Of a DNA stretch of 64,000 bases, positions 1-64,000 are shown piece after piece. Source of the DNA: Nitratireductor sp. XY-223 (lineage in GTDB: Bacteria; Pseudomonadota; Alphaproteobacteria; Rhizobiales; Rhizobiaceae); NCBI RefSeq assembly GCF_004959855.1, contig NZ_SPNT01000002.1:920520-984519 (forward strand). The letters run 5' to 3'. A model generated the notes under the pieces. That model was given only the letters and a program-made list of their open reading frames with translations. It was not told the origin of the DNA and did not search any database. The position numbers and the translations under genes are program-made. Each line of letters starts with the position of its first letter. Position 1 is the stretch's first letter.

Positions 1-165
1 TCGGTGATTGTCCAGGGGCAGGGTTCGGCGGCCGTCGCCGTGCATGGCGACGCCATGACCAGGACGCAGGTGTCGTTGATCCGGTTCACGGATTCGCCCT
101 GGCTGCGGGTGACGATCGTTGACCGCGACGGCAAGCGGGCCTGGTGCAACCCGGTCTGGCGATGA
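1..165 (+). CDS. C-terminal end of a probable PHP-domain metal-dependent hydrolase (partial)
   Basis: An open frame enters from the left edge and stops at TGA 163-165, giving the last 54 residues of a protein. The tail, with WLRVTIVDRDGKRAWCNPVW, resembles the C-terminus of PHP-type phosphoesterase-like hydrolases, whose final strand often reads V-D-x-D-G-x-x-A-W-x-N-P. No catalytic residue lies in this fragment, so the family call rests on the tail alone. The gene converges on the response regulator gene that ends 9 bp further on. The start and main domain lie outside the window. Confidence 0.45.
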   Translation, partial: SVIVQGQGSAAVAVHGDAMTRTQVSLIRFTDSPWLRVTIVDRDGKRAWCNPVWR

Positions 166-174
166 CGTGGCGGC

Positions 175-885
175 TTACCCTTCCGGGTCGTAGACGTAGC
201 CGATGCCGCGGACGGTCTTGATGACGGACGGTTTTTCGGGGTTGCGCTCGATCTTGCGGCGCAGGCGCGAGATGCGGATGTCGATGGACCGGTCGAACGG
301 GTCCCAGCTGCGGTCGTGGGCCTTTTCGAGAATCTGGTCGCGGTTGAGAACGCGGCCCTTGTTTTCCGCGAACGCCTTCAAAAGGTTGAATTCCATGGCG
401 GTGAGCGGAATCTCTTCGCCGTCGGCATCGCGCATTTTCGCCGCCTCGATGTCGAGCACATAGTCGCCGAAACGTGCCGTACCGGGCTTTTCCTCCTTGC
501 CGGCGCCGTCTGCGGACTTGCGTCGCAGCACTGCCTTGACGCGCGCCTCCAGCTCGCGCAGATCGACCGGCTTGCCGAGATAGTCGTCGGCGCCCATCTC
601 CAGGCCGATGATCCGGTCCACCACCTCGCCGGCGGCCGTCAGCATCACCACGGGCGTCTGGTCCTCGATGCGCAGCGACCGCAATGTCGTCAGCCCGTCC
701 TCGCGCGGCATGTTTATGTCGAGGATTATCAGGTCGATCCGGTCGCTGGCCATCACCGCCCGCAGTTCGTCGCTGCTCGAGGCCTTCGAGACCTGGAAGC
801 CGCGCTTGCACAGGTATTCGTGCACCATTTCGCGGACTTCGAGTTCGTCGTCGCAGATCAGCAGGTGGTACTGGTTGTTTTCCAT
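175..885 (-). CDS. OmpR/PhoB-family response regulator
   Basis: A 236-residue two-domain response regulator. The receiver domain (about 7-120) has the acidic pair D12/D13, the likely phospho-acceptor D56 in LIILDINMP, T85 and K107. A winged-helix output domain (about 138-235) ends in the typical RGIGYVYDPEG. It is encoded directly behind the hybrid histidine kinase: the kinase gene's upstream end is at 3819, its stop codon is at 888-886 and this regulator starts at 885 on the same strand, with no spacer. The order is therefore unusual only in that the kinase is transcribed first. Phosphorelay from that kinase (H624, D903) to D56 is inferred from adjacency. Target genes are not shown by the sequence. 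Confidence 0.92.
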   Translation of the reverse strand: MENNQYHLLICDDELEVREMVHEYLCKRGFQVSKASSSDELRAVMASDRIDLIILDINMPREDGLTTLRSLRIEDQTPVVMLTAAGEVVDRIIGLEMGADDYLGKPVDLRELEARVKAVLRRKSADGAGKEEKPGTARFGDYVLDIEAAKMRDADGEEIPLTAMEFNLLKAFAENKGRVLNRDQILEKAHDRSWDPFDRSIDIRISRLRRKIERNPEKPSVIKTVRGIGYVYDPEG

Positions 886-3819
886 TTATCCGTCTTCTTT
901 TTCGTTGTTCAAAATACCATAAACAAGTTCGCGCAACTCGGCCGGCGACACCGGTTTCTCGAGATACGGGCGCTGTGATTCCTGCAACAGCCGCTGGGAG
1001 GCCGCACCCATCGTATCGCCGGTGATAAATGCCGTTTTGTCGAGAATGTGCGGATGGTTGTCGCGGATCGTCTCGTAGAGGCCGCGACCGTCCAGCGACG
1101 GCATGTTGAGGTCGCTCAAGAGCAGGTCGTAACGCTGTTCATTCAGGCGCTTGACCGCATCGTCGCCCGAATGCGCCAGCGTGACCTGGAAGCCTTCCTT
1201 CCTGAGGATCTCGGCGATCAGTTCGGCGACCTCGACCTCGTCGTCAACGACAAGCGCCCGCACGCCGGATCGGCTGCGCGCATCCTCGATTGATTCAGTT
1301 TCATCCTCGGCGTTCTTGCCGCCGGCCGGAAGCGAGATGACGAAGCGGCTGCCGCCGCGATAGTCGGGATCGGCCCAGATGTGGCCGCCGTGCGAATGGA
1401 TGATGCGGTGGCAGAACGCGAGCCCTATGCCGGTGCCGTCGCCGACATCCTTGGTCGTGAAGAAGGGCTCGAAAATGCGCGCGATGATGTTCTTCGGGAT
1501 GCCCGGGCCGTTGTCGGTCACCGTGATCTCGACCGTATCGCCCGCCTTGCCGGTGCCGGTCGCGACAGTGATCCGGTTGCCCTCGCCGGCGGCCAGTATT
1601 GCCTGTTCGGCATTGATGATGAGATTGATGATCACCTGGGTGATCTGATCGGCGTCGGCAATGATCTCGGGAACGCGCCCGGCAAGGTCGCAGACGATCT
1701 CCAGGCCTTCATCCTTCTTGCCGTAACCCGCGACGTCGACGGCGGTGGTGATCACCGCGTTGACATCGGTGTTTTCCATCTTCGTCGGCTGTTGGCGTGC
1801 CATGGCCAGGAAAGTCTTGACGATCTTGGCGCAGCGTTCGGCGGCGCTGCTGATCTTCTCGATGCGCTTGATGGTCTCCGGCTCATGGGCCTCCTCGCGC
1901 AGCATCAGCGAATGGCCGACCACGATGGACAGCGGGTTGTTCAACTCATGCGCGACACCGGCCAGCAACTCGCCGAGCGCCGACATCTTCTCGTTCTGGA
2001 ACAGCAATTCGCGCTGGCTCGTCAGCTCCTCTTGGAGCGCCAGCTCGTCGGTCAGGTCGCGGGTGTTGGAGACAACGACCTGCTCGCCCTTGAATTCGAT
2101 CAAACGGGCAGAGATCGACCCCCAGAACGGTTCGCCCTTCGCGTTCAACAGTTTCAACTTGTGTTCGTAGATCGAGCCGGCCTCGCGCAGGATGTCGAGA
2201 TATTCGACCCGGTCCCGCGGATTGACATAGTACTCCTTGGCCATCTCGACCGGCCCGAAGAGCGCCGTCGTCTCCGGACTCCTGAACAGCAGCTTGCCGG
2301 TCTCGGCATTAGTCATCTGGACGGGCACCGGGCAGGCCTCGAGGACCTTGCGGATCAGCGCTTCGGCCTCGTTCTGACCGGTCAGGTCGATGGTCGTCGT
2401 GACGACGACTTCCTCGCCCTTGTAGTCGGCGATCCGGCCATAGGCCGTGGCCGGGAATTCCTTACCCTCGCCGTTGATCAGCGTGATCTTGTAGTCGTCG
2501 ACGCGGCCGTCGGCGAGCAGCGTGGTGATATAGTCGGCGCGGTCGTCGATGCTGCGGTAGTGTTCCGTCGCGTCCTTACGCTTTCCGAACAGTTCGATGG
2601 CGGCGGGATTGCGGTAGAGGATCTCGCCGTCGCCGACCCTTGCCATGACAACCGGCGCCGGACTTGCCTCGAGCACCTGGCGGATCAGCAGATCGCCGTC
2701 GCGCTCCGCGGTCTCCGCGTGCTTGCGGGCGGTGATATCGGTGCGTGTGACGACGAAACCGCCGAGCTTCGTCGGATGCACGGAAACCGCGTAGTGCGTG
2801 CCGTCGGTGTGCGTGAGCTCATAGTCCTGGATATACTCGATGCCGTTCTCGATGCGGGCGGAAACCCACTCTTCCTCATGCCCGACAGCTTCGGCGTAAA
2901 CCCCGCGCCGCGCCGTCTCGCGCATCAGGATTTCCCAGTCGAGGCCTGGCTCCAGGATGTCCTCGACGGCGTGGTTCATTTCCCGGTAACGCGTGTTGAA
3001 CATGACGAGGCGGCCGTCCTCGTCGTAAAGCGCGAAGCCTTCGGAAAGGGACTCGATGGCGTCGCGCAGCATATCGCGCGCCTTGAGCGTGTCCTCGTCG
3101 AGCTCGGCGCGGTCGGTCAGGTCCTGGACCGCGTTGACGACGAGTTTCTGCCCCTCATGTTCGAATACGCTGGCGCAACCGCGGACCAGGATCTCCTTGC
3201 CTGATTCCGACTTGGTCCTGACCGGGTAGTTTTCGATCCTGCCCTTGAGCTCCAGCCGCCGCAGCATTTCCATGCTGTCCTCGCGGTCGGGAAAGAACTC
3301 GGCGATGGAGCGGTTTTCCTGGGAGTCCGGCGGGACCTCGTAGAGGCGGTTCGACGCGGGGTTCGAGTAGAGAACCTCGCCCGTATCGATGCGGTTGACC
3401 CACATCGGAAGCGGGATGTTCTCCGCCAGAAGTTCGGCCAGCCTCTGACCGCGCCGCCGGGCGCCGAAGTCGATGCTGAGAAAGAGCGTGCCGCCATCGC
3501 CGGCCGGCGAAGCCGACAGCAGCCGCCACTTGCCGTCACGGGTGCGCGCTTCGAGCGGCACGCCGTCCGGTCTTTTCCACATTTCGACAATCCGGCTCCT
3601 GTCGTCAGCGCTGTCGCCGATTTCATTCTGATTGATCGTCGCCACCCGCTCGAGATACTCGCTCAGCACCTCATGCGGCCCGCACGAACCCGACACGACG
3701 CCCGCCAGCGTCAGAAACTCGCCGTTGGCTTCCTGCAGCCGACCGTCGGAATCAAAGCGCACGAAGGCGGCACTCTGCTCGAGAGCGCTGTCAGTTTCGG
3801 TTGTCGCGTGCCTGGACAT
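886..3819 (-). CDS. Soluble multi-PAS hybrid histidine kinase
   Basis: A 977-residue sensor kinase with no obvious membrane segment, so a cytoplasmic sensor is likely. In order: an N-terminal PAS-like region (about 15-115); PAS repeats near 130-235, 245-365, 380-480 and 490-595, several sharing the pattern P-x-P-V-x-M ... E-I/L-L-Y/F-R-N/S-P; a short coiled coil; a HisKA domain with GVAHELNNPLS and phospho-accepting H624; an HATPase domain (N box ending NLIINAEQAI, DNGPGIP, FFTTKDVGDGTGIGL); and a C-terminal receiver with D903 in LLLSDLNMP. The attached receiver makes it hybrid, and the downstream regulator 175-885 is the obvious further partner. Which ligand or redox signal the PAS domains read cannot be told; no haem or flavin signature is evident to me. 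Confidence 0.92.
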   Translation of the reverse strand: MSRHATTETDSALEQSAAFVRFDSDGRLQEANGEFLTLAGVVSGSCGPHEVLSEYLERVATINQNEIGDSADDRSRIVEMWKRPDGVPLEARTRDGKWRLLSASPAGDGGTLFLSIDFGARRRGQRLAELLAENIPLPMWVNRIDTGEVLYSNPASNRLYEVPPDSQENRSIAEFFPDREDSMEMLRRLELKGRIENYPVRTKSESGKEILVRGCASVFEHEGQKLVVNAVQDLTDRAELDEDTLKARDMLRDAIESLSEGFALYDEDGRLVMFNTRYREMNHAVEDILEPGLDWEILMRETARRGVYAEAVGHEEEWVSARIENGIEYIQDYELTHTDGTHYAVSVHPTKLGGFVVTRTDITARKHAETAERDGDLLIRQVLEASPAPVVMARVGDGEILYRNPAAIELFGKRKDATEHYRSIDDRADYITTLLADGRVDDYKITLINGEGKEFPATAYGRIADYKGEEVVVTTTIDLTGQNEAEALIRKVLEACPVPVQMTNAETGKLLFRSPETTALFGPVEMAKEYYVNPRDRVEYLDILREAGSIYEHKLKLLNAKGEPFWGSISARLIEFKGEQVVVSNTRDLTDELALQEELTSQRELLFQNEKMSALGELLAGVAHELNNPLSIVVGHSLMLREEAHEPETIKRIEKISSAAERCAKIVKTFLAMARQQPTKMENTDVNAVITTAVDVAGYGKKDEGLEIVCDLAGRVPEIIADADQITQVIINLIINAEQAILAAGEGNRITVATGTGKAGDTVEITVTDNGPGIPKNIIARIFEPFFTTKDVGDGTGIGLAFCHRIIHSHGGHIWADPDYRGGSRFVISLPAGGKNAEDETESIEDARSRSGVRALVVDDEVEVAELIAEILRKEGFQVTLAHSGDDAVKRLNEQRYDLLLSDLNMPSLDGRGLYETIRDNHPHILDKTAFITGDTMGAASQRLLQESQRPYLEKPVSPAELRELVYGILNNEKEDG

Positions 3820-3841
3820 GGCAAATTTCCTATCCGGCCAG

Positions 3842-3889
3842 TGTTTCAGTCGATTTTCAGATCACGGGCCTAATGTTTCAATTGTTTCA
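3842..3889. promoter_or_regulatory. TGTTTCA repeats upstream of the hybrid kinase gene
   Basis: The heptamer TGTTTCA occurs at 3842-3848, 3874-3880 and 3883-3889, the last two as a direct repeat with 9-bp spacing. The cluster lies 23-70 bp upstream of the kinase start at 3819 (transcribed leftward). OmpR-family regulators commonly bind tandem direct repeats about one helical turn apart, so autoregulation by the encoded regulator is possible. This is inference from position and repetition only. Confidence 0.35.
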
Positions 3890-4069
3890 GCGTTTGGCAA
3901 AGTCCGCGGCTCCCGGCGCCGTAAGCCCTTGAATTTTTTGCCATGCGAACAACTCCCGGAATCGGACGCCGAGACAACAAATGAAACACAATCTCGCTTG
4001 ATCTGAAAATCAAACGAAACTTTTGCGGCTCAAATAGCGGTCAAACGAAAACGCGACAGGAACAGTCCG

Positions 4070-4909
4070 ATGACCGCACATGTTTTTACCGCCACCCATG
4101 AAAACGCCCCCGTCGTTGCCCTGCACTCCTCGGCATCGACCGGTCAGCAGTGGAACAGCCTCGCCGACCAACTGGCGGGACGTTTCGATGTCAGCGCGCC
4201 GAACCTGCCGGGATATGGCGGCACGGCCCGCCTGGGGTGCGCCTCGTCGTCCGGCGTCGCGCCGGTCGCGGAACCGATCATCGACCACATGGCGGGCTAC
4301 GGCACCGCCGTGCACCTCGTCGGCCATTCCCACGGCGCCGGCGTGGCCCTGAAGATCGCGCTGACGCGGCCCGAACTGGTCAAGAGCCTGACCATCTACG
4401 AGCCCGCCACATTCCACTTCCTGAGAACAGGCGATCCGGAGGACCGGGCAAGGTTCCGGGACATCGCCACGGTTCGCGCGGCGGTGGCCAGGGGTGTTGC
4501 CGATAACACGCCGGATGCCGGCATGCGCACCTTCATAGACTTCTGGAACGGTTCGGGTTCGTTCGACCGTTTCGGCGAAAACACCCGCCGGAAATTCGCC
4601 GCCATGGCGCCGGTTATCCTGAGCGATTTCGCCCACGGCCTGGCCGAGCGCTGGCAACTTCACGACCTGCGGCGGATTCATTGTCCGACGCTGGTGCTCA
4701 TGGGCATGGACTCACCCGCCGTCGCGCAGCACGTCGCCATGCGTATCGCAGAGACCGTCGATCATGCCCGCCTGGCGATGCTTCCCGGGCTCGGCCACAT
4801 GGCGCCGGTTTTCGAACCCGAATGGGTCAACCCGAGGATCTTCGAACACGTTGCGGGCGCCGAACGGCCGGCTGCCAACTGCTACTGGCCGCAGCGTTCC
4901 GCTGCCTGA
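4070..4909 (+). CDS. Alpha/beta-hydrolase
   Basis: A 279-residue alpha/beta-hydrolase fold protein. The nucleophile elbow is GHSHGA with S87; the oxyanion region follows strand b3 (VVALHSSASTGQQW); the likely catalytic His is in LPGLGHMAPVFEPE near the C-terminus. It has no signal peptide, so it is cytoplasmic. The start is ATG 4070 after AGGAA. It lies 27 bp upstream of a class I methyltransferase gene on the same strand, probably as a two-gene unit. Substrate unknown; esterase, lactonase or haloperoxidase-like activities all fit the fold. A stretch of about 25 residues after GYGGTA looks like a small cap insertion. Confidence 0.8.
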   Translation: MTAHVFTATHENAPVVALHSSASTGQQWNSLADQLAGRFDVSAPNLPGYGGTARLGCASSSGVAPVAEPIIDHMAGYGTAVHLVGHSHGAGVALKIALTRPELVKSLTIYEPATFHFLRTGDPEDRARFRDIATVRAAVARGVADNTPDAGMRTFIDFWNGSGSFDRFGENTRRKFAAMAPVILSDFAHGLAERWQLHDLRRIHCPTLVLMGMDSPAVAQHVAMRIAETVDHARLAMLPGLGHMAPVFEPEWVNPRIFEHVAGAERPAANCYWPQRSAA

Positions 4910-4936
4910 ATTGAAACCCCGAAAAGGAGAACGGAC

Positions 4937-5767
4937 ATGAACGTCATGACATCGGTATCGAATTCGCCCGACTTTACGGCGATCAAAAGCAAGCAGAACG
5001 CCGCCTGGTCTTCCGGAGACTACAAGAAGATCGGCGTCACCCTGCAGATCACAGGCGAGGAGCTTGCCGAGGCGGCAAACCTTGCCGCGGGTTCCAGGGT
5101 TCTGGACGTCGCGGCCGGCAACGGCAACGCGACACTGGCCTTCGCCCGCCGCTGGTGCGATGTGACCTCTACCGACTATGTCGCCGCCCTGCTCGAGGGC
5201 GGGCGCCGGCGTGCCAATGCGGAATGCCTGACCGCGGATTTCCGCGTCGCCGACGCCGAGGACCTGCCGTTCAAAGACGGCGAATTCGACGGTGTTGTAT
5301 CGACGTTCGGCGTGATGTTCACGCCCAACCAGAAGCTTGCCGCCTCCGAGATGGTCCGCGTTTGCCGCAATGGCGGCAAGATCGCCATGGCAAACTGGAC
5401 TTCGGAGGGCTTCATCGGCGCGATGTTCCGGACGATGGGCAAACATGTGCCGCCACCGCCCGGTACCAAATCGCCGGCGCTGTGGGGCGACCGCCGCTGG
5501 ATCGGCGAGACATTCGAGCACGCCGCCGGGTCGATATCGACGACGATCAAGCAATTCAACTTCCGATATGCTTCGCCGCAGCAGTTCATCGCTTTCTTCC
5601 GCACCTATTACGGCCCGATGAACAAGGCATTCGGCGCCGTCGGCGTGGAAGGCGAAAAGGCACTGACGGACGATCTTCTGGCGTTGATCGACGGCTACAA
5701 CGAGGCCGCGGACGGATCCATGTTCGTGCCTTCCGATTATGCCGAGGTCATCATCGAGAAAGCGTGA
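4937..5767 (+). CDS. Class I SAM-dependent methyltransferase
   Basis: A 276-residue protein with the SAM-binding motif VLDVAAGNGNATLA (motif I), acidic TSTDYV after strand 2, and ADAEDLPFKDGEFDGVVSTFGVMF, as in UbiE/Methyltransf_11-type enzymes. The C-terminal region (HVPPPPGTKSPALWGDRRWI onward) resembles the substrate-binding part of small-molecule O- or N-methyltransferases. The start ATG 4937 follows AAGGAGAACGGAC. It is probably co-transcribed with the preceding hydrolase gene. The methyl acceptor is unknown. Confidence 0.85.
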   Translation: MNVMTSVSNSPDFTAIKSKQNAAWSSGDYKKIGVTLQITGEELAEAANLAAGSRVLDVAAGNGNATLAFARRWCDVTSTDYVAALLEGGRRRANAECLTADFRVADAEDLPFKDGEFDGVVSTFGVMFTPNQKLAASEMVRVCRNGGKIAMANWTSEGFIGAMFRTMGKHVPPPPGTKSPALWGDRRWIGETFEHAAGSISTTIKQFNFRYASPQQFIAFFRTYYGPMNKAFGAVGVEGEKALTDDLLALIDGYNEAADGSMFVPSDYAEVIIEKA

Positions 5768-5773
5768 TCGCCG

Positions 5774-5800
5774 CGCCCCGGCACGGTCGCTGCCGGGGCG
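5774..5800 (+). other. GC-rich hairpin after the methyltransferase gene
   Basis: CGCCCCGGCA (5774-5783) pairs perfectly with TGCCGGGGCG (5791-5800) around a 7-nt loop, 6 bp after the methyltransferase stop. There is no T-tract, so it is either a Rho-independent terminator lacking a U-tail, a 3'-end stabiliser or a REP-like element. Confidence 0.5.
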
Positions 5801-5929
5801 TACCGCCGTCGCCGCAACCTATACTTGGTTTCAGCAGTCACCATATTCGGCGAAGATGATCGGGAAGTACCGATACGGTTGAAATGCAAGTAAAAAGCAG
5901 ATCAATTATGCCACAGGGGGCATGGATCG

Positions 5930-6289
5930 ATGAGCGAGCAGACACTCTTTGAAAAATACGGCGGTTTCTCCAAGATTAGCCGGGTTGTCCTGGCGTTTTA
6001 CGACACGCTGCTGGACAGCGACGATATCGGGCCGTTTTTCGACGATATCGACATGTCGCGGATGGTCGACCACCAGACCAAGTTCATGGCCTCCCTGCTC
6101 GGCGGTCCGGCGTCCTATTCGGACAACCAGCTCCGGCAACTGCATTCTCATCTGCCGATCGAGCACAGCCATTTCGACGAGCTGAAGGTCGTGCTGGGTG
6201 AAACGCTGGAAGATCACGGTTTCGATACCGAGGATATCGGTGCGGTGCTGCAGGAATTCGAAAACAGACGAAAACTGATCGTGGATTAG
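5930..6289 (+). CDS. Truncated haemoglobin, group I-like
   Basis: A 119-residue 2-over-2 globin. Seen: the helix B motif AFYDTLLDSDDIGPFF with F23-Y24 (Y24 at the ligand-stabilising B10 position), DHQTKFMASLLGGP with Q49 near the distal E7 region and the LGGP turn, and LRQLHSHLPI with H72 as proximal haem ligand. The C-terminal helices are typical and no membrane segment is present. The family binds O2, NO or CO. The next gene begins 4 bp after this stop and encodes a PAS-adenylyl cyclase, so the globin may deliver a gas signal to, or protect, the cyclase; that is inference. The start ATG 5930 follows AGGGGG. Confidence 0.88.
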   Translation: MSEQTLFEKYGGFSKISRVVLAFYDTLLDSDDIGPFFDDIDMSRMVDHQTKFMASLLGGPASYSDNQLRQLHSHLPIEHSHFDELKVVLGETLEDHGFDTEDIGAVLQEFENRRKLIVD

Positions 6290-6293
6290 GTCT

Positions 6294-7349
6294 ATGTCCA
6301 TCGAAGCCATCAATGAACAGCTTTTGCGCGCCATCGGCGTGGGCGTTGCCCTTCTCGACGTCAAGAGCTTCTCGTTCCACTTCCACAACGACACGTTCGA
6401 GGAGTGGTTCGGAGCGCCCGAGGAAGGTGCGAAGCTCAACGACGTCCTGACGGAACTCGACATTGACGCCCTCAGGACCGGATTGCGGGAGAACAGGCGC
6501 TACACGGCCGAGACGCGGTTCAAGAAAAAGCGCCGGACGATGGTGGTCGCGGTCGATTTCACGCCGACCCTCGAGGGCGAGCAGGAAATCGCCGTTCTGG
6601 TGTGTCAGAACATCACCCGCATCCGCGAGCTGGAATCGATGATCGATTCCTATTCGATGATGGTCGAGCGCAACAACCGCGAAATCAAGCGCGAGAAGGA
6701 GCAGGTCGAGAAACTGCTTCTCAACATCATGCCGCGCGCGGTCTATGAGGAATTCAAGACCTTCGGTGTCGTCACCCCGCAGCTCTACGATCCGGTCTCG
6801 GTGCTGATGCTCGATTTTGTCGGATTTACCGACATGGTCGCCTCCGCCGATCCGAGCGTCACGGTCACCGAGCTCAACGACATCTACAGCGCCTTCGACC
6901 GCATCGGCGAACAGTTCGGCTGCGAGCGGATCAAGACCATCGGCGACGCCTATATCACGGTTGCGGGCCTGCCGGATCCGACGCCGGACCATGCCAAGGC
7001 CGCCGCCAACGCGGCGATCCGTTTCATCCGCTACCTGGAGCGGCGCAACAGCAGCCATCCGAACCAGTGGCGGTGCCGGATCGGACTTGCAACCGGCGCG
7101 GTAGTCGGATCGGTGGTCGGCATCCAGAAATACGTTTACGACATTTTCGGCCCGGCGGTGAATCTCGCATCCAGGCTGCAGGAGTTCTCCGAGCCCATGC
7201 AGATCAGCGTGCAGGACGACATGGCGGTGGTGCTGCGCGAGCAGTTCGAACTGGACAGCCTCGGCAAGCGTCAGATCAGGGGCTTCGACGAGCAGGAAGT
7301 CTGGCGTCTTCACGATTCTTCAAGGATCATGAGTCAGGCGGGGTCGTGA
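6294..7349 (+). CDS. PAS-coiled coil class III adenylyl cyclase
   Basis: A 351-residue soluble cyclase. Residues about 8-110 look PAS-like (GVALLDVKSFSFHFHNDTFEEWFG ... VLVCQNITRI); 110-148 form a charged signalling helix ending LLLNIMPRAVYEEF; 165-340 is the class III catalytic domain. Metal-binding D174 (LDFVGFT) and D218 (IGDAYI) are present, as are transition-state N290 and R294 (VNLASR). The purine-specifying pair is K214 and D283, as in adenylyl rather than guanylyl cyclases, so cAMP is the predicted product. PAS-helix-cyclase is the domain order of soluble guanylyl cyclase without its haem sensor; a globin gene sits 4 bp upstream in the same operon. It is presumably cytoplasmic. Confidence 0.9.
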   Translation: MSIEAINEQLLRAIGVGVALLDVKSFSFHFHNDTFEEWFGAPEEGAKLNDVLTELDIDALRTGLRENRRYTAETRFKKKRRTMVVAVDFTPTLEGEQEIAVLVCQNITRIRELESMIDSYSMMVERNNREIKREKEQVEKLLLNIMPRAVYEEFKTFGVVTPQLYDPVSVLMLDFVGFTDMVASADPSVTVTELNDIYSAFDRIGEQFGCERIKTIGDAYITVAGLPDPTPDHAKAAANAAIRFIRYLERRNSSHPNQWRCRIGLATGAVVGSVVGIQKYVYDIFGPAVNLASRLQEFSEPMQISVQDDMAVVLREQFELDSLGKRQIRGFDEQEVWRLHDSSRIMSQAGS

Positions 7350-7689
7350 CCAAACACAGGTTACGGCGTTCGATATCATGAATGTTCACTTGCGGCAGAC
7401 CCGCAATCACCGCCTTTGAATCAATGGCTGAAGTCCAGGTCTGAAATCCCTCCCAAACAATCCGAACACCGTCCGGTCCATTTACAGCCAACAATCCCAT
7501 TCCGTACGCGGACTTTCCCGCGATTGGCGAATCTCAACTGCCTCTACACGCATTTGTTTCAGTAGTGTGAGCTAGACCACAGAGCAATCGCAGCGCCCGG
7601 GACACAATACATCGCTGCTGACAGCATTGGTTCGATCGGCGTTTGGACTGAATCCAAACGTTATGCGCGGAACAACAGGGAGGGACAGC
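7350..7689. other. 340-bp intergenic region with an inverted repeat
   Basis: No convincing gene is visible. Base composition is more AT-rich than in the neighbours. The inverted repeat CGTTTGGA (7640-7647) / TCCAAACG (7653-7660), with loop CTGAA, lies about 30 bp before the next start codon and could be an operator or 5'-UTR hairpin. The cyclase operon must terminate here, but I see no U-tailed hairpin. Confidence 0.5.
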
Positions 7690-8619
7690 ATGACCACGGT
7701 CAGAATTGCGACTTTTAACTGCGAGAACCTGTTTGCGCGGTACAAGTTCAATGAAGGAATTGCGCCACGCCACGGATTTACAATCAACGAAATCAGTTTT
7801 GATATTCTGAGTACGCGCTCAAAACGCATCACGGCGCAGGCGATAAAGGCAGCGGACGCTGACATTATCTGCCTGCAGGAAGTGGAAAGTCTTCCGGTGC
7901 TTGAGAAGTTCAACTCCGAATTTCTGGGCTGGAGTTCGTCAAGGCGTTACCGCTACAAAACACTGGTTGACGGGAACGATCCGCGGGCGATCGACGTTGC
8001 CTTCCTGTCGCGCATGCCCGTCAAATTCATGCGGTCTTCACGGCACGAGAGAAATTCAGCCAACTCGTGGTGGCTCTTCTCGCGAGACTGCATGCGGGTG
8101 GATTTCGAAATCGGCGGGGAAATACTGAGCCTTTACGGAAACCACTTCAAATCGATGATGGGCGGGCGAAATGCGACACGCAACCGCAGGCTGGAACAGG
8201 CAGAGGGTGTCCAAAACATTATCGAAGCCGACTACGGGCCGGAGCTGGATGGCAACATCATTGTCCTTGGCGATTTGAACGACTATCCGCAGGAAGAGGA
8301 CGGCACCAGCACCGCGCTCGGGGCGCTGCTTGATCATAACGGCCTGGTCGATCCGATGGCGCGTCTGCCTGAGTCCGATCGATGGACACACTACTGGGCA
8401 AGAAAGGGTCGTTACCGCCAACTCGACTACATGCTGATGTCCGGGGTGCTCGACGACAACTCGGGCAATCCGGTACCCGACCGTGTTCTGAACGGTCTGC
8501 CCTGGCGTGCGGAGGAGGTCGAGGTCGAACGATTCGATGACGTTGGCGAGGACAGCCCGAAAGCATCCGATCATGTTCCGGTCATTCTAGAGGTCGATGT
8601 CGGCGCTTCTGAGCAGTAG
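7690..8619 (+). CDS. Endonuclease/exonuclease/phosphatase-family protein
   Basis: A 309-residue EEP-fold protein. Family signatures: TFNCENLF with the metal-binding Asn; ICLQEVES with the metal-binding Glu; GNHFKS; IIVLGDLNDYP (catalytic Asp/Asn); LDYMLMS; and the terminal SDHVPVILEV with the catalytic Asp-His. The ATG at 7690 is chosen over an upstream in-frame start because AGGGAGGG precedes it. It has no signal peptide. This EEP branch includes proteins that act on nucleic acids, lipids or inositol phosphates, and the substrate cannot be named. Codon use is less GC-biased than in the flanking operons, as in the next two genes, hinting at a common acquired block (7.6-9.9 kb). Confidence 0.85.
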   Translation: MTTVRIATFNCENLFARYKFNEGIAPRHGFTINEISFDILSTRSKRITAQAIKAADADIICLQEVESLPVLEKFNSEFLGWSSSRRYRYKTLVDGNDPRAIDVAFLSRMPVKFMRSSRHERNSANSWWLFSRDCMRVDFEIGGEILSLYGNHFKSMMGGRNATRNRRLEQAEGVQNIIEADYGPELDGNIIVLGDLNDYPQEEDGTSTALGALLDHNGLVDPMARLPESDRWTHYWARKGRYRQLDYMLMSGVLDDNSGNPVPDRVLNGLPWRAEEVEVERFDDVGEDSPKASDHVPVILEVDVGASEQ

Positions 8620-8696
8620 TCGCATGTACGATTGGGGCCGCGCGGTCCGAGGCGCGGCCTCCCGATATTGAGTTTCGACTGGGAGGGATTTCTGAA

Positions 8697-9629
8697 ATGT
8701 CCAGTATATGGCGTATGCCGATCTGTTTGATGATCGCCGTTGCACTTTGCCTGGTATTCAGTGTTTCAGGGTCAGCGCAGGAGCTGAAATTTGGCAATTT
8801 CAGATGTTTGCTGTCAGGTGACGAGGTGCGCACAACAACGATTAGGGGCATAGAGAATCAGAAAGTATGTCAGATCGGGGACGAGGTTACGGTCGACGTT
8901 GTAGGAGGCGATCTCGTTTCCTGGGAAGCAGAAAACAGCCGGGAGCATATTGCTGAAAAACTGATACTGTCGCTCGACGGCCATCTGCTCTTCGGCAACT
9001 ATGCCCGTGTCTCTCCAGATGGGAAAAGGCTGAAATTCAACCTGGAACGGGATCCGGCAAAACAGGAAAATTTTGCCTCGTGGCTATCCGTTCTGCCGCG
9101 CACGAGGCTCTACGATTCCCAGAAAAAAGAGATGGCGGTGGTGCTCGAGACCAGCGGACGGGAATATGGCAGTGGGGAAATCGGAATCAGAGCCGCGTCG
9201 ATAGTGCATACAACCGTGGCCGCGATATTGTTCGCGGGTGTCTTTCTACTGTTCGTAATTCTTACCGCCAAAACTGATCTTCTGCGTGATCCAGGTCCCT
9301 TGCCGGATTTGGGCAAGCGGCCCTACAGCCTTGGGAAGACGCAAATGGCGGCATGGTTTTTCCCAATTTTTGCCGCCTTTTTGTACCTTTGGCTGGTTAC
9401 CGACAGGATTGACCTGCTCACACCAGGTGTCCTCGGTCTTATCGGAATAAGCAGTGCAACGGGGGTATTCGCCGCTGCGATCACCGTTTCGAAACAGACA
9501 TCGGAGGCCGCCAATCGCTCCGAACTGATCAAACAGAGACAATTGCTGCAAGAAGAAATCTCGAAGTTGAACCAAATGCTGGCGTCGGACGATGTCAAAA
9601 ATGATCCAGCAAAGTCGGCCAGACTTTAA
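8697..9629 (+). CDS. Exported/membrane protein of unknown function, N-terminal part
   Basis: A 310-residue protein with an N-terminal signal peptide ending near SVSGSAQ. A periplasmic domain of about 150 residues follows. There is then one membrane segment (about 166-188, TVAAILFAGVFLLFVI) and, after SLGKTQMAAWFFPIF, two more (about 213-232 and 240-262, ending LLTPGVLGLIGISSATGVFA). The C-terminus is a cytoplasmic coiled coil (KQRQLLQEEISKLNQML). It ends in TAA at 9627-9629, followed at once and in the same frame by ATG AAA. The next ORF carries a second membrane module with a parallel motif (SLARFQMVGWTL ... LLGLMGLSSGTY). I recall homologues in which both modules are one chain, so this may be a split or stop-interrupted gene. 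Confidence 0.75.
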   Translation: MSSIWRMPICLMIAVALCLVFSVSGSAQELKFGNFRCLLSGDEVRTTTIRGIENQKVCQIGDEVTVDVVGGDLVSWEAENSREHIAEKLILSLDGHLLFGNYARVSPDGKRLKFNLERDPAKQENFASWLSVLPRTRLYDSQKKEMAVVLETSGREYGSGEIGIRAASIVHTTVAAILFAGVFLLFVILTAKTDLLRDPGPLPDLGKRPYSLGKTQMAAWFFPIFAAFLYLWLVTDRIDLLTPGVLGLIGISSATGVFAAAITVSKQTSEAANRSELIKQRQLLQEEISKLNQMLASDDVKNDPAKSARL

Positions 9630-9932
9630 ATGAAACGCGAAGAAAAAGAAACGGAATTGAGCAAGAAGATAGACTACCTTGCAGCCACTACCAGCGACGC
9701 GCCGGTCCGTGCCAGCCAAAATTTCTTTCGCGATATTGTCAGTTCGGGTGGTGAGTTATCCCTGGCCAGGTTCCAGATGGTCGGATGGACGCTGGCCCTG
9801 ATATTGGTGTTCGTCGCTTCCGTTGTGGACAAACTGAGCATGCCCGAATTCTCGGCAACCCTGCTGGGGTTGATGGGATTGAGTTCGGGAACCTATGTCG
9901 GGTTCAAATTCCCGACAAAGGACGGCAAGTAG
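9630..9932 (+). CDS. Second module of the preceding membrane protein
   Basis: A 100-residue in-frame continuation of 8697-9629, separated from it only by the stop TAA. It has a short charged N-terminus, then NFFRDIVSSGGELSLARFQMVGWTL and two hydrophobic helices (about 48-68 and 73-92) ending GTYVGFKFP. The motif S-L-A-R-x-Q-M/F ... L-x-G-L-M/I-G-I/L-S-S echoes the last part of the upstream ORF, so the full protein would hold two related two-helix modules. It has no Shine-Dalgarno sequence of its own, apart from weakly purine-rich AAAGTCGG, so it is probably made by reinitiation at TAAATG or by readthrough. Function unknown. Confidence 0.65.
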   Translation: MKREEKETELSKKIDYLAATTSDAPVRASQNFFRDIVSSGGELSLARFQMVGWTLALILVFVASVVDKLSMPEFSATLLGLMGLSSGTYVGFKFPTKDGK

Positions 9933-10099
9933 CTCGGAATTGCGTCGCATCCAATCTGTCGAATTGGGGTCGAACTTGCGGGCCAAGGGTACCTGCTCGC
10001 CCGCACTGATGAGCACCGCAAGACCCTGATAACGCCGACGATCGCGGCGTCGAGACACTTCTTTAGTGTCGCGCTGCAAATTCGCTGATCCCCGGTGGG

Positions 10100-10615
10100 C
10101 TATTTCTGACCGACCATGTCCGCCCACGTTGTGTAGGAACCGGCCAGTTCGTCTGGGGTCGGCAAATGTTTCGGTCGCGCTTGCGGGGCCGGCAGCTTTG
10201 CGGCGCGTACAATGCAGTTGATGTAATTGAACAGGCCGCACACCTCGACAACTTCATATATGGCCTGTTCGCTCCAGCCCGAATCGAGCGCGGCTTGAAA
10301 TGCTGCGTCAACCTCGTCGCCGGTACCCTGGCACAGATGCCGTGCATAGGTCATCAAAGGCGCAAGCCTTTGGCCGGTGTCCCTGTCCGGTCCGGAAAAG
10401 ACTTCGGAAAAGATAGCGTGATAGAAAGCGCAGTATCCCACGCCATTCAGCCCCGAAACGAGGGCCGCGATGGCCTCACGTTCGCCTCTTGAAAGCGCTC
10501 CCGGTTCGGCCATCACGTCATGGGCCAAACGCATCAGTTTTTCGGAGTTTTTTGGAAACGCCTTCAGGACGTCGGTCAGGCTGCTTTGACTTGTTACCGA
10601 ACTGAAAGTCGTCAT
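10100..10615 (-). CDS. AhpD-like carboxymuconolactone decarboxylase-family protein
   Basis: A 171-residue AhpD-like all-helical protein. The conserved loop reads SGLNGVGYCAFYHA. In peroxidase-related AhpD proteins this position is C-x-x-C-x-x-x-H; here the first Cys is V59 while C62 and H66 remain, so a redox disulfide cannot form within the motif. The ATG at 10615 is preferred over an upstream TTG because CAGGAG lies 8 nt before it. The neighbour upstream is an NTF2-like protein, and together they may form a small leftward unit. Function unknown; hydroperoxidase activity is doubtful without the Cys pair. Confidence 0.8.
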   Translation of the reverse strand: MTTFSSVTSQSSLTDVLKAFPKNSEKLMRLAHDVMAEPGALSRGEREAIAALVSGLNGVGYCAFYHAIFSEVFSGPDRDTGQRLAPLMTYARHLCQGTGDEVDAAFQAALDSGWSEQAIYEVVEVCGLFNYINCIVRAAKLPAPQARPKHLPTPDELAGSYTTWADMVGQK

Positions 10616-10693
10616 CAAGGTCTGCTCCTGCAATCGCCATATGCCGCATCGAGAATACTGTACGAGGCAGTCCCGTTTGGCTGGACTGAAGGC

Positions 10694-11083
10694 TCAGTAT
10701 TCCATGAATTCCGTCGCCTTGCCGTCCTCGAACAGCCACAGGTCGATCTTCGGACCGGTGACGTTGCGGCCGGTGCGCCGGTGCGTGAATGAGCATTCGC
10801 CGAAGGCAATCACGCGACTGCCGCGGGCGATGAATTCGTTGACCCGGTAAAATTCCATCGACCAGTCGTTTGCCAGGCCCTCGTAGTAATCGATGACCTC
10901 CTGCTTCGGTGCGCGCTGGCGGGTGAAAACCAGTTCCGGTACGGCCTCGGCGGACGATCCCCAGTCGACCCGGTCGGCGAACACGTCGGCCCACACCGCG
11001 GTGTCGCCTCCCGTTTCGTGCCATGCCGTGTAGGCGTTGCGCAGAATTTCGACGTTGATTTCTTCTTCGGCCAGGAACTTCAT
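10694..11083 (-). CDS. SnoaL/NTF2-like protein
   Basis: A 129-residue cone-shaped alpha+beta-barrel fold protein of the SnoaL/limonene-epoxide-hydrolase-like group. Recognisable elements are the helical N-terminus (LRNAYTAWHETGGDTAVWADVFADRVDW), the central KQEVIDYYEGLANDW and the strand pair ECSFTHRRTGRNVTGPKIDLWLFEDGKATEFMEY. The start at 11083 is chosen because AAGGTGA precedes it; an open frame continues upstream without a ribosome site. Such proteins bind small hydrophobic ligands or act as isomerases or hydrolases. No catalytic set is clear. Confidence 0.75.
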   Translation of the reverse strand: MKFLAEEEINVEILRNAYTAWHETGGDTAVWADVFADRVDWGSSAEAVPELVFTRQRAPKQEVIDYYEGLANDWSMEFYRVNEFIARGSRVIAFGECSFTHRRTGRNVTGPKIDLWLFEDGKATEFMEY

Positions 11084-11204
11084 AATTTCACCTTGAGAGG
11101 ACTTCAGCGGCAATTGATGCTGCATGGCGAAATTGTGCCTGTATGTGTGAAAACTCACAGAAACGGGTTTTTTGCGATTTGGCCGGCTGGCTCCTCAGGC
11201 GGGA

Positions 11205-12473
11205 TCAGTCCGCGTCCTGCCGGGGAAACCGCAGCCTGAAGGCGGCATAGGCGAGCAGAATCCCGCATCCCAGCGACGCGCACAGGAACGGCAATCGCAG
11301 CGCCGCTTCGCGGCCGATTCCGGGTTCGGCACCGGAAACGATCAGGCCCGCCGCGAGGGCACCGAGGGGCATCATGCCCCAGCCGAGAAAGCGGTAGATG
11401 CCGTTGACGCGGCCCAGCAGCGCATTGGGTATGGTGCGTTGGCGGTATGAAACCGTCACGACGTTCCAAAGCAGTGCCGCCAGCATTTCGACAAACAGCG
11501 CAACGGCAACAAGATAGGCGGACGAGGTTGCGGCGATCACCAGATAGGGCAGCGGAAAGATGCTCAACGCCACGAACAGGCTCGCGCCGTTGCCGATCCG
11601 CCGCGCAATGGCCGGGCAGACAAGACCGCCGAGGACGCCGCCGGCTGCGCCGGCGGTCAGCAACAGCCCGTAGCCGAATGCCGAGGTCAACAGGACTTCC
11701 TGCGCGTAGAGGACCAGGATGGTGAGCGTCATGGTGTGCAATGCATTGAGGACGCCAAGCATGACGGCGAGCCTCAAGATGAGCGCGTGGCGGGCGATCC
11801 AGCGCAACCCGTCCTTGAATTCGGCGAGGAAACCGGCGCGGGCGCGGATTTCCTTGCGCAGCGGGAAAGCGATGAGCCACAGGCACCAGGCCGACAGGGC
11901 GAACATGACCGCGTCGAAGCCGAACGGGGCCGGGACCGCCAGGGCAATCAACAGGCCCGCGACCGGCGGGCCGACAAAGGAGCCCATGACCTGCTCGATG
12001 CTCCAGATCTGGCCGTTGGCGCTTTCCAGGTCCTTCGGTTCGACGATCATCGGCAGGACAGTCTGCGCCGTGTTGTCGCGAAACACTTCCGCCGTGCCGA
12101 GGAAAAACGCGACGCTGGCGAGGGCAAGGATCAGCGGCAGCCTGAGGCCGCTTTCTTCCGCGAGGGGCAGGGCCGGTGAACCGAGGATGATGCCGACCAC
12201 GCCGAGACTGAGGAGCAGGCGGATGATGTCAGCGCCAACCATCAGGCGCTGCCGGTCGGCCCGGTCCGTGATGACGCCGGCCGGCAGGGCGAGCAGGAAC
12301 CAGGGCAGCCGTGTCGCGAAAGCGACGATCGCGATGTGGATCGGATTGCTGCTGATCATCGTGGCAAGCCACGGGAAGGCCAGCGCGGCAATGCCGTCGC
12401 CAAGATTGGACAGGGCGCTTCCCGTGAAAAGCAGGCGGTAATTGCGGTTCTGGCGCAGCAGAAGATTGTGCAA
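11205..12473 (-). CDS. MFS transporter, DHA3/enterobactin-exporter-like
   Basis: A 422-residue 12-helix major facilitator. The N-terminal RLLFTGSALSNLGDGIAALAFPWL, the loop 2-3 signature GVITDRADRQRLM and the helix 5 region FVGPPVAGLLIAL place it near the DHA3 (EntS/macrolide exporter-like) group. It starts with TTG at 12473 after GGGAGAAA, divergent from the YcaQ-type gene (156 bp between starts). The role is presumably export of a small molecule; substrate unknown. Confidence 0.85.
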   Translation of the reverse strand: MHNLLLRQNRNYRLLFTGSALSNLGDGIAALAFPWLATMISSNPIHIAIVAFATRLPWFLLALPAGVITDRADRQRLMVGADIIRLLLSLGVVGIILGSPALPLAEESGLRLPLILALASVAFFLGTAEVFRDNTAQTVLPMIVEPKDLESANGQIWSIEQVMGSFVGPPVAGLLIALAVPAPFGFDAVMFALSAWCLWLIAFPLRKEIRARAGFLAEFKDGLRWIARHALILRLAVMLGVLNALHTMTLTILVLYAQEVLLTSAFGYGLLLTAGAAGGVLGGLVCPAIARRIGNGASLFVALSIFPLPYLVIAATSSAYLVAVALFVEMLAALLWNVVTVSYRQRTIPNALLGRVNGIYRFLGWGMMPLGALAAGLIVSGAEPGIGREAALRLPFLCASLGCGILLAYAAFRLRFPRQDAD

Positions 12474-12629
12474 GGCTGATTTCTCCCGACCCGCCAGGTG
12501 ATTTGCAGGAAATGTCGGGGCAGCCTAGCGGGACAATAAATTTATGCAACACGGCATCCGGGCACTTCCCCTGGCGTGCGACTCGTACTATCGTTTGTTC
12601 CTGTTTTGTTTCAGTCAGGAACCGCCCCG

Positions 12630-13853
12630 ATGCCAGCGATCACGACCAACACCCCAATGCGCCTTTCGAACGCCGCCGCCCGGCGCCTGTTCCTCGATCG
12701 CCACGGCCTTGCAGAGGATCCGTCGAAGCGCTTGGCGCTGGCGGAGTTGCAGGCGCTGATCGAACGGCTCGGCTTTGTCCAGGTGGACAGCATCAACACG
12801 GTGGCGCGGGCGCATGATCTGATCCTGTTCTCGCGCCGCCAGTGCTATCGTCCGGCCCAGCTCAAATCGCTGCTGGAGGAGGAGCGCTCGCTGTTCGAGC
12901 ACTGGACCCATGACGCGGCGGTCATACCGACGCGCTTCTACCCGCACTGGAACATGCGTTTCGCGCGCCACGAGGCGCAGCTCAAGGAGCAATGGCGAAA
13001 GTGGCGCCGCGACGGATTTGAGGAAAAGTTCGACGACGTGCTCGCCCATATCGGAGAAAACGGCCCGGCCATGTCGCGCGAGATGGGGGACGGCGAGAAG
13101 AAATCGATTGGCGGCTGGTGGGACTGGCATCCGTCGAAGACGGCGCTGGAATATCTGTGGCGCACGGGACGGCTCGCGGTTTGCCGGCGCGAAGGCTTCC
13201 AGAAGGTCTACGATCTTGCCGAGCGGGTGATTGCCGAAGAACACCGCCAACACCGGCCTGACGAAGCCGAGTCCGTCGACTGGGCCTGCGCCAGCGCCCT
13301 CGACCGGCTCGGCTTCGCGACCTCTGGCGAACTGGCCGCCTTCTGGGACGGCGTCACGCCGGCCGAGGCAAAGGCCTGGTGCGCGCGCAGGCTCGGCAAG
13401 GACCTTGTTCCCGTCATGCTCGAGACGGCGGATGGCCGGTCCCATAAAGTCTTTGCCCGTCCGGACCTTGACGAACAGGCGGAAGCGGCCGGCGAGCCGC
13501 CGCGCCGCATCCGCGTGCTTAGCCCGTTCGATCCGATGATCCGCGACCGCAACCGCGCCGAGCGGCTCTTCGGCTTCAACTACCGGATCGAGGTCTTCGT
13601 GCCGGCGCACAAGCGCAAATACGGCTACTACGTCTTCCCGCTACTGGAAGGGGACCGGCTGATCGGGCGCATCGACATGAAGTGCCGGCGCGACGCCGGG
13701 GTGCTGGATGTCACGGCGCTGTGGCTGGAGCCGAAGGTGCGGCTCGGGCGCGGCCGCTTCGGCCGGCTCGAGGCCGAGCTTGAGCGGGTGCGGCGCTTTA
13801 GCGGCTGCGACCGGATCGCGTTCGCCGACGGGTGGATCAGGGAGCCCCGGTGA
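12630..13853 (+). CDS. YcaQ/AlkX-type winged-helix DNA glycosylase
   Basis: A 407-residue HTH_42 family protein. The Q-x-D catalytic motif seen in YcaQ is present as Q51-V52-D53 in GFVQVDSINTVARAHDLILFSR; other family blocks are LFEHWTHDAAVIPTRFYPHWNMRF, GWWDWHPSKTALEYLWRTGRLAV and LSPFDPMIRDRNRAERLFGFNYRIEVFVPAHKRKYGYYVFPLLEGDRLIGRIDMK. YcaQ homologues unhook interstrand crosslinks or remove bulky alkyl bases. The start ATG 12630 (after AGGAACC) is used rather than an upstream in-frame codon. Divergence from an exporter gene may link drug export with DNA repair, but that is speculative. Confidence 0.88.
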   Translation: MPAITTNTPMRLSNAAARRLFLDRHGLAEDPSKRLALAELQALIERLGFVQVDSINTVARAHDLILFSRRQCYRPAQLKSLLEEERSLFEHWTHDAAVIPTRFYPHWNMRFARHEAQLKEQWRKWRRDGFEEKFDDVLAHIGENGPAMSREMGDGEKKSIGGWWDWHPSKTALEYLWRTGRLAVCRREGFQKVYDLAERVIAEEHRQHRPDEAESVDWACASALDRLGFATSGELAAFWDGVTPAEAKAWCARRLGKDLVPVMLETADGRSHKVFARPDLDEQAEAAGEPPRRIRVLSPFDPMIRDRNRAERLFGFNYRIEVFVPAHKRKYGYYVFPLLEGDRLIGRIDMKCRRDAGVLDVTALWLEPKVRLGRGRFGRLEAELERVRRFSGCDRIAFADGWIREPR

Positions 13854-13881
13854 ATTCCTAACCGATCGAGTATGGGCCGCC

Positions 13882-15204
13882 TCAATACAGCCAGCGCACC
13901 AGCCCCAGCGTGATGAACGGGAACAGCGCCAGGATGACCACGCGGATGAGATCGGTCGCAACGAAGGGGAAGACGCCGCGATAGGTCTGGCCGAGCGGAA
14001 TGTCCGGCGCCATCGAGTTGATGACGAAAAGATTCATGCCGACCGGCGGCGTGATCAGGCCGACTTCGACGACAATCAGGACGAGGATGCCGAACCACAG
14101 CGCGAACTCCTCCGGCGGCAGGCCGAAGTCGAGGCCGATGGCGATCGGAAAGAAGATCGGAACTGTCAGCAGGATCATCGACAGGGAATCCATCACGCAG
14201 CCGAAGACCAGGTACAAGAGCAGGATGATCGACAGCACCAGCCAGGGCGAAAAGCCCTGCTCGGTAACGTAAAGCGCCGCTTCCTGCGGCAGCTGCGAAA
14301 GTGCAAGGAAGCCGTTGTAGATCGCGGCGCCGAGAATGATCAGGAAGATCATGCCCGTCGAATTGGCGGTGTCGAGGATCGACGATTTGAGCGTCGACCA
14401 GGTCAGGCCGCGATTGAAGAGGGCGATCAGCCCGGTGCCGGCGGCGCCGACCGCGGCGGCCTCGGTCGGGGTGAAGATGCCCATGTAGATGCCGCCCACC
14501 ACCAGCAGGAAGACGACAAGCACCGGCCACACCGAGAGCAATGCGCGGAAGCGTTCCCCATAGGGCACGCGCTCGCGCGTGCCGGCGGAATTCGGGCGGA
14601 TGCGCACATAGAGCGATATGGCCAGCATGTAGCCGACGGCGGCGAGTACGCCCGGAACAACGGCTGCGACGAAGAGCTTGGCGATGTTCTGCTCGGTGAG
14701 GATCGCGTAGATGACCAGCACCACGGAAGGCGGGATCAGGATGCCCAATGTGCCGCCGGCCGCCAGCGTTCCGGTGGCGAGCGGGCCGGAAAAGCCGTAG
14801 CGCTTGAGTTCCGGCAGCGCGACCTGGCCCATGGTGGCTGCGGTGGCGAGCGACGATCCGCAGATGGAGCCGAAACCGGCGCAGGCGCCGACCGCGGCCA
14901 TGGCAACGCCGCCGCGCCGGTGTCCGAGCCAGGTCTCGGCCGCGTGGAACAGCGCCGTCGACATGCCGCCGAGCCGGGCGAACTGGCCCATCAGCAGGAA
15001 CAGGGGCACGATCGACAGCGAATAGCTGGAGAAGGTGCCGTAGGTCTGGTTCTTCAACTGCCCGAAAATCATCAGGAAGGAACCGTTGATCATGTAGCTG
15101 CCGAGCACGCCGACGGCCAGCATCGCGAGGCCGATGGGAATGCGCAGGAAGATCAGGATCAGGAGAACGGGAAACGACCAGATGCCGATTTCGAGATTGT
15201 TCAC
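13882..15204 (-). CDS. dctM: TRAP transporter large permease (DctM)
   Basis: A 440-residue large membrane subunit with about 12 hydrophobic segments. Typical blocks are LLMGQFARLGGMS, GACAGFGSICGSSLATAATMGQVALPE, GTLAAGGTLGILIPPSVVLVIYA, IFTPTEAAAVGAAGTGLI and LITPPVGMNLFVIN. The GTG start at 15204 overlaps the stop of the small permease by 4 bp (GTGA), which rules out the longer reading upstream. It forms the transport channel driven by a Na+ or H+ gradient with DctQ and the binding protein encoded upstream. Confidence 0.92.
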   Translation of the reverse strand: MNNLEIGIWSFPVLLILIFLRIPIGLAMLAVGVLGSYMINGSFLMIFGQLKNQTYGTFSSYSLSIVPLFLLMGQFARLGGMSTALFHAAETWLGHRRGGVAMAAVGACAGFGSICGSSLATAATMGQVALPELKRYGFSGPLATGTLAAGGTLGILIPPSVVLVIYAILTEQNIAKLFVAAVVPGVLAAVGYMLAISLYVRIRPNSAGTRERVPYGERFRALLSVWPVLVVFLLVVGGIYMGIFTPTEAAAVGAAGTGLIALFNRGLTWSTLKSSILDTANSTGMIFLIILGAAIYNGFLALSQLPQEAALYVTEQGFSPWLVLSIILLLYLVFGCVMDSLSMILLTVPIFFPIAIGLDFGLPPEEFALWFGILVLIVVEVGLITPPVGMNLFVINSMAPDIPLGQTYRGVFPFVATDLIRVVILALFPFITLGLVRWLY

Positions 15205-15731
15205 GACAGTTCCCCGCTGATCGGCACGTTCGAGCCGGACCGGTATTCGACGATGCTGCGCCAGAAACACCAGACCGACACGATAACAAAGACAACGGCT
15301 CCGAAGAGACCGGCAGCATAGGCCCACCAGATGGGGAACTGCAGGATGAAGGTGGTTTCCTGGTAGCTCTGTTTGTCGAGCGTTCCGAGCCAGTGGCGCC
15401 AGCAGATCAGCAGCGCAAGCACCAGCATCATCAGATTGGAAACAACCTCGATAAAGCGGTTGGCGGTGTCGCTAAAATGCATGGTCAGCACCTCGACAAC
15501 GGCATTGCCGCGCTTCAGGTGGCACCAGGGCAGGAAGGCGAAGACGGCGAAGGCCGTGCCTGCCTCGACGAGCTCGAAATCGCCGGGGACCGGCGCAAGC
15601 CCGGCAAAGACGAGCGCCCGGCCGGTGACCGATATGACGGTTATGACGACAAGCGCGGTGAGGACGAGGCCCCCCGCAAGGGCGGTCAGGCGGGCCAGTG
15701 CCTCGACCCAGCGTTCAATACGCTCCGACAT
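15201..15731 (-). CDS. dctQ: TRAP transporter small permease (DctQ)
   Basis: A 176-residue protein with four membrane segments (about 15-36, 54-74, 94-112 and 136-158) and the usual W-C/H-L-K-R-G-N-A-V-V-E-V loop (PWCHLKRGNAVVEV). It is the small partner of DctM, with which its gene overlaps by 4 bp. The binding-protein gene lies 203 bp upstream with a hairpin in between, which may lower expression of the permeases relative to the binding protein. Confidence 0.9.
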   Translation of the reverse strand: MSERIERWVEALARLTALAGGLVLTALVVITVISVTGRALVFAGLAPVPGDFELVEAGTAFAVFAFLPWCHLKRGNAVVEVLTMHFSDTANRFIEVVSNLMMLVLALLICWRHWLGTLDKQSYQETTFILQFPIWWAYAAGLFGAVVFVIVSVWCFWRSIVEYRSGSNVPISGELS

Positions 15732-15894
15732 TTTTATCCCTTACGCCCCCTTACCGTGCGGCGGCACGCGCGCGCGTTCCGAATGCCGATTGCCGCAGAT
15801 TTGCGGTACCGGCTGCAGCATATTGCGCCGGTTGCGTCATGGAAAGTCGCGCTGTTGAAATCCCGTATGCCGTGCTCTTGCGGCGATTGTCGGC

Positions 15895-15921
15895 GGGGGC
15901 GTGCGACGTTCACGCGCCCCC
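15895..15921 (-). other. Hairpin between dctP and dctQ
   Basis: GGGGGCG (15895-15901) pairs with CGCCCCC (15915-15921), just after the dctP stop in the direction of transcription. No U-tail follows, so partial attenuation or 3'-end protection of the dctP message is more likely than full termination. Confidence 0.5.
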
Positions 15922-15934
15922 GTCAATGGCAATC

Positions 15935-16984
15935 CTAGTTGGTGTTCTTCTCGATCGCCGCCTGGGCGCGCTGGTAAAGATCGCGGCCGTCAATGCCCTT
16001 GGCATCCATCTCGGCGATCCAGTTCTCGATGACCGGCTTCGACGCCTCTTTCCAGCGGGCGACTTCGGCGGCATCGAGGACAATGATCTTGTTGTCCGTC
16101 TTTTCTGCCGCGGCGCGGCCCGGCGCGTCGAATTCCTGCATGGTGCGTCCGGCGAAAGCCGAGAATTCCAGGCCGGAATTGTCGTCGAGGATCTTCTTCA
16201 GATCGTCCGGCAGGCTGTCATATTTCGCCTTGTTCATCGCAAGCACGAAGACGGCGGTGTAGAGCGCCTTGTCACCGGAGAATTCCGTATGGGTGTTGAC
16301 GAGCTCCGGAATTTTCAGGGCCGGCGTGACTTCCCACGGAATGACCGTGCCGTCGATGACGCCCTTCGACAGCGCCTCGGGAATGGCCGGAACCGGCATG
16401 CCGACCGGGGTCGCGCCCATTTCCGAAAGCAGGCCGTTGATGACGCGTGTCGGTCCGCGCAGCTTCTTGCCCTGCATGTCCTCGAGCTTGGCGATGCCGT
16501 CGCCCTGGACATGGAACATGCCGGGCCCGTGCACCCAGGTGCCGAGGATCTTGAGGTCCTTGAAGTCGTTGTCCTTCATGTCCGATTCGAACAGTTCCCA
16601 GTAGGCGCGGGAAGCGGCTTCGGCGTTGGTCATCATGAAGGGAAGCTCGAACACCTCGGCGCGCGGGAAGCGGCCGGGCGTATAGCCGGGAAGCGTCCAG
16701 ACAATGTCGACGACACCGTCGCGGGCCTGGTCGATGAGCTGGGGTGGCGTTCCGCCGAGCGCCATGGCGCTGAAGACTTCGACCTTTATGCGGCCGTCCG
16801 ACGCCTTCTCGACGTCTTCCGCCCACGGCATCAGCACGTTCTTCGGCACATTGGCCTGCGGCGGCAGGAACTGGTGCAGGCGCAGCGTGACTTCCTGGGC
16901 AAGCGACGGCAAGGTGCCTGCGCCAAGACCGGCGGCCATGACCGCGGCTGCGGCGAGCGATTTCATCAAAGTGCGTTTCTTCAT
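15935..16984 (-). CDS. dctP: TRAP transporter substrate-binding protein (DctP)
   Basis: A 349-residue periplasmic solute receptor. The signal peptide MKKRTLMKSLAAAAVMAAGL... is cleaved near LAQE. DctP-family blocks are TLRLHQFLPPQANV, GRIKVEVFSAMALGGTPPQLIDQARDGVVDIVWTLPGYTPGRFPRAEVFELPF, LRGPTRVINGLLSEMGATPVGMPVPAIPEALSKGVIDGTVIPWE (containing the conserved carboxylate-binding Arg) and the Trp-rich C-terminal helix. The start at 16984 follows GGGAGGAT. The ligand is probably an organic or aromatic acid but cannot be named from sequence. Confidence 0.92.
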   Translation of the reverse strand: MKKRTLMKSLAAAAVMAAGLGAGTLPSLAQEVTLRLHQFLPPQANVPKNVLMPWAEDVEKASDGRIKVEVFSAMALGGTPPQLIDQARDGVVDIVWTLPGYTPGRFPRAEVFELPFMMTNAEAASRAYWELFESDMKDNDFKDLKILGTWVHGPGMFHVQGDGIAKLEDMQGKKLRGPTRVINGLLSEMGATPVGMPVPAIPEALSKGVIDGTVIPWEVTPALKIPELVNTHTEFSGDKALYTAVFVLAMNKAKYDSLPDDLKKILDDNSGLEFSAFAGRTMQEFDAPGRAAAEKTDNKIIVLDAAEVARWKEASKPVIENWIAEMDAKGIDGRDLYQRAQAAIEKNTN

Positions 16985-17453
16985 CAGTATCCTCCCTGAG
17001 ATCCGAGAAACGTTGTTTATCCTGGCGGTGCCGCCGGACATTGTCCGAAGCGGTATCCTTCAACCTCTATTTCGAATTGAACCGGACCCGGCCCGGCGCC
17101 GCGGCTTCGCTGCCGGCATTCGGCCCGTTGATCGGCGCGGACATTTTCACTTACCGGGTCACCTTTGCCTGCCGCATCGTCCATCGCAACGTGGCCATGA
17201 AAGCAGTTTGAAATGGGAAGGTAAAATGAAAAAAACCGCCAAACGCATATCGATATCGATATGATTGATCCGCGGCCGCGGTTCCGCAGCACAGGATCGG
17301 CAGCGGCGTCGTTGCGCCCAATGTATCCCTGTTCCTTTTTCCTTTTGTCGAATTTCCGTCGTTCGACGCGGGCGCATGCAACGGTTTTATTTTGTAACTG
17401 TCTAGAGCGCGCGCAACGATCAGCGAAGTTCCGGAGCCCGGTTTGTTCTTCAA
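16985..17453. other. 469-bp region upstream of dctP with an 18-bp palindrome
   Basis: No gene is convincing here. CATATCGATATCGATATG at 17246-17263 is a perfect 18-bp palindrome, 262 bp upstream of dctP and 191 bp beyond the lrp stop. It could be an operator for the TRAP operon or a chance AT-rich element; no other copy is seen in the window. The rest has no clear hairpin with a T-tract. Confidence 0.5.
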
Positions 17454-17912
17454 TCAATCCAGCGGCAGGGCGTGGGTGTCCTTGAGGGTTTCCAGCACGA
17501 TGGCCGATTTGACGTGCCGGACCGATTTGTGGGGCAGCAGGATGTCGTTGACGAACCCGGACAGGGCCTTCAGGTCGACGGTCACCACCTTGAGCATGTA
17601 ATCCATCTCGCCGGTCAGCGTGTGCGCCTCAAGCACCTCCGGCAGGCGATCGATCAGTTCCGCAAAGCGCCGCGCATTGTCGCGGTTGTGGGTGTCGAGC
17701 GTGACGGTGATGATATTGACGATACCGAGGCCGAGCCGGGTCCGGTCGAGGCCGGCGAAATAACCCCTGATATAGCCGTCGTCCTCAAGCCGGATGCGCC
17801 GGCGCGAGCACTGTGACGGCGAGAGATTGACGCGCTCCGACAGGTCGCCATTGGTCAGCCGCGCGTCCTTCTGCAGTTCCTCGAGGATCCGGCGGTCGAA
17901 TTGATCAAGCAT
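17454..17912 (-). CDS. Lrp/AsnC-family transcriptional regulator
   Basis: A 152-residue regulator with an N-terminal AsnC-type HTH (DQFDRRILEELQKDARLTNGDLSERVNLSPSQCSRRRIRLEDDGYIRGYFAGLD) and a C-terminal RAM/ligand-binding domain (EVLEAHTLTGEMDYMLKVVTVDLKALSGFVNDILLPHKSVRHVKSAIVLETLKD). It is divergent from hppD, a common arrangement in which the regulator controls tyrosine catabolism and itself. The 132-bp intergenic region holds two inverted TTGCGCAA-centred sites, annotated separately. An aromatic amino acid is the likely effector, by context. Confidence 0.9.
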   Translation of the reverse strand: MLDQFDRRILEELQKDARLTNGDLSERVNLSPSQCSRRRIRLEDDGYIRGYFAGLDRTRLGLGIVNIITVTLDTHNRDNARRFAELIDRLPEVLEAHTLTGEMDYMLKVVTVDLKALSGFVNDILLPHKSVRHVKSAIVLETLKDTHALPLD

Positions 17913-17945
17913 AGTTCATGCACCTATTCTCGATTTTATGCATAG

Positions 17946-18008
17946 TTTGCGCAAATATTCTTCAAATTCAGCTTAGATTGCAAGCTCTGTGCGAAAATAT
18001 TGCGCAAT
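17946..18008. promoter_or_regulatory. Paired TTGCGCAA operators between lrp and hppD
   Basis: TTTGCGCAAA (17946-17955) and ATTGCGCAAT (17999-18008) are both perfect 10-bp palindromes with the shared core TTGCGCAA. Each is extended by AT/TA-rich sequence in mirror orientation: TTTGCGCAAATATT on one side, and AATATTGCGCAAT on the other. Their centres are 53 bp apart, about five helical turns. Lrp octamers wrap DNA over such spaced sites. The second site lies 37-46 bp before the hppD start. Confidence 0.6.
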
Positions 18009-18044
18009 AATGGCATAAAATCAAATCAACCGAGGAGTGCTCCC

Positions 18045-19157
18045 ATGGGTCCGTTTCCGCACGATGCCCCACCGGCAAAAATCAGCAATGAGAATCCCGC
18101 AGGCACAGATGGTTTCGAATTCGTCGAATTCGCCCATCCCGAACCCGAAAAGCTTGAAGAGCTGTTCAGGCGCATGGGCTATGCGCCTGTCGCCCGCCAC
18201 AAGAGCAAGAACATCACCGTGTGGCGCCAGGGCGACGTCAACTACATCCTGAACGCCGAAAAGGGCTCCTTCGCGGACCGCTTCATCGACCTGCACGGAC
18301 CTTGCGCGCCGTCGATGGCGTGGCGCGTCGTGGACGCGAAACACGCATTCGACCACGCCGTCGCGAGGGGCGCGACGCCCTATGAGGGTGACGACAAGGT
18401 GCTCGACGCGCCGGCGATCGTCGGCATCGGCGGTTCGCTGCTCTATTTCATCGACACCTATGGCAAGAAGGGTTCGCCCTACGACGCCGAATTCGAATGG
18501 CTCGGCGTGCGCGATCCGCAACCGACCGGCGTCGGCTTTTACTATCTCGACCACCTGACTCACAATGTCTTCCGCGGCAATATGGACAAGTGGTGGGATT
18601 TCTACCGCGAGATGTTCGGCTTCAAGCAGATCCATTTCTTCGACATCGAAGGCAAGCTCACCGGCCTCGTATCGCGGGCGATCACCAGCCCCTGTGGCAA
18701 GATCCGCATTCCGCTCAATGAATCGACCGACGACAAGAGCCAGATCGAGGAATACCTGAAGAAGTACCGGGGCGAGGGCATCCAGCACATCGCCGTCGGG
18801 ACGGACAACATCTACGAGGCGACGGACGCACTGGCCGACAACGGGCTGAAATTCATGCCCGGCCCGCCGCAGACCTATTACGAGAAGTCCTACGAGCGCG
18901 TGAACGGCCATGACGAGCCGCTCGAGAGGATGGCCAGGCACGGCATCCTGATCGACGGCGAAGGCGTCGTCGACGGCGGCATGACCAAGATCCTCCTGCA
19001 GATATTCTCCAAGACGGTGATCGGCCCGATCTTCTTCGAGTTCATCCAGCGCAAGGGCGACGAGGGCTTCGGCGAAGGCAACTTCCGGGCGCTCTTCGAA
19101 TCGATCGAGGAAGACCAGATCCGCCGCGGCGTGCTCGATGTGGATGCCGCCGAGTAA
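18045..19157 (+). CDS. hppD: 4-Hydroxyphenylpyruvate dioxygenase
   Basis: A 370-residue non-haem Fe(II) dioxygenase converting 4-hydroxyphenylpyruvate to homogentisate in tyrosine catabolism. Two VOC-type domains are seen; the C-terminal one carries the iron ligands in YYLDHLTHNVF (His), GIQHIAVGTDNI (His) and PIFFEFIQRKGDEGFGEGNF (Glu). Length is normal for bacterial enzymes. The start ATG 18045 follows GAGGAG. Homogentisate made here feeds hmgA, fahA and maiA, encoded 9-16 kb downstream under a different (MarR) regulator. A U-tailed terminator follows at 19181. Confidence 0.95.
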   Translation: MGPFPHDAPPAKISNENPAGTDGFEFVEFAHPEPEKLEELFRRMGYAPVARHKSKNITVWRQGDVNYILNAEKGSFADRFIDLHGPCAPSMAWRVVDAKHAFDHAVARGATPYEGDDKVLDAPAIVGIGGSLLYFIDTYGKKGSPYDAEFEWLGVRDPQPTGVGFYYLDHLTHNVFRGNMDKWWDFYREMFGFKQIHFFDIEGKLTGLVSRAITSPCGKIRIPLNESTDDKSQIEEYLKKYRGEGIQHIAVGTDNIYEATDALADNGLKFMPGPPQTYYEKSYERVNGHDEPLERMARHGILIDGEGVVDGGMTKILLQIFSKTVIGPIFFEFIQRKGDEGFGEGNFRALFESIEEDQIRRGVLDVDAAE

Positions 19158-19180
19158 CGCAGCGAAGCCGTTCGAAATCA

Positions 19181-19215
19181 AAACCCTGCCCCGGCTTCCG
19201 CGGCGGGGTTTTTCT
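19181..19215 (+). terminator. Rho-independent terminator after hppD
   Basis: AAACCCTGCC (19181-19190) pairs with GGCGGGGTTT (19202-19211), with one G-U pair, followed by TTTCTTT. It lies 24 bp after the hppD stop. Confidence 0.8.
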
Positions 19216-19301
19216 TTCGGTGACGGGGCAACGCCTCAGGTCCATGGCGGACAATTGCGAAGGGCCGTGTTAACGTCGCCGGGCGGAATTTTTGATCATA
19301 G

Positions 19302-20069
19302 GTGCGCTCAATCGTGGACGATGTCGAACTCCTGGTAGACCTGCACAGCAACGCCAGCAGGCTGGGGCCCGGCGGCGAGGCAGAAACCCGGCTGGCGATC
19401 ACCCTGTCCGGATTGGGCGGACGGCAAAGTCTCAAGATCGCCGATATCGGCTGCGGGACGGGGGCGTCGGCCATCACCCTTGCGAAGTCCCTTGACGCGC
19501 ACATAACCGCAGTGGACCTCTTCCCCGCTTTCCTGGAGGAGCTTGAACGCCGCGCGAAGGCCGGGGGCGTTTCCGAGAAGATCACCGCCGTTTCGGCTTC
19601 CATGGACGCCCTGACATTCGAACCTTCCTCGTTCGACGCGATGTGGTCGGAGGGCGCGATTTACAATGTCGGTTTCGAGAACGGCATCCGGGAATGGCGG
19701 CGGTTTCTCAAGCCTGGCGGAATCCTGGCGGTTTCCGAAATGACATGGCTGACAAGCGAGCGGCCCGACGAGCTGGATCACCACTGGTCCGGCGCCTATC
19801 CGGAAGTCGACACGGCATCGGCAAAAATGGCGCTGCTGGAGACCCACGGCTACGTGCCGCTGGGCTATTTCGCCCTGCCCGAATATTGCTGGCTGGACAA
19901 TTACTATCGCCCGCTGCAGGAGCGTTTCGGGGCTTTTCTTGAAAAACACGATCATGCGCCGGCGGCAAAGTCGCTGGTCGAGGCGGAGCAGTCCGAAATC
20001 GATCTCTACGAGCGCCACGCGGCTTTCGTGAGCTACGGGTTTTACGTGGCCCGCAAACTTGCCGACTGA
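19302..20069 (+). CDS. Class I SAM-dependent methyltransferase
   Basis: A 255-residue methyltransferase with motif I IADIGCGTGASAITLA, the acidic VDLFPAF after strand 2, and SSFDAMWSEGAIYNVGFENGIREWRRFLKPGGILAVSEMTWL. The C-terminal half (DELDHHWSGAYPEVDTASAKMALLETHGYVPLGYFALPEYCWLDNYY) is characteristic of a class of uncharacterised small-molecule methyltransferases. The start is probably GTG 19302, but a GTG at 19314 is also possible and neither has a strong ribosome site. It stands alone between the hppD terminator and an MFS gene. Confidence 0.8.
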   Translation: MRSIVDDVELLVDLHSNASRLGPGGEAETRLAITLSGLGGRQSLKIADIGCGTGASAITLAKSLDAHITAVDLFPAFLEELERRAKAGGVSEKITAVSASMDALTFEPSSFDAMWSEGAIYNVGFENGIREWRRFLKPGGILAVSEMTWLTSERPDELDHHWSGAYPEVDTASAKMALLETHGYVPLGYFALPEYCWLDNYYRPLQERFGAFLEKHDHAPAAKSLVEAEQSEIDLYERHAAFVSYGFYVARKLAD

Positions 20070-20324
20070 AGCGGCTTCGACGCCTGGAAGCCGGTGATCA
20101 GCGGGGCAGCGAAAAAATCATCCCAATAGCCGGGCGATCGCATCATAGCTGTCTGCTGAAAGTCGTCTTGCGTCATGATCGGATGGTCGTCCAATCGATA
20201 CGACCGTCCCAATTTTTCCCGTCGCGTTGCGGCGCGCCTTGTGATAATGGCGATTCCAGAGGGTCATATTTCGACCCGGCCGGCCGATCCCTAAATCGGC
20301 AACCCGACAACTGGAGAGCCGCTT

Positions 20325-21590
20325 ATGTGGCGCGCCCTGAAAGAGAACTGGGCCCTGTTCCTGGGCATGCTCATGCTCATGATCGCCAACGGCCTGCTGG
20401 TGACGCTGCTGACGATCCGCGGCGCCACGATCGGCTTTTCCGATTTCACGATCTCGGTCATGCAGGCCTGCTATCCGCTGGGCGCGCTGCTGGGCACCAT
20501 TGCGACCCCGATGCTGATCGAGCGCGTCGGCCATATCCGCGTGTTCTCGGCGCTCGCGTCGATGGTGTCCGTGGCGGCGATCGTGCATCTCTTGACCAGC
20601 GACCCGGTCAGCTGGGCGGCGATGCGCCTGCTCGCCGGCGCCTGTTTCCCCGGCCTCTACGTCATCACCGAGAGCTGGCTCAACGCCAAGACGAGCAACC
20701 AGATCCGCGCCCAGGTCCTGTCGATCTACTTCATCATCCAGACGGCCGGCCCGGCGCTCGGAACGGCGATGGTGGCGGTGCCCGATCCGTCGGGCAGCAT
20801 GCTTTTCGGGGTGACCTCGATCCTGATGTCGACGGCGATCGTGCCGCTGCTCTTGTCGGCCAACCGGGCACCGGAATACAGCGCGCCGGAAAACATGCCG
20901 GTGCGCAAGCTCTATCGCGTTTCGCCGCTGACGGTGCTCGGCATCTTCTGCATGGGCGCCGGCGTTGCCGGCTGGTTCATTGCCCTGCCGCTCTATGCGA
21001 TCAGCCTCGGGTTCACCGACGCGCAGGCCTCGGGCGCGCTGGTCGTGGCGATGGTCGCGGCGGCGGTGGTGCAGTATCCCGTCGGCTGGATTTCCGACCG
21101 CACGGACCGGCGCTACGTGGTGATCGGCCTCGCGGTCGTGTGCACGGCGGCGGCCATTTGGATGGCGGTCGACACGGCGCCGTCACGCATCGTGATCGGC
21201 TTCGCGGTGATCGGCGCTGCGACGCTGCCGGTCTATTCCATCCTCGCCGCCCATGCGAATGACCAGCTCAAGCCCGGCCAGGTCGTTCCGGCCAGCGGAA
21301 CGATGGCGTTCCTGCTGCAGCTCGGACAGTTCTTCGGCATCCTTGTTGTTCCGAACATGATCTTCCTCGCCGATGGCCGCGGGCTGCAGCTCTCGCTGGC
21401 GGCGCTCGGCATTGTCATCGCGGCGATCGCACTGGCGCGGCGGATCACCAGCGAAGCGCCGGCGGAAACCGGCGAGGTCGTGCCATCCGGCGTTATCGGC
21501 ATGGCCCAGCCGGGCATGATCCAGGCGGACGTGATGAGCAAGGAATTCGACGCGGAGAATATCGATACGGAGCCGGAGCAGGGTCTTTGA
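20325..21590 (+). CDS. MFS transporter, YcaD-like
   Basis: A 421-residue transporter with 12 predicted helices: ENWALFLGMLMLMIANGLLVTLL at the start, the ACYPLGALLGTI block, MRLLAGACFPGLYVITESWLNAKTSNQIRAQVLSIYFIIQTAGPALG and the mid-loop PVGWISDRTDRR. This pattern fits the YcaD/MFS_1 group. A hydrophilic tail of about 55 residues follows helix 12. The start ATG 20325 has GGAGAG upstream. Substrate unknown. It is followed 87 bp later by the aldo-keto reductase gene. Confidence 0.85.
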   Translation: MWRALKENWALFLGMLMLMIANGLLVTLLTIRGATIGFSDFTISVMQACYPLGALLGTIATPMLIERVGHIRVFSALASMVSVAAIVHLLTSDPVSWAAMRLLAGACFPGLYVITESWLNAKTSNQIRAQVLSIYFIIQTAGPALGTAMVAVPDPSGSMLFGVTSILMSTAIVPLLLSANRAPEYSAPENMPVRKLYRVSPLTVLGIFCMGAGVAGWFIALPLYAISLGFTDAQASGALVVAMVAAAVVQYPVGWISDRTDRRYVVIGLAVVCTAAAIWMAVDTAPSRIVIGFAVIGAATLPVYSILAAHANDQLKPGQVVPASGTMAFLLQLGQFFGILVVPNMIFLADGRGLQLSLAALGIVIAAIALARRITSEAPAETGEVVPSGVIGMAQPGMIQADVMSKEFDAENIDTEPEQGL

Positions 21591-21677
21591 CCAACAGCGG
21601 CCGAGACGATACGACTGCCGTTGGTATCGTCGGCTGCGCACATTGCGGGTCGCGGCAGAAACGAATTCGGGGCGAGC

Positions 21678-22676
21678 ATGATAAAGCGCAGATTGGGTAT
21701 CAATGGGCCGGAAGTCGCGGCGATCGGTTATGGTGCCATGTCCTTTTCCGACATGTACGGGCCGACGAACGAGGCGGAGAGCCATGCGATCCTGGACGCA
21801 TGCCGCGACCTCGGCGTCACCCATCTGGACACGGCGAATGTCTACGGCATGGGCAAGTCGGAAAACGCCATCGGGACCTATCTGAAGGCCCATCCCGGCG
21901 CGCGCGACGAATTCGTGATCGCCACCAAGGCAACCATTACCAGCGATGCGGAGGGAAACCGCGCATTCGACAATTCCGCGGAGCACCTTGAAGCGGAGCT
22001 GGATGCGTCGCTGCAGCGGCTGGGCGTGGATTGCGTGGACCTTTTCTATGCCCACCGTCGCGATCCGCGTTTCACGCCCGAGGAAACGGCCGCCAACCTC
22101 GGCCTGCTTGTCGAGAAAGGCAAGACCCGGGCGATCGGGCTTTCCGAGATTGCGCCCTCGACCTTGCGGCGCGCGATGAAGGTTCATCCGATCGCCGCCG
22201 TTCAATCCGAATATTCGCTTTCAACCCGTTTTCCCGACCTTGGACTGGTGCAGGCCTGCGCAGAGCTCGGGGTTGCGTTTGTCGCCTTCTCGCCCGTCGG
22301 GCGTTCGCTGCTGACGGACAGTCCGATCACGCCCGAGCGGATCGCGGATGTGCCTTTCCTTGCCCGAAACCCGCGTTTCATGGAACCGAACCTTTCCGTG
22401 AACCTGAGGCTCACCGAAGGGTTCCGGCGCCTCGCCGCAGCGATGGGGGCGTCGGCCGCGGGGCTTGCAAACGCCTGGCTTCTGGCGCGGGGAGACCACG
22501 TCATCCCGATTCCGGGGACACGGTCGGTGGATCATCTGCGGGAATGCGTTTCGGGTGCCGAACTGGCGCTCTCACAAGCAGATCTGGAACGGATCGAGGC
22601 GGTCCTGCCCGTCGGCTGGGCCCACGGCGACCGCTATTCGGATGTCCAATGGATCGGCCCGGAGCGGTATTGCTGA
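21678..22676 (+). CDS. Aldo-keto reductase
   Basis: A 332-residue (alpha/beta)8-barrel NADPH oxidoreductase. The catalytic tetrad is visible as D and Y in HLDTANVYGMGKSE, K in VIATKA and H in VDLFYAHR. The C-terminal NADPH-binding block reads IPIPGTRSVDHLRECVSGAELALS, and the family-typical LGLSEI/IAAVQSEYSLSTR and AFSPVGRSLLT are present. The start ATG 21678 is chosen for its GGGGCGAG. It resembles the YajO/GsGRP-like group that reduces aldehydes and ketones; substrate unknown. Confidence 0.88.
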   Translation: MIKRRLGINGPEVAAIGYGAMSFSDMYGPTNEAESHAILDACRDLGVTHLDTANVYGMGKSENAIGTYLKAHPGARDEFVIATKATITSDAEGNRAFDNSAEHLEAELDASLQRLGVDCVDLFYAHRRDPRFTPEETAANLGLLVEKGKTRAIGLSEIAPSTLRRAMKVHPIAAVQSEYSLSTRFPDLGLVQACAELGVAFVAFSPVGRSLLTDSPITPERIADVPFLARNPRFMEPNLSVNLRLTEGFRRLAAAMGASAAGLANAWLLARGDHVIPIPGTRSVDHLRECVSGAELALSQADLERIEAVLPVGWAHGDRYSDVQWIGPERYC

Positions 22677-22921
22677 GCCGATACGGGCTGGCCTCGGCAT
22701 CTTGCCGGAAGTCTGCGTTGAGCTCTGAGCTGACTTCTGTATTGGCAGCTGATTGGAAATTTCAGGCATGGGGATTTACCTTACAGACTGCTGAGATGCT
22801 GGAACATCACAGGCGACACGGGGCTGATCAACATGCTGGCGCTCTCCAGGACACCTGAAACGGTATCACTTGCTTCACTTACAAAACGTGATGCCTGCGC
22901 CCGGTCTGCGATGGTCTGTCC

Positions 22922-23890
22922 TTGAAGCGCGAAGAGGCATATTCGCTGATCGAGCGGCTGCCAAAGGACCTCAAGTTCTTTTACTTTCGAGATCGGGAAG
23001 CCGCTTGGCTGCTGCTGCAGTTGATCGACGGTTCCCGGAATATCTCCGACCTTCGAAAGACACGCTACGGAAAACTGCTTCAAAGGCCGCTGATTAAAGA
23101 GTGCATCTCCATAAAAGGCGACGGCAAAATATCTGCCGAGGACCTGCTGCCTGCTGCAGAGCCGGACACGGGCGTGCCGGAGGGCGGTTGGAGCAGATCC
23201 CAAGCCGCCGTCCTCGAAAGTTCCTATGACAACCCTTGGCACGACTTCAGGATCAGCTTCGATATTTGGGATGGAGAGTCGGATCCGTTTGCTCAGGTAA
23301 GCCGCCCGGGTGTCAATGTGGTGATGCAGCTGTCATTCTCATCGGATCACAGCGCTTATCTGGGAAAACTACGACAAGACAACGCGCGTGAACGCTTTGA
23401 GTTTGAGGAACATCCGATCAGGGTTGAGGGGAACCCGACCTTGGCCTGGGCGCGTTTGGATATCGATGCCAAAAGCCGAACGGCATTGATAGAGGAGATA
23501 CAGTCAGATTGGCTTCGCATTGCGAAGAAACGTGTGCAACGGCTGGCCAAATACCAGCCGGAATCGTATGCACTGCAAATCTACCGTCAGTACCTCAGGG
23601 AGATCGAAGATCGATACGCCCGCGACTGGCCGCGCGCCACAATGCTGGTCGCACTGAAAATACTCGTTAAAGAACTCGGATGCAGAACGATCTATTTTCA
23701 TACGCCGGAATCCGGCGAAGCGCTCAAACACAACCACAACGCTCCGAAGTCGCTGTATACGGATTTGCCAACCCACTTCTGCTTTGCCAAGACAAAGCGT
23801 TGGCCACCATTTATCAGACGGTCAGTCCGGAAATTGCATGGCAACAACAATCCGACAGGGGATATTCAGTTCTGGGTCCTCAAGTTCTGA
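22922..23890 (+). CDS. Orphan protein with an EIQSDW motif
   Basis: A 322-residue protein of lower GC content and less biased codon use than its neighbours. Residues about 170-205 read GNPTLAWARLDIDAKSRTAL, then IEEIQSDWLRIAKKRV, followed by a helical region and WPRATMLVALKILVKELGCRTIYFHTPES. The E-I-Q-S-D-W block after a strand, with a downstream A-L-K-x-x-x-x-E-x-G helix, is a pattern I associate with a domain of large polyvalent proteins from phages and conjugative elements; here it stands alone. No signal peptide or membrane segment. The TTG at 22922 is the only usual start after the upstream stop and has no ribosome site, so the start is uncertain. Possible island gene. Confidence 0.6.
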   Translation: MKREEAYSLIERLPKDLKFFYFRDREAAWLLLQLIDGSRNISDLRKTRYGKLLQRPLIKECISIKGDGKISAEDLLPAAEPDTGVPEGGWSRSQAAVLESSYDNPWHDFRISFDIWDGESDPFAQVSRPGVNVVMQLSFSSDHSAYLGKLRQDNARERFEFEEHPIRVEGNPTLAWARLDIDAKSRTALIEEIQSDWLRIAKKRVQRLAKYQPESYALQIYRQYLREIEDRYARDWPRATMLVALKILVKELGCRTIYFHTPESGEALKHNHNAPKSLYTDLPTHFCFAKTKRWPPFIRRSVRKLHGNNNPTGDIQFWVLKF

Positions 23891-24131
23891 TCACCCAGCC
23901 GAATTGCGACGGCGCCTGACCGACGAATCGAAACGATCCGGACGGGTGGAGGCGAAGGTTCATGCGGCGCTGTTGCCTTCGCCGCGGCGCCTGAAAGGCA
24001 ACGCGACCCCCTGGCGATAACTTCCCAATAAAATCGCTCCGCACGGCGCTGCCGCCGTTGTGCTTCAGGGCATCAGCGACGGCGGACAGGCTGCAGATAG
24101 GGTGGATAGCAGAATACTTGACGTTCCTAAC

Positions 24132-24144
24132 GTTATAACATAAC
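24132..24144. promoter_or_regulatory. Zur-box-like operator
   Basis: GTTATAACATAAC at 24132-24144 differs by one base from GTTATAATATAAC, the core of Zur boxes in alphaproteobacteria as I remember it. It lies 23 bp before the Cys-rich small ORF and upstream of the COG0523 GTPase gene, a typical Zur target. TTGACG at 24118-24123 could serve as a -35, which would put the operator over the spacer and -10. Zinc-replete repression is predicted. Confidence 0.65.
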
Positions 24145-24167
24145 CAAACGCAAACACGGAGAAGCGT

Positions 24168-24488
24168 ATGGCGAAGACTGGGGCAGGGCACACCGCGGGT
24201 GTTATGGACCTGTGGCGCCGATCGGACAGACAAAACGCCGGCCGCGCCGGGCGTGAGGCGGCGCTGACGAATGAACCGGAGACCAAGGTTCCAGCCGCCG
24301 GTTCTTTGCAGTTGAGCGCGCATGCGTGCCCCAACGAAGCAGCGGACAATCACCTTTCCTGCGCCTGTCCCGGGGAGGAACCGGCGCGTCCGGTTTGCGA
24401 GGAATGTGCGCCCGCACAAGAGCAGACAGGCAAGCACGTTATTCCAAGCGAAAGCCAGCGTGTCGAGGCGGGTTCCACGCCGCGATGA
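24168..24488 (+). CDS. Small Cys/His-rich ORF in the Zur-box operon (tentative)
   Basis: A 106-codon ORF preceded by GGAGAAG and lying directly behind the Zur-like box. The first half is low-complexity and basic. The second half carries HACPN, then SCACPG, then CEECAP and a GKH, that is six Cys and several His in about 50 residues, suggestive of metal binding. Third-position GC is moderately high, as expected for a coding frame, but other frames here are also open, so coding status is unproven. If it is not a gene, the stretch 23891-24556 is a long leader for the GTPase gene. No homologue is recognised. Confidence 0.4.
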   Translation: MAKTGAGHTAGVMDLWRRSDRQNAGRAGREAALTNEPETKVPAAGSLQLSAHACPNEAADNHLSCACPGEEPARPVCEECAPAQEQTGKHVIPSESQRVEAGSTPR

Positions 24489-24556
24489 TCGCGACCAGTT
24501 AACGAAACAGCAAGCAAACCCGCCGCGCGCAGACGTGGGCAAGGAGAACAACCGCC

Positions 24557-25771
24557 ATGAACCAGCAAGAAAAACTCCCCGTTACCGTGCTGTCCGGATT
24601 TCTCGGTGCCGGGAAGACGACACTGCTGAACCGTGTACTCAACAACCGAGAGGGGCGCCGTGTCGCGGTCATTGTCAATGACATGTCGGAGGTCAATATC
24701 GATGCCGACCTGGTGCGCGCCGATACCGAGTTGTCGCGGACGGAAGAGACGCTTGTCGAAATGTCCAATGGCTGCATCTGCTGCACCCTGCGCGACGACC
24801 TGCTTGCGGAAGTCCGCCGGCTCGCCGATGACGGGCGGTTCGATTACCTCCTGATCGAATCCACCGGCATATCTGAGCCGCTGCCGGTTGCCGCGACATT
24901 CGAATTCCGCGACGAAGGGGGCGTGAGCCTGTCCGACGTTGCCAGGCTGGATACGATGGTCACGGTCGTCGACGCTGTGAACCTGCTCAAGGACTATTCC
25001 AGCCATGATTTTCTGAGCGACCGCGGCGAAACGCTGGGCGAGGAAGACGATCGCACGCTGGTGCACCTTTTGACCGATCAGATCGAGTTTGCGGATGTGG
25101 TGATCCTGAACAAGGTCGCGGACGCCGAACCGGAACTGGTTGACGCCGCCCGCAAGGTCATCCGCAGCCTCAATGCCGATGCCCGGATCATCGAGACGAA
25201 CCATTGCGACGTGCCCGCCTCAGACGTGCTCGATACGGGACTGTTCGACTTCGAGAAGGCCCACACGCATCCGACCTGGGTGAAGGAACTCTACGGTTTT
25301 GCCGATCACGTGCCGGAAACGGAGGAGTATGGCGTTGCCTCCTTTGTCTACCGGGCACGGCGCCCCTTTGTGCCGGAGGCAATCTACGAACTGCTGAATG
25401 GCCCTTTGCCCGGCGTGATCCGCGCAAAGGGGCATTTCTGGATCGCGACACGTCCGGGCTGGGTGGCCGAATTCTCACTGGCGGGTGCCCTGTCGAGCGT
25501 GCGACCGCTGGGAAGCTGGTGGGCGTCGGTGCCGCGTGAGCACTGGCCCGACGACGAGGGCGCACGCACCGCGCTGGAGGAACGTTGGGTCGAGCCGTGG
25601 GGCGACCGGCGGCAGGAGATCGTCTTCATCGGCGCCGGGATCGATTGGCCTGCCCTGAAACAGCGTCTTGACGCCGCGCTTGTTCCCGAGACGCTCGCGT
25701 CTTCACCGGAGGCGCTTCGCAATCTGCCCGATCCGTTTCTGAAATGGGACCGGGGAGAGGCTGCGGCATGA
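24557..25771 (+). CDS. COG0523/CobW-family zinc metallochaperone GTPase
   Basis: A 404-residue P-loop GTPase. Walker [13 protein letters not shown] (14-25), the metal-binding C-x-C-C motif in [13 protein letters not shown] (C73, C75, C76), Walker B-like [12 protein letters not shown], the guanine motif NKVA and a C-terminal CobW_C domain (about 285-395). The start ATG 24557 follows AAGGAG. The Zur-type box upstream and DUF1826 downstream (4-bp ATGA overlap) point to the zinc-starvation subgroup that hands zinc to essential enzymes when zinc is scarce. It is cytoplasmic. Confidence 0.9.
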
Positions 25772-26403
25772 CCGTGCATTCGCATGTCCTGCGCGACGTG
25801 GATTTCGGCGTCGGATTTGCGCACGACGCTGCTGCGTTGAACGCCATCGGCGAGCCCGATCTCAAAGCCGTGATATGGTTGCGCCAGCCTCTGCCGAGTT
25901 TTCAGGACTGGATGGAAAGCCTCGACCCGGCCCGACTGCCGGCCGCGCGGGTGATTTTGCGCCCCGACAATGCCCGGTACGCGGTGATGCAGGCCTGCGA
26001 CAGCGCCGGGACGCCGGATTGTCCCGAGCGCAATCGGTTCATCGATGACGTCGCCGCGCTATCTGAAATTTTCAGCCATCTCATGGAAACACCCTATCTG
26101 CGGCTGCGGCTCGACGTGGTGTCGAGCGATGCCTGCCGGAAGTTCCATATCGACGCTGTGACCGCCAGGCTGGTGTGCACCTATCGGGGACCGGGCACGC
26201 AATACGGCATGGCGGCCGAGCACGCGGCGCCGGCCGAGATCTGCAGCGTTCCCGCCTGTTCGCCGTTTCTCATGCGCGGAACGCGCTGGCCGGGAAGCGG
26301 CTCGTCACGCCTGGTGCATCGCTCTCCGCCGATCGAAGGCACCGGCAAAACACGCCTGCTTCTGGTCCTGGACCCGGTCAGCGACCGGCGCGGCGAAGCG
26401 TAA
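25768..26403 (+). CDS. DUF1826 protein
   Basis: A 211-residue protein of the DUF1826 type, recognised by [68 protein letters not shown] and the terminal [18 protein letters not shown]. The conserved C-x-x-F-H-x-D segment could bind a metal. The ATG overlaps the GTPase gene's stop by 4 bp, so the two are translationally coupled. In other proteobacteria DUF1826 genes sit next to Zur-regulated COG0523 genes, so a role in zinc limitation is inferred. Biochemical function unknown. Confidence 0.8.
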
Positions 26404-26650
26404 GCCCTAACTTGTCAAGACCGCCGAACCTGACTGGCCGATCGGCGGAGGCGATGGGTTCCTGCTGTGCCCTGTTAATCACAGATACGACCGAGTGCCA
26501 TCGGTACAAACCGAAAATTCACCCGTGCTTGCTGCAAGGGAAGTAAAATTCATTTGTATCCGTATAGTTGTTGTGAAAAGACGAGCAATCACAATTCTGA
26601 TAAAATACTCGTATTGAGGGAAAATTCTGACGCAGCAGGGAGACGATTTC

Positions 26651-27733
26651 ATGAAAGCTGCCGTCCTATACGAGCCGAATACTCCGCTGGTCGTGGAAGA
26701 AATCTCGACCCGCAAACCCGCTTCCCGCGAAGTTCTCGTTAAAACCGCCTTCGCCGGCCTTTGCCACTCGGACCTGCACTTTATCGAAGGTCTGTATCCC
26801 CACCCGTTGCCGGCTGTCCTTGGCCACGAAGCGGCCGGCATCGTCGAGGCCGTTGGCCCTGATGTCACCTATGTCAAACCGGGAGACCATGTCATTTCCT
26901 GCCTCGCGGTGTTTTGCGGAACCTGCGAAATGTGCCTGTCCGGGAGGCCCGGGATTTGCTCGAATACAGAGGTGAAGCTCCCGCCCGGTAAAGCGCAGCG
27001 GCTTGAGTGGGAGAAATCCGATCAGCTCCACAGCTTCATGAATCTGTCTTCTTTTGCTGAACAGATGCTGGTGCACGAGAACGCGCTGGTAAAAATCCGT
27101 GATGACATGCCGCTTGATCGTGCGGCGTTGATTGGATGTGGTGTTCTAACCGGGTTTGGCGCCGTTGCGACAACAGCAGGTGTCATGCCGGGAGAGACAG
27201 TCGCGATCATCGGTTGCGGGGGCGTGGGCATGGCGGCGGTAAACGGCGCCTGGATCGCCGGTGCCGGGCGTATCATAGCCATCGACACCAATGCCGCGAA
27301 ACTCCAACTCGCAACCAAGCTCGGCGCGACCGATATCTTGAACCCGGCGGATGGCGATCCAATAGAACGTGTGCGTGAAATGACCGGTGGCGGTGTTCAT
27401 CATGCAATCGAATGCCTTGGCCTAAAGGAAACCGCCGAACAGGCGTTTCGGATGACGGCACGGGGCGGAACGGCGACGATTGTTGGCATGGTCCCTTACG
27501 GCTTGAACATCGAAGTGCACGGCTTCGATCTGCTTTTCGAGCGCCGCCTGCAGGGCTCAATGATGGGTGGCGGCAGCTTCCGGACCGACATGCCACGCCT
27601 TATAGAACTCTATCTCCAGGACCGCCTGCATTTGGACGACTGGATTTCTGAACGCATCACTTTGGAGGAAGTCAACGACGGGTTTGACGCCATGAGGTCG
27701 GGCAAGGGCATACGGTCCATTATCGCGTTTTGA
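26651..27733 (+). CDS. Zinc-dependent alcohol dehydrogenase (MDR family)
   Basis: A 360-residue medium-chain dehydrogenase. Catalytic zinc ligands C38 and H59 (GHEAAG), with the third Cys in IGCGVLTGFGAV; structural zinc ligands C89, C92, C95 and C103 in FCGTCEMCLSGRPGIC; NAD(P)-binding GCGGVGMAAVNGAWIAGAGRIIAID. The pattern is closest to the NAD-dependent class III-like/benzyl alcohol type. The start ATG 26651 is preceded by CAGGGAGACG. The 247-bp region upstream is AT-rich and probably holds its promoter. The substrate is not evident; it lies next to, but on the opposite strand from, the homogentisate operon. Confidence 0.88.
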   Translation: MKAAVLYEPNTPLVVEEISTRKPASREVLVKTAFAGLCHSDLHFIEGLYPHPLPAVLGHEAAGIVEAVGPDVTYVKPGDHVISCLAVFCGTCEMCLSGRPGICSNTEVKLPPGKAQRLEWEKSDQLHSFMNLSSFAEQMLVHENALVKIRDDMPLDRAALIGCGVLTGFGAVATTAGVMPGETVAIIGCGGVGMAAVNGAWIAGAGRIIAIDTNAAKLQLATKLGATDILNPADGDPIERVREMTGGGVHHAIECLGLKETAEQAFRMTARGGTATIVGMVPYGLNIEVHGFDLLFERRLQGSMMGGGSFRTDMPRLIELYLQDRLHLDDWISERITLEEVNDGFDAMRSGKGIRSIIAF

Positions 27734-27773
27734 CCAGCCGCGAGATATGTGGCGAATTATCTGAATGTCTTGA

Positions 27774-28412
27774 TCAACCCGACGGGCCGACCCGGTCCGG
27801 ATGGGCGGCGGCGAAGGGCTCCAGCGCCGCGCAGTTTCCGGCGATCGCGTTGATGCGCGCGAGATCGGCGGTCTCGGCACCCCAGCGGTTGGCGTTGTAG
27901 AGCTGCGGAACGAGGCAGATGTCGGCCATGGTCGGCGTGTCGCCGTGGCAGAATTCGCCGCTTTGACCATCGCCGAGCCGCGCCTCGAAGGCGACGAGGC
28001 CCTTGCGGATGTATTTCTGCATCCAGTCGCTGCGCACGGCGTCGCCGCCGCCTGTGCGCTCCATCACGTCGGCGACGATGGACAGGTTGCACACCGGGTG
28101 GATCTCCATGGCGATGATGTAGGCGAGCGCGTGCACCCGGGCCCGCTCGAGCGCGCCGCCCGGCATCAGCGATCCCGAGCGCGTCTCGTTCAGATATTCG
28201 ATGATCGCCAGGGACTGGGTCAGCATCTGCCCGTCGATCTCCAGCGCCGGCACGAGGCCTTGCGGGTTGCGGGACAGGTGCGCCTCGCCGAGCTGCTCCT
28301 TCTTCAGCAGGTCGACGGACACCGCCTCGTATGCAATGCCGAGCAGGTTGAGCGCGATGCGCACCCGATAGCTCGCCGAGGAGCGCCAGTAGTCGTAAAG
28401 GACGGGCTTCAT
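27774..28412 (-). CDS. maiA: Maleylacetoacetate isomerase
   Basis: A 212-residue zeta-class glutathione transferase. The glutathione-site motif SSASYRVRIALN, the NPQGLVPALEIDG strand and SLAIIEYLNETR are diagnostic. It isomerises maleylacetoacetate to fumarylacetoacetate with glutathione, between HmgA and FahA. The start at 28412 follows GGGAGGAA. It is the last gene of the leftward homogentisate operon, 58 bp after the VOC gene, and converges on the alcohol dehydrogenase gene. Confidence 0.93.
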   Translation of the reverse strand: MKPVLYDYWRSSASYRVRIALNLLGIAYEAVSVDLLKKEQLGEAHLSRNPQGLVPALEIDGQMLTQSLAIIEYLNETRSGSLMPGGALERARVHALAYIIAMEIHPVCNLSIVADVMERTGGGDAVRSDWMQKYIRKGLVAFEARLGDGQSGEFCHGDTPTMADICLVPQLYNANRWGAETADLARINAIAGNCAALEPFAAAHPDRVGPSG

Positions 28413-28470
28413 GCGTTTCCTCCCGTGGGAACCGTGACCGCCGAGGCGGTCCGGAATTGCAGGTCCCGTC

Positions 28471-29010
28471 CTATTTACCGAGTTCCCTGGCATGCAGCCA
28501 GTCCGCGTGTTTCGGCGCCCGCTTGGTCTTCGACCATTCTTCCAGCATGTCCCATTTGACCGCGTCGAGCCGCTCGAGCATGGCTTCCTCTTCCGGGTCC
28601 GGGCAGGCCAGCTCGACCCGGTGGCCGTTCGGATCGAAGAAATAGATGGAATGGAAGATGGAGTGGTCGGTCACGCCGAGCACCTCGACGCCGTTCTTCT
28701 CCAAGTGGTCCTTGTACTGCAGCAGCGTGTCGCGGTCCTTCACCTTGAAGGCGATGTGCTGCACCCAGACCGGCGTGTTCTCGTCGCGGCCCATCTCCGG
28801 CTTGGTCGGCAGCTCGAAAAAGGCCAGGATATTGCCGTTGCCGGCATCCAGAAACAGGTGCATGTAGGGGTCCGGCTCATGGGTCGACGGCACCTTGTCC
28901 TCGGCGATCGCCAGGACAAAATCCATGTTCAGCATCTTGGTGTACCAGTCGACCGTCTCCTTGGCGTCCTTGCAGCGATAGGCGACGTGGTGAATCTGTT
29001 CGATCTTCAT
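28471..29010 (-). CDS. VOC-family (glyoxalase/extradiol-like) protein
   Basis: A 179-residue vicinal-oxygen-chelate protein with two beta-alpha-beta3 modules. IHHVAYRCKDAKETVDWYTKMLNMDFV starts the first, and WVQHIAFKVKDRDTLLQYKDHLEKNG with SIYFFDPNGHRVELACP the second. Candidate metal ligands are H in IHHVAY, E in FFELP, H in VQHIAF and E in HRVELA, the usual VOC set. It is encoded within the homogentisate operon between DUF2783 and maiA, with its own operator-like site upstream. It could act on a ring-cleavage or side-chain intermediate. Start ATG 29010 after CGGAGACA. Confidence 0.85.
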   Translation of the reverse strand: MKIEQIHHVAYRCKDAKETVDWYTKMLNMDFVLAIAEDKVPSTHEPDPYMHLFLDAGNGNILAFFELPTKPEMGRDENTPVWVQHIAFKVKDRDTLLQYKDHLEKNGVEVLGVTDHSIFHSIYFFDPNGHRVELACPDPEEEAMLERLDAVKWDMLEEWSKTKRAPKHADWLHARELGK

Positions 29011-29047
29011 GGTCTTGTCTCCGATGTTCGGTTGCCCGCACAATAAT

Positions 29048-29063
29048 AGTTGCGTTTGTAACT
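29048..29063. promoter_or_regulatory. MarR-type operator within the homogentisate operon
   Basis: AGTTGC-GTTT-GTAACT is an imperfect inverted repeat (5 of 6 arm bases match) 38 bp upstream of the VOC gene. It has the same layout as TGTTTC-ATAT-GTAACA at the hmgA/marR divide, and both regions share GTAACTATC. An internal promoter for the VOC and maiA genes under the same regulator is likely. Confidence 0.55.
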
Positions 29064-29106
29064 ATCCAGTGCCGTGAAGGCCTTTGCCTGCGCAGTCTGT
29101 CTGCCT

Positions 29107-29301
29107 CTAGGGGTGTGCCCTGGCCGCCTCCAGCGCCTCGGCAAGGATCTTGCGCTCGCCGATATGATTGGCGAGGAGCAGTATCAGCCGGGCGTTGTAG
29201 GCGTCGCTCTCCGCCTTGCTCAATCCCTCGTGGGCGGCAATCAGGTCGGCGTAGAAATCATCCGGGCTGCTGATGTTCGTCTTCGTGTTGAGCTTGGTCA
29301 T
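29107..29301 (-). CDS. DUF2783 small protein, possible monooxygenase partner
   Basis: A 64-residue acidic helical protein with the DUF2783 pattern DDFYADLIAAHEGLSKAESDAYNARLILLLANHIGERKILAEALEAAR. It is encoded 11 bp downstream of the FAD monooxygenase gene. In Pseudomonas 3-hydroxyphenylacetate 6-hydroxylase, a flavoprotein (MhaA) needs a very small coupling protein (MhaB); this pair has the same size and order, so an MhaB-like role is proposed. No cofactor motif is seen. Confidence 0.75.
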   Translation of the reverse strand: MTKLNTKTNISSPDDFYADLIAAHEGLSKAESDAYNARLILLLANHIGERKILAEALEAARAHP

Positions 29302-29312
29302 TTGCGATCTCC

Positions 29313-30923
29313 TCAGGCCCGGCCGGTGGCGGTGTCGAGCGCCGCGCGCACCGCGTTTTCGCTGTAGTCGATCCAGCGCGCGGCAACATGCTGGTCGGGC
29401 CGGAAGAGATAGACGGCCTGGTCCTCGGCGCCGAGATAGCGCTTCTGCAAGTGACCGTCGGAGTCTTCCGCCGAACTGATGCGCATGCCCTCGACCCTGA
29501 CGCCGTCGACGTCAAGGCTTGCGGGCACCTCCGTGTTGATGCCGACAAGCTGGAAACGGTTGCCGATGAGGTCGGTCAGCCACGTGTCGCCGACCGGCGC
29601 GTCGACGATGGGCGCCCCCGGCCGGGTGCGCGGCGGCAGGTCGTCATCGTCGGCGCCGTTGAGGGGCGAGCCGTCATAGACGCTCGGAATCGAGAGCCGG
29701 CCGGAATTGACCAGCGGACGGGCGAACTCGAAGCGCTCCGCCAGGTCCAGGACCGCGTTGCGGAAGGTGCGGCTGACGTCCGATTTCGGGGTGATGAAGT
29801 CGGTCGAGCGGGACGAGTTCATGATGTTCTCGTCGGCGCCCAGGATGCGCTCGTAATCGTAGCTGTCGAGCAGGCCCTCGGGCGCGACGCCGTCAATGAC
29901 AAGCTTCAGCTTCCAGATCAGGTTGTCGGTGTCCTGCAGGCCGGAATTGGCGCCGCGGGCGCCGAAGGGCGAGACCTGGTGGGCGGAATCGCCGGCGAAC
30001 AGCACGCGGCCGTGGCGGAACTTTTCCATGCGCCGGCACTGGAACGTGTAGATCGAAACCCATTCGAGCTCGAACTTGGCGTCCTCGCCGAGCATTGCCT
30101 TGAGGCGCGGGATGACGTTTTCCGGCTTCTTCTCCTCGTCCTTGTCGATGTTCCAGCCGAGCTGCAGATCGATGCGCCAGACATGGTCCGGTTGCTTGTG
30201 CAGGAGCGCCGACTGGTTGCGGTTGAAGGGCGGATCGAACCAGAACCAGCGCTCGGTCGGAAAATCCGCCTCCATGATCACGTCGGCGATGAGGAAATTG
30301 TCCTCGAAAACGCGGCCGATGAAATCCATGTTGAGCATCTTGCGAGCCGGGGAGGTGGCGCCGTCGCAGGCGATCAGCCAGTCGCATTCGAGCCTGTAGG
30401 AACCCTCGGGCGTGTCGATGGTCACGAGGACCGTTTCGCCTTGCTCCTCGATGCCGGCGACGCGGTTCATGCCGCGCACTTCCAGCTTCTTGCCCTCCTC
30501 TTGCAGCGCCACCACCCGGTGCATGAGATATTCCTCGAAGTGGTATTGCTGCAGGTTGACGAAGGCCGGCCGCTTGTGGCCCTCCTCCGGCAGGAGGTCG
30601 AATTCGTAGATCTTGCGCTCGTCGAAAAAGACCTTGCCGAGGTTCCAGACAACGCCCTTGTCGACGAATTCGTCGCCGCAGCCGAGCCGGTCGAGGATTT
30701 CCAGCGGCCGCTTGGCGTAGCAGATGGCGCGCGATCCCCAGCTCACCTTGTCATTGTCGTCGAGAACAATGACCGGAATGTCATGCTGCGCCAGGTCGAT
30801 GGCGGCGGCGAGGCCGATGGGGCCGGCGCCGATAACGATCACCGGGTGGCGTGCCGGCGCCGGCGCATCCTGGTCGGCCGATCTTTGATAGGGATAGAGC
30901 GGCGTTTCGAAAATCTTGCTCAA
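29313..30923 (-). CDS. FAD-dependent aromatic hydroxylase (MhpA/MhaA-like)
   Basis: A 536-residue class A flavoprotein monooxygenase. The GxGxxG dinucleotide site is VIVIGAGPIGLAAAIDLA (about 28-45), the DG motif is LIACDGATSPAR, and the second FAD motif is VLFAGDSAHQVSPFGARGANSGLQDTDNLIWKLKLV. The C-terminal thioredoxin-like domain (from about 430) is typical of phenol- and MHPA-type hydroxylases. Given the operon with hmgA, fahA and maiA, para-hydroxylation of 3-hydroxyphenylacetate (or a related compound) to homogentisate is the leading idea; other 3-hydroxyaryl acids are possible. The DUF2783 gene follows. Confidence 0.88.
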   Translation of the reverse strand: MSKIFETPLYPYQRSADQDAPAPARHPVIVIGAGPIGLAAAIDLAQHDIPVIVLDDNDKVSWGSRAICYAKRPLEILDRLGCGDEFVDKGVVWNLGKVFFDERKIYEFDLLPEEGHKRPAFVNLQQYHFEEYLMHRVVALQEEGKKLEVRGMNRVAGIEEQGETVLVTIDTPEGSYRLECDWLIACDGATSPARKMLNMDFIGRVFEDNFLIADVIMEADFPTERWFWFDPPFNRNQSALLHKQPDHVWRIDLQLGWNIDKDEEKKPENVIPRLKAMLGEDAKFELEWVSIYTFQCRRMEKFRHGRVLFAGDSAHQVSPFGARGANSGLQDTDNLIWKLKLVIDGVAPEGLLDSYDYERILGADENIMNSSRSTDFITPKSDVSRTFRNAVLDLAERFEFARPLVNSGRLSIPSVYDGSPLNGADDDDLPPRTRPGAPIVDAPVGDTWLTDLIGNRFQLVGINTEVPASLDVDGVRVEGMRISSAEDSDGHLQKRYLGAEDQAVYLFRPDQHVAARWIDYSENAVRAALDTATGRA

Positions 30924-30952
30924 ATTGACCTCCCGTTACTGGTACGCGTCGT

Positions 30953-31903
30953 TCAGCCCTGAAGGGCGGCCCACATTTCCTTGTCGCGCTCGGCGGTCCA
31001 GATGCGCGGCGTGTCCATGCCCAGCGCCTCGTCATAGGCGCGCGCGACGTTGAATGGCAGGCAGTGCTCGTAGATCGCGTATTCGGAAAATTTCGGATCG
31101 CATTCGGCGCGCACCGCGTCCCAGGCCTCCTTGAGCGAGCCGCCCCGGGCGGCAACGGCCGCTGCGGGCCGGTAGGTGCTGGCGACGAAATCGCGGGTGT
31201 TCTCGATCGCCGCGTTCACCATCTCGTCGCCGACAAGCGCGTCGCCGCGCCCCGGTGCGATGGCCCGCGGCTGGAACGCCCGTATGGCGTCAAGCGTTGC
31301 GCCCCAGTCACCGAAATGGCCGTCGCCGCAATAGCAGGCGGAATGGTATTCGACGATGTCGCCGGTGAACATGACGCCCTCGTCCGGCACCCAGGCAACG
31401 ATGTCGCCGGCGGTGTGGGCGCGGCCGAGATGCATGAGATCGACGCGGCGCTTGCCGAGATAGACGGTCATCTTCTTCGTGAAGGTCATGGTCGGCCAGG
31501 TGAGGCCCGGAATGCTCTCGTGGCCCTGGAAGAGGCGCGGGAAGCGCTCGAATTCCGAATCCCAGTCCTCCTGACCGCGCTCGGCAACCATCGAGCGGCA
31601 TTTTTCCGAGGCGATGATCTGTTCGGCGTCGTAGGCCGACGCGCCGAGGACGCGCACGGCGTGATAATGCGACAGCACCACATATTTGATCGGCTTGTCG
31701 GTGACCGAGCGGATCTTCTCCACTACCATATTGGCGAGGCGCGGCGTCGCCTGCGCGTCGACGATCATCACGCTGTCGTCGCCGATGATGACGCCGGTGT
31801 TGGGGTCGCCCTCGGCCGTGAACGCCCACAGATCGCGGCCGATCTCGGAAAAGGTGATGGTCTTGTCGGTCATGTCCCCGCGGGACGCGAATTCCTTGGC
31901 CAT
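30953..31903 (-). CDS. MBL-fold protein with an altered metal motif
   Basis: A 316-residue metallo-beta-lactamase-fold protein encoded 2 bp after the fahA stop. The usual H-x-H-x-D-H appears as H79-Y-H81-A-V-R84 in VVLSHYHAVRVLGASAY, so the Asp and third His of metal site 2 are gone. H163 (GRAHTAGD) and D182 (MFTGDIVEYHSA) are kept. The C-terminal helical part includes PYRPAAAVAARGGSLKEAWDAVRAE-like sequence. A long reading frame continues upstream through fahA in another frame but is not the gene; the ATG at 31903 has GGAAAG before it. Its role in homogentisate or aryl-acetate breakdown, perhaps thioester or lactone hydrolysis, is inferred from the operon. Confidence 0.85.
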   Translation of the reverse strand: MAKEFASRGDMTDKTITFSEIGRDLWAFTAEGDPNTGVIIGDDSVMIVDAQATPRLANMVVEKIRSVTDKPIKYVVLSHYHAVRVLGASAYDAEQIIASEKCRSMVAERGQEDWDSEFERFPRLFQGHESIPGLTWPTMTFTKKMTVYLGKRRVDLMHLGRAHTAGDIVAWVPDEGVMFTGDIVEYHSACYCGDGHFGDWGATLDAIRAFQPRAIAPGRGDALVGDEMVNAAIENTRDFVASTYRPAAAVAARGGSLKEAWDAVRAECDPKFSEYAIYEHCLPFNVARAYDEALGMDTPRIWTAERDKEMWAALQG

Positions 31904-31905
31904 AG

Positions 31906-32928
31906 TCAGGCTTTCCTCTTGTACTGTTCGACGGTCTGCTCGATGGCGCCGAAGATGGAACGCCCCTCGGCATCCTTCATCTCGATGCGGACCGTGTCGC
32001 CGAATTTCATGAATGCGGTCGTCGGCTTGCCGTCGTTGATGGTCTCGATCATGCGGATTTCGGCGATGCAGGAATAACCGACGCCGCCCTCGGCGACGGG
32101 CCTGCCGGGACTGCCGTCCTCCATCTTGTTGGACACCGTGCCGGAGCCGATGATAGCGCCCGCCGAAAGTGGCCTGCTCTTTGCCGCATGGGCGATGAGC
32201 TGCGGGAAATCGAAGGTCATGTCGATGCCGGCATTGGCACGGCCGAACGGGGCGCCGTTGTAGTCGACATTGAGCGGCAGATGCACCCTGCCGCCGTCCC
32301 AGGCGTCGCCCAGCTCGTCCGGCGTGACCGCGACCGGCGAGAAGGCCGAGGACGGCTTGGACTGGAAGAAACCGAAGCCCTTGCCGAGTTCGGCCGGGAT
32401 CAGGCCGCGCAGCGACACGTCGTTGACCAGCATGATCAGCCGGATGGCGTCGCGTGCCTCGTCGATGCCGGCGCCCATCGGCACGTCGTCGACAATGACG
32501 GCGACCTCGCCCTCCATGTCGATGCCCCAGGCCTCGTCGGCCATGAGGATCGGATCGCGGGGTGCGAGGAAGGCGTCGGAGCCGCCCTGATACATCAGCG
32601 GGTCGGTCCAGAAACTCGGCGGCATCTCGGCGTTGCGCGCCTTGCGCACGAGTTCCACGTGATTGACATAGGCCGAGCCGTCCGCCCACTGATAGGCACG
32701 CGGCAGCGGCGAATGGGCATCGTGCTCGTGAAAGCGCTCCACCGGCTGCGCGCCGGTCTCCAGGGCCTCGGCGGCGCGCTCCAGGCGCGGCGCGACATTG
32801 GCCCAGTCGTCAAGCGCCGCCTGAAGGGTCGGCGCGATGTGGTTGACGACCGTGCATTGCGCAAGATCCTTCGACACGACCGCCAGTTTCCCGTCGCGGG
32901 TGCCGTCTTTGAGTGTGGCGAGTTTCAT
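31906..32928 (-). CDS. fahA: Fumarylacetoacetase
   Basis: A 340-residue enzyme of the fumarylacetoacetate hydrolase superfamily that splits fumarylacetoacetate to fumarate and acetoacetate. Family blocks: YQGGSDAFLAPRDPILMADEAWGIDMEGEVAVIVDDVPMG with the metal-binding E-x-E-type carboxylates, LIMLVNDVSLRGLIPAELGKGFGFFQSKPSSAFSPVAVTPDELG and SAGAIIGSGTVSNKMEDGSPGRPVAEGGVGYSCIAEIRMIETI. The start at 32928 lies 1 bp after the hmgA stop, so they are coupled. The MBL gene follows 2 bp after its stop. Confidence 0.93.
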   Translation of the reverse strand: MKLATLKDGTRDGKLAVVSKDLAQCTVVNHIAPTLQAALDDWANVAPRLERAAEALETGAQPVERFHEHDAHSPLPRAYQWADGSAYVNHVELVRKARNAEMPPSFWTDPLMYQGGSDAFLAPRDPILMADEAWGIDMEGEVAVIVDDVPMGAGIDEARDAIRLIMLVNDVSLRGLIPAELGKGFGFFQSKPSSAFSPVAVTPDELGDAWDGGRVHLPLNVDYNGAPFGRANAGIDMTFDFPQLIAHAAKSRPLSAGAIIGSGTVSNKMEDGSPGRPVAEGGVGYSCIAEIRMIETINDGKPTTAFMKFGDTVRIEMKDAEGRSIFGAIEQTVEQYKRKA

Positions 32929-32929
32929 A

Positions 32930-34243
32930 TCAGTCCCAGTTTCCCTCAATGGTGCCGTCGAAGCGCTTCTTCAGGCCCTTCCAGCAATCGATATAGTCGT
33001 CCTGCAGCGTTTCGAGCTGCATGGCGAACTGGGTCACGTGCTGCGGGAAACGTGTCTCGAACATGAAGGCCATCGTTTCGTCGAGCTTGACCGGAGCCAG
33101 TTCGGATTCGGAGGCCTTTTCAAAGCCCATCGTATCCGGGCCGTGCGGCAGCATCATGTTGTGCAGGCTCATGCCGCCGGGCACGAAGCCCTCTTCCTTG
33201 GCGTCGTACTGCCCGTGGATCAGCCCCATGAATTCCGACATGATGTTGCGGTGATACCAGGGCGGGCGGAAGGTGTGTTCCGCGACCATCCAGCGCGGCG
33301 GAAAGATGACGAAGTCGATATTGGCGGTGCCTTCCTCGCCGCTGGGGGCCGTCAGCACCGTGAAGATCGACGGGTCGGGATGGTCGAAGAGGATCGCGCC
33401 CACCGGCGAGAAGGTCTTCAGGTCGTATTTGTAGGGCGCGTAGTTGCCGTGCCAGGCGATGACGTCGAGCGGCGAGTGGCCGATCTCGGTGACGTAGAAA
33501 TTGCCGCACCATTTGACGTGGACGCGGCAGTCGGTGTCCTTGTCCTCCCACGCGGCCACCGGTGTCTTGAAGTCGCGCGGGTTGGCGAGACAGTTGGCGC
33601 CGATCGGGCCGCGGTCGGGCAAGGTGAACTTGGCGCCGTAGTTCTCGCAGATATAGCCGCGGGCTTCGCGGTCCACCGGGCTTGCCTTGAAGATCATGCC
33701 CCGCGGGATGATGCAGATTTCCGTCGGCGCGACGGTGATCTTTCCCATCTCTGTGAAGACCTCGAGCGTCCCGGTCTGCGGAACGACGAGCAGTTCGGCA
33801 TCGGCGTTGAAGAAATAGTCGTCGACCATCGGCGCATTGCACACATAGGCATGGCTTGCCATGCCGACCTGCGTGTGCACGTCTCCGGCGGTGGTCATGG
33901 TGCGAACGCCGTCGATGAAGTTTACGCTGCCGCTCGCCATAGGCAGCGGATCCCAGCGCAGCTGACCGATCGGCATGACGTCGTCGCAGATATGCGGCCC
34001 TGTTTTCCAGTGGTCGCGTTCATGGACCGAGAAGCGGGCGGTGTGCCGCACGCTCGGCCGGATGCGGTAGAGCCAGGAGCGCTCGTTGGTGCCGCGCGGG
34101 GCGGTGAAGGGCGAACCCGAGAGCTGCTCCGCGTAAAGTCCATAGTTGCATTTCTGGGGGCTGTTCTGCCCCTGGGGCAATGCGTTCGGCAGCGATTCCG
34201 TCTCGAAATCATTGCCGAAGCCCGGCATATAGGCCTCAGACAT
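32930..34243 (-). CDS. hmgA: Homogentisate 1,2-dioxygenase
   Basis: A 437-residue Fe(II) ring-cleaving dioxygenase converting homogentisate to maleylacetoacetate. Family sequence runs throughout: the N-terminal [26 protein letters not shown], then [11 protein letters not shown], and the iron site in [46 protein letters not shown] (His, Glu and His ligands). ATG 34243 is preferred over one 12 bp upstream because AGGGA lies at the right distance. It is the first gene of the leftward operon; the MarR-type operator overlaps its promoter region. Confidence 0.95.
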
Positions 34244-34272
34244 CTTATCCCTCATATTTGCTTTTCTAAATT

Positions 34273-34303
34273 TGTTTCATATGTAACAATCAAAAATGTA
34301 ACT
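34273..34303. promoter_or_regulatory. MarR-type operator between hmgA and the marR gene
   Basis: TGTTTC-ATAT-GTAACA at 34273-34288 is an imperfect inverted repeat, followed by a further half-site GTAACT at 34298-34303, 15 bp on. The site sits in the short divergent region and would cover both promoters. A matching element lies at 29048-29063. Confidence 0.6.
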
Positions 34304-34320
34304 ATCAAATGGAGTCGTTC

Positions 34321-34779
34321 GTGGACAAGACCGACAAGACACCTCTGGCGCTCGAGGCCTTCCTTCCCTACACGCTCAGCCGCGCCGCCGAACTGGTCAG
34401 CCGCCGTTTCGCGACGATCTACAAGGACCACGCCGGGCTGACGCGCCCCGAATGGCGCACGCTTGCGACGCTCGGCCAGTACGGCACGCTGACGGCGACG
34501 CTGATCGGCGCCCATTCATCGATGCACAAGACCAAAGTCAGCCGCGCCGTCCAGTCGCTGGAAGAGCGCAAGTGGCTGAGGCGCAGCACCGACGAAAACG
34601 ACCGGCGGATCGAGCACCTGGAACTGACGCGCGAGGGCGAACGCAACTACCGCAAGCTGGCGGAGCTAGCCCGCGCGTTCGAGGCGGGATTGAAGGATAT
34701 GCTGGGGGAAGAGAGTTTTTCGGAACTCAACCGCGGGCTCGCCGCGGTCGAAAGACAGCTCGGGACCGACGTGTTCTAG
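34321..34779 (+). CDS. MarR-family regulator of the homogentisate operon
   Basis: A winged-helix regulator of 152 residues if read from GTG 34321 (GGAG lies 6 nt before), or 156 residues from ATG 34309, which has no ribosome site and abuts the operator. MarR features: AAELVSRRFATIYKDHAGLTRPEWRTLATLGQYG, a recognition helix HKTKVSRAVQSLEERKWLRR and the wing STDENDRRIEHLELTREGE. It is divergent from hmgA and likely represses the operon until homogentisate or a precursor binds. A bidirectional terminator follows. Confidence 0.9.
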   Translation: MDKTDKTPLALEAFLPYTLSRAAELVSRRFATIYKDHAGLTRPEWRTLATLGQYGTLTATLIGAHSSMHKTKVSRAVQSLEERKWLRRSTDENDRRIEHLELTREGERNYRKLAELARAFEAGLKDMLGEESFSELNRGLAAVERQLGTDVF

Positions 34780-34803
34780 CGGATCGCCGTTCGCTGAATT
34801 GAC

Positions 34804-34832
34804 AAAAGGCGCGCCTTATTGGCGCGCCTTTT
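34804..34832. terminator. Bidirectional Rho-independent terminator
   Basis: AAAAGGCGCGCC-TTATT-GGCGCGCCTTTT: an 8-bp perfect GC stem flanked by A and T runs on either side, 25 bp after the marR stop and 6 bp after the converging lipoprotein gene's stop. It serves both genes. Confidence 0.9.
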
Positions 34833-34837
34833 CGATA

Positions 34838-35101
34838 TCAGTAGCCGTCGGGGCACCTGGCGGTATAGCGGCGCCCGTAACGGTCGCGATAGTAGCAATC
34901 GTCGGAATTCTCGGCGACACGGCCGATCAGCGCGCCGGCAACGCCGCCGATGGCGGCTCCGACCAATGCGCCTTCCGCCGTTCCCGTCGCCACGGCTCCG
35001 ATCGCCGCACCGGCGCCGGCGCCGATGGTCGCTCCCTGCTGGGTCGGCGTACAGGCGGCGATGCCCAGTCCGACGATTGAAAGCGCGATAATTTTCTTCA
35101 T
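34838..35101 (-). CDS. Glycine-zipper lipoprotein
   Basis: An 87-residue protein with a lipoprotein signal peptide (MKKIIALSIVGLGIAAC, lipid-bearing C17). A glycine-zipper segment follows (GATIGAGAGAAIGAVATGTAEGALVGAAIGGVAGALIGRVA), then a short Cys-containing tail CYYRDRYGRRYTARCPDGY. It resembles 17-kDa surface antigen/YMGG-type outer membrane lipoproteins. Start at 35101. Likely envelope-located; exact role unknown. Confidence 0.85.
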   Translation of the reverse strand: MKKIIALSIVGLGIAACTPTQQGATIGAGAGAAIGAVATGTAEGALVGAAIGGVAGALIGRVAENSDDCYYRDRYGRRYTARCPDGY

Positions 35102-35433
35102 CCTAAAGCCTCCGATTGCTTCCCCACCGCAGGAAAGTCGTTTGCACATTACATAATTCGACACCGCTTGCATCACCTTGCGGCTTTTTTCCGGCGAAAT
35201 GAAACCGGCTGTTGCAAATGGGTCCCGCGATCCCGGCCCAGGGCCGGACGGAAAAGCCATAATCGACCCGCGATGAACGCAAAATGAACGGCACCCGCGA
35301 TAGCGCGGACAGTTGTCCGAATACATCCAACCGTCGAGATCTCGCCGGTGGCGGCTGCGGGCAGGCGCTACAGACGCTGCATTCGGGGCAAATGGCTGCT
35401 ACAGCTGTGCCGGACAAAGGGGACTAGCCATTT
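35102..35433. other. 332-bp divergent intergenic region
   Basis: It separates the leftward lipoprotein gene from the rightward sulfotransferase gene. Promoters for both must lie here, but I see no strong consensus, no inverted repeat worth naming and no small ORF with a ribosome site. Confidence 0.4.
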
Positions 35434-36201
35434 ATGCCGAGCCGCGCCTTTCGGTCCTACATGATCTGCACCGCGCCCCGCAGCGGCAGTACGCTGCTGT
35501 GCAAAATGCTTGCCGCGACAAACGTCGCCGGCAGGCCGGGATCGCACTTTCATGACCCGTCGCTGGACGGGTGGCTGGCCGCCTACGATCTGAACGAGGT
35601 CGATTTCACATCGCGGCGGGATGCCCTTCGCGCGGTCTTCGATGCAGCTTGTGCGCTTGGCAGAGGCGATACGGATGTCTTCGGTTTGCGGATGCAGCGC
35701 GGAAGTTTCAACCATTTCATGCAGCAATTGGAGGTGCTGCTGCCGGGCCGCATGAGAGATGTGGACCGGATAGAGGCCGAATTCGGTCCGACGCTCTTTC
35801 TCCACCTTTCCCGCCCCGACCGCCTGGATCAGGCGATCTCGCGCCTGCGGGCCGAACAGACAGGCCTGTGGCACCGCTGGGCCGACGGGACGGAGCTTGA
35901 GCGGACGGCGCCGTCGCAGGAGGCGCGCTATGACGCCGATGCGATTGCCCGTCACATGGTTGCGCTTTCCGAACTTGACGAGGCCTGGGAACGGTGGTTC
36001 GAGCGGGAGGCTCTGCAGCCTGTCCGCATCCGATACGAAGCATTGTCAGATGACCCTCAAACGGTCCTGGCCGAGGTCCTCTCGTCTCTCGGTCTTGACC
36101 CGCTGATTGCCCGAACGGTCGAAACGCCAACAGCCAAGCTTGCCGATGCCGAAAGCCACCAATGGCGCAAGCGCTTCGAGGCGGAAAACGGAACAGGTTG
36201 A
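35434..36201 (+). CDS. Stf0-type sulfotransferase
   Basis: A 255-residue sulfotransferase. The 5'-phosphosulfate loop is YMICTAPRSGSTLLCKML near the N-terminus; Stf0-like blocks include FGLRMQRGSFNHFMQQL, TLFLHLSRPDRLDQAISRLRAEQTGLWHRW and the C-terminal PVRIRYEALSDDPQTVLAEVLSSLGLD. It transfers sulfate from PAPS to an acceptor; Stf0 of mycobacteria sulfates trehalose, but the acceptor here is unknown. Soluble. A 30-bp piece of this gene (35698-35727) recurs downstream of its stop. Confidence 0.88.
   Translation: MPSRAFRSYMICTAPRSGSTLLCKMLAATNVAGRPGSHFHDPSLDGWLAAYDLNEVDFTSRRDALRAVFDAACALGRGDTDVFGLRMQRGSFNHFMQQLEVLLPGRMRDVDRIEAEFGPTLFLHLSRPDRLDQAISRLRAEQTGLWHRWADGTELERTAPSQEARYDADAIARHMVALSELDEAWERWFEREALQPVRIRYEALSDDPQTVLAEVLSSLGLDPLIARTVETPTAKLADAESHQWRKRFEAENGTG
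35698..35727 (+). repeat. 30-bp direct repeat, copy 1 (inside the sulfotransferase gene)
   Basis: This segment, coding RGSFNHFMQQ within the Stf0 gene, matches 36206-36235 at 28 of 30 positions (differences at A/G and A/C). Confidence 0.8.
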
Positions 36202-36205
36202 TCAC

Positions 36206-36235
36206 CGCGGAAGTTTCGACCATTTCATGCCGCAA
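36206..36235 (+). repeat. 30-bp direct repeat, copy 2 (after the sulfotransferase stop)
   Basis: Copy 2 lies 5 bp beyond the Stf0 stop, 508 bp from copy 1. Read in the corresponding frame it gives RGSFDHFMPQ. It may be the relic of a second Stf0 gene or a recombination scar; the sequence beyond it no longer matches. Confidence 0.7.
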
Positions 36236-36310
36236 CGCGTGCGGTACCGGCCGAAATCGGTCATTCGTCCAGCGCGCTGCAAGGGTTGGGTTCTTCAGGG
36301 ATTATGCCGT

Positions 36311-37168
36311 TCAGCGACGGGACTCCAGCGCCGATCTGAGGCAATCGGATAGCGCCTTCTTCCGTTCTTCAGCGTTTCCCGGCGCGGCGTAGATGGATAT
36401 CGGCAAGGTCGCCAGTTGCGGCAAGCCGAATTGCCGTCCGACATCGAACAAGGGCGTGACGACAGCGATGCCGGGCAAAACGGTGACCGCCAGCCCGGCG
36501 GTCACGACGGCCCGCATCCCGATAGGGTCGTGGTGTGTCGTCAGCGACGTGTTGAATTTGCCTGATTGATCGAGCGCGGCAAAGGCATGCCGTCGAAGGT
36601 CCCGCGCATCCTCAAGAAACGCCAAGGGCAACACGCCCCCGATGGTTTTCGCGAGATTTTCGGTGGCAACCCAGGACAACTCGGTTTCGATTGTCCAGCG
36701 GCGCGCGGCATGCACGCCCTGATCGTACACCATCGCGACGTCAATCTCGTCGTTGTCCAGCAGTTCCATCAGTTGGTGGCTGCGGGCGGTTCGAACGGTG
36801 ACAGGCGCCGCCCCGTCCTCCTTCGAAAAGGCCGCCAAAGCTCCCGGAACGACCGAGAGCGCGAATGTCACGCTTGTGCCCAGGCGCAATGGCGGCGTGT
36901 CGACGGCCCTGCCAGGGCTGAGGGCGATTTCATCGGCAAATGCAAGCAAACGGCGCGCCTGCACGAGAAACGCCGTGCCTTCCTTTGTCAGCGCGACGCG
37001 TTTGCCGCGTCCGCGCTCGACCAGTGGCCGGTTAACCTGGATTTCCAGCTGCCTGATATGGGCGCTTATGGCGGATTGAACGGTATTCGATCGTTCTGCC
37101 GCGACCGAAAAGTTCAGCGTTTCCGCCACGGTGACAAAGCTCTCGACAAGTTTGAGATCCAGGGACAT
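36311..37168 (-). CDS. LysR-family transcriptional regulator
   Basis: A 285-residue LysR regulator. The N-terminal HTH is DLKLVESFVTVAETLNFSVAAERSNTVQSAISAHIRQLEIQVNRPLVERGRGKRVALTKEG; the effector domain (about 90-285) has RLGTSVTFALSVVPGALAAF and DVAMVYDQG. It is divergent from the TauE/SafE permease gene with 75 bp between starts, so it probably controls that gene. Effector unknown. Confidence 0.9.
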   Translation of the reverse strand: MSLDLKLVESFVTVAETLNFSVAAERSNTVQSAISAHIRQLEIQVNRPLVERGRGKRVALTKEGTAFLVQARRLLAFADEIALSPGRAVDTPPLRLGTSVTFALSVVPGALAAFSKEDGAAPVTVRTARSHQLMELLDNDEIDVAMVYDQGVHAARRWTIETELSWVATENLAKTIGGVLPLAFLEDARDLRRHAFAALDQSGKFNTSLTTHHDPIGMRAVVTAGLAVTVLPGIAVVTPLFDVGRQFGLPQLATLPISIYAAPGNAEERKKALSDCLRSALESRR

Positions 37169-37179
37169 AAAATCATATT

Positions 37180-37217
37180 ATCAGATTTTAACAATCGTAA
37201 GAAATCGTTTTTCTGAT
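37180..37217. promoter_or_regulatory. Inverted ATCAGA/TCTGAT pair between lysR and tauE
   Basis: ATCAGA (37180-37185) and TCTGAT (37212-37217) form an inverted pair with centres 32 bp apart in an AT-rich 75-bp divergent promoter region. The wide spacing is compatible with a LysR tetramer contacting two sites, but it is not the classical T-N11-A motif. Confidence 0.35.
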
Positions 37218-37243
37218 TTATAGATTGGCGCTATTGGACGGAC

Positions 37244-37996
37244 ATGACGCTCGAAGCCTACCTTGTCACCGCACTCGCGGTTGTCCTCACCGGTATCTCA
37301 AAAAGCGGTTTCGCGGGCGGGCTGGGAATCCTCGGCGTGCCGCTCGTGGCGCTGACGATGTCACCGCAGGCAGCGGCTGTGCTTCTGCTACCCATCCTGA
37401 TCGGCATCGACGTTCTCTCGGTCTGGCGATACCGGCGCGCATGGCAAGTCCGCATGATCGTCGCGCTGTTGCCGGGAGCGGCCCTCGGGATCGGCCTGGG
37501 AATGATGGGGTTCTCGAGGATTGATCCTGATGTGTTGCGCATTGCCATCGGCACCATGGCGCTCGGCTTTGTCCTGCGCTTCGCCTTGGCGAGAAGCCCG
37601 AACACGAAACCGCGCGCTTCATGGCCTGCGATCCTTGTCGCCAGCGCCGTGTCCGGCTTTGCAGGCTTCGTGGCCCATGCCGGAGGTCCGCCGATCAAGG
37701 GTACCTTGCTGAGGGCAGGTCTCGACAAGTCGGCCTTTGTCGGAACGAACGCGTTTTTCTTCTTTCTGCTGAACCTCGCCAAGGCGGCCGGCTACTCTGC
37801 GCTGGGCCTCTTTACCGTCGAAAGTGTTGTGGCATCCGCACTGATGTTGCCCTGTTTGTTCGCAGGTGTCGGGCTTGGCTTTGCCCTGCACAGGCGCGTA
37901 CCTCAAGCGACGTTTACCGCTCTTGCCCATGGCTTGCTGGCGGTCGCGGGGATTAACCTTTTGCTCATCGGCGGAGCATCTTTTTGGAGCGCCTGA
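37244..37996 (+). CDS. TauE/SafE-family anion permease
   Basis: A 250-residue membrane protein with about eight hydrophobic segments and the family pattern GISKSGFAGGLGILGVPLVAL at the start, repeated in the second half as VSGFAGFVAHAGGPPIKGTLL. Members export sulfite, sulfoacetate and other organosulfonates or carboxylates. The start ATG 37244 follows GGACGG. The divergent LysR gene is its likely regulator. No sulfonate-catabolic gene is adjacent, so the substrate stays open. Confidence 0.87.
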   Translation: MTLEAYLVTALAVVLTGISKSGFAGGLGILGVPLVALTMSPQAAAVLLLPILIGIDVLSVWRYRRAWQVRMIVALLPGAALGIGLGMMGFSRIDPDVLRIAIGTMALGFVLRFALARSPNTKPRASWPAILVASAVSGFAGFVAHAGGPPIKGTLLRAGLDKSAFVGTNAFFFFLLNLAKAAGYSALGLFTVESVVASALMLPCLFAGVGLGFALHRRVPQATFTALAHGLLAVAGINLLLIGGASFWSA

Positions 37997-38079
37997 CGAA
38001 GCGAACGCTTGGCGCTTCCGTTGCGCCGTGACGATCCACGGCTTCCGGCCGTTCGAGTTGTGGCGCGAGATTATCTTAC

Positions 38080-38451
38080 TCAGCCGGTGAGGTCCTCAGC
38101 CAGCATCAGCGCATTGCCGTCCGGATCGTAGAACGTCGCCGTGCTGACCATGCCCTCGACGGTGTCGGTTTCACCGTCGAACCGGACACCGGCGGCCTCG
38201 AGGGCCTTTCGCGCGGAAGCAATGTCCGCAACTCCGAAGACCGGAACCGCATTGCCCGGGACCGGTTCGGTCTGCTCGCCCAGGCCAATGGTCACGCCGT
38301 CGGTCATGGTCTTCACCTCGCTCCAGCCTGCTTCGTCGGCGTGGTAGAGAAGCTCGAATCCCAGCTTTTCGGCATACCATTTTGCGCTGAGATGGCGATC
38401 CCGCACGGAGATCGCGATCGTGATGGTGTTTTCCAGTGAAACGATTGGCAC
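38080..38451 (-). CDS. VOC-family protein (glyoxalase/bleomycin-resistance-like)
   Basis: A 123-residue single-chain VOC protein: TITIAISVRDRHLSAKWYAEKLGFELLYHADEAGWSEVKT, PVFGVADIASARKALEAAGVRF and STATFYDPDGNALMLAEDL. It starts with GTG 38451 after AGGAGG. It is divergent from the tandem-HxlR regulator gene with an AT-rich 39-bp promoter region in between, so it is a likely target of that regulator. Confidence 0.83.
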   Translation of the reverse strand: MPIVSLENTITIAISVRDRHLSAKWYAEKLGFELLYHADEAGWSEVKTMTDGVTIGLGEQTEPVPGNAVPVFGVADIASARKALEAAGVRFDGETDTVEGMVSTATFYDPDGNALMLAEDLTG

Positions 38452-38490
38452 GGACTATCCTCCTGTCACAAAATATATATACTATACTTT

Positions 38491-39021
38491 ATGGACATTG
38501 AGATGCTTGTCAAGCTGACCTCAAGGGCATGGTCCCTGAGTATCCTGGCGCAAATGGATCGCGGCACACCCGGGCGGCAGGCGGTCCTCATCTCGGCAAT
38601 CGGCGTCGGGCGGACGGCATTCAGGCAGAGCCTCTATCACCTGATCGAATTGAAGTTGATGGAGCGCAACCCCGGGCACGGCCACCCGCTGCGGCCCGAA
38701 TTCCGCTTGACGGCCGAAGGTACGCGAATCGCCGGGATTGCAAACAGGGTTGAGTCCCTGGCGGAACAACCTTCGGAAAAGGATCTCCTGCGGCGCGCCT
38801 GGACACTGCCCGTTCTGAGCGCGGCCCGGGAGCCGCGCTATTTCGGCGAGATCAAGTCCCGGTTGCGCCCGATCACCGACCGGGCGCTTTCCCAGTCGTT
38901 GAAGCTCTTGGAAACGCACAATTGGCTTCAGCGTGACGTGGTGACCTCGGACAGACCCGTCAGGGCCAGATACAAGGCGGCCCGCACCGGCGCGGAAATC
39001 AGCCGCGCGATCCGCTCGTAA
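38491..39021 (+). CDS. Tandem winged-helix (HxlR-like) regulator
   Basis: A 176-residue protein made of two related winged-helix modules. Module 1 (about 5-85) is LVKLTSRAWSLSILAQMDRG ... RTAFRQSLYHLIELKLMERNPGHGHPLRPEFRLTAEG. Module 2 (about 96-172) is LLRRAWTLPVLSAAREPRYFGEIKSRL ... DRALSQSLKLLETHNWLQRDVV ... ARYKAARTGAE. Usual HxlR proteins have one such domain and dimerise; here one chain could act as a built-in pseudodimer. No ribosome site precedes ATG 38491, and ATG 38503 is an alternative. It is divergent from the VOC gene. Confidence 0.75.
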   Translation: MDIEMLVKLTSRAWSLSILAQMDRGTPGRQAVLISAIGVGRTAFRQSLYHLIELKLMERNPGHGHPLRPEFRLTAEGTRIAGIANRVESLAEQPSEKDLLRRAWTLPVLSAAREPRYFGEIKSRLRPITDRALSQSLKLLETHNWLQRDVVTSDRPVRARYKAARTGAEISRAIRS

Positions 39022-39049
39022 AAGCTTGTGCGAACAAAATGCAATGCCT

Positions 39050-40435
39050 TCACCCGGGCCAGAGCGCGGTCCCGGGATGGAACTGCGACCAGGCGAACCA
39101 GAACGCCTCGTGGCTGCCGAGATCGGAACCGTCGGCATCGACGGCCCTGATTCCGCCGGCATCCAGTTGCAGGCGGACATTCTCGTAGGCGATCTCATCA
39201 CCCTGTTTCAACGCCACCAACGCCGCGCTCCGCTGGAACGCAACGGGCTTGCCGGACGCCGTGATCACGCCGATGACGTCCTCGTGAACCGGCAGGCGCG
39301 GATCGACGTCGCCGACCGGAAAGATCGGGCCGTCGGCATCGCGCGTATTGCGGAAATCCGGGTCGCGGCCGAGCGCCAGTCTTTCGGCCAGCACCGTCGT
39401 CTCGGGATGCGCCTTCTTCCAGGTGCCCCAGTCGGTGGTGACGACACCGGCCTGCTTGAGCTGCAGGTTCCTTTCCGCAAGGGGTCCCGTCACCGCGTTG
39501 CCCTTGAACGTATCGAACACCGAGTAGGTGTTGATGTCGTACATCACCTTGTTGGAGCGAATGAGCAGTCCGGACGTGCGCAGGATGGGCCGTTCGATCC
39601 CGTCGGGCAGTTCATCGGTGAAATAGGCCTGCGCCGCGCCGCACAGGGTGCAATAGGGAATCCCGAGATCCCTGCCGCCCAGGGTGTCGTTGACCATCTC
39701 GCGGACTTCCATGATTTGACGCGGATAGGCCCGGTATTCGCCGTTCACCTCAATGCCGAACACGATGTCGTCGTCGTCGAGCCACGTGGCCTCTTGCGCA
39801 CTGGTCACTTCCGGATTGTCGGCCGCCGGAATGCAATTGCACACCTCGTCCGTCGTGTCGTAGCCGCGATCGTCGATCAGCACGCCGCCCCAGGAGACGT
39901 GCCGCCAGTCGATGTCGCCCTCGACGAAGATCCTGTCCCAGCCGGGCAGGAGACCGGTAAAGATGGCCCGCTTGAACCGCAGGTAATCGGGGGGCGCGGG
40001 AATATCCCACGCCATGAGGTGATCGGTGATAACCCCCCAGTGATTTTGGTTCTGCGGCTCCTTGCCCAGCAGTTTGTAGGCGGAGACGGCGAGTGCCGCC
40101 TGCAATTCCCGGTTCGTGACGAAGCGCATCAGATCGCTGATGATCCAGGCAATGCGGGGATCGTTCGATTCGGCGATCCCGACGAGGGCCAGGGCCTGGT
40201 CCCTTCCCCAGGTCGACTGCTTCATGCTGTCGACAAAGGCCGTCTGAACGGCGGACTGCAACGCCTCCGAAAGCGGACCTTCCGGTATGGCCGGGGGTGT
40301 GCCGAATTTCTCGATCACGTAATCCGGCAGCGGCGCCTTTTCCTGCGCCTGCGAAAACTCGGACCATAAGAGGGAAAGCACCGCAAACGCGGCAACGAGG
40401 AGGATGCGGGATCGATAACCAATTGCCGATGCCAT
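39050..40435 (-). CDS. Exported DUF3179 protein
   Basis: A 461-residue secreted protein. The signal peptide MASAIGYRSRILLVAAFAVLSLLWSEFSQAQ is cleaved near AQ-EK. A helical N-terminal region (to about 190) precedes the DUF3179 domain with RAYPRQIMEVREMVNDTLGGRDLGIPYCTLCGAAQAY (a C-x-x-C pair), TSGLLIRSNKVMYD and STFDTFKG-like VFDTFKGNAVTGPLA. DUF3179 proteins are periplasmic or surface proteins of unknown biochemical role. The start at 40435 has AAAGG upstream; longer starts exist. It converges on the HxlR gene. Confidence 0.8.
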   Translation of the reverse strand: MASAIGYRSRILLVAAFAVLSLLWSEFSQAQEKAPLPDYVIEKFGTPPAIPEGPLSEALQSAVQTAFVDSMKQSTWGRDQALALVGIAESNDPRIAWIISDLMRFVTNRELQAALAVSAYKLLGKEPQNQNHWGVITDHLMAWDIPAPPDYLRFKRAIFTGLLPGWDRIFVEGDIDWRHVSWGGVLIDDRGYDTTDEVCNCIPAADNPEVTSAQEATWLDDDDIVFGIEVNGEYRAYPRQIMEVREMVNDTLGGRDLGIPYCTLCGAAQAYFTDELPDGIERPILRTSGLLIRSNKVMYDINTYSVFDTFKGNAVTGPLAERNLQLKQAGVVTTDWGTWKKAHPETTVLAERLALGRDPDFRNTRDADGPIFPVGDVDPRLPVHEDVIGVITASGKPVAFQRSAALVALKQGDEIAYENVRLQLDAGGIRAVDADGSDLGSHEAFWFAWSQFHPGTALWPG

Positions 40436-40576
40436 AAAAGAGCCTTTCGCGTGCCTGTTCATTCCCGGACGCACGGGTCGGCCGATTATGCGGTCGCAAC
40501 CCGCCGCGCCGCCAATCACGATTGCATCAGTAATCGGTGAACATCTGTGGCCCAGTTGTCCGGCTGAATGCGCCGC

Positions 40577-41782
40577 TCAGGTGGCGATGGACCGGGCCGA
40601 GCGGCCGGCAACCAGCTCACGGGCAATGATGCGGGCCGTGCGGTCGGCCTCGTAGACCGCCTCGATCGACACGGCGCCGCCACCGGTGCCCAGCCGCTCC
40701 ATGACTGTTCCGACGATATCGGCCATTTCCAGGAAGCCGATCTGGCCGTCGATAAAGGCCTCCAGCGCGACTTCCTTGGCGCCGTTGAGCACGGCCCCGG
40801 AAAGGCCGCCCGATTCCATCGCCCGGCGGGCCAGCCGCAGGGAGGGGAAGCGCTCGTCGTCCGGCGCCTCGAAATCGAGCCGGGCAAGGCTGGCAAAATC
40901 CAGCCGCTCGACCGGCAGTGCCGGCCTTCGCGGATAGGTCAGGCTGTAGCCGATGGCCGTGCGCATGTCGGGCGCGCCGAGCTGGGCGAGCACCGAACCG
41001 TCGCTGTAGCCGACCATGGAGTGGATCACCGACTGCGGATGGATGACCACCTCGATCTGGTCGGGACGCATGGCGAACAGATGCATCGCCTCGATCATCT
41101 CGAGCGCCTTGTTGAACATCGAGGCGCTGTCGATGGAGATCTTGATGCCCATCGACCAGTTGGGATGCGCGGCGGCCATATCCGGCGTGACGGAGGCCAT
41201 TTTCGCTGCATCCAGCGCGCGGAACGGCCCGCCCGAAGCGGTAAGGATGATGCGTTCGATGCTGTGGCGCTGATCCTGCTCGAATACCTGGTGGATCGCG
41301 TTGTGCTCGCTGTCGACCGGAAGCAGCCTGCCGCCGCCGGTTTCGATTTCCCGGTGGAAGAGTTCGCCGGCCGAAACCAGGCACTCCTTGTTGGCGAGCG
41401 CGATGTCGGCACCGCGGCGGGCCGCGGCGAGCGTCGGCGCCAGCCCGGCCATGCCGACGATGCCCGCCATGCACCAGTCGGCGTCGCGCTCGGCGGCCTC
41501 AATCAGCGCCGCCGGTCCGGCGGCGGCCTCGACACTACTGCCGGCAAGGGCGGCCTTCAGGGCCGTATAGCGGTTTTCGTCGGCGGTGACGGCGATTTCA
41601 GCCCCGAAGGCGATCGCCTGGCGGGCCAGCAGGTCGGTGTTTCCCTTGCCGCTGAGTGCGCAAATCCGGAAAGCGTCGCGCCCGCCCAGGTGTTCGATGA
41701 CGGCGAGGGTGTTGCAGCCGATCGACCCGGTCGATCCGAATATGCTGACACGGCGCGGGGCAGATGATGATCGTTCCGTCAT
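40577..41782 (-). CDS. dxr: 1-Deoxy-D-xylulose-5-phosphate reductoisomerase
   Basis: A 401-residue MEP-pathway enzyme making 2-C-methyl-D-erythritol 4-phosphate with NADPH. Canonical motifs: nucleotide site SIFGSTGSIGCNTL, ALANKECLVSAG, metal and substrate site VDSEHNAIHQ, ILTASGGPF, HPNWSMGIKISIDSASMFNKALEMIEA and VIHPQSVIHSMVGYSDGS. ATG 41782 is preferred; an in-frame ATG 45 bp upstream lacks a ribosome site. It stands alone here, away from the uppS-cdsA-bamA genes with which dxr is usually grouped, so it may be a second copy. Confidence 0.92.
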   Translation of the reverse strand: MTERSSSAPRRVSIFGSTGSIGCNTLAVIEHLGGRDAFRICALSGKGNTDLLARQAIAFGAEIAVTADENRYTALKAALAGSSVEAAAGPAALIEAAERDADWCMAGIVGMAGLAPTLAAARRGADIALANKECLVSAGELFHREIETGGGRLLPVDSEHNAIHQVFEQDQRHSIERIILTASGGPFRALDAAKMASVTPDMAAAHPNWSMGIKISIDSASMFNKALEMIEAMHLFAMRPDQIEVVIHPQSVIHSMVGYSDGSVLAQLGAPDMRTAIGYSLTYPRRPALPVERLDFASLARLDFEAPDDERFPSLRLARRAMESGGLSGAVLNGAKEVALEAFIDGQIGFLEMADIVGTVMERLGTGGGAVSIEAVYEADRTARIIARELVAGRSARSIAT

Positions 41783-41946
41783 AGGGCGCTTTTCGATCTT
41801 CTTTCCCCGCTGAGAAACCAGATGCATGGTGTCGCGTCAATGTTGACAGGCGGAATTATTTCGTATCGGCAATTTCTTGATTGCCAACCGGGGCCGATTT
41901 ATTTTAAACTTAAAATATATTGTTCAACTTCAGCGGGAGACCGAAT

Positions 41947-43185
41947 GTGACGGACCGCAACGATGCCTTGAATCTTGACCGGCAGGATCCGCTTGCGCCC
42001 CTGCGCGCAGAGTTCACGCTGCGCGACGGCCTCATCTATCTGGACGGCAATTCGCTGGGGCCGATGCAGACCTGTGTCGCGGACCGCGTGCGGCGGTGTC
42101 TTGAAACGGAGTGGGCGCAGGACCTCATCGCCTCCTGGAACACGGCGGACTGGTACCGTCTGCCGCAGACCGTCGGGGCGAAGATCGCGCCGCTGATCGG
42201 CGCCGGCGCGGACGATGTCGCGGTGACGGACTCCACGTCGGTCAACCTGTTCAAGGTGCTGGCGGCAGCGGTTTCGATGCGGCCGGACCGCCGGGTCATC
42301 GTCTCGGAGCGCAGCAATTTCCCGACCGATCTCTATATCGCCGAAGGGCTCGCCGCCTTTGCCGGCAAGGGGCATGAACTGCGGCTGATCGATTCGGCCG
42401 ATGAGCTCGATGCCGCGATCGACGCGGATGTCGCCGCGGTCATGCTGACGCATGTGAATTACCGCACCGGAGAGGTTCACGACATGGCGGACGTGACCCG
42501 CAAGGCGCATGCGGCCGGTGCCGTCATGGTGTGGGACCTTGCCCATTCGGCGGGCGCGTTGTCGGTTGACCTTGCCGCGGCCGATGCCGATTTTGCCATC
42601 GGCTGCGGCTACAAATATCTCAACGGCGGCCCCGGCGCGCCGGCATTCGTCTATGTGGCGCCGCGGCTGCAGGCCGATGTGACACAGCCGCTTTCCGGCT
42701 GGTTCGGCCACCGGGCGCCGTTCGAGATGAAGCCGACCTTCGAGGCGGCGACGACGATCCACCGGTTCCTCACCGGAACACCCCCTGTCCTGTCGCTGGT
42801 GGCGCTCGATGCGGCGCTCGATATCTGGAGCCGGGTCTCGATGGATGCGGTGCGCGAGAAATCGGTCAAGCTGTGCGAAATGTTCATCGAACGGGTCGAA
42901 GCGCGCTGCGGAACGTACGGATTGTCCCTTGCCAGTCCGCGTGACGCTTCGCGCCGCGGCAGCCAGGTGTGTTTCGCCCATCCGGATGCCTTCCCCATCA
43001 TGCAGGCGCTCATCGCGCGCGGCGTGGTCGGCGATTTCAGGGCGCCGGATATCTTGCGGTTCGGCTTCGCGCCGCTCTATGTGCGCTTCGTCGACGTGCA
43101 CGACGCGGTCGAGCACCTGCGGGAAATCCTGGAGACGGAGGTGTGGCGTCAGGACAAATTCATGGTCAAGAGCGCAGTCACCTGA
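41947..43185 (+). CDS. kynU: Kynureninase
   Basis: A 412-residue PLP enzyme splitting L-kynurenine to anthranilate and alanine. Motifs: IYLDGNSLGPM, STSVNLFKVLAAAV, RSNFPTDLYIAEGL, MLTHVNYRTGEVHDM, VWDLAHSAGALSVDL (PLP-binding Asp), CGYKYLNGGPGAPAFVYV (Schiff-base Lys) and PLSGWFGHRAPFEM. The start is GTG 41947 after GGGAG. No tryptophan dioxygenase or formamidase gene is nearby. A U-tailed terminator follows, so it is separate from the pca genes. Confidence 0.93.
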   Translation: MTDRNDALNLDRQDPLAPLRAEFTLRDGLIYLDGNSLGPMQTCVADRVRRCLETEWAQDLIASWNTADWYRLPQTVGAKIAPLIGAGADDVAVTDSTSVNLFKVLAAAVSMRPDRRVIVSERSNFPTDLYIAEGLAAFAGKGHELRLIDSADELDAAIDADVAAVMLTHVNYRTGEVHDMADVTRKAHAAGAVMVWDLAHSAGALSVDLAAADADFAIGCGYKYLNGGPGAPAFVYVAPRLQADVTQPLSGWFGHRAPFEMKPTFEAATTIHRFLTGTPPVLSLVALDAALDIWSRVSMDAVREKSVKLCEMFIERVEARCGTYGLSLASPRDASRRGSQVCFAHPDAFPIMQALIARGVVGDFRAPDILRFGFAPLYVRFVDVHDAVEHLREILETEVWRQDKFMVKSAVT

Positions 43186-43213
43186 ATGCGGGGAAGTCTG
43201 TCAAAAACATAAC

Positions 43214-43245
43214 AAACCCGGTATGGAAATGCCGGGTTTTTTGAT
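43214..43245 (+). terminator. Rho-independent terminator after kynU
   Basis: AAACCCGGTAT (43214-43224) pairs with ATGCCGGGTTT (43229-43239, one G-U) closed by a GGAA tetraloop and followed by a run of T. It lies 28 bp after the kynU stop. Confidence 0.9.
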
Positions 43246-43295
43246 TTTACCTATCCATTTCAATCTGCTTTCATGCCTCAACGGAGGAAATACCG

Positions 43296-44108
43296 GTGCA
43301 ATTCGCGAATATCAACGGCATCACGCTGCACTACCAGCTGATCGGCGCGCCCGAGGGCAAGCCCGTTCTCGTCTTTTCCAACTCGCTCGGAACCGACTTC
43401 AGGATCTGGCGCGACGTGATCGTGCGGCTGGCCGGCGATTTCGCCATCGTCACCTACGACAAGCGCGGCCACGGCCTGTCCGACAGCGGGTCGGCGCCCT
43501 ACCGGATGGACGATCATGTCGCGGATCTCGCCGGACTGCTCGATCTCCTCAACGTCAAGGATGCCATCATCTGCGGCCTCTCCGTGGGTGGACTGATCGC
43601 GCAGGGCCTTTGTGCCAGCCGCCCGGATCTAGTGTGTGCGCTCATCCTTTGCGACACCGGCCACAAGATCGGGACGGACGAACTCTGGAACGGGCGGATC
43701 GCGGCCATCGAGCAGGACGGGATCGAGGCGATCTCGGACGCCATCCTCGAACGCTGGTTCACGCACAGATACCGCACCGAAGAGCCGGAAGGGCTGGCCG
43801 GATACCGCAACATGCTGTGCCGCACGCCGGTCGCCGGCTACACCGGAACGGCCGCCGCCATCCGCGACACCGATTTCACTGAGCAGGCCAAGCGCATTGC
43901 CGTGCCCAGCATATGCATCGTCGGCGACCAGGACGGCGCGACGCCGCCCGAACTCGTCGGGGAGATGGCCAGGCTCATTCCGGACGCGCGCTACCAGGTC
44001 ATTCCGGATGCCGGCCACCTGCCATGCATCGAGCAGCCGGTGACGCTGACCGACGTTATCCGGGCGTTCGTCGACACGCTGCCGAAGGACAATCCGACGG
44101 CGCACTGA
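43296..44108 (+). CDS. pcaD: 3-Oxoadipate enol-lactonase
   Basis: A 270-residue alpha/beta-hydrolase hydrolysing 3-oxoadipate enol-lactone to 3-oxoadipate in the beta-ketoadipate pathway. The PcaD signature LVFSNSLGTDFRIWRDVIVRLAGDFAIVTYDKRGHGLSD, the nucleophile CGLSVGGLIAQGL (Ser) and the C-terminal IPDAGHLPCIEQP (His) are seen. It starts at GTG 43296 after ACGGAGGAA. It is the first gene of a unit with pcaB, an MFS gene and pobA. Confidence 0.92.
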   Translation: MQFANINGITLHYQLIGAPEGKPVLVFSNSLGTDFRIWRDVIVRLAGDFAIVTYDKRGHGLSDSGSAPYRMDDHVADLAGLLDLLNVKDAIICGLSVGGLIAQGLCASRPDLVCALILCDTGHKIGTDELWNGRIAAIEQDGIEAISDAILERWFTHRYRTEEPEGLAGYRNMLCRTPVAGYTGTAAAIRDTDFTEQAKRIAVPSICIVGDQDGATPPELVGEMARLIPDARYQVIPDAGHLPCIEQPVTLTDVIRAFVDTLPKDNPTAH

Positions 44109-44145
44109 ACGTTGCGCCGTTCACTGCGAGGAAAGGGGAGCATCG

Positions 44146-45221
44146 ATGAGCATCTCGGTCTTTGAGCATCCCGTGCTTTCCGGGCTTCTGGGCAACGACA
44201 AGATCGCGGCGCAGTTTTCCGTTTCCGCTGAAATCACTGCCATGCTGCGCTTTGAAGCGGCGCTTTCTTCCGCGGAGGCCGGTGAGGGTGTCATTCCGCA
44301 GGCCGCGGCCGAGGCGATCGGCAAGGCCTGCGAAGGGCTCAGCCCCGACATCGGCCTGCTGAAGCAAGCGGCGACGAAAGACGGGGTGTGCGTCCCGGAA
44401 CTGATACGGCAGTTGCGCGCCGCGCTGGATCCGGAACATGCCGCCCATGTTCATTTCGGAGCGACCAGCCAGGATGTGATCGACACCGCCCTGGTCCTGC
44501 GGCTGCAGCAGGTGATCTCCATCCTGTCGGAACGTCTCGATGCGCTCGACGGCCTCTTGGCCGGTCTTGCCGACCGGTTCGGCGGGAACCGGCTGATGGC
44601 GCATACACGCATGCAGCAGGCGTTGCCGGTGCGAGTTGCGGACAAGATCGCCGCCTGGCGCCGGCCGCTTACGGCGCTGCGGGCGGAGATCGATCCCATC
44701 GGCGCAAGGGTCCTGCGCCTGCAGCTCGGCGGCCCCGTCGGCACGCTCGAAAGCCTGGGCGAGAAAAAACAGGCGGTGGCGGACCGCATGGCGGCCGAAC
44801 TCGGCCTTGCTTCCGACGGCTGCTGGCACACGGACCGGCAGGCATTGGTGGAGCTCGCGGGCTGGCTCTCGCAGCTGACCGGCGCTCTCGGAAAGATCGG
44901 CAGGGACGTGACCCTGCTGGCGCAGAACGAAGTCGGCGCCGTAGTGCTGGCCGGCGGCGGCGGCTCTTCCGCCATGGCGCACAAGAACAACCCGGTCGCC
45001 GCCGAAGCGCTGGTAACGCTCGCCGCCTTCAATGCGACGCTCGTCTCGGGTATGCATTCGGCCCTCGTTCACGAGTACGAGCGCTCCGGCAGCGCCTGGA
45101 CGCTCGAGTGGATGCTGTTGCCGCAGATGGCTGTTGCGGCGGGCGCTGCGCTCACCAATGCGCGCCGTGTGTGCGACGGTATCGAGGCCTTCGGCGATGC
45201 CGGCAGCGGCGGTGACGGCCG

Positions 45222-45225
<4 letters not shown>
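44146..45225 (+). CDS. pcaB: 3-Carboxy-cis,cis-muconate cycloisomerase
   Basis: A 359-residue member of the fumarase/aspartase superfamily that closes 3-carboxymuconate to a lactone. Seen: HVHFGATSQDVIDTALVLRLQQ, GGNRLMAHTRMQQALPVRVADKIA, LQLGGPVGTLESLGEK and the signature GGGGSSAMAHKNNPVAAEALVTLA (Ala replaces the common Pro in GSSxMPxKxNP). It is shorter than many PcaB proteins (about 450), as in rhizobia. The start ATG 44146 follows GGGGAG. The last bases overlap the MFS gene by 4 bp. Confidence 0.9.
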
Positions 45226-47587
<2,362 letters not shown>

Positions 47588-47627
47588 AGGTGGACGGTTG
47601 CACCGGATTTGACAGGTCATCTTAAGT

Positions 47628-47645
47628 AATTTGTATTGACAAATT
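47628..47645. promoter_or_regulatory. GntR-type operator upstream of the thiolase-fold gene
   Basis: AATTTGT-ATTG-ACAAATT: perfect 7-bp arms with a 4-bp centre, 41 bp before the start codon. It overlaps a TTGACA hexamer (47636-47641), a plausible -35. It differs at 2 of 18 positions from the site at 50910-50927. Confidence 0.7.
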
Positions 47646-47685
47646 GAACCGTCTCGCGTTTGCTCACTCCGACAGGGAGTGAGCT

Positions 47686-48855
47686 ATGGTCTTGGTCGCC
47701 GGAACAGGCATGACCGCATTCAACCGCCGCAAGGACGGCAGCGGGTTCCGCGACTGGGCCTCGGAAGCCTTTGAAGAAGCGCTGGTCGCGGCGCAGATCG
47801 GCCGCGGCGATATCGATGCGCTGGTGGTCGCCAGCGAGAGCGACTATTTCTCCATGCAGCTCAACCCGGCTTCGGTGCTGGCCGATGATTTCGGGCTGGC
47901 CGGGGTTGCCTGCCAGCGCGCCGAGGGCGGCGGTGCGTCCGGCCAGGTCGCGGTTCACGCGGGCGTCGCGCTCATCCGTTCGGGCGTCGCGCGCCGGGTC
48001 GCGGTGGTCGGCTTCGAGCCATCCGCCTCCTACCTCAGCGGCACGGCCGTCTCCGAACTCTACGGCTATTCGTTCGATGCCTGGACCGACGGCATGTCCG
48101 GTGTGTCGGCAACGGCGCTCTATGCCCTTTCGGCGAAGGCCTTCATGGCGCGATGCGGCGCGACATTCGAGGATTTCGCCGCGATCGCGGTGCTGAACCG
48201 GACCTATGCCTGCGACAATCCGCTGGCCCACCTGCCGCTGGAAATCACGCTGGACGACGTCGCCGAATCGCCGATGATCTCGGACCCGTATACCCGCCTC
48301 GACTGTTCGCCGTTGAGCGACGGCGCGGCGGCACTCATCCTGAGCCATCCAGATGCTGCGCCCCAGAGCCGCAGGCAATGCGCGCGCATTGCCGGTATCG
48401 GCGCCGGCAGCGACCGGGTTCGGCTCGGCGACCGTGCCGACCCCGGATATTTCGCCGGTAAGCAGATTGCCGCAAAACGCGCTTACGAAATGGCCGGCAT
48501 CGCCCGGCCGGAGACGGAGATCGATCTGGCCGAAGTCTACGATGCCTATTCCGGCGCGCAGCTCCAGGCCATCGAAGCGCTCGGCCTTTCGCAGGATTTC
48601 ATGGACGAGTTCCGCTCCGGCGGCTTTACCCAGTCCGGCCGACTGCCGGTCAACCTGTCGGGCGGGCTCATGGGGCAGGGCGCGCCGGTCGGTGCGACGG
48701 GTATCGCCCAGGCGGTGACCTGCGTACGGCAGATCGAAGGGACGTATCATTCGGGACTGCAATTGCGCGATCCGCCGCGTGTCGCGATCGCCGATACCCA
48801 TGGCGGCGTCGCCACGGTCTGCGCCGTGACGGTCTTCACGGAGGCGCCTCAATGA
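47686..48855 (+). CDS. Thiolase-fold protein without the catalytic Cys and His (lipid-transfer/aldolase-like)
   Basis: A 389-residue member of the thiolase superfamily, SCP-x/Ltp-like branch. Alignment by eye to thiolase motifs: the nucleophile block E-A-A-C-A-S-G is AEGGGASG, putting G83 where Cys belongs; the G-H-P-x-G-A-T-G block is GAPVGATG, with A333 for His; the last block, usually C-x-G, is THGGVAT. NLSGGLMGQ and AEVYDAYSGAQLQAIEALGL (Y285, D286) are retained. It therefore cannot be a normal thiolase. The next gene encodes a DUF35 partner (4-bp overlap), as in steroid side-chain retro-aldolases Ltp2-DUF35. The start ATG 47686 follows AGGGAGTGAG. Confidence 0.85.
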   Translation: MVLVAGTGMTAFNRRKDGSGFRDWASEAFEEALVAAQIGRGDIDALVVASESDYFSMQLNPASVLADDFGLAGVACQRAEGGGASGQVAVHAGVALIRSGVARRVAVVGFEPSASYLSGTAVSELYGYSFDAWTDGMSGVSATALYALSAKAFMARCGATFEDFAAIAVLNRTYACDNPLAHLPLEITLDDVAESPMISDPYTRLDCSPLSDGAAALILSHPDAAPQSRRQCARIAGIGAGSDRVRLGDRADPGYFAGKQIAAKRAYEMAGIARPETEIDLAEVYDAYSGAQLQAIEALGLSQDFMDEFRSGGFTQSGRLPVNLSGGLMGQGAPVGATGIAQAVTCVRQIEGTYHSGLQLRDPPRVAIADTHGGVATVCAVTVFTEAPQ

Positions 48856-49250
48856 AATACCAGCTCGTACTCGACTATCATCTCGGCGAGGGCGCGCTCG
48901 GCCCCTATCTGGAGGGGCTGTCCGAGGGCACGGCGCTTGCACGGCAATGCCGGCGCTGCGACCGGGTGACTTTTCCGCCGGAACGGGTTTGCACTTGCCA
49001 GACCAAGGACAATCTTCCCGCCACGTACGGATGGAAGACCCTCACCGGGCGTGCGAGCGTCATCCACCGCACCTACGGTCTCGGCGGCGGCTTCGCGCTG
49101 GCGCGGTTTGACGGCGCCGACAATCTGGCGGTGTGCCGCATCGACAATCCCGGTCGGGAGGGCACAGCTGCCGTGTTGCGCGCCACCGGCGAATACCGTC
49201 CTGCCATAACCATAGAAATTCGGGGAGAAACCATTGAAACCATTGACTGA
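48852..49250 (+). CDS. DUF35 zinc-ribbon/OB-fold acyl-CoA-binding partner
   Basis: A 132-residue DUF35 protein. The rubredoxin-like zinc ribbon uses C33-x-x-C36 and C47-x-C49 in RQCRRCDRVTFPPERVCTCQ; the OB-fold follows from about residue 55 (TLTGRASVIHRTY ... ALARFDGADNLAVCRI). Such proteins pair with thiolase-like enzymes and hold the CoA ester. ATGA overlap with the upstream gene; 17-bp overlap with the downstream synthetase gene. It probably forms a complex with the thiolase-fold protein. Confidence 0.88.
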   Translation: MKYQLVLDYHLGEGALGPYLEGLSEGTALARQCRRCDRVTFPPERVCTCQTKDNLPATYGWKTLTGRASVIHRTYGLGGGFALARFDGADNLAVCRIDNPGREGTAAVLRATGEYRPAITIEIRGETIETID

Positions 49251-50889
49251 ATGGTCCGCGGACGCGCTTGCCGAAATCGGGCTCGAGCAAGCCGATGGCA
49301 AGCTGCGGATCGCCATTGCGCCGGACAGCAACATCTATTCGATGACGGTCGGGCGATATCTCGGCCCCGCTGACCGCGACCGGCGGGCGATCAGCATCGA
49401 GGAACCGGACGGCGCGATGAGCCACTACACCTTTGCCGAGGTGGACGCCGCCGCGACAGCGCTCGCTGCGCGGCTGCGCGCGCTTGGCTGCGGGCGCGGC
49501 GATTATGTCGGGCTGCATTGCGGCATGCGCCCGGAAACCGCAATCGCCCATATGGCCATCTGCAAGATCGGCGCGGTGGCGGTGACGCTGTCGCAGCTCT
49601 ACGGGCCGGACACGCTGGCCCATGCGCTGAACGACTGCCGGGCGGAAGTCCTGTTGACGACCGAAGCCGGCTGGGCACCGCTGCGCGGACAGGCGCAGGA
49701 CCTGTTTCCGCATCTCAAGCATGTCCTCGTCTCCTCCAGCCTCGGGCCGGAAGAGGATCTTTCATCCGTCCTTCGGTCGCCGCCGCCGGCGGACTTCGAG
49801 CCGGAACTCACCGGTGCCGACGACCCGGCGCTCCTGATGTACACCTCCGGATCGACCGGCATGCCCAAGGGCATCCTGCACGGCCACCGGGTCCTTGCCG
49901 CCTACCGCCCGTCGATCAACCTGTTCTTCAACCTGTCGCTACGCGACGAAGACGCAGTGTTCTGGTCGCCGTCGGACTGGGCCTGGGTCGGCGGCCTCCT
50001 CGACATGCTGTTCCCGGCCTGGCTAGCGGGACGGCAGGTGGTCACCTCCGAGGCACGCTTCAAGGCCGACTGGGCCTTCGCCTTCATGGCCCGCCACAAG
50101 GTGACGCACACGTTCCTTGCGCCGAGCGCGATCCGCCGGCTGGCGCAGACCGCCGATCCGCACAGGGACCACGATCTTTCGATGCGGGTCATCTGCACCG
50201 GCGGTGAGGCGCTGGCGGCGGAGATCCTCGAATGGGCGGAAAACAGCCTCCGCGTCGTCTGCAACGAGTTCTACGGGCTGACCGAGGTCAATCACCTGAT
50301 CGGCAACTGCGCCCGGATCTATCCGCGCCGGGCCGGATCGATGGGGCTCGCCTATCCCGGGCACAAAGTGCTCCTCGTCGATCAGGACGGTCAGGCGGTC
50401 GCGCCGGGCGAGATCGGCGAAATTGTCACAACGGACGACGCACCGACGCGTTATCTCGGCTATCTCAACAATCCGGACAAGGAAGCGGAGCTGCGCCTCG
50501 GCCCCTATATGCGCACCCACGATCTCGCGGTGCGCGATGACGACGGCTATTTCTGGTACAAGGGCCGGTCCGACGATCTCATCAAATCGTCCGGTTTCCG
50601 CATCGGCCCGGCCGAAATCGAGGAGTGCCTCATCGCCCACCCCGCCGTTGCGGAAGCGGCGGTCATCGGCAAGCCCGACAAGGAGCGCGGCGCGATCGTC
50701 AAAGCCTTCATCCGGCTGGCCAGGGACTATGCCGCACAGCCTGGGCTCGAGAAGGAACTGACCGAGCACGTGCGCAACCGGCTCGCGCCCTACAAGGCAC
50801 CGCGCGAGATCGCCTTCGTCGACAGCTTCGAAATGACTTCCTCCGGGAAGATCAACCGCAAGGCGCTCAGGGCCGCGGAAGCCGGTTGA
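49234..50889 (+). CDS. Acyl-CoA synthetase (AMP-forming)
   Basis: A 551-residue adenylate-forming enzyme. The P-loop-like A3 motif is LLMYTSGSTGMPKGILHGH, A5 is VCNEFYGLTEVN, A8 is YMRTHDLAVRDDDGYFWYKGRSDDLIKSSGFRIGPAEIE (the usual R-T-G-D is R-T-H-D) and A10 is MTSSGKINRKALR with the catalytic Lys. It is close to acetyl/medium-chain acyl-CoA synthetases. The TTG start at 49234 has GGGGAG 8 nt upstream. It activates an acid to its CoA thioester, presumably the substrate of the thiolase-fold/DUF35 pair. Confidence 0.9.
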   Translation: MKPLTEWSADALAEIGLEQADGKLRIAIAPDSNIYSMTVGRYLGPADRDRRAISIEEPDGAMSHYTFAEVDAAATALAARLRALGCGRGDYVGLHCGMRPETAIAHMAICKIGAVAVTLSQLYGPDTLAHALNDCRAEVLLTTEAGWAPLRGQAQDLFPHLKHVLVSSSLGPEEDLSSVLRSPPPADFEPELTGADDPALLMYTSGSTGMPKGILHGHRVLAAYRPSINLFFNLSLRDEDAVFWSPSDWAWVGGLLDMLFPAWLAGRQVVTSEARFKADWAFAFMARHKVTHTFLAPSAIRRLAQTADPHRDHDLSMRVICTGGEALAAEILEWAENSLRVVCNEFYGLTEVNHLIGNCARIYPRRAGSMGLAYPGHKVLLVDQDGQAVAPGEIGEIVTTDDAPTRYLGYLNNPDKEAELRLGPYMRTHDLAVRDDDGYFWYKGRSDDLIKSSGFRIGPAEIEECLIAHPAVAEAAVIGKPDKERGAIVKAFIRLARDYAAQPGLEKELTEHVRNRLAPYKAPREIAFVDSFEMTSSGKINRKALRAAEAG

Positions 50890-50909
50890 CGGCGATATTT
50901 GATTGTACT

Positions 50910-50927
50910 AATCTGTATTTACAAATT
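50910..50927. promoter_or_regulatory. GntR-type operator upstream of the sugar-pathway operon
   Basis: AATCTGT-ATTT-ACAAATT: 6 of 7 arm positions pair, 11 bp before the start of the epimerase gene. It matches the site at 47628-47645 at 16 of 18 positions. Confidence 0.7.
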
Positions 50928-50938
50928 GGGTGGAGCAC

Positions 50939-51775
50939 ATGAAATTCGGCATTCATTCCGGGCTCTGGATGACCCGCTGGACCGACGAGATCGAGCCGAT
51001 CATGTCGACAGTCGCGGAGCTCGGGTTCGACGGCATCGAGATTTCATTGCTCGGAATTACCCTCGACCGGGCGGCCTCACTGAACGCGGCGGCCCGCGAC
51101 CGCGGGCTTGAAATCACCTGCTCCACGGGGCTCGGGGCGCATGAGGACCCGACATCCCCGGATCCCGAAATGCGCAAGGCGGCGCAGGCGGCGCTGAAAA
51201 ATGCGGTCAGGATCACCGCGGCACTCGGTGCGAGACAGCTTGCCGGCGTTATCGCCGCGCCCTGGGGCGTATTCGATCCCGGCGACAAGGCGGGCCGGGC
51301 GGAACGGTCGGCGGCGCTGCTGGGCGGCATCGACCCTCTGTTGTCCGAGGAGGGCGTGGTGTTCGGCGTCGAGGTCATAAACCGTTTCGAGACCGACCTC
51401 ATCAACACCGCGCAGGAGGGCATCGCCTATGTCGATGCCGTCGGTTCGCCCCGGATCGGCCTGCTGCTCGACACGTTCCACCTCAATATCGAGGACAAGG
51501 ACCCGCCGGCTTCCATTCGCGCGGCCGGCAAGCGGCTTGTGCACTTCCATGTCTCCGACAATGACCGGGGAACGCCCGGCAACGGGCACTTCGATTTTTC
51601 CGGCGCCGCCGGCGCGCTGCGCGACATCGGCTATGACGGCTGGGTCACCGCCGAAATGTTCGTGGTGCCCGGCCATCCGACCAGTGCGGATCTGAACATC
51701 TGGCGTGCCCTGGAGCCGGATCCCACCGAGGCGGCCCGGCAGGCGCTGCAGTTCATGAAGGCGACGTTCCAATGA
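50939..51775 (+). CDS. Ketose 3-epimerase (D-tagatose 3-epimerase family)
   Basis: A 278-residue TIM-barrel sugar isomerase. The metal ligands E145 (GVEVINRFETD), D178 (LLDTFHLNIED), H204 (HFHVSDNDRG) and E239 (VTAEMF) have exactly the spacing of D-tagatose 3-epimerase E152/D185/H211/E246. It also keeps the substrate-contact NDRGTPGNGHFDF. A metal-dependent C3 epimerisation of a free ketose is predicted. The start ATG 50939 follows GGTGGAG. It overlaps dhaL-like downstream by 4 bp. It is the first gene of the operon. Confidence 0.87.
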   Translation: MKFGIHSGLWMTRWTDEIEPIMSTVAELGFDGIEISLLGITLDRAASLNAAARDRGLEITCSTGLGAHEDPTSPDPEMRKAAQAALKNAVRITAALGARQLAGVIAAPWGVFDPGDKAGRAERSAALLGGIDPLLSEEGVVFGVEVINRFETDLINTAQEGIAYVDAVGSPRIGLLLDTFHLNIEDKDPPASIRAAGKRLVHFHVSDNDRGTPGNGHFDFSGAAGALRDIGYDGWVTAEMFVVPGHPTSADLNIWRALEPDPTEAARQALQFMKATFQ

Positions 51776-52323
51776 CGGCGCGGCGGTTTTTCGAAAAACT
51801 GGAGGCCCTGTACACAGACGAGCAGGAACGCCTCAACGATCTCGACGCGGCGATCGGCGACGGCGATCACGGCAGCACCATGCTGCGCGGCCTGACGGCC
51901 GCCGCCAAGGCCGGGGACGGGCTACAGGCGAAGGCGTTCATGCGCGCATCGGGCGGGGCGTCGGGAACGCTGTTCGGCCTGATCCTGCACGAGATCGAGC
52001 TTCATCTTTCGGGCAGCGAGCGGTCGCTGGCCGCGCATCTGCGGCGCAGCCTCGAGCGCATCAAGGAGCTCGGGAAGGTCGCTCAAGGAGACAAGAGCAT
52101 GGTCGACTCGCTGGAGCCGGCCGTGTCGGCGCTCGATGCCGGGCGGGGCATCGGCGCCGCTGTTGCCGCCGCCACTGCGGGCCGCGAAGCGACCCGCGAC
52201 CTGGCGGCGCGGCGCGGTCGCGCCCGCTATGTCGAAGACGCGGGCAGGGGGCACGTGGATCCGGGCGCGGCCTCGGTCTGCCTGATCCTCGGTGTGCTGG
52301 CCGGCGAGGAGGAGCAGCGGTGA
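51772..52323 (+). CDS. DhaL-type ADP-binding subunit of a dihydroxyacetone/ketose kinase
   Basis: A 183-residue all-helical DhaL domain. The Mg-nucleotide Asp cluster is LDAAIGDGDHGSTM; GASGTLFG, QGDKSMVDSLEPA and RARYVEDAGRGHVDPGAAS complete the family set. It carries the nucleotide and phosphoryl chemistry for the DhaK subunit encoded next (GTGA overlap). No DhaM phosphocarrier gene is near, so ATP is the likely donor. The L-before-K order of separate subunits is unusual for ATP-dependent kinases, which are often single fused chains. Confidence 0.87.
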   Translation: MTARRFFEKLEALYTDEQERLNDLDAAIGDGDHGSTMLRGLTAAAKAGDGLQAKAFMRASGGASGTLFGLILHEIELHLSGSERSLAAHLRRSLERIKELGKVAQGDKSMVDSLEPAVSALDAGRGIGAAVAAATAGREATRDLAARRGRARYVEDAGRGHVDPGAASVCLILGVLAGEEEQR

Positions 52324-53330
52324 AGAAACTCTTCAACAGCCAGGAGCGCATGGTCGACGACATGATAGACGGATTTGTCGCCGTCTACCCGCAGGTCAAG
52401 CGCGGCGAAAACGACAGCCGCATCGTCGTGCGCAGGCAGCCCAAGGACAGCGACGCCAAGGTGACACTGCTCATCGGCAACGGTTCCGGCCACGAGCCGA
52501 TCGCCATGGGTTTCGTCGGCGAGGGGCTGCTCGACGCCAATGTCGTCGGCGATGTCTTCGCGGCACCGTCCGCGGACCTGATCCTCGACGGCATCGCGGA
52601 GGTTTGCGGCGCCGCCGGCTCGATCCTGCTCATCTCGCAGCATTCCGGCGACGTGATCAATGGCGGCGCTGCGGCGATGCTGGCCGAAGAGGCCGGACAC
52701 ACGGTCAGGCCGCTGTTCATGTATGACGACATTTCCTCGGCCCCCAAGGGCGAGGAAACAGAGCGGCGCGGCGCGCCCGGAACCATGTTCATCTACAAGA
52801 TCCTCGGGGCGGCAGCGGAAGAGGGCATGGCGCTGGGGCCGCTCTTCGAACTGGGCGAGGCGGTGCGGGACAATACGCGCACGCTGGCGGCGGCGGTGAG
52901 CCCCGGAATATCGCCGCTCACCGGAAAGGCGATGTTCTCGCTGCCCGACGACGAGATCTATCTCGGCATGGGCGTTCATGGCGAGCCGGGGATCGGCAAG
53001 GCCAAATACGGCCCGGTCTCGGGCCTCGTCGAAACCATGGTCGAGGCGCTGCTGGACGACAGGCCGGTGCCGGCGGGTGATGCGGTCGCGGTCATCGTCA
53101 ACGGCATGGGCGGAACAACGCTCATGGAACTGCTGACCGTATACCGCGAGACCGAAACGGCGCTGAAGGCACGCGGACTATCAGCGGTGGCGCCGATGGT
53201 CGGCACCTATGTGACGACGCAGGAAATGGGCGGGTTCTCGATCTCGCTGCTGACGCCGACCGCCGAGATGCTGCGGCTCTGGTGCGCGCCTTCAGACACG
53301 CCGCATTTTCCGGCGATCAAACGGGACTAA
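52320..53330 (+). CDS. DhaK-type ketone-binding kinase subunit
   Basis: A 336-residue DhaK domain. GNGSGHEPIAMGFVGEGLLDANVVGDVFAAPS holds the GHEP substrate site (the second His of the usual EPAHAGF is replaced); D111 lies in SGDVINGG; H220 in LGMGVHGEPGIG is at the position of the His that forms the hemiaminal with the ketone carbonyl. Changes around the pocket (IAMGF, QHSGDVINGG) suggest a larger ketose than dihydroxyacetone, such as a tetrulose, pentulose or deoxyhexulose. It works with DhaL. Confidence 0.88.
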   Translation: MKKLFNSQERMVDDMIDGFVAVYPQVKRGENDSRIVVRRQPKDSDAKVTLLIGNGSGHEPIAMGFVGEGLLDANVVGDVFAAPSADLILDGIAEVCGAAGSILLISQHSGDVINGGAAAMLAEEAGHTVRPLFMYDDISSAPKGEETERRGAPGTMFIYKILGAAAEEGMALGPLFELGEAVRDNTRTLAAAVSPGISPLTGKAMFSLPDDEIYLGMGVHGEPGIGKAKYGPVSGLVETMVEALLDDRPVPAGDAVAVIVNGMGGTTLMELLTVYRETETALKARGLSAVAPMVGTYVTTQEMGGFSISLLTPTAEMLRLWCAPSDTPHFPAIKRD

Positions 53331-53342
53331 GCGGGGCGCGTC

Positions 53343-54260
53343 ATGGGTCAGCAAAAACCGGCACCGCAATCGCCCATGTATGGCGTCGCTGTCGACCAGG
53401 GCAGCGGCCTGCAAGCAGCCATCGCCGAGGCGCGCGGGCCGGACGCGCGCGACACCGACCTGTTCGATTTCAAGAAGGCGGTCGTCGAATGCCTGAGCCC
53501 TGAGGCTTCCGTCCTATTGGTCGATGCGGAATATGGCCGCCGGTTGCTGCCGCACTACGATCCGGCCTGCGAAAAGCTGCTCGCCTACGAGGCGGACGTC
53601 TACCGCATCGTGACAAGCGAGCGCATCACCGTTCTCCCCGACAACCTGAGCGTTGCCGACTACGCGGAACTTGGCGTGCGACGGCTGAAGTTCTTCCTCT
53701 ACTACGCGCCGCGCGGCTCGGCTGAAACCAACGAAAAGAAACATGCGCTCGTCCGCGATATCGGCCGGCAATGCGCCGATCACGGCATCGAGTTCCTGTT
53801 CGAGCCGATCGTCTACGACGAAGAGGTGACCGATTCCGCGTCGCTGGCGTTCGCCCGCCTGAAACCGGACCTCGTGCGCGAGGCGACCGCCGTCTATGCC
53901 GATCCGGATTTCGGAGTCGACGTACTGAAGGTCGAAATCCCGGTCAATCTTGCATTCGTGGACGGATACGGCAGCGGTGAATTCGATCGCGGCTGGGCGC
54001 TCGAGCGGTTCCGCGAGGCCGCGGACGCAGCCGGTCCGATCTCGCTCGTTTATCTGAGCGCGGGCGTTTCGTTCGACTGGTTCGAACAGTCCCTGAAGCT
54101 GGCGCGCGAGGCGGGTGTCGATGCTGCCGGGTTCATGTGCGGGCGGGCCATCTGGTCGGACGCGGTGACCGAGTTCGGCAAGGGCGGCCATAGGCGGCTG
54201 ACCGAGTGGCTGATGGGCGAGGGCCGGCGACGGCTCCAGCGGTTGAAGGCGGCGTTATGA
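53343..54260 (+). CDS. LacD-family class I aldolase
   Basis: A 305-residue TIM-barrel aldolase resembling tagatose-1,6-bisphosphate aldolase LacD. The Schiff-base Lys is K196 in GVDVLKVEIPVNLAFV; E154 in FLFEPIVYDEE, the KFFLYY strand and LVYLSAGVS with AGFMCGRAIW complete the active site. It should cleave a ketose phosphate to DHAP and an aldehyde. Genes for a kinase (upstream) and an aldehyde dehydrogenase (4-bp ATGA overlap downstream) support this. Confidence 0.85.
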   Translation: MGQQKPAPQSPMYGVAVDQGSGLQAAIAEARGPDARDTDLFDFKKAVVECLSPEASVLLVDAEYGRRLLPHYDPACEKLLAYEADVYRIVTSERITVLPDNLSVADYAELGVRRLKFFLYYAPRGSAETNEKKHALVRDIGRQCADHGIEFLFEPIVYDEEVTDSASLAFARLKPDLVREATAVYADPDFGVDVLKVEIPVNLAFVDGYGSGEFDRGWALERFREAADAAGPISLVYLSAGVSFDWFEQSLKLAREAGVDAAGFMCGRAIWSDAVTEFGKGGHRRLTEWLMGEGRRRLQRLKAAL

Positions 54261-55729
54261 CGGACCTCATGCCCCTCCTGCCGGAAGTCGAGGCCTTTCT
54301 GAAGGGCCCCCTGTCGCTGCGTATCGGCGGCGGTACGGTCGACACGGACGGCACAATCGAGGTCATCGATCCGTCCTTCGGATCACCTTTGTGCAATGTT
54401 GCCGGGGCCGGTGCGCGGGAGGTCGACCTTGCCGTTACGGCCGCACGCGCGGCCTATGAGGGACCATGGTCCGCGATGACGCCGGATGAGCGCTCGCAAT
54501 GCATCTGGCGGCTGGCCGAACTTGTCGACGAACGGGCCGGCATCTTCGGTCAGCTCGACGCCCTCGACAATGGCAAACCCTTCGCCGTCGCGCGCGATGT
54601 CGATGCCGCCTATTCGGCGCGGCACCTGCGCTACTTCGCCGGCTGGCCGAGCAAGATAGAGGGCGCGACGATCCCCGTGTCGGTGCCGGACCGGTTCAAC
54701 TACACGCGGATCGAGCCGGTCGGCGTCTGCGGCCTGATTGCGCCGTGGAACTATCCGTTGCTGATGGCGGTCTGGAAAATCGCACCGGCGCTTGCCGCCG
54801 GCAACGCGATCGTCATGAAGCCGGCGGAGCAGACGCCGCTCAGTGCGCTCTACCTTGCCGACCTGGCGCTCGAGGCGGGCTTCCCCGAAGGCGTCCTCAA
54901 CGTCATTCCCGGTATCGGGACCGAGGCCGGCGCGGCCCTTGCCGCTCATCCGGGCGTCGGCAAGATCGGCTTCACCGGAAGCACGGCGACCGGGCGGCGC
55001 ATCGTCGAAGCCTCGATGGGTAACCTGAAGAAAGTGTCGCTCGAACTCGGCGGCAAGGCCGCGAATATTCTCTTCGCCGACGCCGATCTGGAAAAGGCGG
55101 TGCCCGGTGCCTTCTGGGCGCTGTTCGGCAATAACGGCCAGTCCTGCACGGCCGGTGCGCGGCTCTACGTGCAGCGCCCCGTCTTCGAGCAGGTGCTGGA
55201 AGGGCTTGTCGCGCTCGCATCACAGGTATCGGTCGGGCCCGGCATGGCCGAGACCGCCCACGATCTCGGGCCGGTCATCAGCGAGCGGCAGATGCGGACC
55301 GTCACCGGCTATATCGACAGCGGCGTCTCGGAGGGCGCCGAATGCGTTGCCGGCGGCGGCCGGCTCGGCGACACCGGCTATTTCGTCGCGCCGACGATCC
55401 TCACCGGCGTCACCGACGACATGCGGGTTGCCCGCGAAGAGATCTTCGGCCCGGTGCTGTGCGTTCTGCCCTTCGACGATGAGGCCGAGGTGATCGGGCG
55501 CGCCAACGATACCGAATACGGGCTGGCGGCGGGCCTGTGGACCCAGGACGTCACCCGGGCGCGGACGCTCGCCGAGCGGCTGAAAGCCGGCACGATCTGG
55601 ATCAATTGCTGGGGCGAGACGGACGCCGCCTCGCCTTTCGGCGGAATGAAGCAGAGCGGCTACGGCCGCGAAATGGGCGCCGACGCCATCGCCCTCTATT
55701 CACAGACCAAAAGCGTCTGGGTGGTTTGA
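54257..55729 (+). CDS. Aldehyde dehydrogenase
   Basis: A 490-residue NAD(P)-dependent aldehyde dehydrogenase. APWNYP with N165, KPAEQTPLSA, GFTGSTATGRRI, general base E263 in LELGGKAANI and nucleophile C297 in GNNGQSCTAG are present; EIFGPVLCVLPF and PFGGMKQSGYGREMG close the family pattern. The ATG overlaps the aldolase gene's stop. It probably oxidises the aldehyde released by the aldolase, for example lactaldehyde, glycolaldehyde or glyceraldehyde. Confidence 0.92.
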   Translation: MTDLMPLLPEVEAFLKGPLSLRIGGGTVDTDGTIEVIDPSFGSPLCNVAGAGAREVDLAVTAARAAYEGPWSAMTPDERSQCIWRLAELVDERAGIFGQLDALDNGKPFAVARDVDAAYSARHLRYFAGWPSKIEGATIPVSVPDRFNYTRIEPVGVCGLIAPWNYPLLMAVWKIAPALAAGNAIVMKPAEQTPLSALYLADLALEAGFPEGVLNVIPGIGTEAGAALAAHPGVGKIGFTGSTATGRRIVEASMGNLKKVSLELGGKAANILFADADLEKAVPGAFWALFGNNGQSCTAGARLYVQRPVFEQVLEGLVALASQVSVGPGMAETAHDLGPVISERQMRTVTGYIDSGVSEGAECVAGGGRLGDTGYFVAPTILTGVTDDMRVAREEIFGPVLCVLPFDDEAEVIGRANDTEYGLAAGLWTQDVTRARTLAERLKAGTIWINCWGETDAASPFGGMKQSGYGREMGADAIALYSQTKSVWVV

Positions 55730-55744
55730 CATGCCGCATTCGGT

Positions 55745-55760
55745 CATACAAATTGGTATG
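55745..55760. promoter_or_regulatory. Operator-like site upstream of gntR
   Basis: CATAC-AAATTG-GTATG is an inverted repeat with 5-bp arms, 24 bp before the gntR start. Its complement contains AATTTGTAT, identical to half of the operator at 47628. Autoregulation by the GntR protein is likely. Confidence 0.5.
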
Positions 55761-55784
55761 CAACGAATGAGGGAGGCCTGATCC

Positions 55785-56522
55785 TTGGAAGCGCGTGCGG
55801 AACCGAAATACAAAGTCGCTTATGGCGCGTTGCTGAGCCGCCTGGTGTCGGGGCGCTATCCGATCGGCGGGCGGCTGCCGACCGAGGACGAACTGGCGAA
55901 GACGTTCGACATCAGCCGGGTCACCATCCGCCGCTCGCTCGACATGCTGGTCAATGAAGGTTTCCTGGAGCGCCGGCAGGGCAGCGGCTACACGGTCATC
56001 TCGCTGTCGCCGCCCTCGTCCATGTGCCTTTCGTCCTTTACCGATGCCATGCTGCGGGCCGGCCGTGAACCGTCGTCCCGGTTGATCCGCATCTCGACGT
56101 TGGAGGCTGGCGCCCATGGCGAGGAACTGATCGGCGAACTGCAGGACGAGCGGCTGACCTGCATCGAGCGCCTGCGGCTCGTCGACGACGTACCGCAGAT
56201 GCTGGTGCGGACCTGGGTTCCGGCACGGCTGCTTTCGAACGCGACGGCGGACGATTTCCCCAATACCGGTCACGAACAGTCGATCCTGCGCATATTGCGG
56301 CAGCGTTTCGGCCTTGAATGGAACGCCGCCTGCGAGGACATCAGCCCGGCCGGGGCGCCGGCGGATGTCGCCAAATACCTGCACATCGAACCGGGGCGCC
56401 CGCTTCTGGTGCAGGCCTGTACCGCGTTCGACGAGGACGGCGGCGTCGTGTTCTACGAGCAGGTCTATCGCATCGGCAAGGTCAGTTTCAATCTCACCGG
56501 GGCCTCGCGGCAGGCACGCTAG
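55785..56522 (+). CDS. GntR-family regulator, HutC/UTRA type
   Basis: A 245-residue regulator. The N-terminal winged helix is YGALLSRLVSGRYPIGGRLPTEDELAKTFDISRVTIRRSLDMLVNEGFLERRQGSGYTV; the C-terminal UTRA effector domain (about 85-240) includes ERLRLVDDVPQMLVRTWVP and PLLVQACTAFDEDGGVVFYEQVYR. The TTG start follows GGGAGG. It sits inside the sugar gene cluster and is the candidate that binds the AATTTGT palindromes at 47628, 50910, 55745 and 58112. The effector is probably a pathway sugar or sugar phosphate. Confidence 0.9.
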   Translation: MEARAEPKYKVAYGALLSRLVSGRYPIGGRLPTEDELAKTFDISRVTIRRSLDMLVNEGFLERRQGSGYTVISLSPPSSMCLSSFTDAMLRAGREPSSRLIRISTLEAGAHGEELIGELQDERLTCIERLRLVDDVPQMLVRTWVPARLLSNATADDFPNTGHEQSILRILRQRFGLEWNAACEDISPAGAPADVAKYLHIEPGRPLLVQACTAFDEDGGVVFYEQVYRIGKVSFNLTGASRQAR

Positions 56523-56536
56523 TCAGGAGTGATAGG

Positions 56537-57964
56537 ATGCAGGAAGCGGTCACGATCGGCGTCATTCATGCTTCGCTGCCGAGCTATTTTCCGGACGAGC
56601 ACAATGTCTTCGAAAATTGCGGCCGGGTTCTGGAAGAGCTTTGCGCGGCAGAGGGCGCGCGCATGGTCAACGCGCCCGAGCGGCCGATGAACGGATCGGA
56701 AGCGCGCCGGGCCGCCGATTTCTGCCTCGCCGAGGGCGCCGACTTCCTGCTGCTCATTCACGGCGGTTTCACCATGGGGGACGTGGCGCAGACACTGGCG
56801 ACGGTCCCCGTGCCGATGGGCGCCTGGGCGACGCCGGAACCGACCCTCGAGGGCGACATACAGCTGAACAATTTCGTGTCGCTCAACATGACGATGTCGA
56901 TCGCCAAGGGGGTGCGCGACCTCAAGGCAAATCCGATCCAGTGGTATTTCGGCGCGCCGGGCAGCCCGGAACTGCAGCAACGGCTGAAAATAACGCTGCG
57001 GGCACTCGCCATGGTCAAGAGCATCACCCACAGTCGCCTGGCGATGATCGGCGGACTGGCGCCGACCTTCTACAATATGGAGGTCACCGCCAACACCCTC
57101 AAAAGGCGATTCAGCATCGATGTCGACGCCCACGAAATCACCGAATTGACGGGACGCATGGCGGCGATCGACGCGGCGCGCGCCGTGGCGGAAGTGGAGA
57201 AGATGACGGCGGCGGCGACGGTTCGCGATGTCAGCGACGAGCAGTTGACGCTGAACGCACGGGCGGCGCTGGCGCTGCGCGACATCTGCGATGAAGGGGA
57301 CTATGCGGCGCTGGCCGTTTCCGACTGGCCGGCGCTGCAGGTGGATCCCGGAATCCACCCGGGTGCCGCCTTTACCTGGCTTGAAGAGGTCGACGGCGTG
57401 GCGGTCGCATCCGAGGGCGATCTTCTCGGCGCCATCACACAGCTTGCCGCCAAATCCATGACCGGCAAGGTCGGCTACCTTCTCGACATGACCGAGCCCG
57501 ACCTCGAACAGGGCGATCTCCTGATGTGGCACGGCGGCGGCGGCCCGCTCTATCTGGCCGACGACAACGGCGCCGCCTGGATCAACCATCCGATGATCGG
57601 GCGCGGGACCGAGGCCGGGGCCTGCTACGGCACCATCAGCGAGCTCGTGTTCAGGGACGGGCCGGTCACCGCTTTTCGTATTGCCGACGACGCGACGACA
57701 CTGTTTGAAATGGAAGCCCGGGTAGCCGGGCGCACCCCGACCGGCTTCACCGGCTGCCGGGGCTGGCTGCGCGACTTTTCAATCGACGCGCAAGCGGCCT
57801 CGCTCGACGACGTGATCTCGACGGTCATGGGGCACGGGATCGAACATCATTTCGTCCTCGTCCCGGGGCACCATCATACGGTGCTTGCGGAATTTGCCGC
57901 CTGGGCGGGTCTTCGACCGCTCGAGCGGCTGACGGCACGGAAGCACGTGTACAGAGCCCCCTGA
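56537..57964 (+). CDS. L-fucose/L-arabinose isomerase-like protein
   Basis: A 475-residue protein resembling the FucI/AraA sugar isomerase fold. The metal/base pair E293 (VASEGDLLGAITQL) and D317 (GYLLDMTEPD) is 24 residues apart, as in E. coli FucI (E337, D361). A C-terminal His pair, GIEHHFVLVPGHHH, may supply the third ligand. LLLIHGGFTMGDVAQTLATVPVPMGAWATPEPT fits the N-terminal substrate domain. It would interconvert an aldose and ketose and thus feed the epimerase and kinase. It is shorter than FucI (about 590). Start ATG 56537 after AGGAGTGATAGG. Confidence 0.75.
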   Translation: MQEAVTIGVIHASLPSYFPDEHNVFENCGRVLEELCAAEGARMVNAPERPMNGSEARRAADFCLAEGADFLLLIHGGFTMGDVAQTLATVPVPMGAWATPEPTLEGDIQLNNFVSLNMTMSIAKGVRDLKANPIQWYFGAPGSPELQQRLKITLRALAMVKSITHSRLAMIGGLAPTFYNMEVTANTLKRRFSIDVDAHEITELTGRMAAIDAARAVAEVEKMTAAATVRDVSDEQLTLNARAALALRDICDEGDYAALAVSDWPALQVDPGIHPGAAFTWLEEVDGVAVASEGDLLGAITQLAAKSMTGKVGYLLDMTEPDLEQGDLLMWHGGGGPLYLADDNGAAWINHPMIGRGTEAGACYGTISELVFRDGPVTAFRIADDATTLFEMEARVAGRTPTGFTGCRGWLRDFSIDAQAASLDDVISTVMGHGIEHHFVLVPGHHHTVLAEFAAWAGLRPLERLTARKHVYRAP

Positions 57965-58111
57965 ACGGCTGGTGGAGCAGCCTTCGAGGGACGGAAACCA
58001 AATGCGGCAAATGATTGGATTCGCGGGGGTTTTGCAACCGCTGCGAGGGTGAATCGGATCGCTGTCGGGCGCCCGGCTCGGGATGTCGTGACGGCGGGTT
58101 TGGATGGAACG

Positions 58112-58163
58112 AATTTGTTGACATCAATGCAAATTGATATTACTCATTTTGTTATATCAAATT
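58112..58163. promoter_or_regulatory. Promoter/operator region of the ABC-transporter operon
   Basis: Two inverted repeats overlap here: AATTTG (58112-58117) / CAAATT (58130-58135), and AAATTGATAT (58131-58140) / ATATCAAATT (58154-58163, 9 of 10 pairs). TTGACA at 58118-58123 may be the -35. The AATTTGT half-site is shared with the other operators of this cluster. Confidence 0.55.
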
Positions 58164-58180
58164 TTGGGTGGGAGGACCTG

Positions 58181-58240
58181 GTGAAGTCAGAATTCGAACC
58201 GAAACGGCGCATGGACGATCGCCGCCCGAAGCGGCGCTGA
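58181..58240 (+). CDS. 19-codon basic leader ORF before the ABC ATPase gene
   Basis: GTG 58181 is preceded by GGGAGGACCTG, the best ribosome site in the operon, and opens a 19-residue ORF, MKSEFEPKRRMDDRRPKRR, ending at TGA 58238-58240. The ATPase start GTG follows 4 bp later and has no ribosome site of its own. The peptide is strongly basic (9 Arg/Lys). It probably acts as a leader whose translation delivers ribosomes to the ATPase gene. Alternatively the ATPase mRNA context is simply untidy. Confidence 0.55.
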   Translation: MKSEFEPKRRMDDRRPKRR

Positions 58241-58244
58241 TCCG

Positions 58245-59300
58245 GTGACGCAGGTTCAACTTCGAGCCGTCAGAAAGGAGTTCGGCTCCTTCGTCGCGCT
58301 CGAGCATATCGATCTGAACATCGCCTCGGGCGAGCTTGTCGCACTGCTCGGCCCGTCCGGCTGCGGCAAGACCACGACACTGCGCATGATTTCGGGTCTC
58401 GACAATCCGACCGACGGCGAGATCCTGTTCGACGGCAAGGACGTTTCGGACGTTCCTGTGCGCGACCGCAACGTCGGCATGGTGTTCCAGCGCTACGCGC
58501 TTTTCCCGCACATGAATGTCGAAAAGAACATCACTTTCGGCCTGCGCGTGCGCAATATCCCGGCCGAGGAAGTTGAGGCGCGTCTCGAGGAAATCCTCGA
58601 CATCGTGCAACTGACCCAGTTCCGCCACCGGTTCCCGGCGCAGCTCTCGGGCGGGCAAATGCAGCGGGTCGCCATCGCCCGCACGCTGATCACCAAGCCC
58701 TCGGTGCTGATGATGGATGAGCCGCTTGCCAATCTGGACACGAACCTGCGCGGCGAGATGCGGCGCTTCATCCGCGATCTGCAGCAGCGGTTCAACATCA
58801 CGACGATATTCGTCACCCACGACCAGGTCGAGGCGATGGAGCTGTCCGACCGGGTCGCGGTGCTTTTCGACGGACGCCTGGAGCAGTTCGATACGCCTGA
58901 CGCCATCTATCACCGGCCGGACAAGATCAGCGTTGCGAAATTCATGGGCGCATCCAACATCTTTCAGGGCACAATCGGCGACGGCGTGGTCAAAGCCGGC
59001 TTTGCAGACCTTGCCGTGACGGGCACCCAGCAGTTCGATGCCGGGGAGCAGGTCGACGTGATGGTGCGCAGCGAAGCGATCCGGCTGTTGAAACAGCCGC
59101 AGGACGGCGCCGCCAACCAGGTCGAGGGCGAGATCCGTACGTCGGACTTTTTCGGTGCGACCGTTTCCTACACCGTGCAGGTGGGCGACCATCAACTCAA
59201 TGTCGACGAGCATTCGACGGAAAAGCTGGATCCGGGAAGCAGGGTCTTCCTGCAGCTTCCGGGCGACCGGATCTGGCTGTTTCCGAAACGGGCCAACTAG
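58245..59300 (+). CDS. ABC transporter ATPase (MalK/PotA type)
   Basis: A 351-residue ATPase. Walker A GPSGCGKTTTLR, Q-loop MVFQRYALFPHM, signature LSGGQMQRVAIA, Walker B VLMMDEPLANLD and the switch His in IFVTHDQVEAM; a C-terminal TOBE-like regulatory domain (about 235-350) follows. GTG start at 58245, 4 bp after the leader ORF. It energises the two permeases encoded downstream. Confidence 0.93.
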   Translation: MTQVQLRAVRKEFGSFVALEHIDLNIASGELVALLGPSGCGKTTTLRMISGLDNPTDGEILFDGKDVSDVPVRDRNVGMVFQRYALFPHMNVEKNITFGLRVRNIPAEEVEARLEEILDIVQLTQFRHRFPAQLSGGQMQRVAIARTLITKPSVLMMDEPLANLDTNLRGEMRRFIRDLQQRFNITTIFVTHDQVEAMELSDRVAVLFDGRLEQFDTPDAIYHRPDKISVAKFMGASNIFQGTIGDGVVKAGFADLAVTGTQQFDAGEQVDVMVRSEAIRLLKQPQDGAANQVEGEIRTSDFFGATVSYTVQVGDHQLNVDEHSTEKLDPGSRVFLQLPGDRIWLFPKRAN

Positions 59301-59343
59301 GCGAACCGGTGGCGGGAACGCCGCCAAAACTGGGAGGAGTAGC

Positions 59344-60711
59344 ATGACTGGATTATCGAAGACCGCGTTGCGCAAGGGTCTCATGACGGCGGGCGCGCTG
59401 GTTTTGACGACGGCACTGGCACACGGTGACGAGGCTGCGGAACAGTTCCGCACCGACTTTCTGGGCGGCAAGCTGAGCTGGGAAGACGTCTCGAAGCGGG
59501 CCGCCGAAGAAGGCAAGGTCAATTTCTACTACTGGGGCGGCAGCGACACCATCAATGTGTGGATCGACAGCGTCGCCGCGCCGGCCATGAAGGAACTCGG
59601 CGTCACGCTCAACCCGGTTCGCATAACCTCGACCAAGGATGCGATCGACCTGGTGCTTGCCGAAAAGAACTCAGGCAAAGGCGTTGGCGAAGGCAGCGTC
59701 GATGCGGTTTGGGTGAACGGCGAGAATTTCTACACGCTGAAACAGCAGGAAGCGCTGTTCGGCTCCTTTGCCGAGAGCGTGCCGAATTCGGCCAATTTCG
59801 ACTGGAATCCTGACGATCCGCGTTCGCTGCTCAACCTGCGCGATTTCGGCGTCACGACGGACAGCCAGGAGATTCCGTGGTCCGGGCAGCAATATGTCTG
59901 CGCGGTGAACCGGCAGTATGTCGATGCCGCCGATACGCCCTCGACCTTTGAGGAAATGAAGGCGTATCTGGAAAAGAACCCCGGCAAGTTCACCTATGTG
60001 AAGCCGCCGCACTGGGTCGGCAACACCTTCGTGCAGTCCGTCATGTATTCCTTTAACCCGGACGGCAATGGCGGCGTCCCGTTCCAGCAGTCGATCGACG
60101 ATCTCGGCGCGGCCGAGCTTGCCCGCCTGATCAAGCCGGGCATGGAATATCTGAAGTCGATCGAACCCCTGTTGCTCGACGCCGATGGCGGCAAGCCGCG
60201 CTATCCGGAAGATATCGCTGCGCTGGACGGCATGTTCCTGAACGGCGAGGTCTACTTCAACTGCAAGTTCGGCCTGTATGCCGTGCACACCGGCCTGCAG
60301 ACGGGTGCTTATCCTGAAAAGGCCGAAGCGTTCATCTTCCCGAAGGGCGTGATGATTGCCAACAAGAACTATCTCGCCATCCCGGCGAACAGCCCGAATC
60401 CGGCGAGTGCGCTTCTGCTGGCGAACTACATGGCATCCGTCGACTCGCAGGCCTCGAAGCTGCAGAACGCCGGTATGCCGGTCGGCATCGATGTCTGGAA
60501 GCTGTCCGCCGATGATGCGGCGAAGGTCAAGGACGCCGCGCCGCCGCTCTATGGCGTGACCCAGGCCGAGCTCGACGCCAATGTCGCGCCGGACACCAAT
60601 GCCAGCCTTGTCGACGTGATCGAGGCCACGTGGCTCGAATATATCGAGCGCGGGTCTTCGTCTTCGATCGAGGAGATCGTCGACACGATGGTCAAGCAGA
60701 TGGCGCAATAG
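59344..60711 (+). CDS. ABC transporter substrate-binding protein (YnjB-like)
   Basis: A 455-residue periplasmic binding protein with a signal peptide ending near ALAHG-DEA. YnjB-like features: EEGKVNFYYWGGSDTINVWIDSVAAPAMKELGVTLNPVRITSTKDAIDLVLAEK, VDAVWVNGENFYTLKQQEALFG, PPHWVGNTFVQSVMY and KGVMIANKNYLAIPANSPNPASALLLANYMAS. The ligand of YnjB proteins is not known; the cluster suggests a sugar or nucleoside. Start ATG 59344 after GGAGGAG. Two hairpins follow its stop. Confidence 0.87.
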   Translation: MTGLSKTALRKGLMTAGALVLTTALAHGDEAAEQFRTDFLGGKLSWEDVSKRAAEEGKVNFYYWGGSDTINVWIDSVAAPAMKELGVTLNPVRITSTKDAIDLVLAEKNSGKGVGEGSVDAVWVNGENFYTLKQQEALFGSFAESVPNSANFDWNPDDPRSLLNLRDFGVTTDSQEIPWSGQQYVCAVNRQYVDAADTPSTFEEMKAYLEKNPGKFTYVKPPHWVGNTFVQSVMYSFNPDGNGGVPFQQSIDDLGAAELARLIKPGMEYLKSIEPLLLDADGGKPRYPEDIAALDGMFLNGEVYFNCKFGLYAVHTGLQTGAYPEKAEAFIFPKGVMIANKNYLAIPANSPNPASALLLANYMASVDSQASKLQNAGMPVGIDVWKLSADDAAKVKDAAPPLYGVTQAELDANVAPDTNASLVDVIEATWLEYIERGSSSSIEEIVDTMVKQMAQ

Positions 60712-60720
60712 CCCATCGCC

Positions 60721-60779
60721 GCGCCGCCGGTTCGCCGGCGGCGCCCTGCGATCCTTACTGGCCGCCGCTATTGGCGGCC
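60721..60779 (+). other. Two tandem hairpins between the binding-protein and permease genes
   Basis: GCGCCGCCGG-TTCG-CCGGCGGCGC (60721-60744) is a perfect 10-bp stem with a UUCG loop. GGCCGCC-GCTATT-GGCGGCC (60760-60779) is a perfect 7-bp stem. No T-tract follows. They fit 3'-end stabilisers that let binding-protein mRNA outlast the permease message. Confidence 0.75.
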
Positions 60780-60805
60780 CGGCTCACAAGCACCCGTACG
60801 GACCC

Positions 60806-61735
60806 ATGGCAACCCAGGACACAGCCCTCGAAATTCGATCGGAGCGCCGATCGGCCGCGCAGCGCAACGCGCTTTTGATGCGCATTGCCGAACTCGCGCC
60901 CATCGTCATCGTTCTTTTCGTGCTGTTTGGCGGCGCCCTGGTGCTGGCACTGCTGCAGAGCCTCGGATTCGCGCCCTGGTTCGGCATCAACACCTTCCCG
61001 GACTTTTCCTATTTCGGCGCCCTTTGGGGATCCTCCGCCTTCTGGGTGTCGCTTGGCCTGACGCTCTATTACGGCTTCGTATCGACCATCATCGCCCTCA
61101 TCATGGCGATCGTGCTCAGCCTCGCGCTGATCAAGCCGTTCCGCGGCAAGATACTCTATAAATATCTCTACAAGCTGCCGCTGATGATCCCTTACACGGT
61201 GGGCATCGCGCTCGCCGTCTTGATGCTCGGCAACGGCGGCATCCTGTCGCGCCTCCTGGCCCTCGTCGGCATGATCGACAATCCCGGCGACTTCCCGCAG
61301 ATCCTCAAGACCCACTACGGCTGGGGCATCATGGCGGTCTATGTGTGGAAACAGGTGCCGTTCATGACGCTGGCGATCTACGCGGTGCTGCTCGGCATCG
61401 GCCGCGAGACGGAGGAAGCGGCGGCGATCCTCGGCGCGACCCGGCGGCAGATCTTCTTTTCGGTGACGCTGCCGCAGATCCTGCCCGGGATCGTCTCGTC
61501 GACCCTGATCTGCTTCGCCTTCAACGTCGGCGCGTTCGAGGCGCCCTTCATTCTCGGCGGCGGATATCCCGACACGCTCCCGGTTGTTGCCTGGCGCTAT
61601 TTCAACGACGCCAATTACGCCTTCCAGCTCCAGGGCATGGCGACGGTGGTTTCCATCGGCATTGTTGCGGGCGTCATCCTGTTTGCGTATCTGGCCGTCT
61701 ACCGGCGCTATGAGCGCATGCGCGGGAGGGCCTGA
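60806..61735 (+). CDS. ABC transporter permease 1
   Basis: A 309-residue membrane protein with six to seven helices. The permease EAA loop reads EEAAAILGATRRQIFFSVTLPQILPGIVSS (about 205-235). A hydrophilic N-terminus precedes the first helix, PIVIVLFVLFGGALVLALL. It forms the translocation channel with permease 2, whose gene begins 1 bp after this stop. Confidence 0.9.
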   Translation: MATQDTALEIRSERRSAAQRNALLMRIAELAPIVIVLFVLFGGALVLALLQSLGFAPWFGINTFPDFSYFGALWGSSAFWVSLGLTLYYGFVSTIIALIMAIVLSLALIKPFRGKILYKYLYKLPLMIPYTVGIALAVLMLGNGGILSRLLALVGMIDNPGDFPQILKTHYGWGIMAVYVWKQVPFMTLAIYAVLLGIGRETEEAAAILGATRRQIFFSVTLPQILPGIVSSTLICFAFNVGAFEAPFILGGGYPDTLPVVAWRYFNDANYAFQLQGMATVVSIGIVAGVILFAYLAVYRRYERMRGRA

Positions 61736-61736
61736 C

Positions 61737-62594
61737 ATGGCACGCAAGGCCACCAACACCTTCACGCATCTGTCGCCGTTCCAGCGCTTTTATCTTATTG
61801 CGGTTGCCGGGCTGATCGTCGGCCCCTTCATTCCGCTGATCATCCAGAGCCTCGCCTTCCGCTGGGCCTGGCCCAATCTGCTGCCGACGGTCTGGTGGAT
61901 GGAACAGCGCGAGCGCTCGCCGATCCCGCTTGCCTGGGACTATGTGCTTTCGCCCTATTCGCGGGTCTATGAGGCGACGTTCAACACCATGGTGATCGGC
62001 CTCGCGGTGACGGTCATCTGCCTGGCGATCTGCCTGCCGGCAGCGCGGGTGCTGGCGCGCGAGAGCTTCAGGGGTAAAAGCAGCTTCGAGTTCTTCCTGT
62101 CGCTGCCGCTGATCGTGCCGGAAGCGGCGATCGGTATCGCGCTGTTGATGATCTTCATCAATCTCGGGCTCGCCGGCAGCTATTTCGGCATCATCATCGC
62201 CCATCTGATTCCGACCATCCCCTACATGGTACGCATGCTGACGGCGGTCTATCAGGGGCTCGGGCGCGAATTCGAGGAACAGGCGATGATCCTCGGTGCG
62301 ACGCGCTGGCAGATCCTGCGCATGGTGACCCTGCCGATGCTGATGCCCGGCGTCGTGGCCGGTGCGCTGTTCACCTTCCTGGTCTCGAGCAACATCTTCC
62401 TGCTCACCTTCTTCCTGGGCCAGGGCAAGATCATCACCTTGCCGACACTGCTGTTTTCCAAGATCTCCGGCGGAACACTCGATGCCTCAGCGGCCGGGAT
62501 CACGCTGATCGTGTCGCTTCCGGGCATCATTTTGCTGATCATCTCGGAGCGCTTCATCAAGGAAGAGGCATTCGGCAAGGGCTTTGGAAATTAA
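61737..62594 (+). CDS. ABC transporter permease 2
   Basis: A 285-residue membrane protein with about six helices. EAA loop: FEEQAMILGATRWQILRMVTLPMLMPGVVAG. In E. coli YnjC both permease halves are fused; here they are separate chains. The ATG at 61737 lies after GGGAGGGCCTGAC, overlapping the end of permease 1. The nucleoside hydrolase gene follows 50 bp on. Confidence 0.9.
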   Translation: MARKATNTFTHLSPFQRFYLIAVAGLIVGPFIPLIIQSLAFRWAWPNLLPTVWWMEQRERSPIPLAWDYVLSPYSRVYEATFNTMVIGLAVTVICLAICLPAARVLARESFRGKSSFEFFLSLPLIVPEAAIGIALLMIFINLGLAGSYFGIIIAHLIPTIPYMVRMLTAVYQGLGREFEEQAMILGATRWQILRMVTLPMLMPGVVAGALFTFLVSSNIFLLTFFLGQGKIITLPTLLFSKISGGTLDASAAGITLIVSLPGIILLIISERFIKEEAFGKGFGN

Positions 62595-62644
62595 CTCTGA
62601 ACAATCCGTGACCCGGCGGACCAACCGGCAGAAAGGCTGGGACC

Positions 62645-63748
62645 ATGAAGACACCCGATTATATCCTTGAACGTTTTCCCAAGCTCAGCGACGAAGAGAT
62701 GCAGGCACGGCTGGAACACCCAGGCAAGCCGGTCCGCGTGATCATCGATACCGATGCCGCGAACGAAATCGACGATCAGTTCGCCATTGCCTGGGCGCTG
62801 CTGTCGCCCGACAGACTGCATCTCGAAGGCGTGACTGCGGTGCCGTTTTCTTTCCAGCACCACCGCGATGCGATCATCGAGAGCGTGAACCATTTGCGGG
62901 AAGGGCGTTCGGCAAGCGACGACAAGGTCGGCAGCCTGCGCGGCTGGGCGGAACGGGTGATCGCCGCCGGCCGCGATGCCGAGGATATCAAGTTCGTCGC
63001 TCCCGACGAGGGTGCCGAGCTTTCCTATGAGGAAATCCTGAGGGTCTATGAAGAATGCCGGGTTTCGCCGGAAGGCAAGGTGTTCCGCGGATCGCCCGGC
63101 TATCTGACATCGCTCGACGAACCGATCGCCTCGCCATCCGCAGATTTCATCATCGAACGTGCACGGGCCAAGCCGGACGAGCTGCTCTACATCTGCGCCA
63201 TGGGCGCGGTCACGAATATCGCTTCGGCTTTCCTGATGGCGCCGGACATCATCCGCAATGTCGTTGTCATCTGGACCTCTGCCTATCCAAGCCACTCGCC
63301 GCACTGCAACGCTCCATCGCTCAATCTGGTTCAGGATCCACTGGCCTCGAGCCTGATCTTCGATTGCGGCGTGCCGCACGTCTATCTGCCCGGTTATTTT
63401 GTCGGTGCCCAGCTTAAGATGTCGCTTCCGGAGATGGATCGTTTCGTCCACGGCAAGAGTGCGATCGCCTCCTACCTGCACCATCTCTTCACCCACAATC
63501 CTCTGCACGAATTGTTTGCGATCACCGATCCGGAGGAGCGCAGCTGGGTGTTGTGGGACCTGATCGACATCGCCTGGCTGTTCGATCCCGAATGGGTGCC
63601 GACCATGCTCGTGCGCTCGCCGGTGCTCGATGATGATCTCTACTGGAAGCACCCGGAGGGCCGCCACCTGATGCGCGAGGCCTACGACGTCAACCGCGAC
63701 GCGATCATGATGGACCTTTACCGGCGGCTGGAGGCGGCGCCGGACTGA
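62645..63748 (+). CDS. Nucleoside hydrolase-like protein (IUNH superfamily)
   Basis: A 367-residue protein with the Ca2+-binding Asp cluster in VRVIIDTDAANEIDDQFAIAWALLS. This is an N-E-I-D-D variant of the usual D-T-D-P-G-x-D-D. YICAMGAVTNIASAF and a late WDLIDIAWLF with Asp are consistent with the fold. It would cleave the N-glycosidic bond of a ribonucleoside or a related N-glycoside to free sugar and base. Located at the end of the ABC operon, it may supply the sugar for the isomerase, epimerase and kinase steps. Start ATG 62645; C-terminus close to the end of the known domain. Confidence 0.82.
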   Translation: MKTPDYILERFPKLSDEEMQARLEHPGKPVRVIIDTDAANEIDDQFAIAWALLSPDRLHLEGVTAVPFSFQHHRDAIIESVNHLREGRSASDDKVGSLRGWAERVIAAGRDAEDIKFVAPDEGAELSYEEILRVYEECRVSPEGKVFRGSPGYLTSLDEPIASPSADFIIERARAKPDELLYICAMGAVTNIASAFLMAPDIIRNVVVIWTSAYPSHSPHCNAPSLNLVQDPLASSLIFDCGVPHVYLPGYFVGAQLKMSLPEMDRFVHGKSAIASYLHHLFTHNPLHELFAITDPEERSWVLWDLIDIAWLFDPEWVPTMLVRSPVLDDDLYWKHPEGRHLMREAYDVNRDAIMMDLYRRLEAAPD

Positions 63749-63901
63749 GCCGGCGCCGATCACGGTTTTCTCACCGGAATATGTATTGCCCTTGATTGGC
63801 CAATTGCCGCATTAAGGTTTGACCCTGTGCCGGGCGGGACGAAACATCCTGACTTACCGCCACCGTGCATGCCTTAATTTCTGAGCCAGAGGGGCCATGC
63901 C

Positions 63902-64000
63902 ATGGACAGCCTGTCGACCCTGTTCGTGATGGGAACGCTGCAGTTCCTGTCGACCCTGTTCGTCTTCGCCATCGGATTGGCGGTCCTCGTCGTTGTCGTC
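63902..64000 (+). CDS. N-terminus of a membrane protein (partial)
   Basis: ATG 63902, preceded by GAGGGGCC, opens a frame running off the right edge. The 33 visible residues begin MDSLSTLFVMGTLQFLSTLF and continue as one long hydrophobic segment ending VLVVVV. The 153-bp gap before it shows no clear terminator. Too little is present to name the family. Confidence 0.45.
   Translation, partial: MDSLSTLFVMGTLQFLSTLFVFAIGLAVLVVVV

Follow-up and report, generated by a model that had tools for sequence, protein, structure and literature searches.

In Nitratireductor sp. XY-223, the genes described here are read, with a probability of roughly 0.5, as encoding one system that imports and catabolises a pentofuranoside-type compound, with a sugar that could not be phosphorylated at its far end. 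The window analysed is a 64,000-nt stretch of NZ_SPNT01000002.1 (positions 920,520-984,519 of the forward strand), to which all coordinates refer.

Extent and conservation of the gene cluster

The twelve genes that the original prediction had placed at 50910-63748 are all present on the plus strand with the overlaps described, and 11 of them were assigned by Pfam or NCBIfam, the exception being the isomerase. The predicted enzymes are conserved together, but the left boundary at 50910 was misplaced: the conserved block starts at 47686 and brings in a thiolase homologue of putative aldolase type, a DUF35 protein and an acyl-CoA ligase that the prediction lacked. All eight core genes (isomerase, 3-epimerase, DhaL, DhaK, LacD-type aldolase, nucleoside-hydrolase homologue, CoA ligase and thiolase-like enzyme) were found in 48 of the 59 long close-clade loci, in several arrangements. 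Two of the 11 exceptions carry the missing genes elsewhere: in L024 the cluster carries on downstream, and in genome G164 (L031) its other half lies on another contig. LacD is missing from eight long loci (L024, L029, L031, L043, L049, L058, L072 and L085); for two of them, L024 and L031 (genome G164), the gene lies in another place. The DUF35 protein and the GntR/UTRA regulator (55785-56522, plus strand; Pfam GntR and UTRA) were each detected in 52 of the 59 loci. The aldehyde dehydrogenase (ALDH), proposed earlier as a pathway member, is present in the window but is the least constant of the predicted genes, occurring in 25 of the 59 loci and absent from 34.

Within the family of the window, six of 199 genomes carry the isomerase clade, and exactly these six carry the DhaK clade; they span three of 109 genera. 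With kinship ignored, the chance of such sharing is 1/C(199,6) = 1.3e-11 for genomes and 1/C(109,3) = 4.8e-6 for genera. Co-occurrence of the set elsewhere, on which the original prediction had staked itself, is thus borne out by both loci and genomes. The host names include roseobacters, SAR116, Hoeflea, Devosia and Granulosicoccaceae, many of them marine, and plasmid annotation labels the set piecemeal, as 'L-fucose isomerase' or 'hypothetical protein', 'dihydroxyacetone kinase' and 'thiolase'. A PNP-like gene accompanies 22 related loci, and a GH51-like furanosidase is found in six loci representing sister clusters with isomerase identity of ~30%. One or both genes of a TPP pair of the PDH-E1 type occur in L084, L085, L094, L096, L099 and L102, in whose examined stretches no thiolase of the Sal/Ltp2 type was found.

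Predicted import, glycosidic cleavage and sugar conversion

Four plus-strand genes (58245-62594) encode an ABC importer, comprising an ATPase (58245-59300; NCBIfam transporter ATPase families), a periplasmic binding protein of the PRK11622 type (59344-60711, the start codon picked by eye; 273.9 bits, cut-off 203) and two permeases (60806-61735 and 61737-62594; Pfam BPD_transp_1). Downstream lies a putative glycosidase of the nucleoside-hydrolase fold with a diverged active site (62645-63748, plus strand; Pfam IU_nuc_hydro). Its Ca-site Asp residues, making up the DxD...DD fingerprint and the last Asp, are kept (D35 in 63 of 64 homologues; D37, D43, D44 and D305 in all 64), two Asn are also retained, and the Asp pairs stand two residues further apart than in RihA. 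W101 is invariant (64/64). The Glu of the AEFN motif, which presumably binds the 5'-OH, is replaced by S225, and W304 occupies the place of the leaving-group His that precedes the last Asp in group I hydrolases; both of these group I features are absent from all 64 homologues. The earlier proposal that a nucleoside hydrolase frees the sugar therefore stands as to family fold and Ca site, but is rendered uncertain by these two replacements and by the GH51-like furanosidase of the six sister loci. Because W304 also marks purine-specific group II hydrolases, which have Trp at the matching position (PMC8910321), a nucleobase may still be the leaving group.

The catalytic residues named in the original prediction for the isomerase, epimerase, DhaK, LacD and ALDH are kept across relatives, in the numbers given with each enzyme. 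The isomerase (56537-57964, plus strand) gave no match in a Pfam search; its best NCBIfam match was the sulfoquinovose isomerase SftI, far below the cut-off (95.8 versus 700 bits), and AraA matched at E 0.0032. Profile comparison (hhalign, 47 isomerases) with E. coli FucI yielded a probability of 93.5% and an E of 2.3e-7 over columns 44-319, versus only 21% probability with E. coli AraA, so the description 'FucI-like' is valid at the superfamily level. Among relatives, E293 is found in 79 of 79 and D317 in 78 of 79 (one gap); they align at the ATEND and FADVR stretches of FucI, whose metal-binding residues we take to be E337 and D361. The AlphaFold2 model has a mean pLDDT of 92.5. The 3-epimerase of the tagatose/psicose family (50930-51775, plus strand; Pfam AP_endonuc_2, NCBIfam and PDB relatives) keeps each of its metal ligands E148, D181, H207 and E242 (numbered three lower in the prediction, as E145, D178, H204 and E239) in at least 97% of 65 relatives. 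It scores 208.6 bits against psicose 3-epimerase, below the cut-off of 300 for the D-psicose equivalog.

The split kinase consists of a DhaL-type subunit (51772-52323, plus strand; Pfam Dak2; NCBIfam DhaL 123.3 bits, cut-off 138.3) and a DhaK-type substrate subunit (52320-53330, plus strand; Pfam Dak1). DhaK H58, D111 and H220, corresponding to E. coli H56, D109 and H218, are invariant in 67 sequences, as is S106, which stands in place of E. coli K104, the pocket Lys presumed to touch DHA. The aldolase (53343-54260, plus strand) is a LacD-type class I enzyme by NCBIfam PRK12858 (251.1 bits, above the cut-off of 184), but reaches only 186.3 of the 432.2 bits set for the lacD equivalog. Its Schiff-base Lys K196 is found in 59 of 59 sequences, and the DQRGAL motif of five PDB LacD sequences reads D[Q/A/M]GSGL in all 59; G20-S21-G22 replaces R-G-A, with the loss of an Arg that we assume to bind the 6-phosphate (Arg to Gly, 59/59). 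The YihT-type aldolases are distant relatives. ALDH (54257-55729, plus strand; Pfam Aldedh, E 3.9e-171) has its catalytic Cys at C298 (C297 in the prediction), kept in at least 97% of 26 relatives.

The CoA module

The thiolase-like enzyme (47686-48855, plus strand) matches NCBIfam thiolase families, all below cut-off, and has neither catalytic residue of a thiolase: the Cys is G83 in 60 of 60 sequences and the His is A333 in 58, with Gln in two. It carries a YDx[Y/F] motif, with Y285 in 60 and D286 in 59 of the 60 sequences, followed by A/S/C/P and then Y/F. Retro-aldolases of the Sal/Ltp2 type lack the thiolase Cys and have this motif, as described in PMC12329534, and the motif together with the DUF35 partner suggests that the cluster enzyme is of this aldolase type. 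The third motif position, that of the catalytic Cys of Sal, is Ala in 30, Ser in 27 and Cys in only two of the 60 sequences, with Ala, Ser or Pro in 58. The second acid residue differs among the known enzymes, being Cys304 in Sal and Tyr344 in Ltp2.

The zinc-ribbon partner of the DUF35/ChsH2 type (48852-49250, plus strand) scores just above the cut-off for Pfam zf-ChsH2 (24.3 versus 23.2 bits), with C33, C36, C47 and C49 each kept in at least 97% of 56 sequences. The AMP-forming acyl-CoA ligase (49234-50889, plus strand; Pfam AMP-binding) has acetate-CoA ligase as its best NCBIfam match, below cut-off. In comparison with E. coli Acs, whose T311, V386 and W414 we take to line the acyl pocket, the positions of T311 and V386 are Gly in 57 of 59 sequences each, and that of W414 is Tyr in 57 of 59 in the alignment as printed, or Gly in 59 of 59 after a one-column hand shift that fits the TE motif. 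The acyl pocket is thus probably enlarged. Thiolase homologues at 49-51% identity adjoin ligase homologues and TRAP importers in G186, G320 and G424, two of these loci also with an acyl-CoA dehydrogenase and an enoyl-CoA hydratase, and the sugar genes of the cluster were not found in the examined stretches around them; the ligase-DUF35-thiolase module can therefore process an acid unrelated to the sugar.

Proposed pathway and alternatives

The gene set, its conservation, the protein families and their catalytic and altered residues are established; from them we infer the substrate, every reaction and its place in the sequence, and where the acid comes from. The ABC importer would take up a furanoside, whose glycosidic bond would be cleaved by the nucleoside-hydrolase-fold enzyme, or in some relatives also by the PNP-like or GH51-like enzyme. 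The FucI/SftI-like isomerase would then form a 2-ketose, the 3-epimerase would invert C3 to give the 3S,4R ketose required by an FBA-type aldolase, DhaK-DhaL would phosphorylate C1, and the LacD-type aldolase would release DHAP and an unphosphorylated aldehyde. ALDH would oxidise the aldehyde to an acid, the ligase would convert the acid to its CoA ester, and the thiolase-fold protein with DUF35 would split the ester in a retro-aldol-like reaction into an acyl-CoA and a second fragment, for which MFS export is possible in relatives. The sequence of steps originally put forward, from isomerase through 3-epimerase and C1 kinase to aldolase, is chemically coherent; the substrate class is still something we infer. 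Because ALDH is absent from 34 of the 59 long loci, the acid may derive from a source other than the aldolase product.

A specific and rather unlikely version of this pathway has marine arsenosugars (5-deoxy-5-dimethylarsinoyl-beta-D-ribofuranosides) as the substrate and ends in carbon-arsenic bond cleavage. The ribose, stripped of its aglycone, would be isomerised, epimerised and phosphorylated at C1 and then split to DHAP and dimethylarsinoylacetaldehyde. Oxidation of this aldehyde would give dimethylarsinoylacetate, which would next be activated with CoA. With the arsinoyl group in place of a tertiary beta-hydroxyl, the thiolase-fold enzyme would cleave the carbon-arsenic bond, giving acetyl-CoA and dimethylarsinate, the latter being exported. 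Weak hints of arsenic come from the neighbourhoods of relatives: an MFS family nearest to ArsK, absent from the window, adjoins 20 clusters, with all 19 scanned members matching NCBIfam ArsK (best E 4.3e-31; the first member at 102 bits, cut-off 400), and ars genes adjoin two clusters.

A single conjugate could instead be degraded by two modules, one for each half: isomerase, epimerase, DhaKL and LacD would take the sugar to DHAP, while ligase, DUF35 and thiolase would degrade an acid aglycone released by the glycosidase. This is a serious although not a likely alternative, favoured by the frequent absence of ALDH, by the TRAP-linked thiolase and ligase homologues and by the separate contigs of G164; in the window, however, ALDH overlaps LacD and the ligase lies upstream of the epimerase on the same strand, and the halves of G164 are not cleanly sugar versus acid, because the isomerase belongs to the ligase half. 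We regard as improbable a variant of the DHAP shunt that would use different enzyme families for 5-deoxyribose or methylthioribose from 5'-deoxynucleosides. The nucleoside-hydrolase homologue and PNP-like gene suit nucleosides, W304 agrees with group II hydrolases and the Ser replacing the AEFN Glu suits an absent 5'-OH, but acetate or methylthioacetate would have no obvious need for an enlarged ligase pocket and an aldolase-type thiolase homologue, and the many marine-named hosts are unlike those of general salvage. The known shunt likewise yields DHAP and an aldehyde (PMC10986504, PMC12632272), yet is described without an epimerase, a term absent from PMC10986504.

Two further readings are very improbable. 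A pathway of the sulfo-EMP type, acting on a sulfo-sugar, would account for SftI being the best NCBIfam match and for the distant kinship of YihT-type aldolases, but the SftI score falls far short, and a scan of the recurrent genes, which covered all but the three small clusters c26-c28 (four loci each), revealed no sulfoquinovosidase. We know of no role for a 3-epimerase or a CoA ligase in such pathways. Alternatively, D-apiose would be converted to apionate and activated, and the thiolase-fold aldolase would release glycolyl-CoA and dihydroxyacetone, allowing DhaKL to work on its usual substrate; apionate has a tertiary beta-hydroxyl, the bond type cleaved by Ltp2. This scheme leaves the isomerase, 3-epimerase and LacD aldolase idle, does not fit the Lys-to-Ser change at K104 of DhaK, and is countered by L097, L098, L099, L101 and L102, whose examined stretches contain DhaK but neither ligase nor thiolase. 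For the MAG of L097, ligase and thiolase are located in L030; in G066, the genome of L098, the thiolase was not matched at E 1e-80.

Relation to known systems and implications

A literature search found no published pathway with the whole gene set, in agreement with the claim that no described pathway has this combination. The L-fucose pathway (FucI, FucK, FucA) shares a FucI-superfamily isomerase and cleavage of a ketose-1-phosphate to DHAP and an aldehyde, but the kinase and aldolase of the cluster come from unrelated families and the epimerase is extra. Sulfo-EMP and sulfo-TAL (YihS/YihT, SftI) resemble the cluster in the SftI-like isomerase, an aldolase of the DeoC/LacD superfamily and optional aldehyde oxidation, and differ in kinase family, epimerase and CoA module. 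In tetritol pathways a DhaK-type kinase (LerK, DerK) acts on a ketose; to our knowledge none of them runs through an isomerase, a 3-epimerase and a LacD aldolase in succession. The DHAP shunt (MtnK, MtnA, Ald2), which acts on 5'-deoxynucleosides, also takes a C1-phosphorylated ketose to DHAP and an aldehyde, according to PMC10986504. By comparison, the cluster would isomerise before phosphorylation, uses a DhaK-DhaL kinase and a LacD-type class I aldolase, and adds the 3-epimerase and CoA module. Sal/Ltp2 side-chain aldolases share the thiolase fold, Gly for Cys, YDx[Y/F] and the zinc-ribbon DUF35 partner, but the cluster has no steroid context, and where these enzymes have Cys or His at the third motif position (PMC12329534), the cluster has Ala or Ser in 57 of 60.

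If the general reading is true, a DHAP-yielding sugar route joined to CoA-dependent cleavage, a family combination found in no paper, would be a catabolic route common to many marine-named bacteria. If the arsenosugar version were also true, the cluster would explain genetically how a major organic arsenic pool of algae is turned over, and would add an enzyme type able to cleave the carbon-arsenic bond.

Gene content and extent of the cluster

All twelve genes of the original prediction (epimerase, DhaL, DhaK, LacD-type aldolase, ALDH, GntR, isomerase, a four-gene importer and the NH homologue, an enzyme of the nucleoside-hydrolase fold at 62645-63748) were recovered at their predicted places, all on the plus strand and many overlapping by a few base pairs, and the catalytic residues named there are kept across the aligned relatives. 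This residue comparison, which also gave the thiolase Cys and His counts below, excludes L001-L019, L023, L025-L027 and matches covering less than 60% of the query. Pfam and NCBIfam together assigned 11 of the 12 genes to families; in the NCBIfam scan of ten proteins, the aldolase (PRK12858) and the binding protein (PRK11622) were the only ones above the cut-off among the matches listed, both with subfamily-type models. An open-access full-text search, in which absence is not proof, yielded no paper describing this combination of enzymes; the comparison sources cited were PMC10986504, PMC12329534, PMC8910321 and PMC6656958.

The predicted left limit did not hold, the system being larger and including 47686-50889. 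Plasmid-borne relatives in Marinovum, Parasedimentitalea and Paracoccus have the gene order of the window (the Parasedimentitalea cluster is without ALDH, with the order otherwise kept), and their clusters start further left, with genes for an MFS protein, a thiolase, a small protein and an AMP-forming ligase. The window counterparts of the last three are the thiolase homologue (47686-48855), a DUF35 protein (48852-49250) and the ligase (49234-50889). Left of 47686, pcaD, pcaB and pobA pass NCBIfam cut-offs (43296-47587) and, with the MFS gene among them, resemble a protocatechuate operon; the MFS between pcaB and pobA is of the Bcr/CflA type and is not the MFS of the relatives' clusters. PobA and the adjoining MFS (45222-47587) were therefore rejected as parts of the system, and, as PobA recurs among 79 loci only in that of Hoeflea poritis, an aromatic substrate was dropped. 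The window also encodes a Stf0-type sulfotransferase (35434-36201) and a TauE-family membrane protein (37244-37996).

The isomerase has no Pfam family match and no PDB sequence match at E 0.1, and its best NCBIfam match, SftI, scores 95.8 bits, far under the cut-off of 700. Its profile aligns with E. coli FucI with a probability of 93.5%, and its AlphaFold2 model has a mean pLDDT of 92.5. Paralogues with 51-58% identity occur in another type of cluster (loci L058, L060 and L072, the last on one contig with L053), together with FMO-like, old-yellow-enzyme-like and UPF0261 genes, to which AMP-ligase and thiolase genes are added in L058 and L060.

Conservation across genomes

A single scan of GTDB genome contigs returned 75 loci. 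By name, their hosts are mostly alphaproteobacteria: Hoeflea, Devosia, Nitratireductor, roseobacters, SAR116 and MAGs. The others include four Granulosicoccaceae, one Flavobacteriales bin and a few distant organisms (Truepera, Actinomycetota); the organism names suggest a mainly marine habitat. Genes were counted by tblastn in 79 loci (L020-L022, L024, L028-L102), some of which stem from one genome or one species (such as L053/L072, L030/L097, L058/L101, L089/L092 and L020/L081). Conservation of the neighbourhood was borne out: among the 59 loci of at least 17 kb with an isomerase identity of at least 45%, a set that leaves out 20 of the 79, the isomerase, epimerase, DhaL, DhaK, LacD, NH homologue, ligase and thiolase occur together in 48, while DUF35 and GntR are each present in 52 and ALDH in 25. 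Among the 11 exceptions (L024, L029, L031, L039, L042, L043, L049, L058, L072, L085 and L088), the missing core genes of L024 were found downstream, and the other half of the L031 cluster (genome G164) lies on another contig.

The window's gene order is one of several. In a second, the importer, epimerase, kinase, aldolase and isomerase lie opposite the NH homologue, GntR, ligase, DUF35 and thiolase on the other strand; in a third (L052, L056, L063, L090), the ligase, DUF35 and thiolase lie opposite everything else. Among 199 genomes of the window's family, the isomerase clade (at least 238 bits, with the next best genome at 99) is confined to six, which span three genera and include that of the window, and the DhaK clade (E 1e-100) to the same six. 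Five of them also have the thiolase clade (E 1e-80), as does one further genome, G186. Of 385 genomes sampled across the class, three, the window's genome included, had thiolase matches at E 1e-75. PDH-E1-type alpha and/or beta subunits are encoded in L084, L085, L094, L096, L099 and L102, with no thiolase homologue within the stretch examined. Sulfatase-family genes occur in five loci (L054, L062, L076, L083, L088), in all but L088 directly after the thiolase, the place of the MFS in other clusters.

Proposed route and altered active sites

Assigning all reactions from enzyme families, we propose that the isomerase would convert a D-ribose-type sugar to the D-ribulose form, which C3 epimerisation would turn into the D-xylulose form. 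The latter has the 3S,4R configuration on which FBA-type aldolases act; once phosphorylated at C1, it would be split by the aldolase into DHAP and a C4-C5 aldehyde. Such a route would be needed only if C5 bears a group other than hydroxyl, since ordinary pentose enzymes would otherwise suffice, an argument that leads to 5-substituted 5-deoxypentofuranosides as the proposed substrate class.

The active sites of the LacD-type aldolase, DhaK and the NH homologue are altered. The N-terminal LacD motif, DQRGAL in five PDB sequences, is D[Q/A/M]GSGL here (59/59); its Arg is presumably a ligand of the 6-phosphate, and its loss would fit an unphosphorylated aldehyde half. DhaK keeps the H56, D109 and H218 triad, with Ser at the K104 position (67/67), which, given the role that we assume for K104, fits a substrate different from dihydroxyacetone. 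The NH homologue retains the Asp residues of the Ca site and two Asn; the Glu of its AEFN motif, which we take to be the ligand of the ribose 5'-OH (our literature search found no published statement of this role), is replaced by Ser, and a Trp precedes the last Asp (both 64/64). Trp at that place marks group II purine-specific hydrolases, in which the base is activated by stacking (PMC8910321), and the leaving group may thus still be aromatic.

The thiolase-ligase module and the nature of its acid

Judged by its residues, the thiolase homologue is predicted not to be a thiolase: the catalytic Cys is Gly in 60/60 and the His is Ala in 58/60. It has instead a Y285-D286-x-[Y/F] motif, with Tyr in 60/60 and x being Ala (30), Ser (27), Cys (2) or Pro (1). 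Both Sal and Ltp2 use the Tyr of this motif (YDCY or YDHF) as the base in a retro-aldol reaction on beta-hydroxyacyl-CoA, and where thiolases have Cys, Sal has Gly (PMC12329534). The second acid of Sal, the motif Cys, is missing from 58/60 homologues here. In the ligase, the positions of Acs T311 and V386 are Gly in 57/59 each, and that of W414 is Tyr as aligned and Gly in 59/59 after a one-column shift by hand that matches the TE motifs. Read this way, the pocket is opened; an acid bulkier than acetate is therefore probable, and acetate was set aside.

A bolder and less likely reading is the degradation of algal arsenosugars, with the thiolase-fold enzyme breaking the C-As bond. In 20 loci the gene immediately upstream of the thiolase, and on its strand, encodes an MFS protein; of the 19 scanned (L077, with a stop within its stretch, was omitted), all match NCBIfam ArsK (best E 4.3e-31), and any other family is matched by at most 13. 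ArsK-likeness is uncommon among MFS, as 61 genomes of the window's family together give 43 hits to the model at E 1e-20 or better, whereas the window's genome alone has 42 MFS_1 matches, of which one is ArsK-like; in a weak control of 28 MFS from that genome, ArsK was not among the 25 most-matched families, each matched by at least 12 of the proteins. Yet the 19 form one orthologous group and thus one event, and score about 100 bits, under 41 of the 43 background matches and far under the 400-bit cut-off, so that they may merely represent a neighbouring MFS branch; moreover, 36 of the 61 genomes have an ArsK-like match irrespective of this cluster. Another 15 clusters carry a different MFS (family c18; best match the lactate transporter SfMCT, four members scanned), and the window is without the ArsK-like MFS of its relatives. 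Elsewhere, L048 has an ArsK-like MFS (210 bits) 2.5 kb past the thiolase, L024 has ArsR, ArsC and aquaglyceroporin genes divergent from the isomerase, and L066 has ArsR, ArsC, GAPDH and ArsJ (above its cut-off) past the NH homologue. This enrichment of ars genes is only suggestive: ArsC was seen twice in the loci against 0.22 expected (P 0.02; from 68 matches in 101 genomes, 1.54 Mb of loci and an estimated mean genome of 4.8 Mb), the statistics are post hoc, and ArsC has no match in the window's own genome. We know of no precedent for an enzyme of the thiolase fold breaking a C-As bond, which also counts against arsenosugars. In its favour, the reported human urinary metabolites of arsenosugars include dimethylarsinate, thio-dimethylarsenoethanol and thio-dimethylarsenoacetic acid (PMC6656958), and aldol-type cleavage of the ribose would yield the two-carbon arsenicals among them. 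No paper on arsenosugar catabolism genes or enzymes, or on this cluster, was found in the portion of the literature with open-access full text, and we regard arsenosugar degradation as unlikely, at roughly one chance in five, an estimate that the background ArsK scores lowered slightly.

The acid handled by the ligase, DUF35 and thiolase could instead be the aglycone rather than a product of the sugar, the sugar half alone going to DHAP. This we retain as a tentative possibility, mainly on the ground that homologous modules (thiolase identity 49-51%) adjoin TRAP importers in G186, G320 and G424, the importers being recognised by Pfam DctP and DctM in G320 and G424 and named by eye in G186. G186 and G320 also have a DUF35 match, and the G320 and G424 modules include acyl-CoA dehydrogenase and enoyl-CoA hydratase; such modules fit cleavage of a beta-hydroxyacyl-CoA. 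The loci L128, L131 and L132, in which thiolase and ligase homologues accompany TRAP importers, hold none of the sugar genes of this cluster within the stretch, and two of them carry acyl-CoA dehydrogenase and enoyl-CoA hydratase genes. For the sugar genes themselves, we infer 5-substituted 5-deoxypentofuranosides as substrates. A GH51-like furanosidase, present in six loci, and a PNP-like protein, present in 22, point to a furanoside whose aglycone varies.
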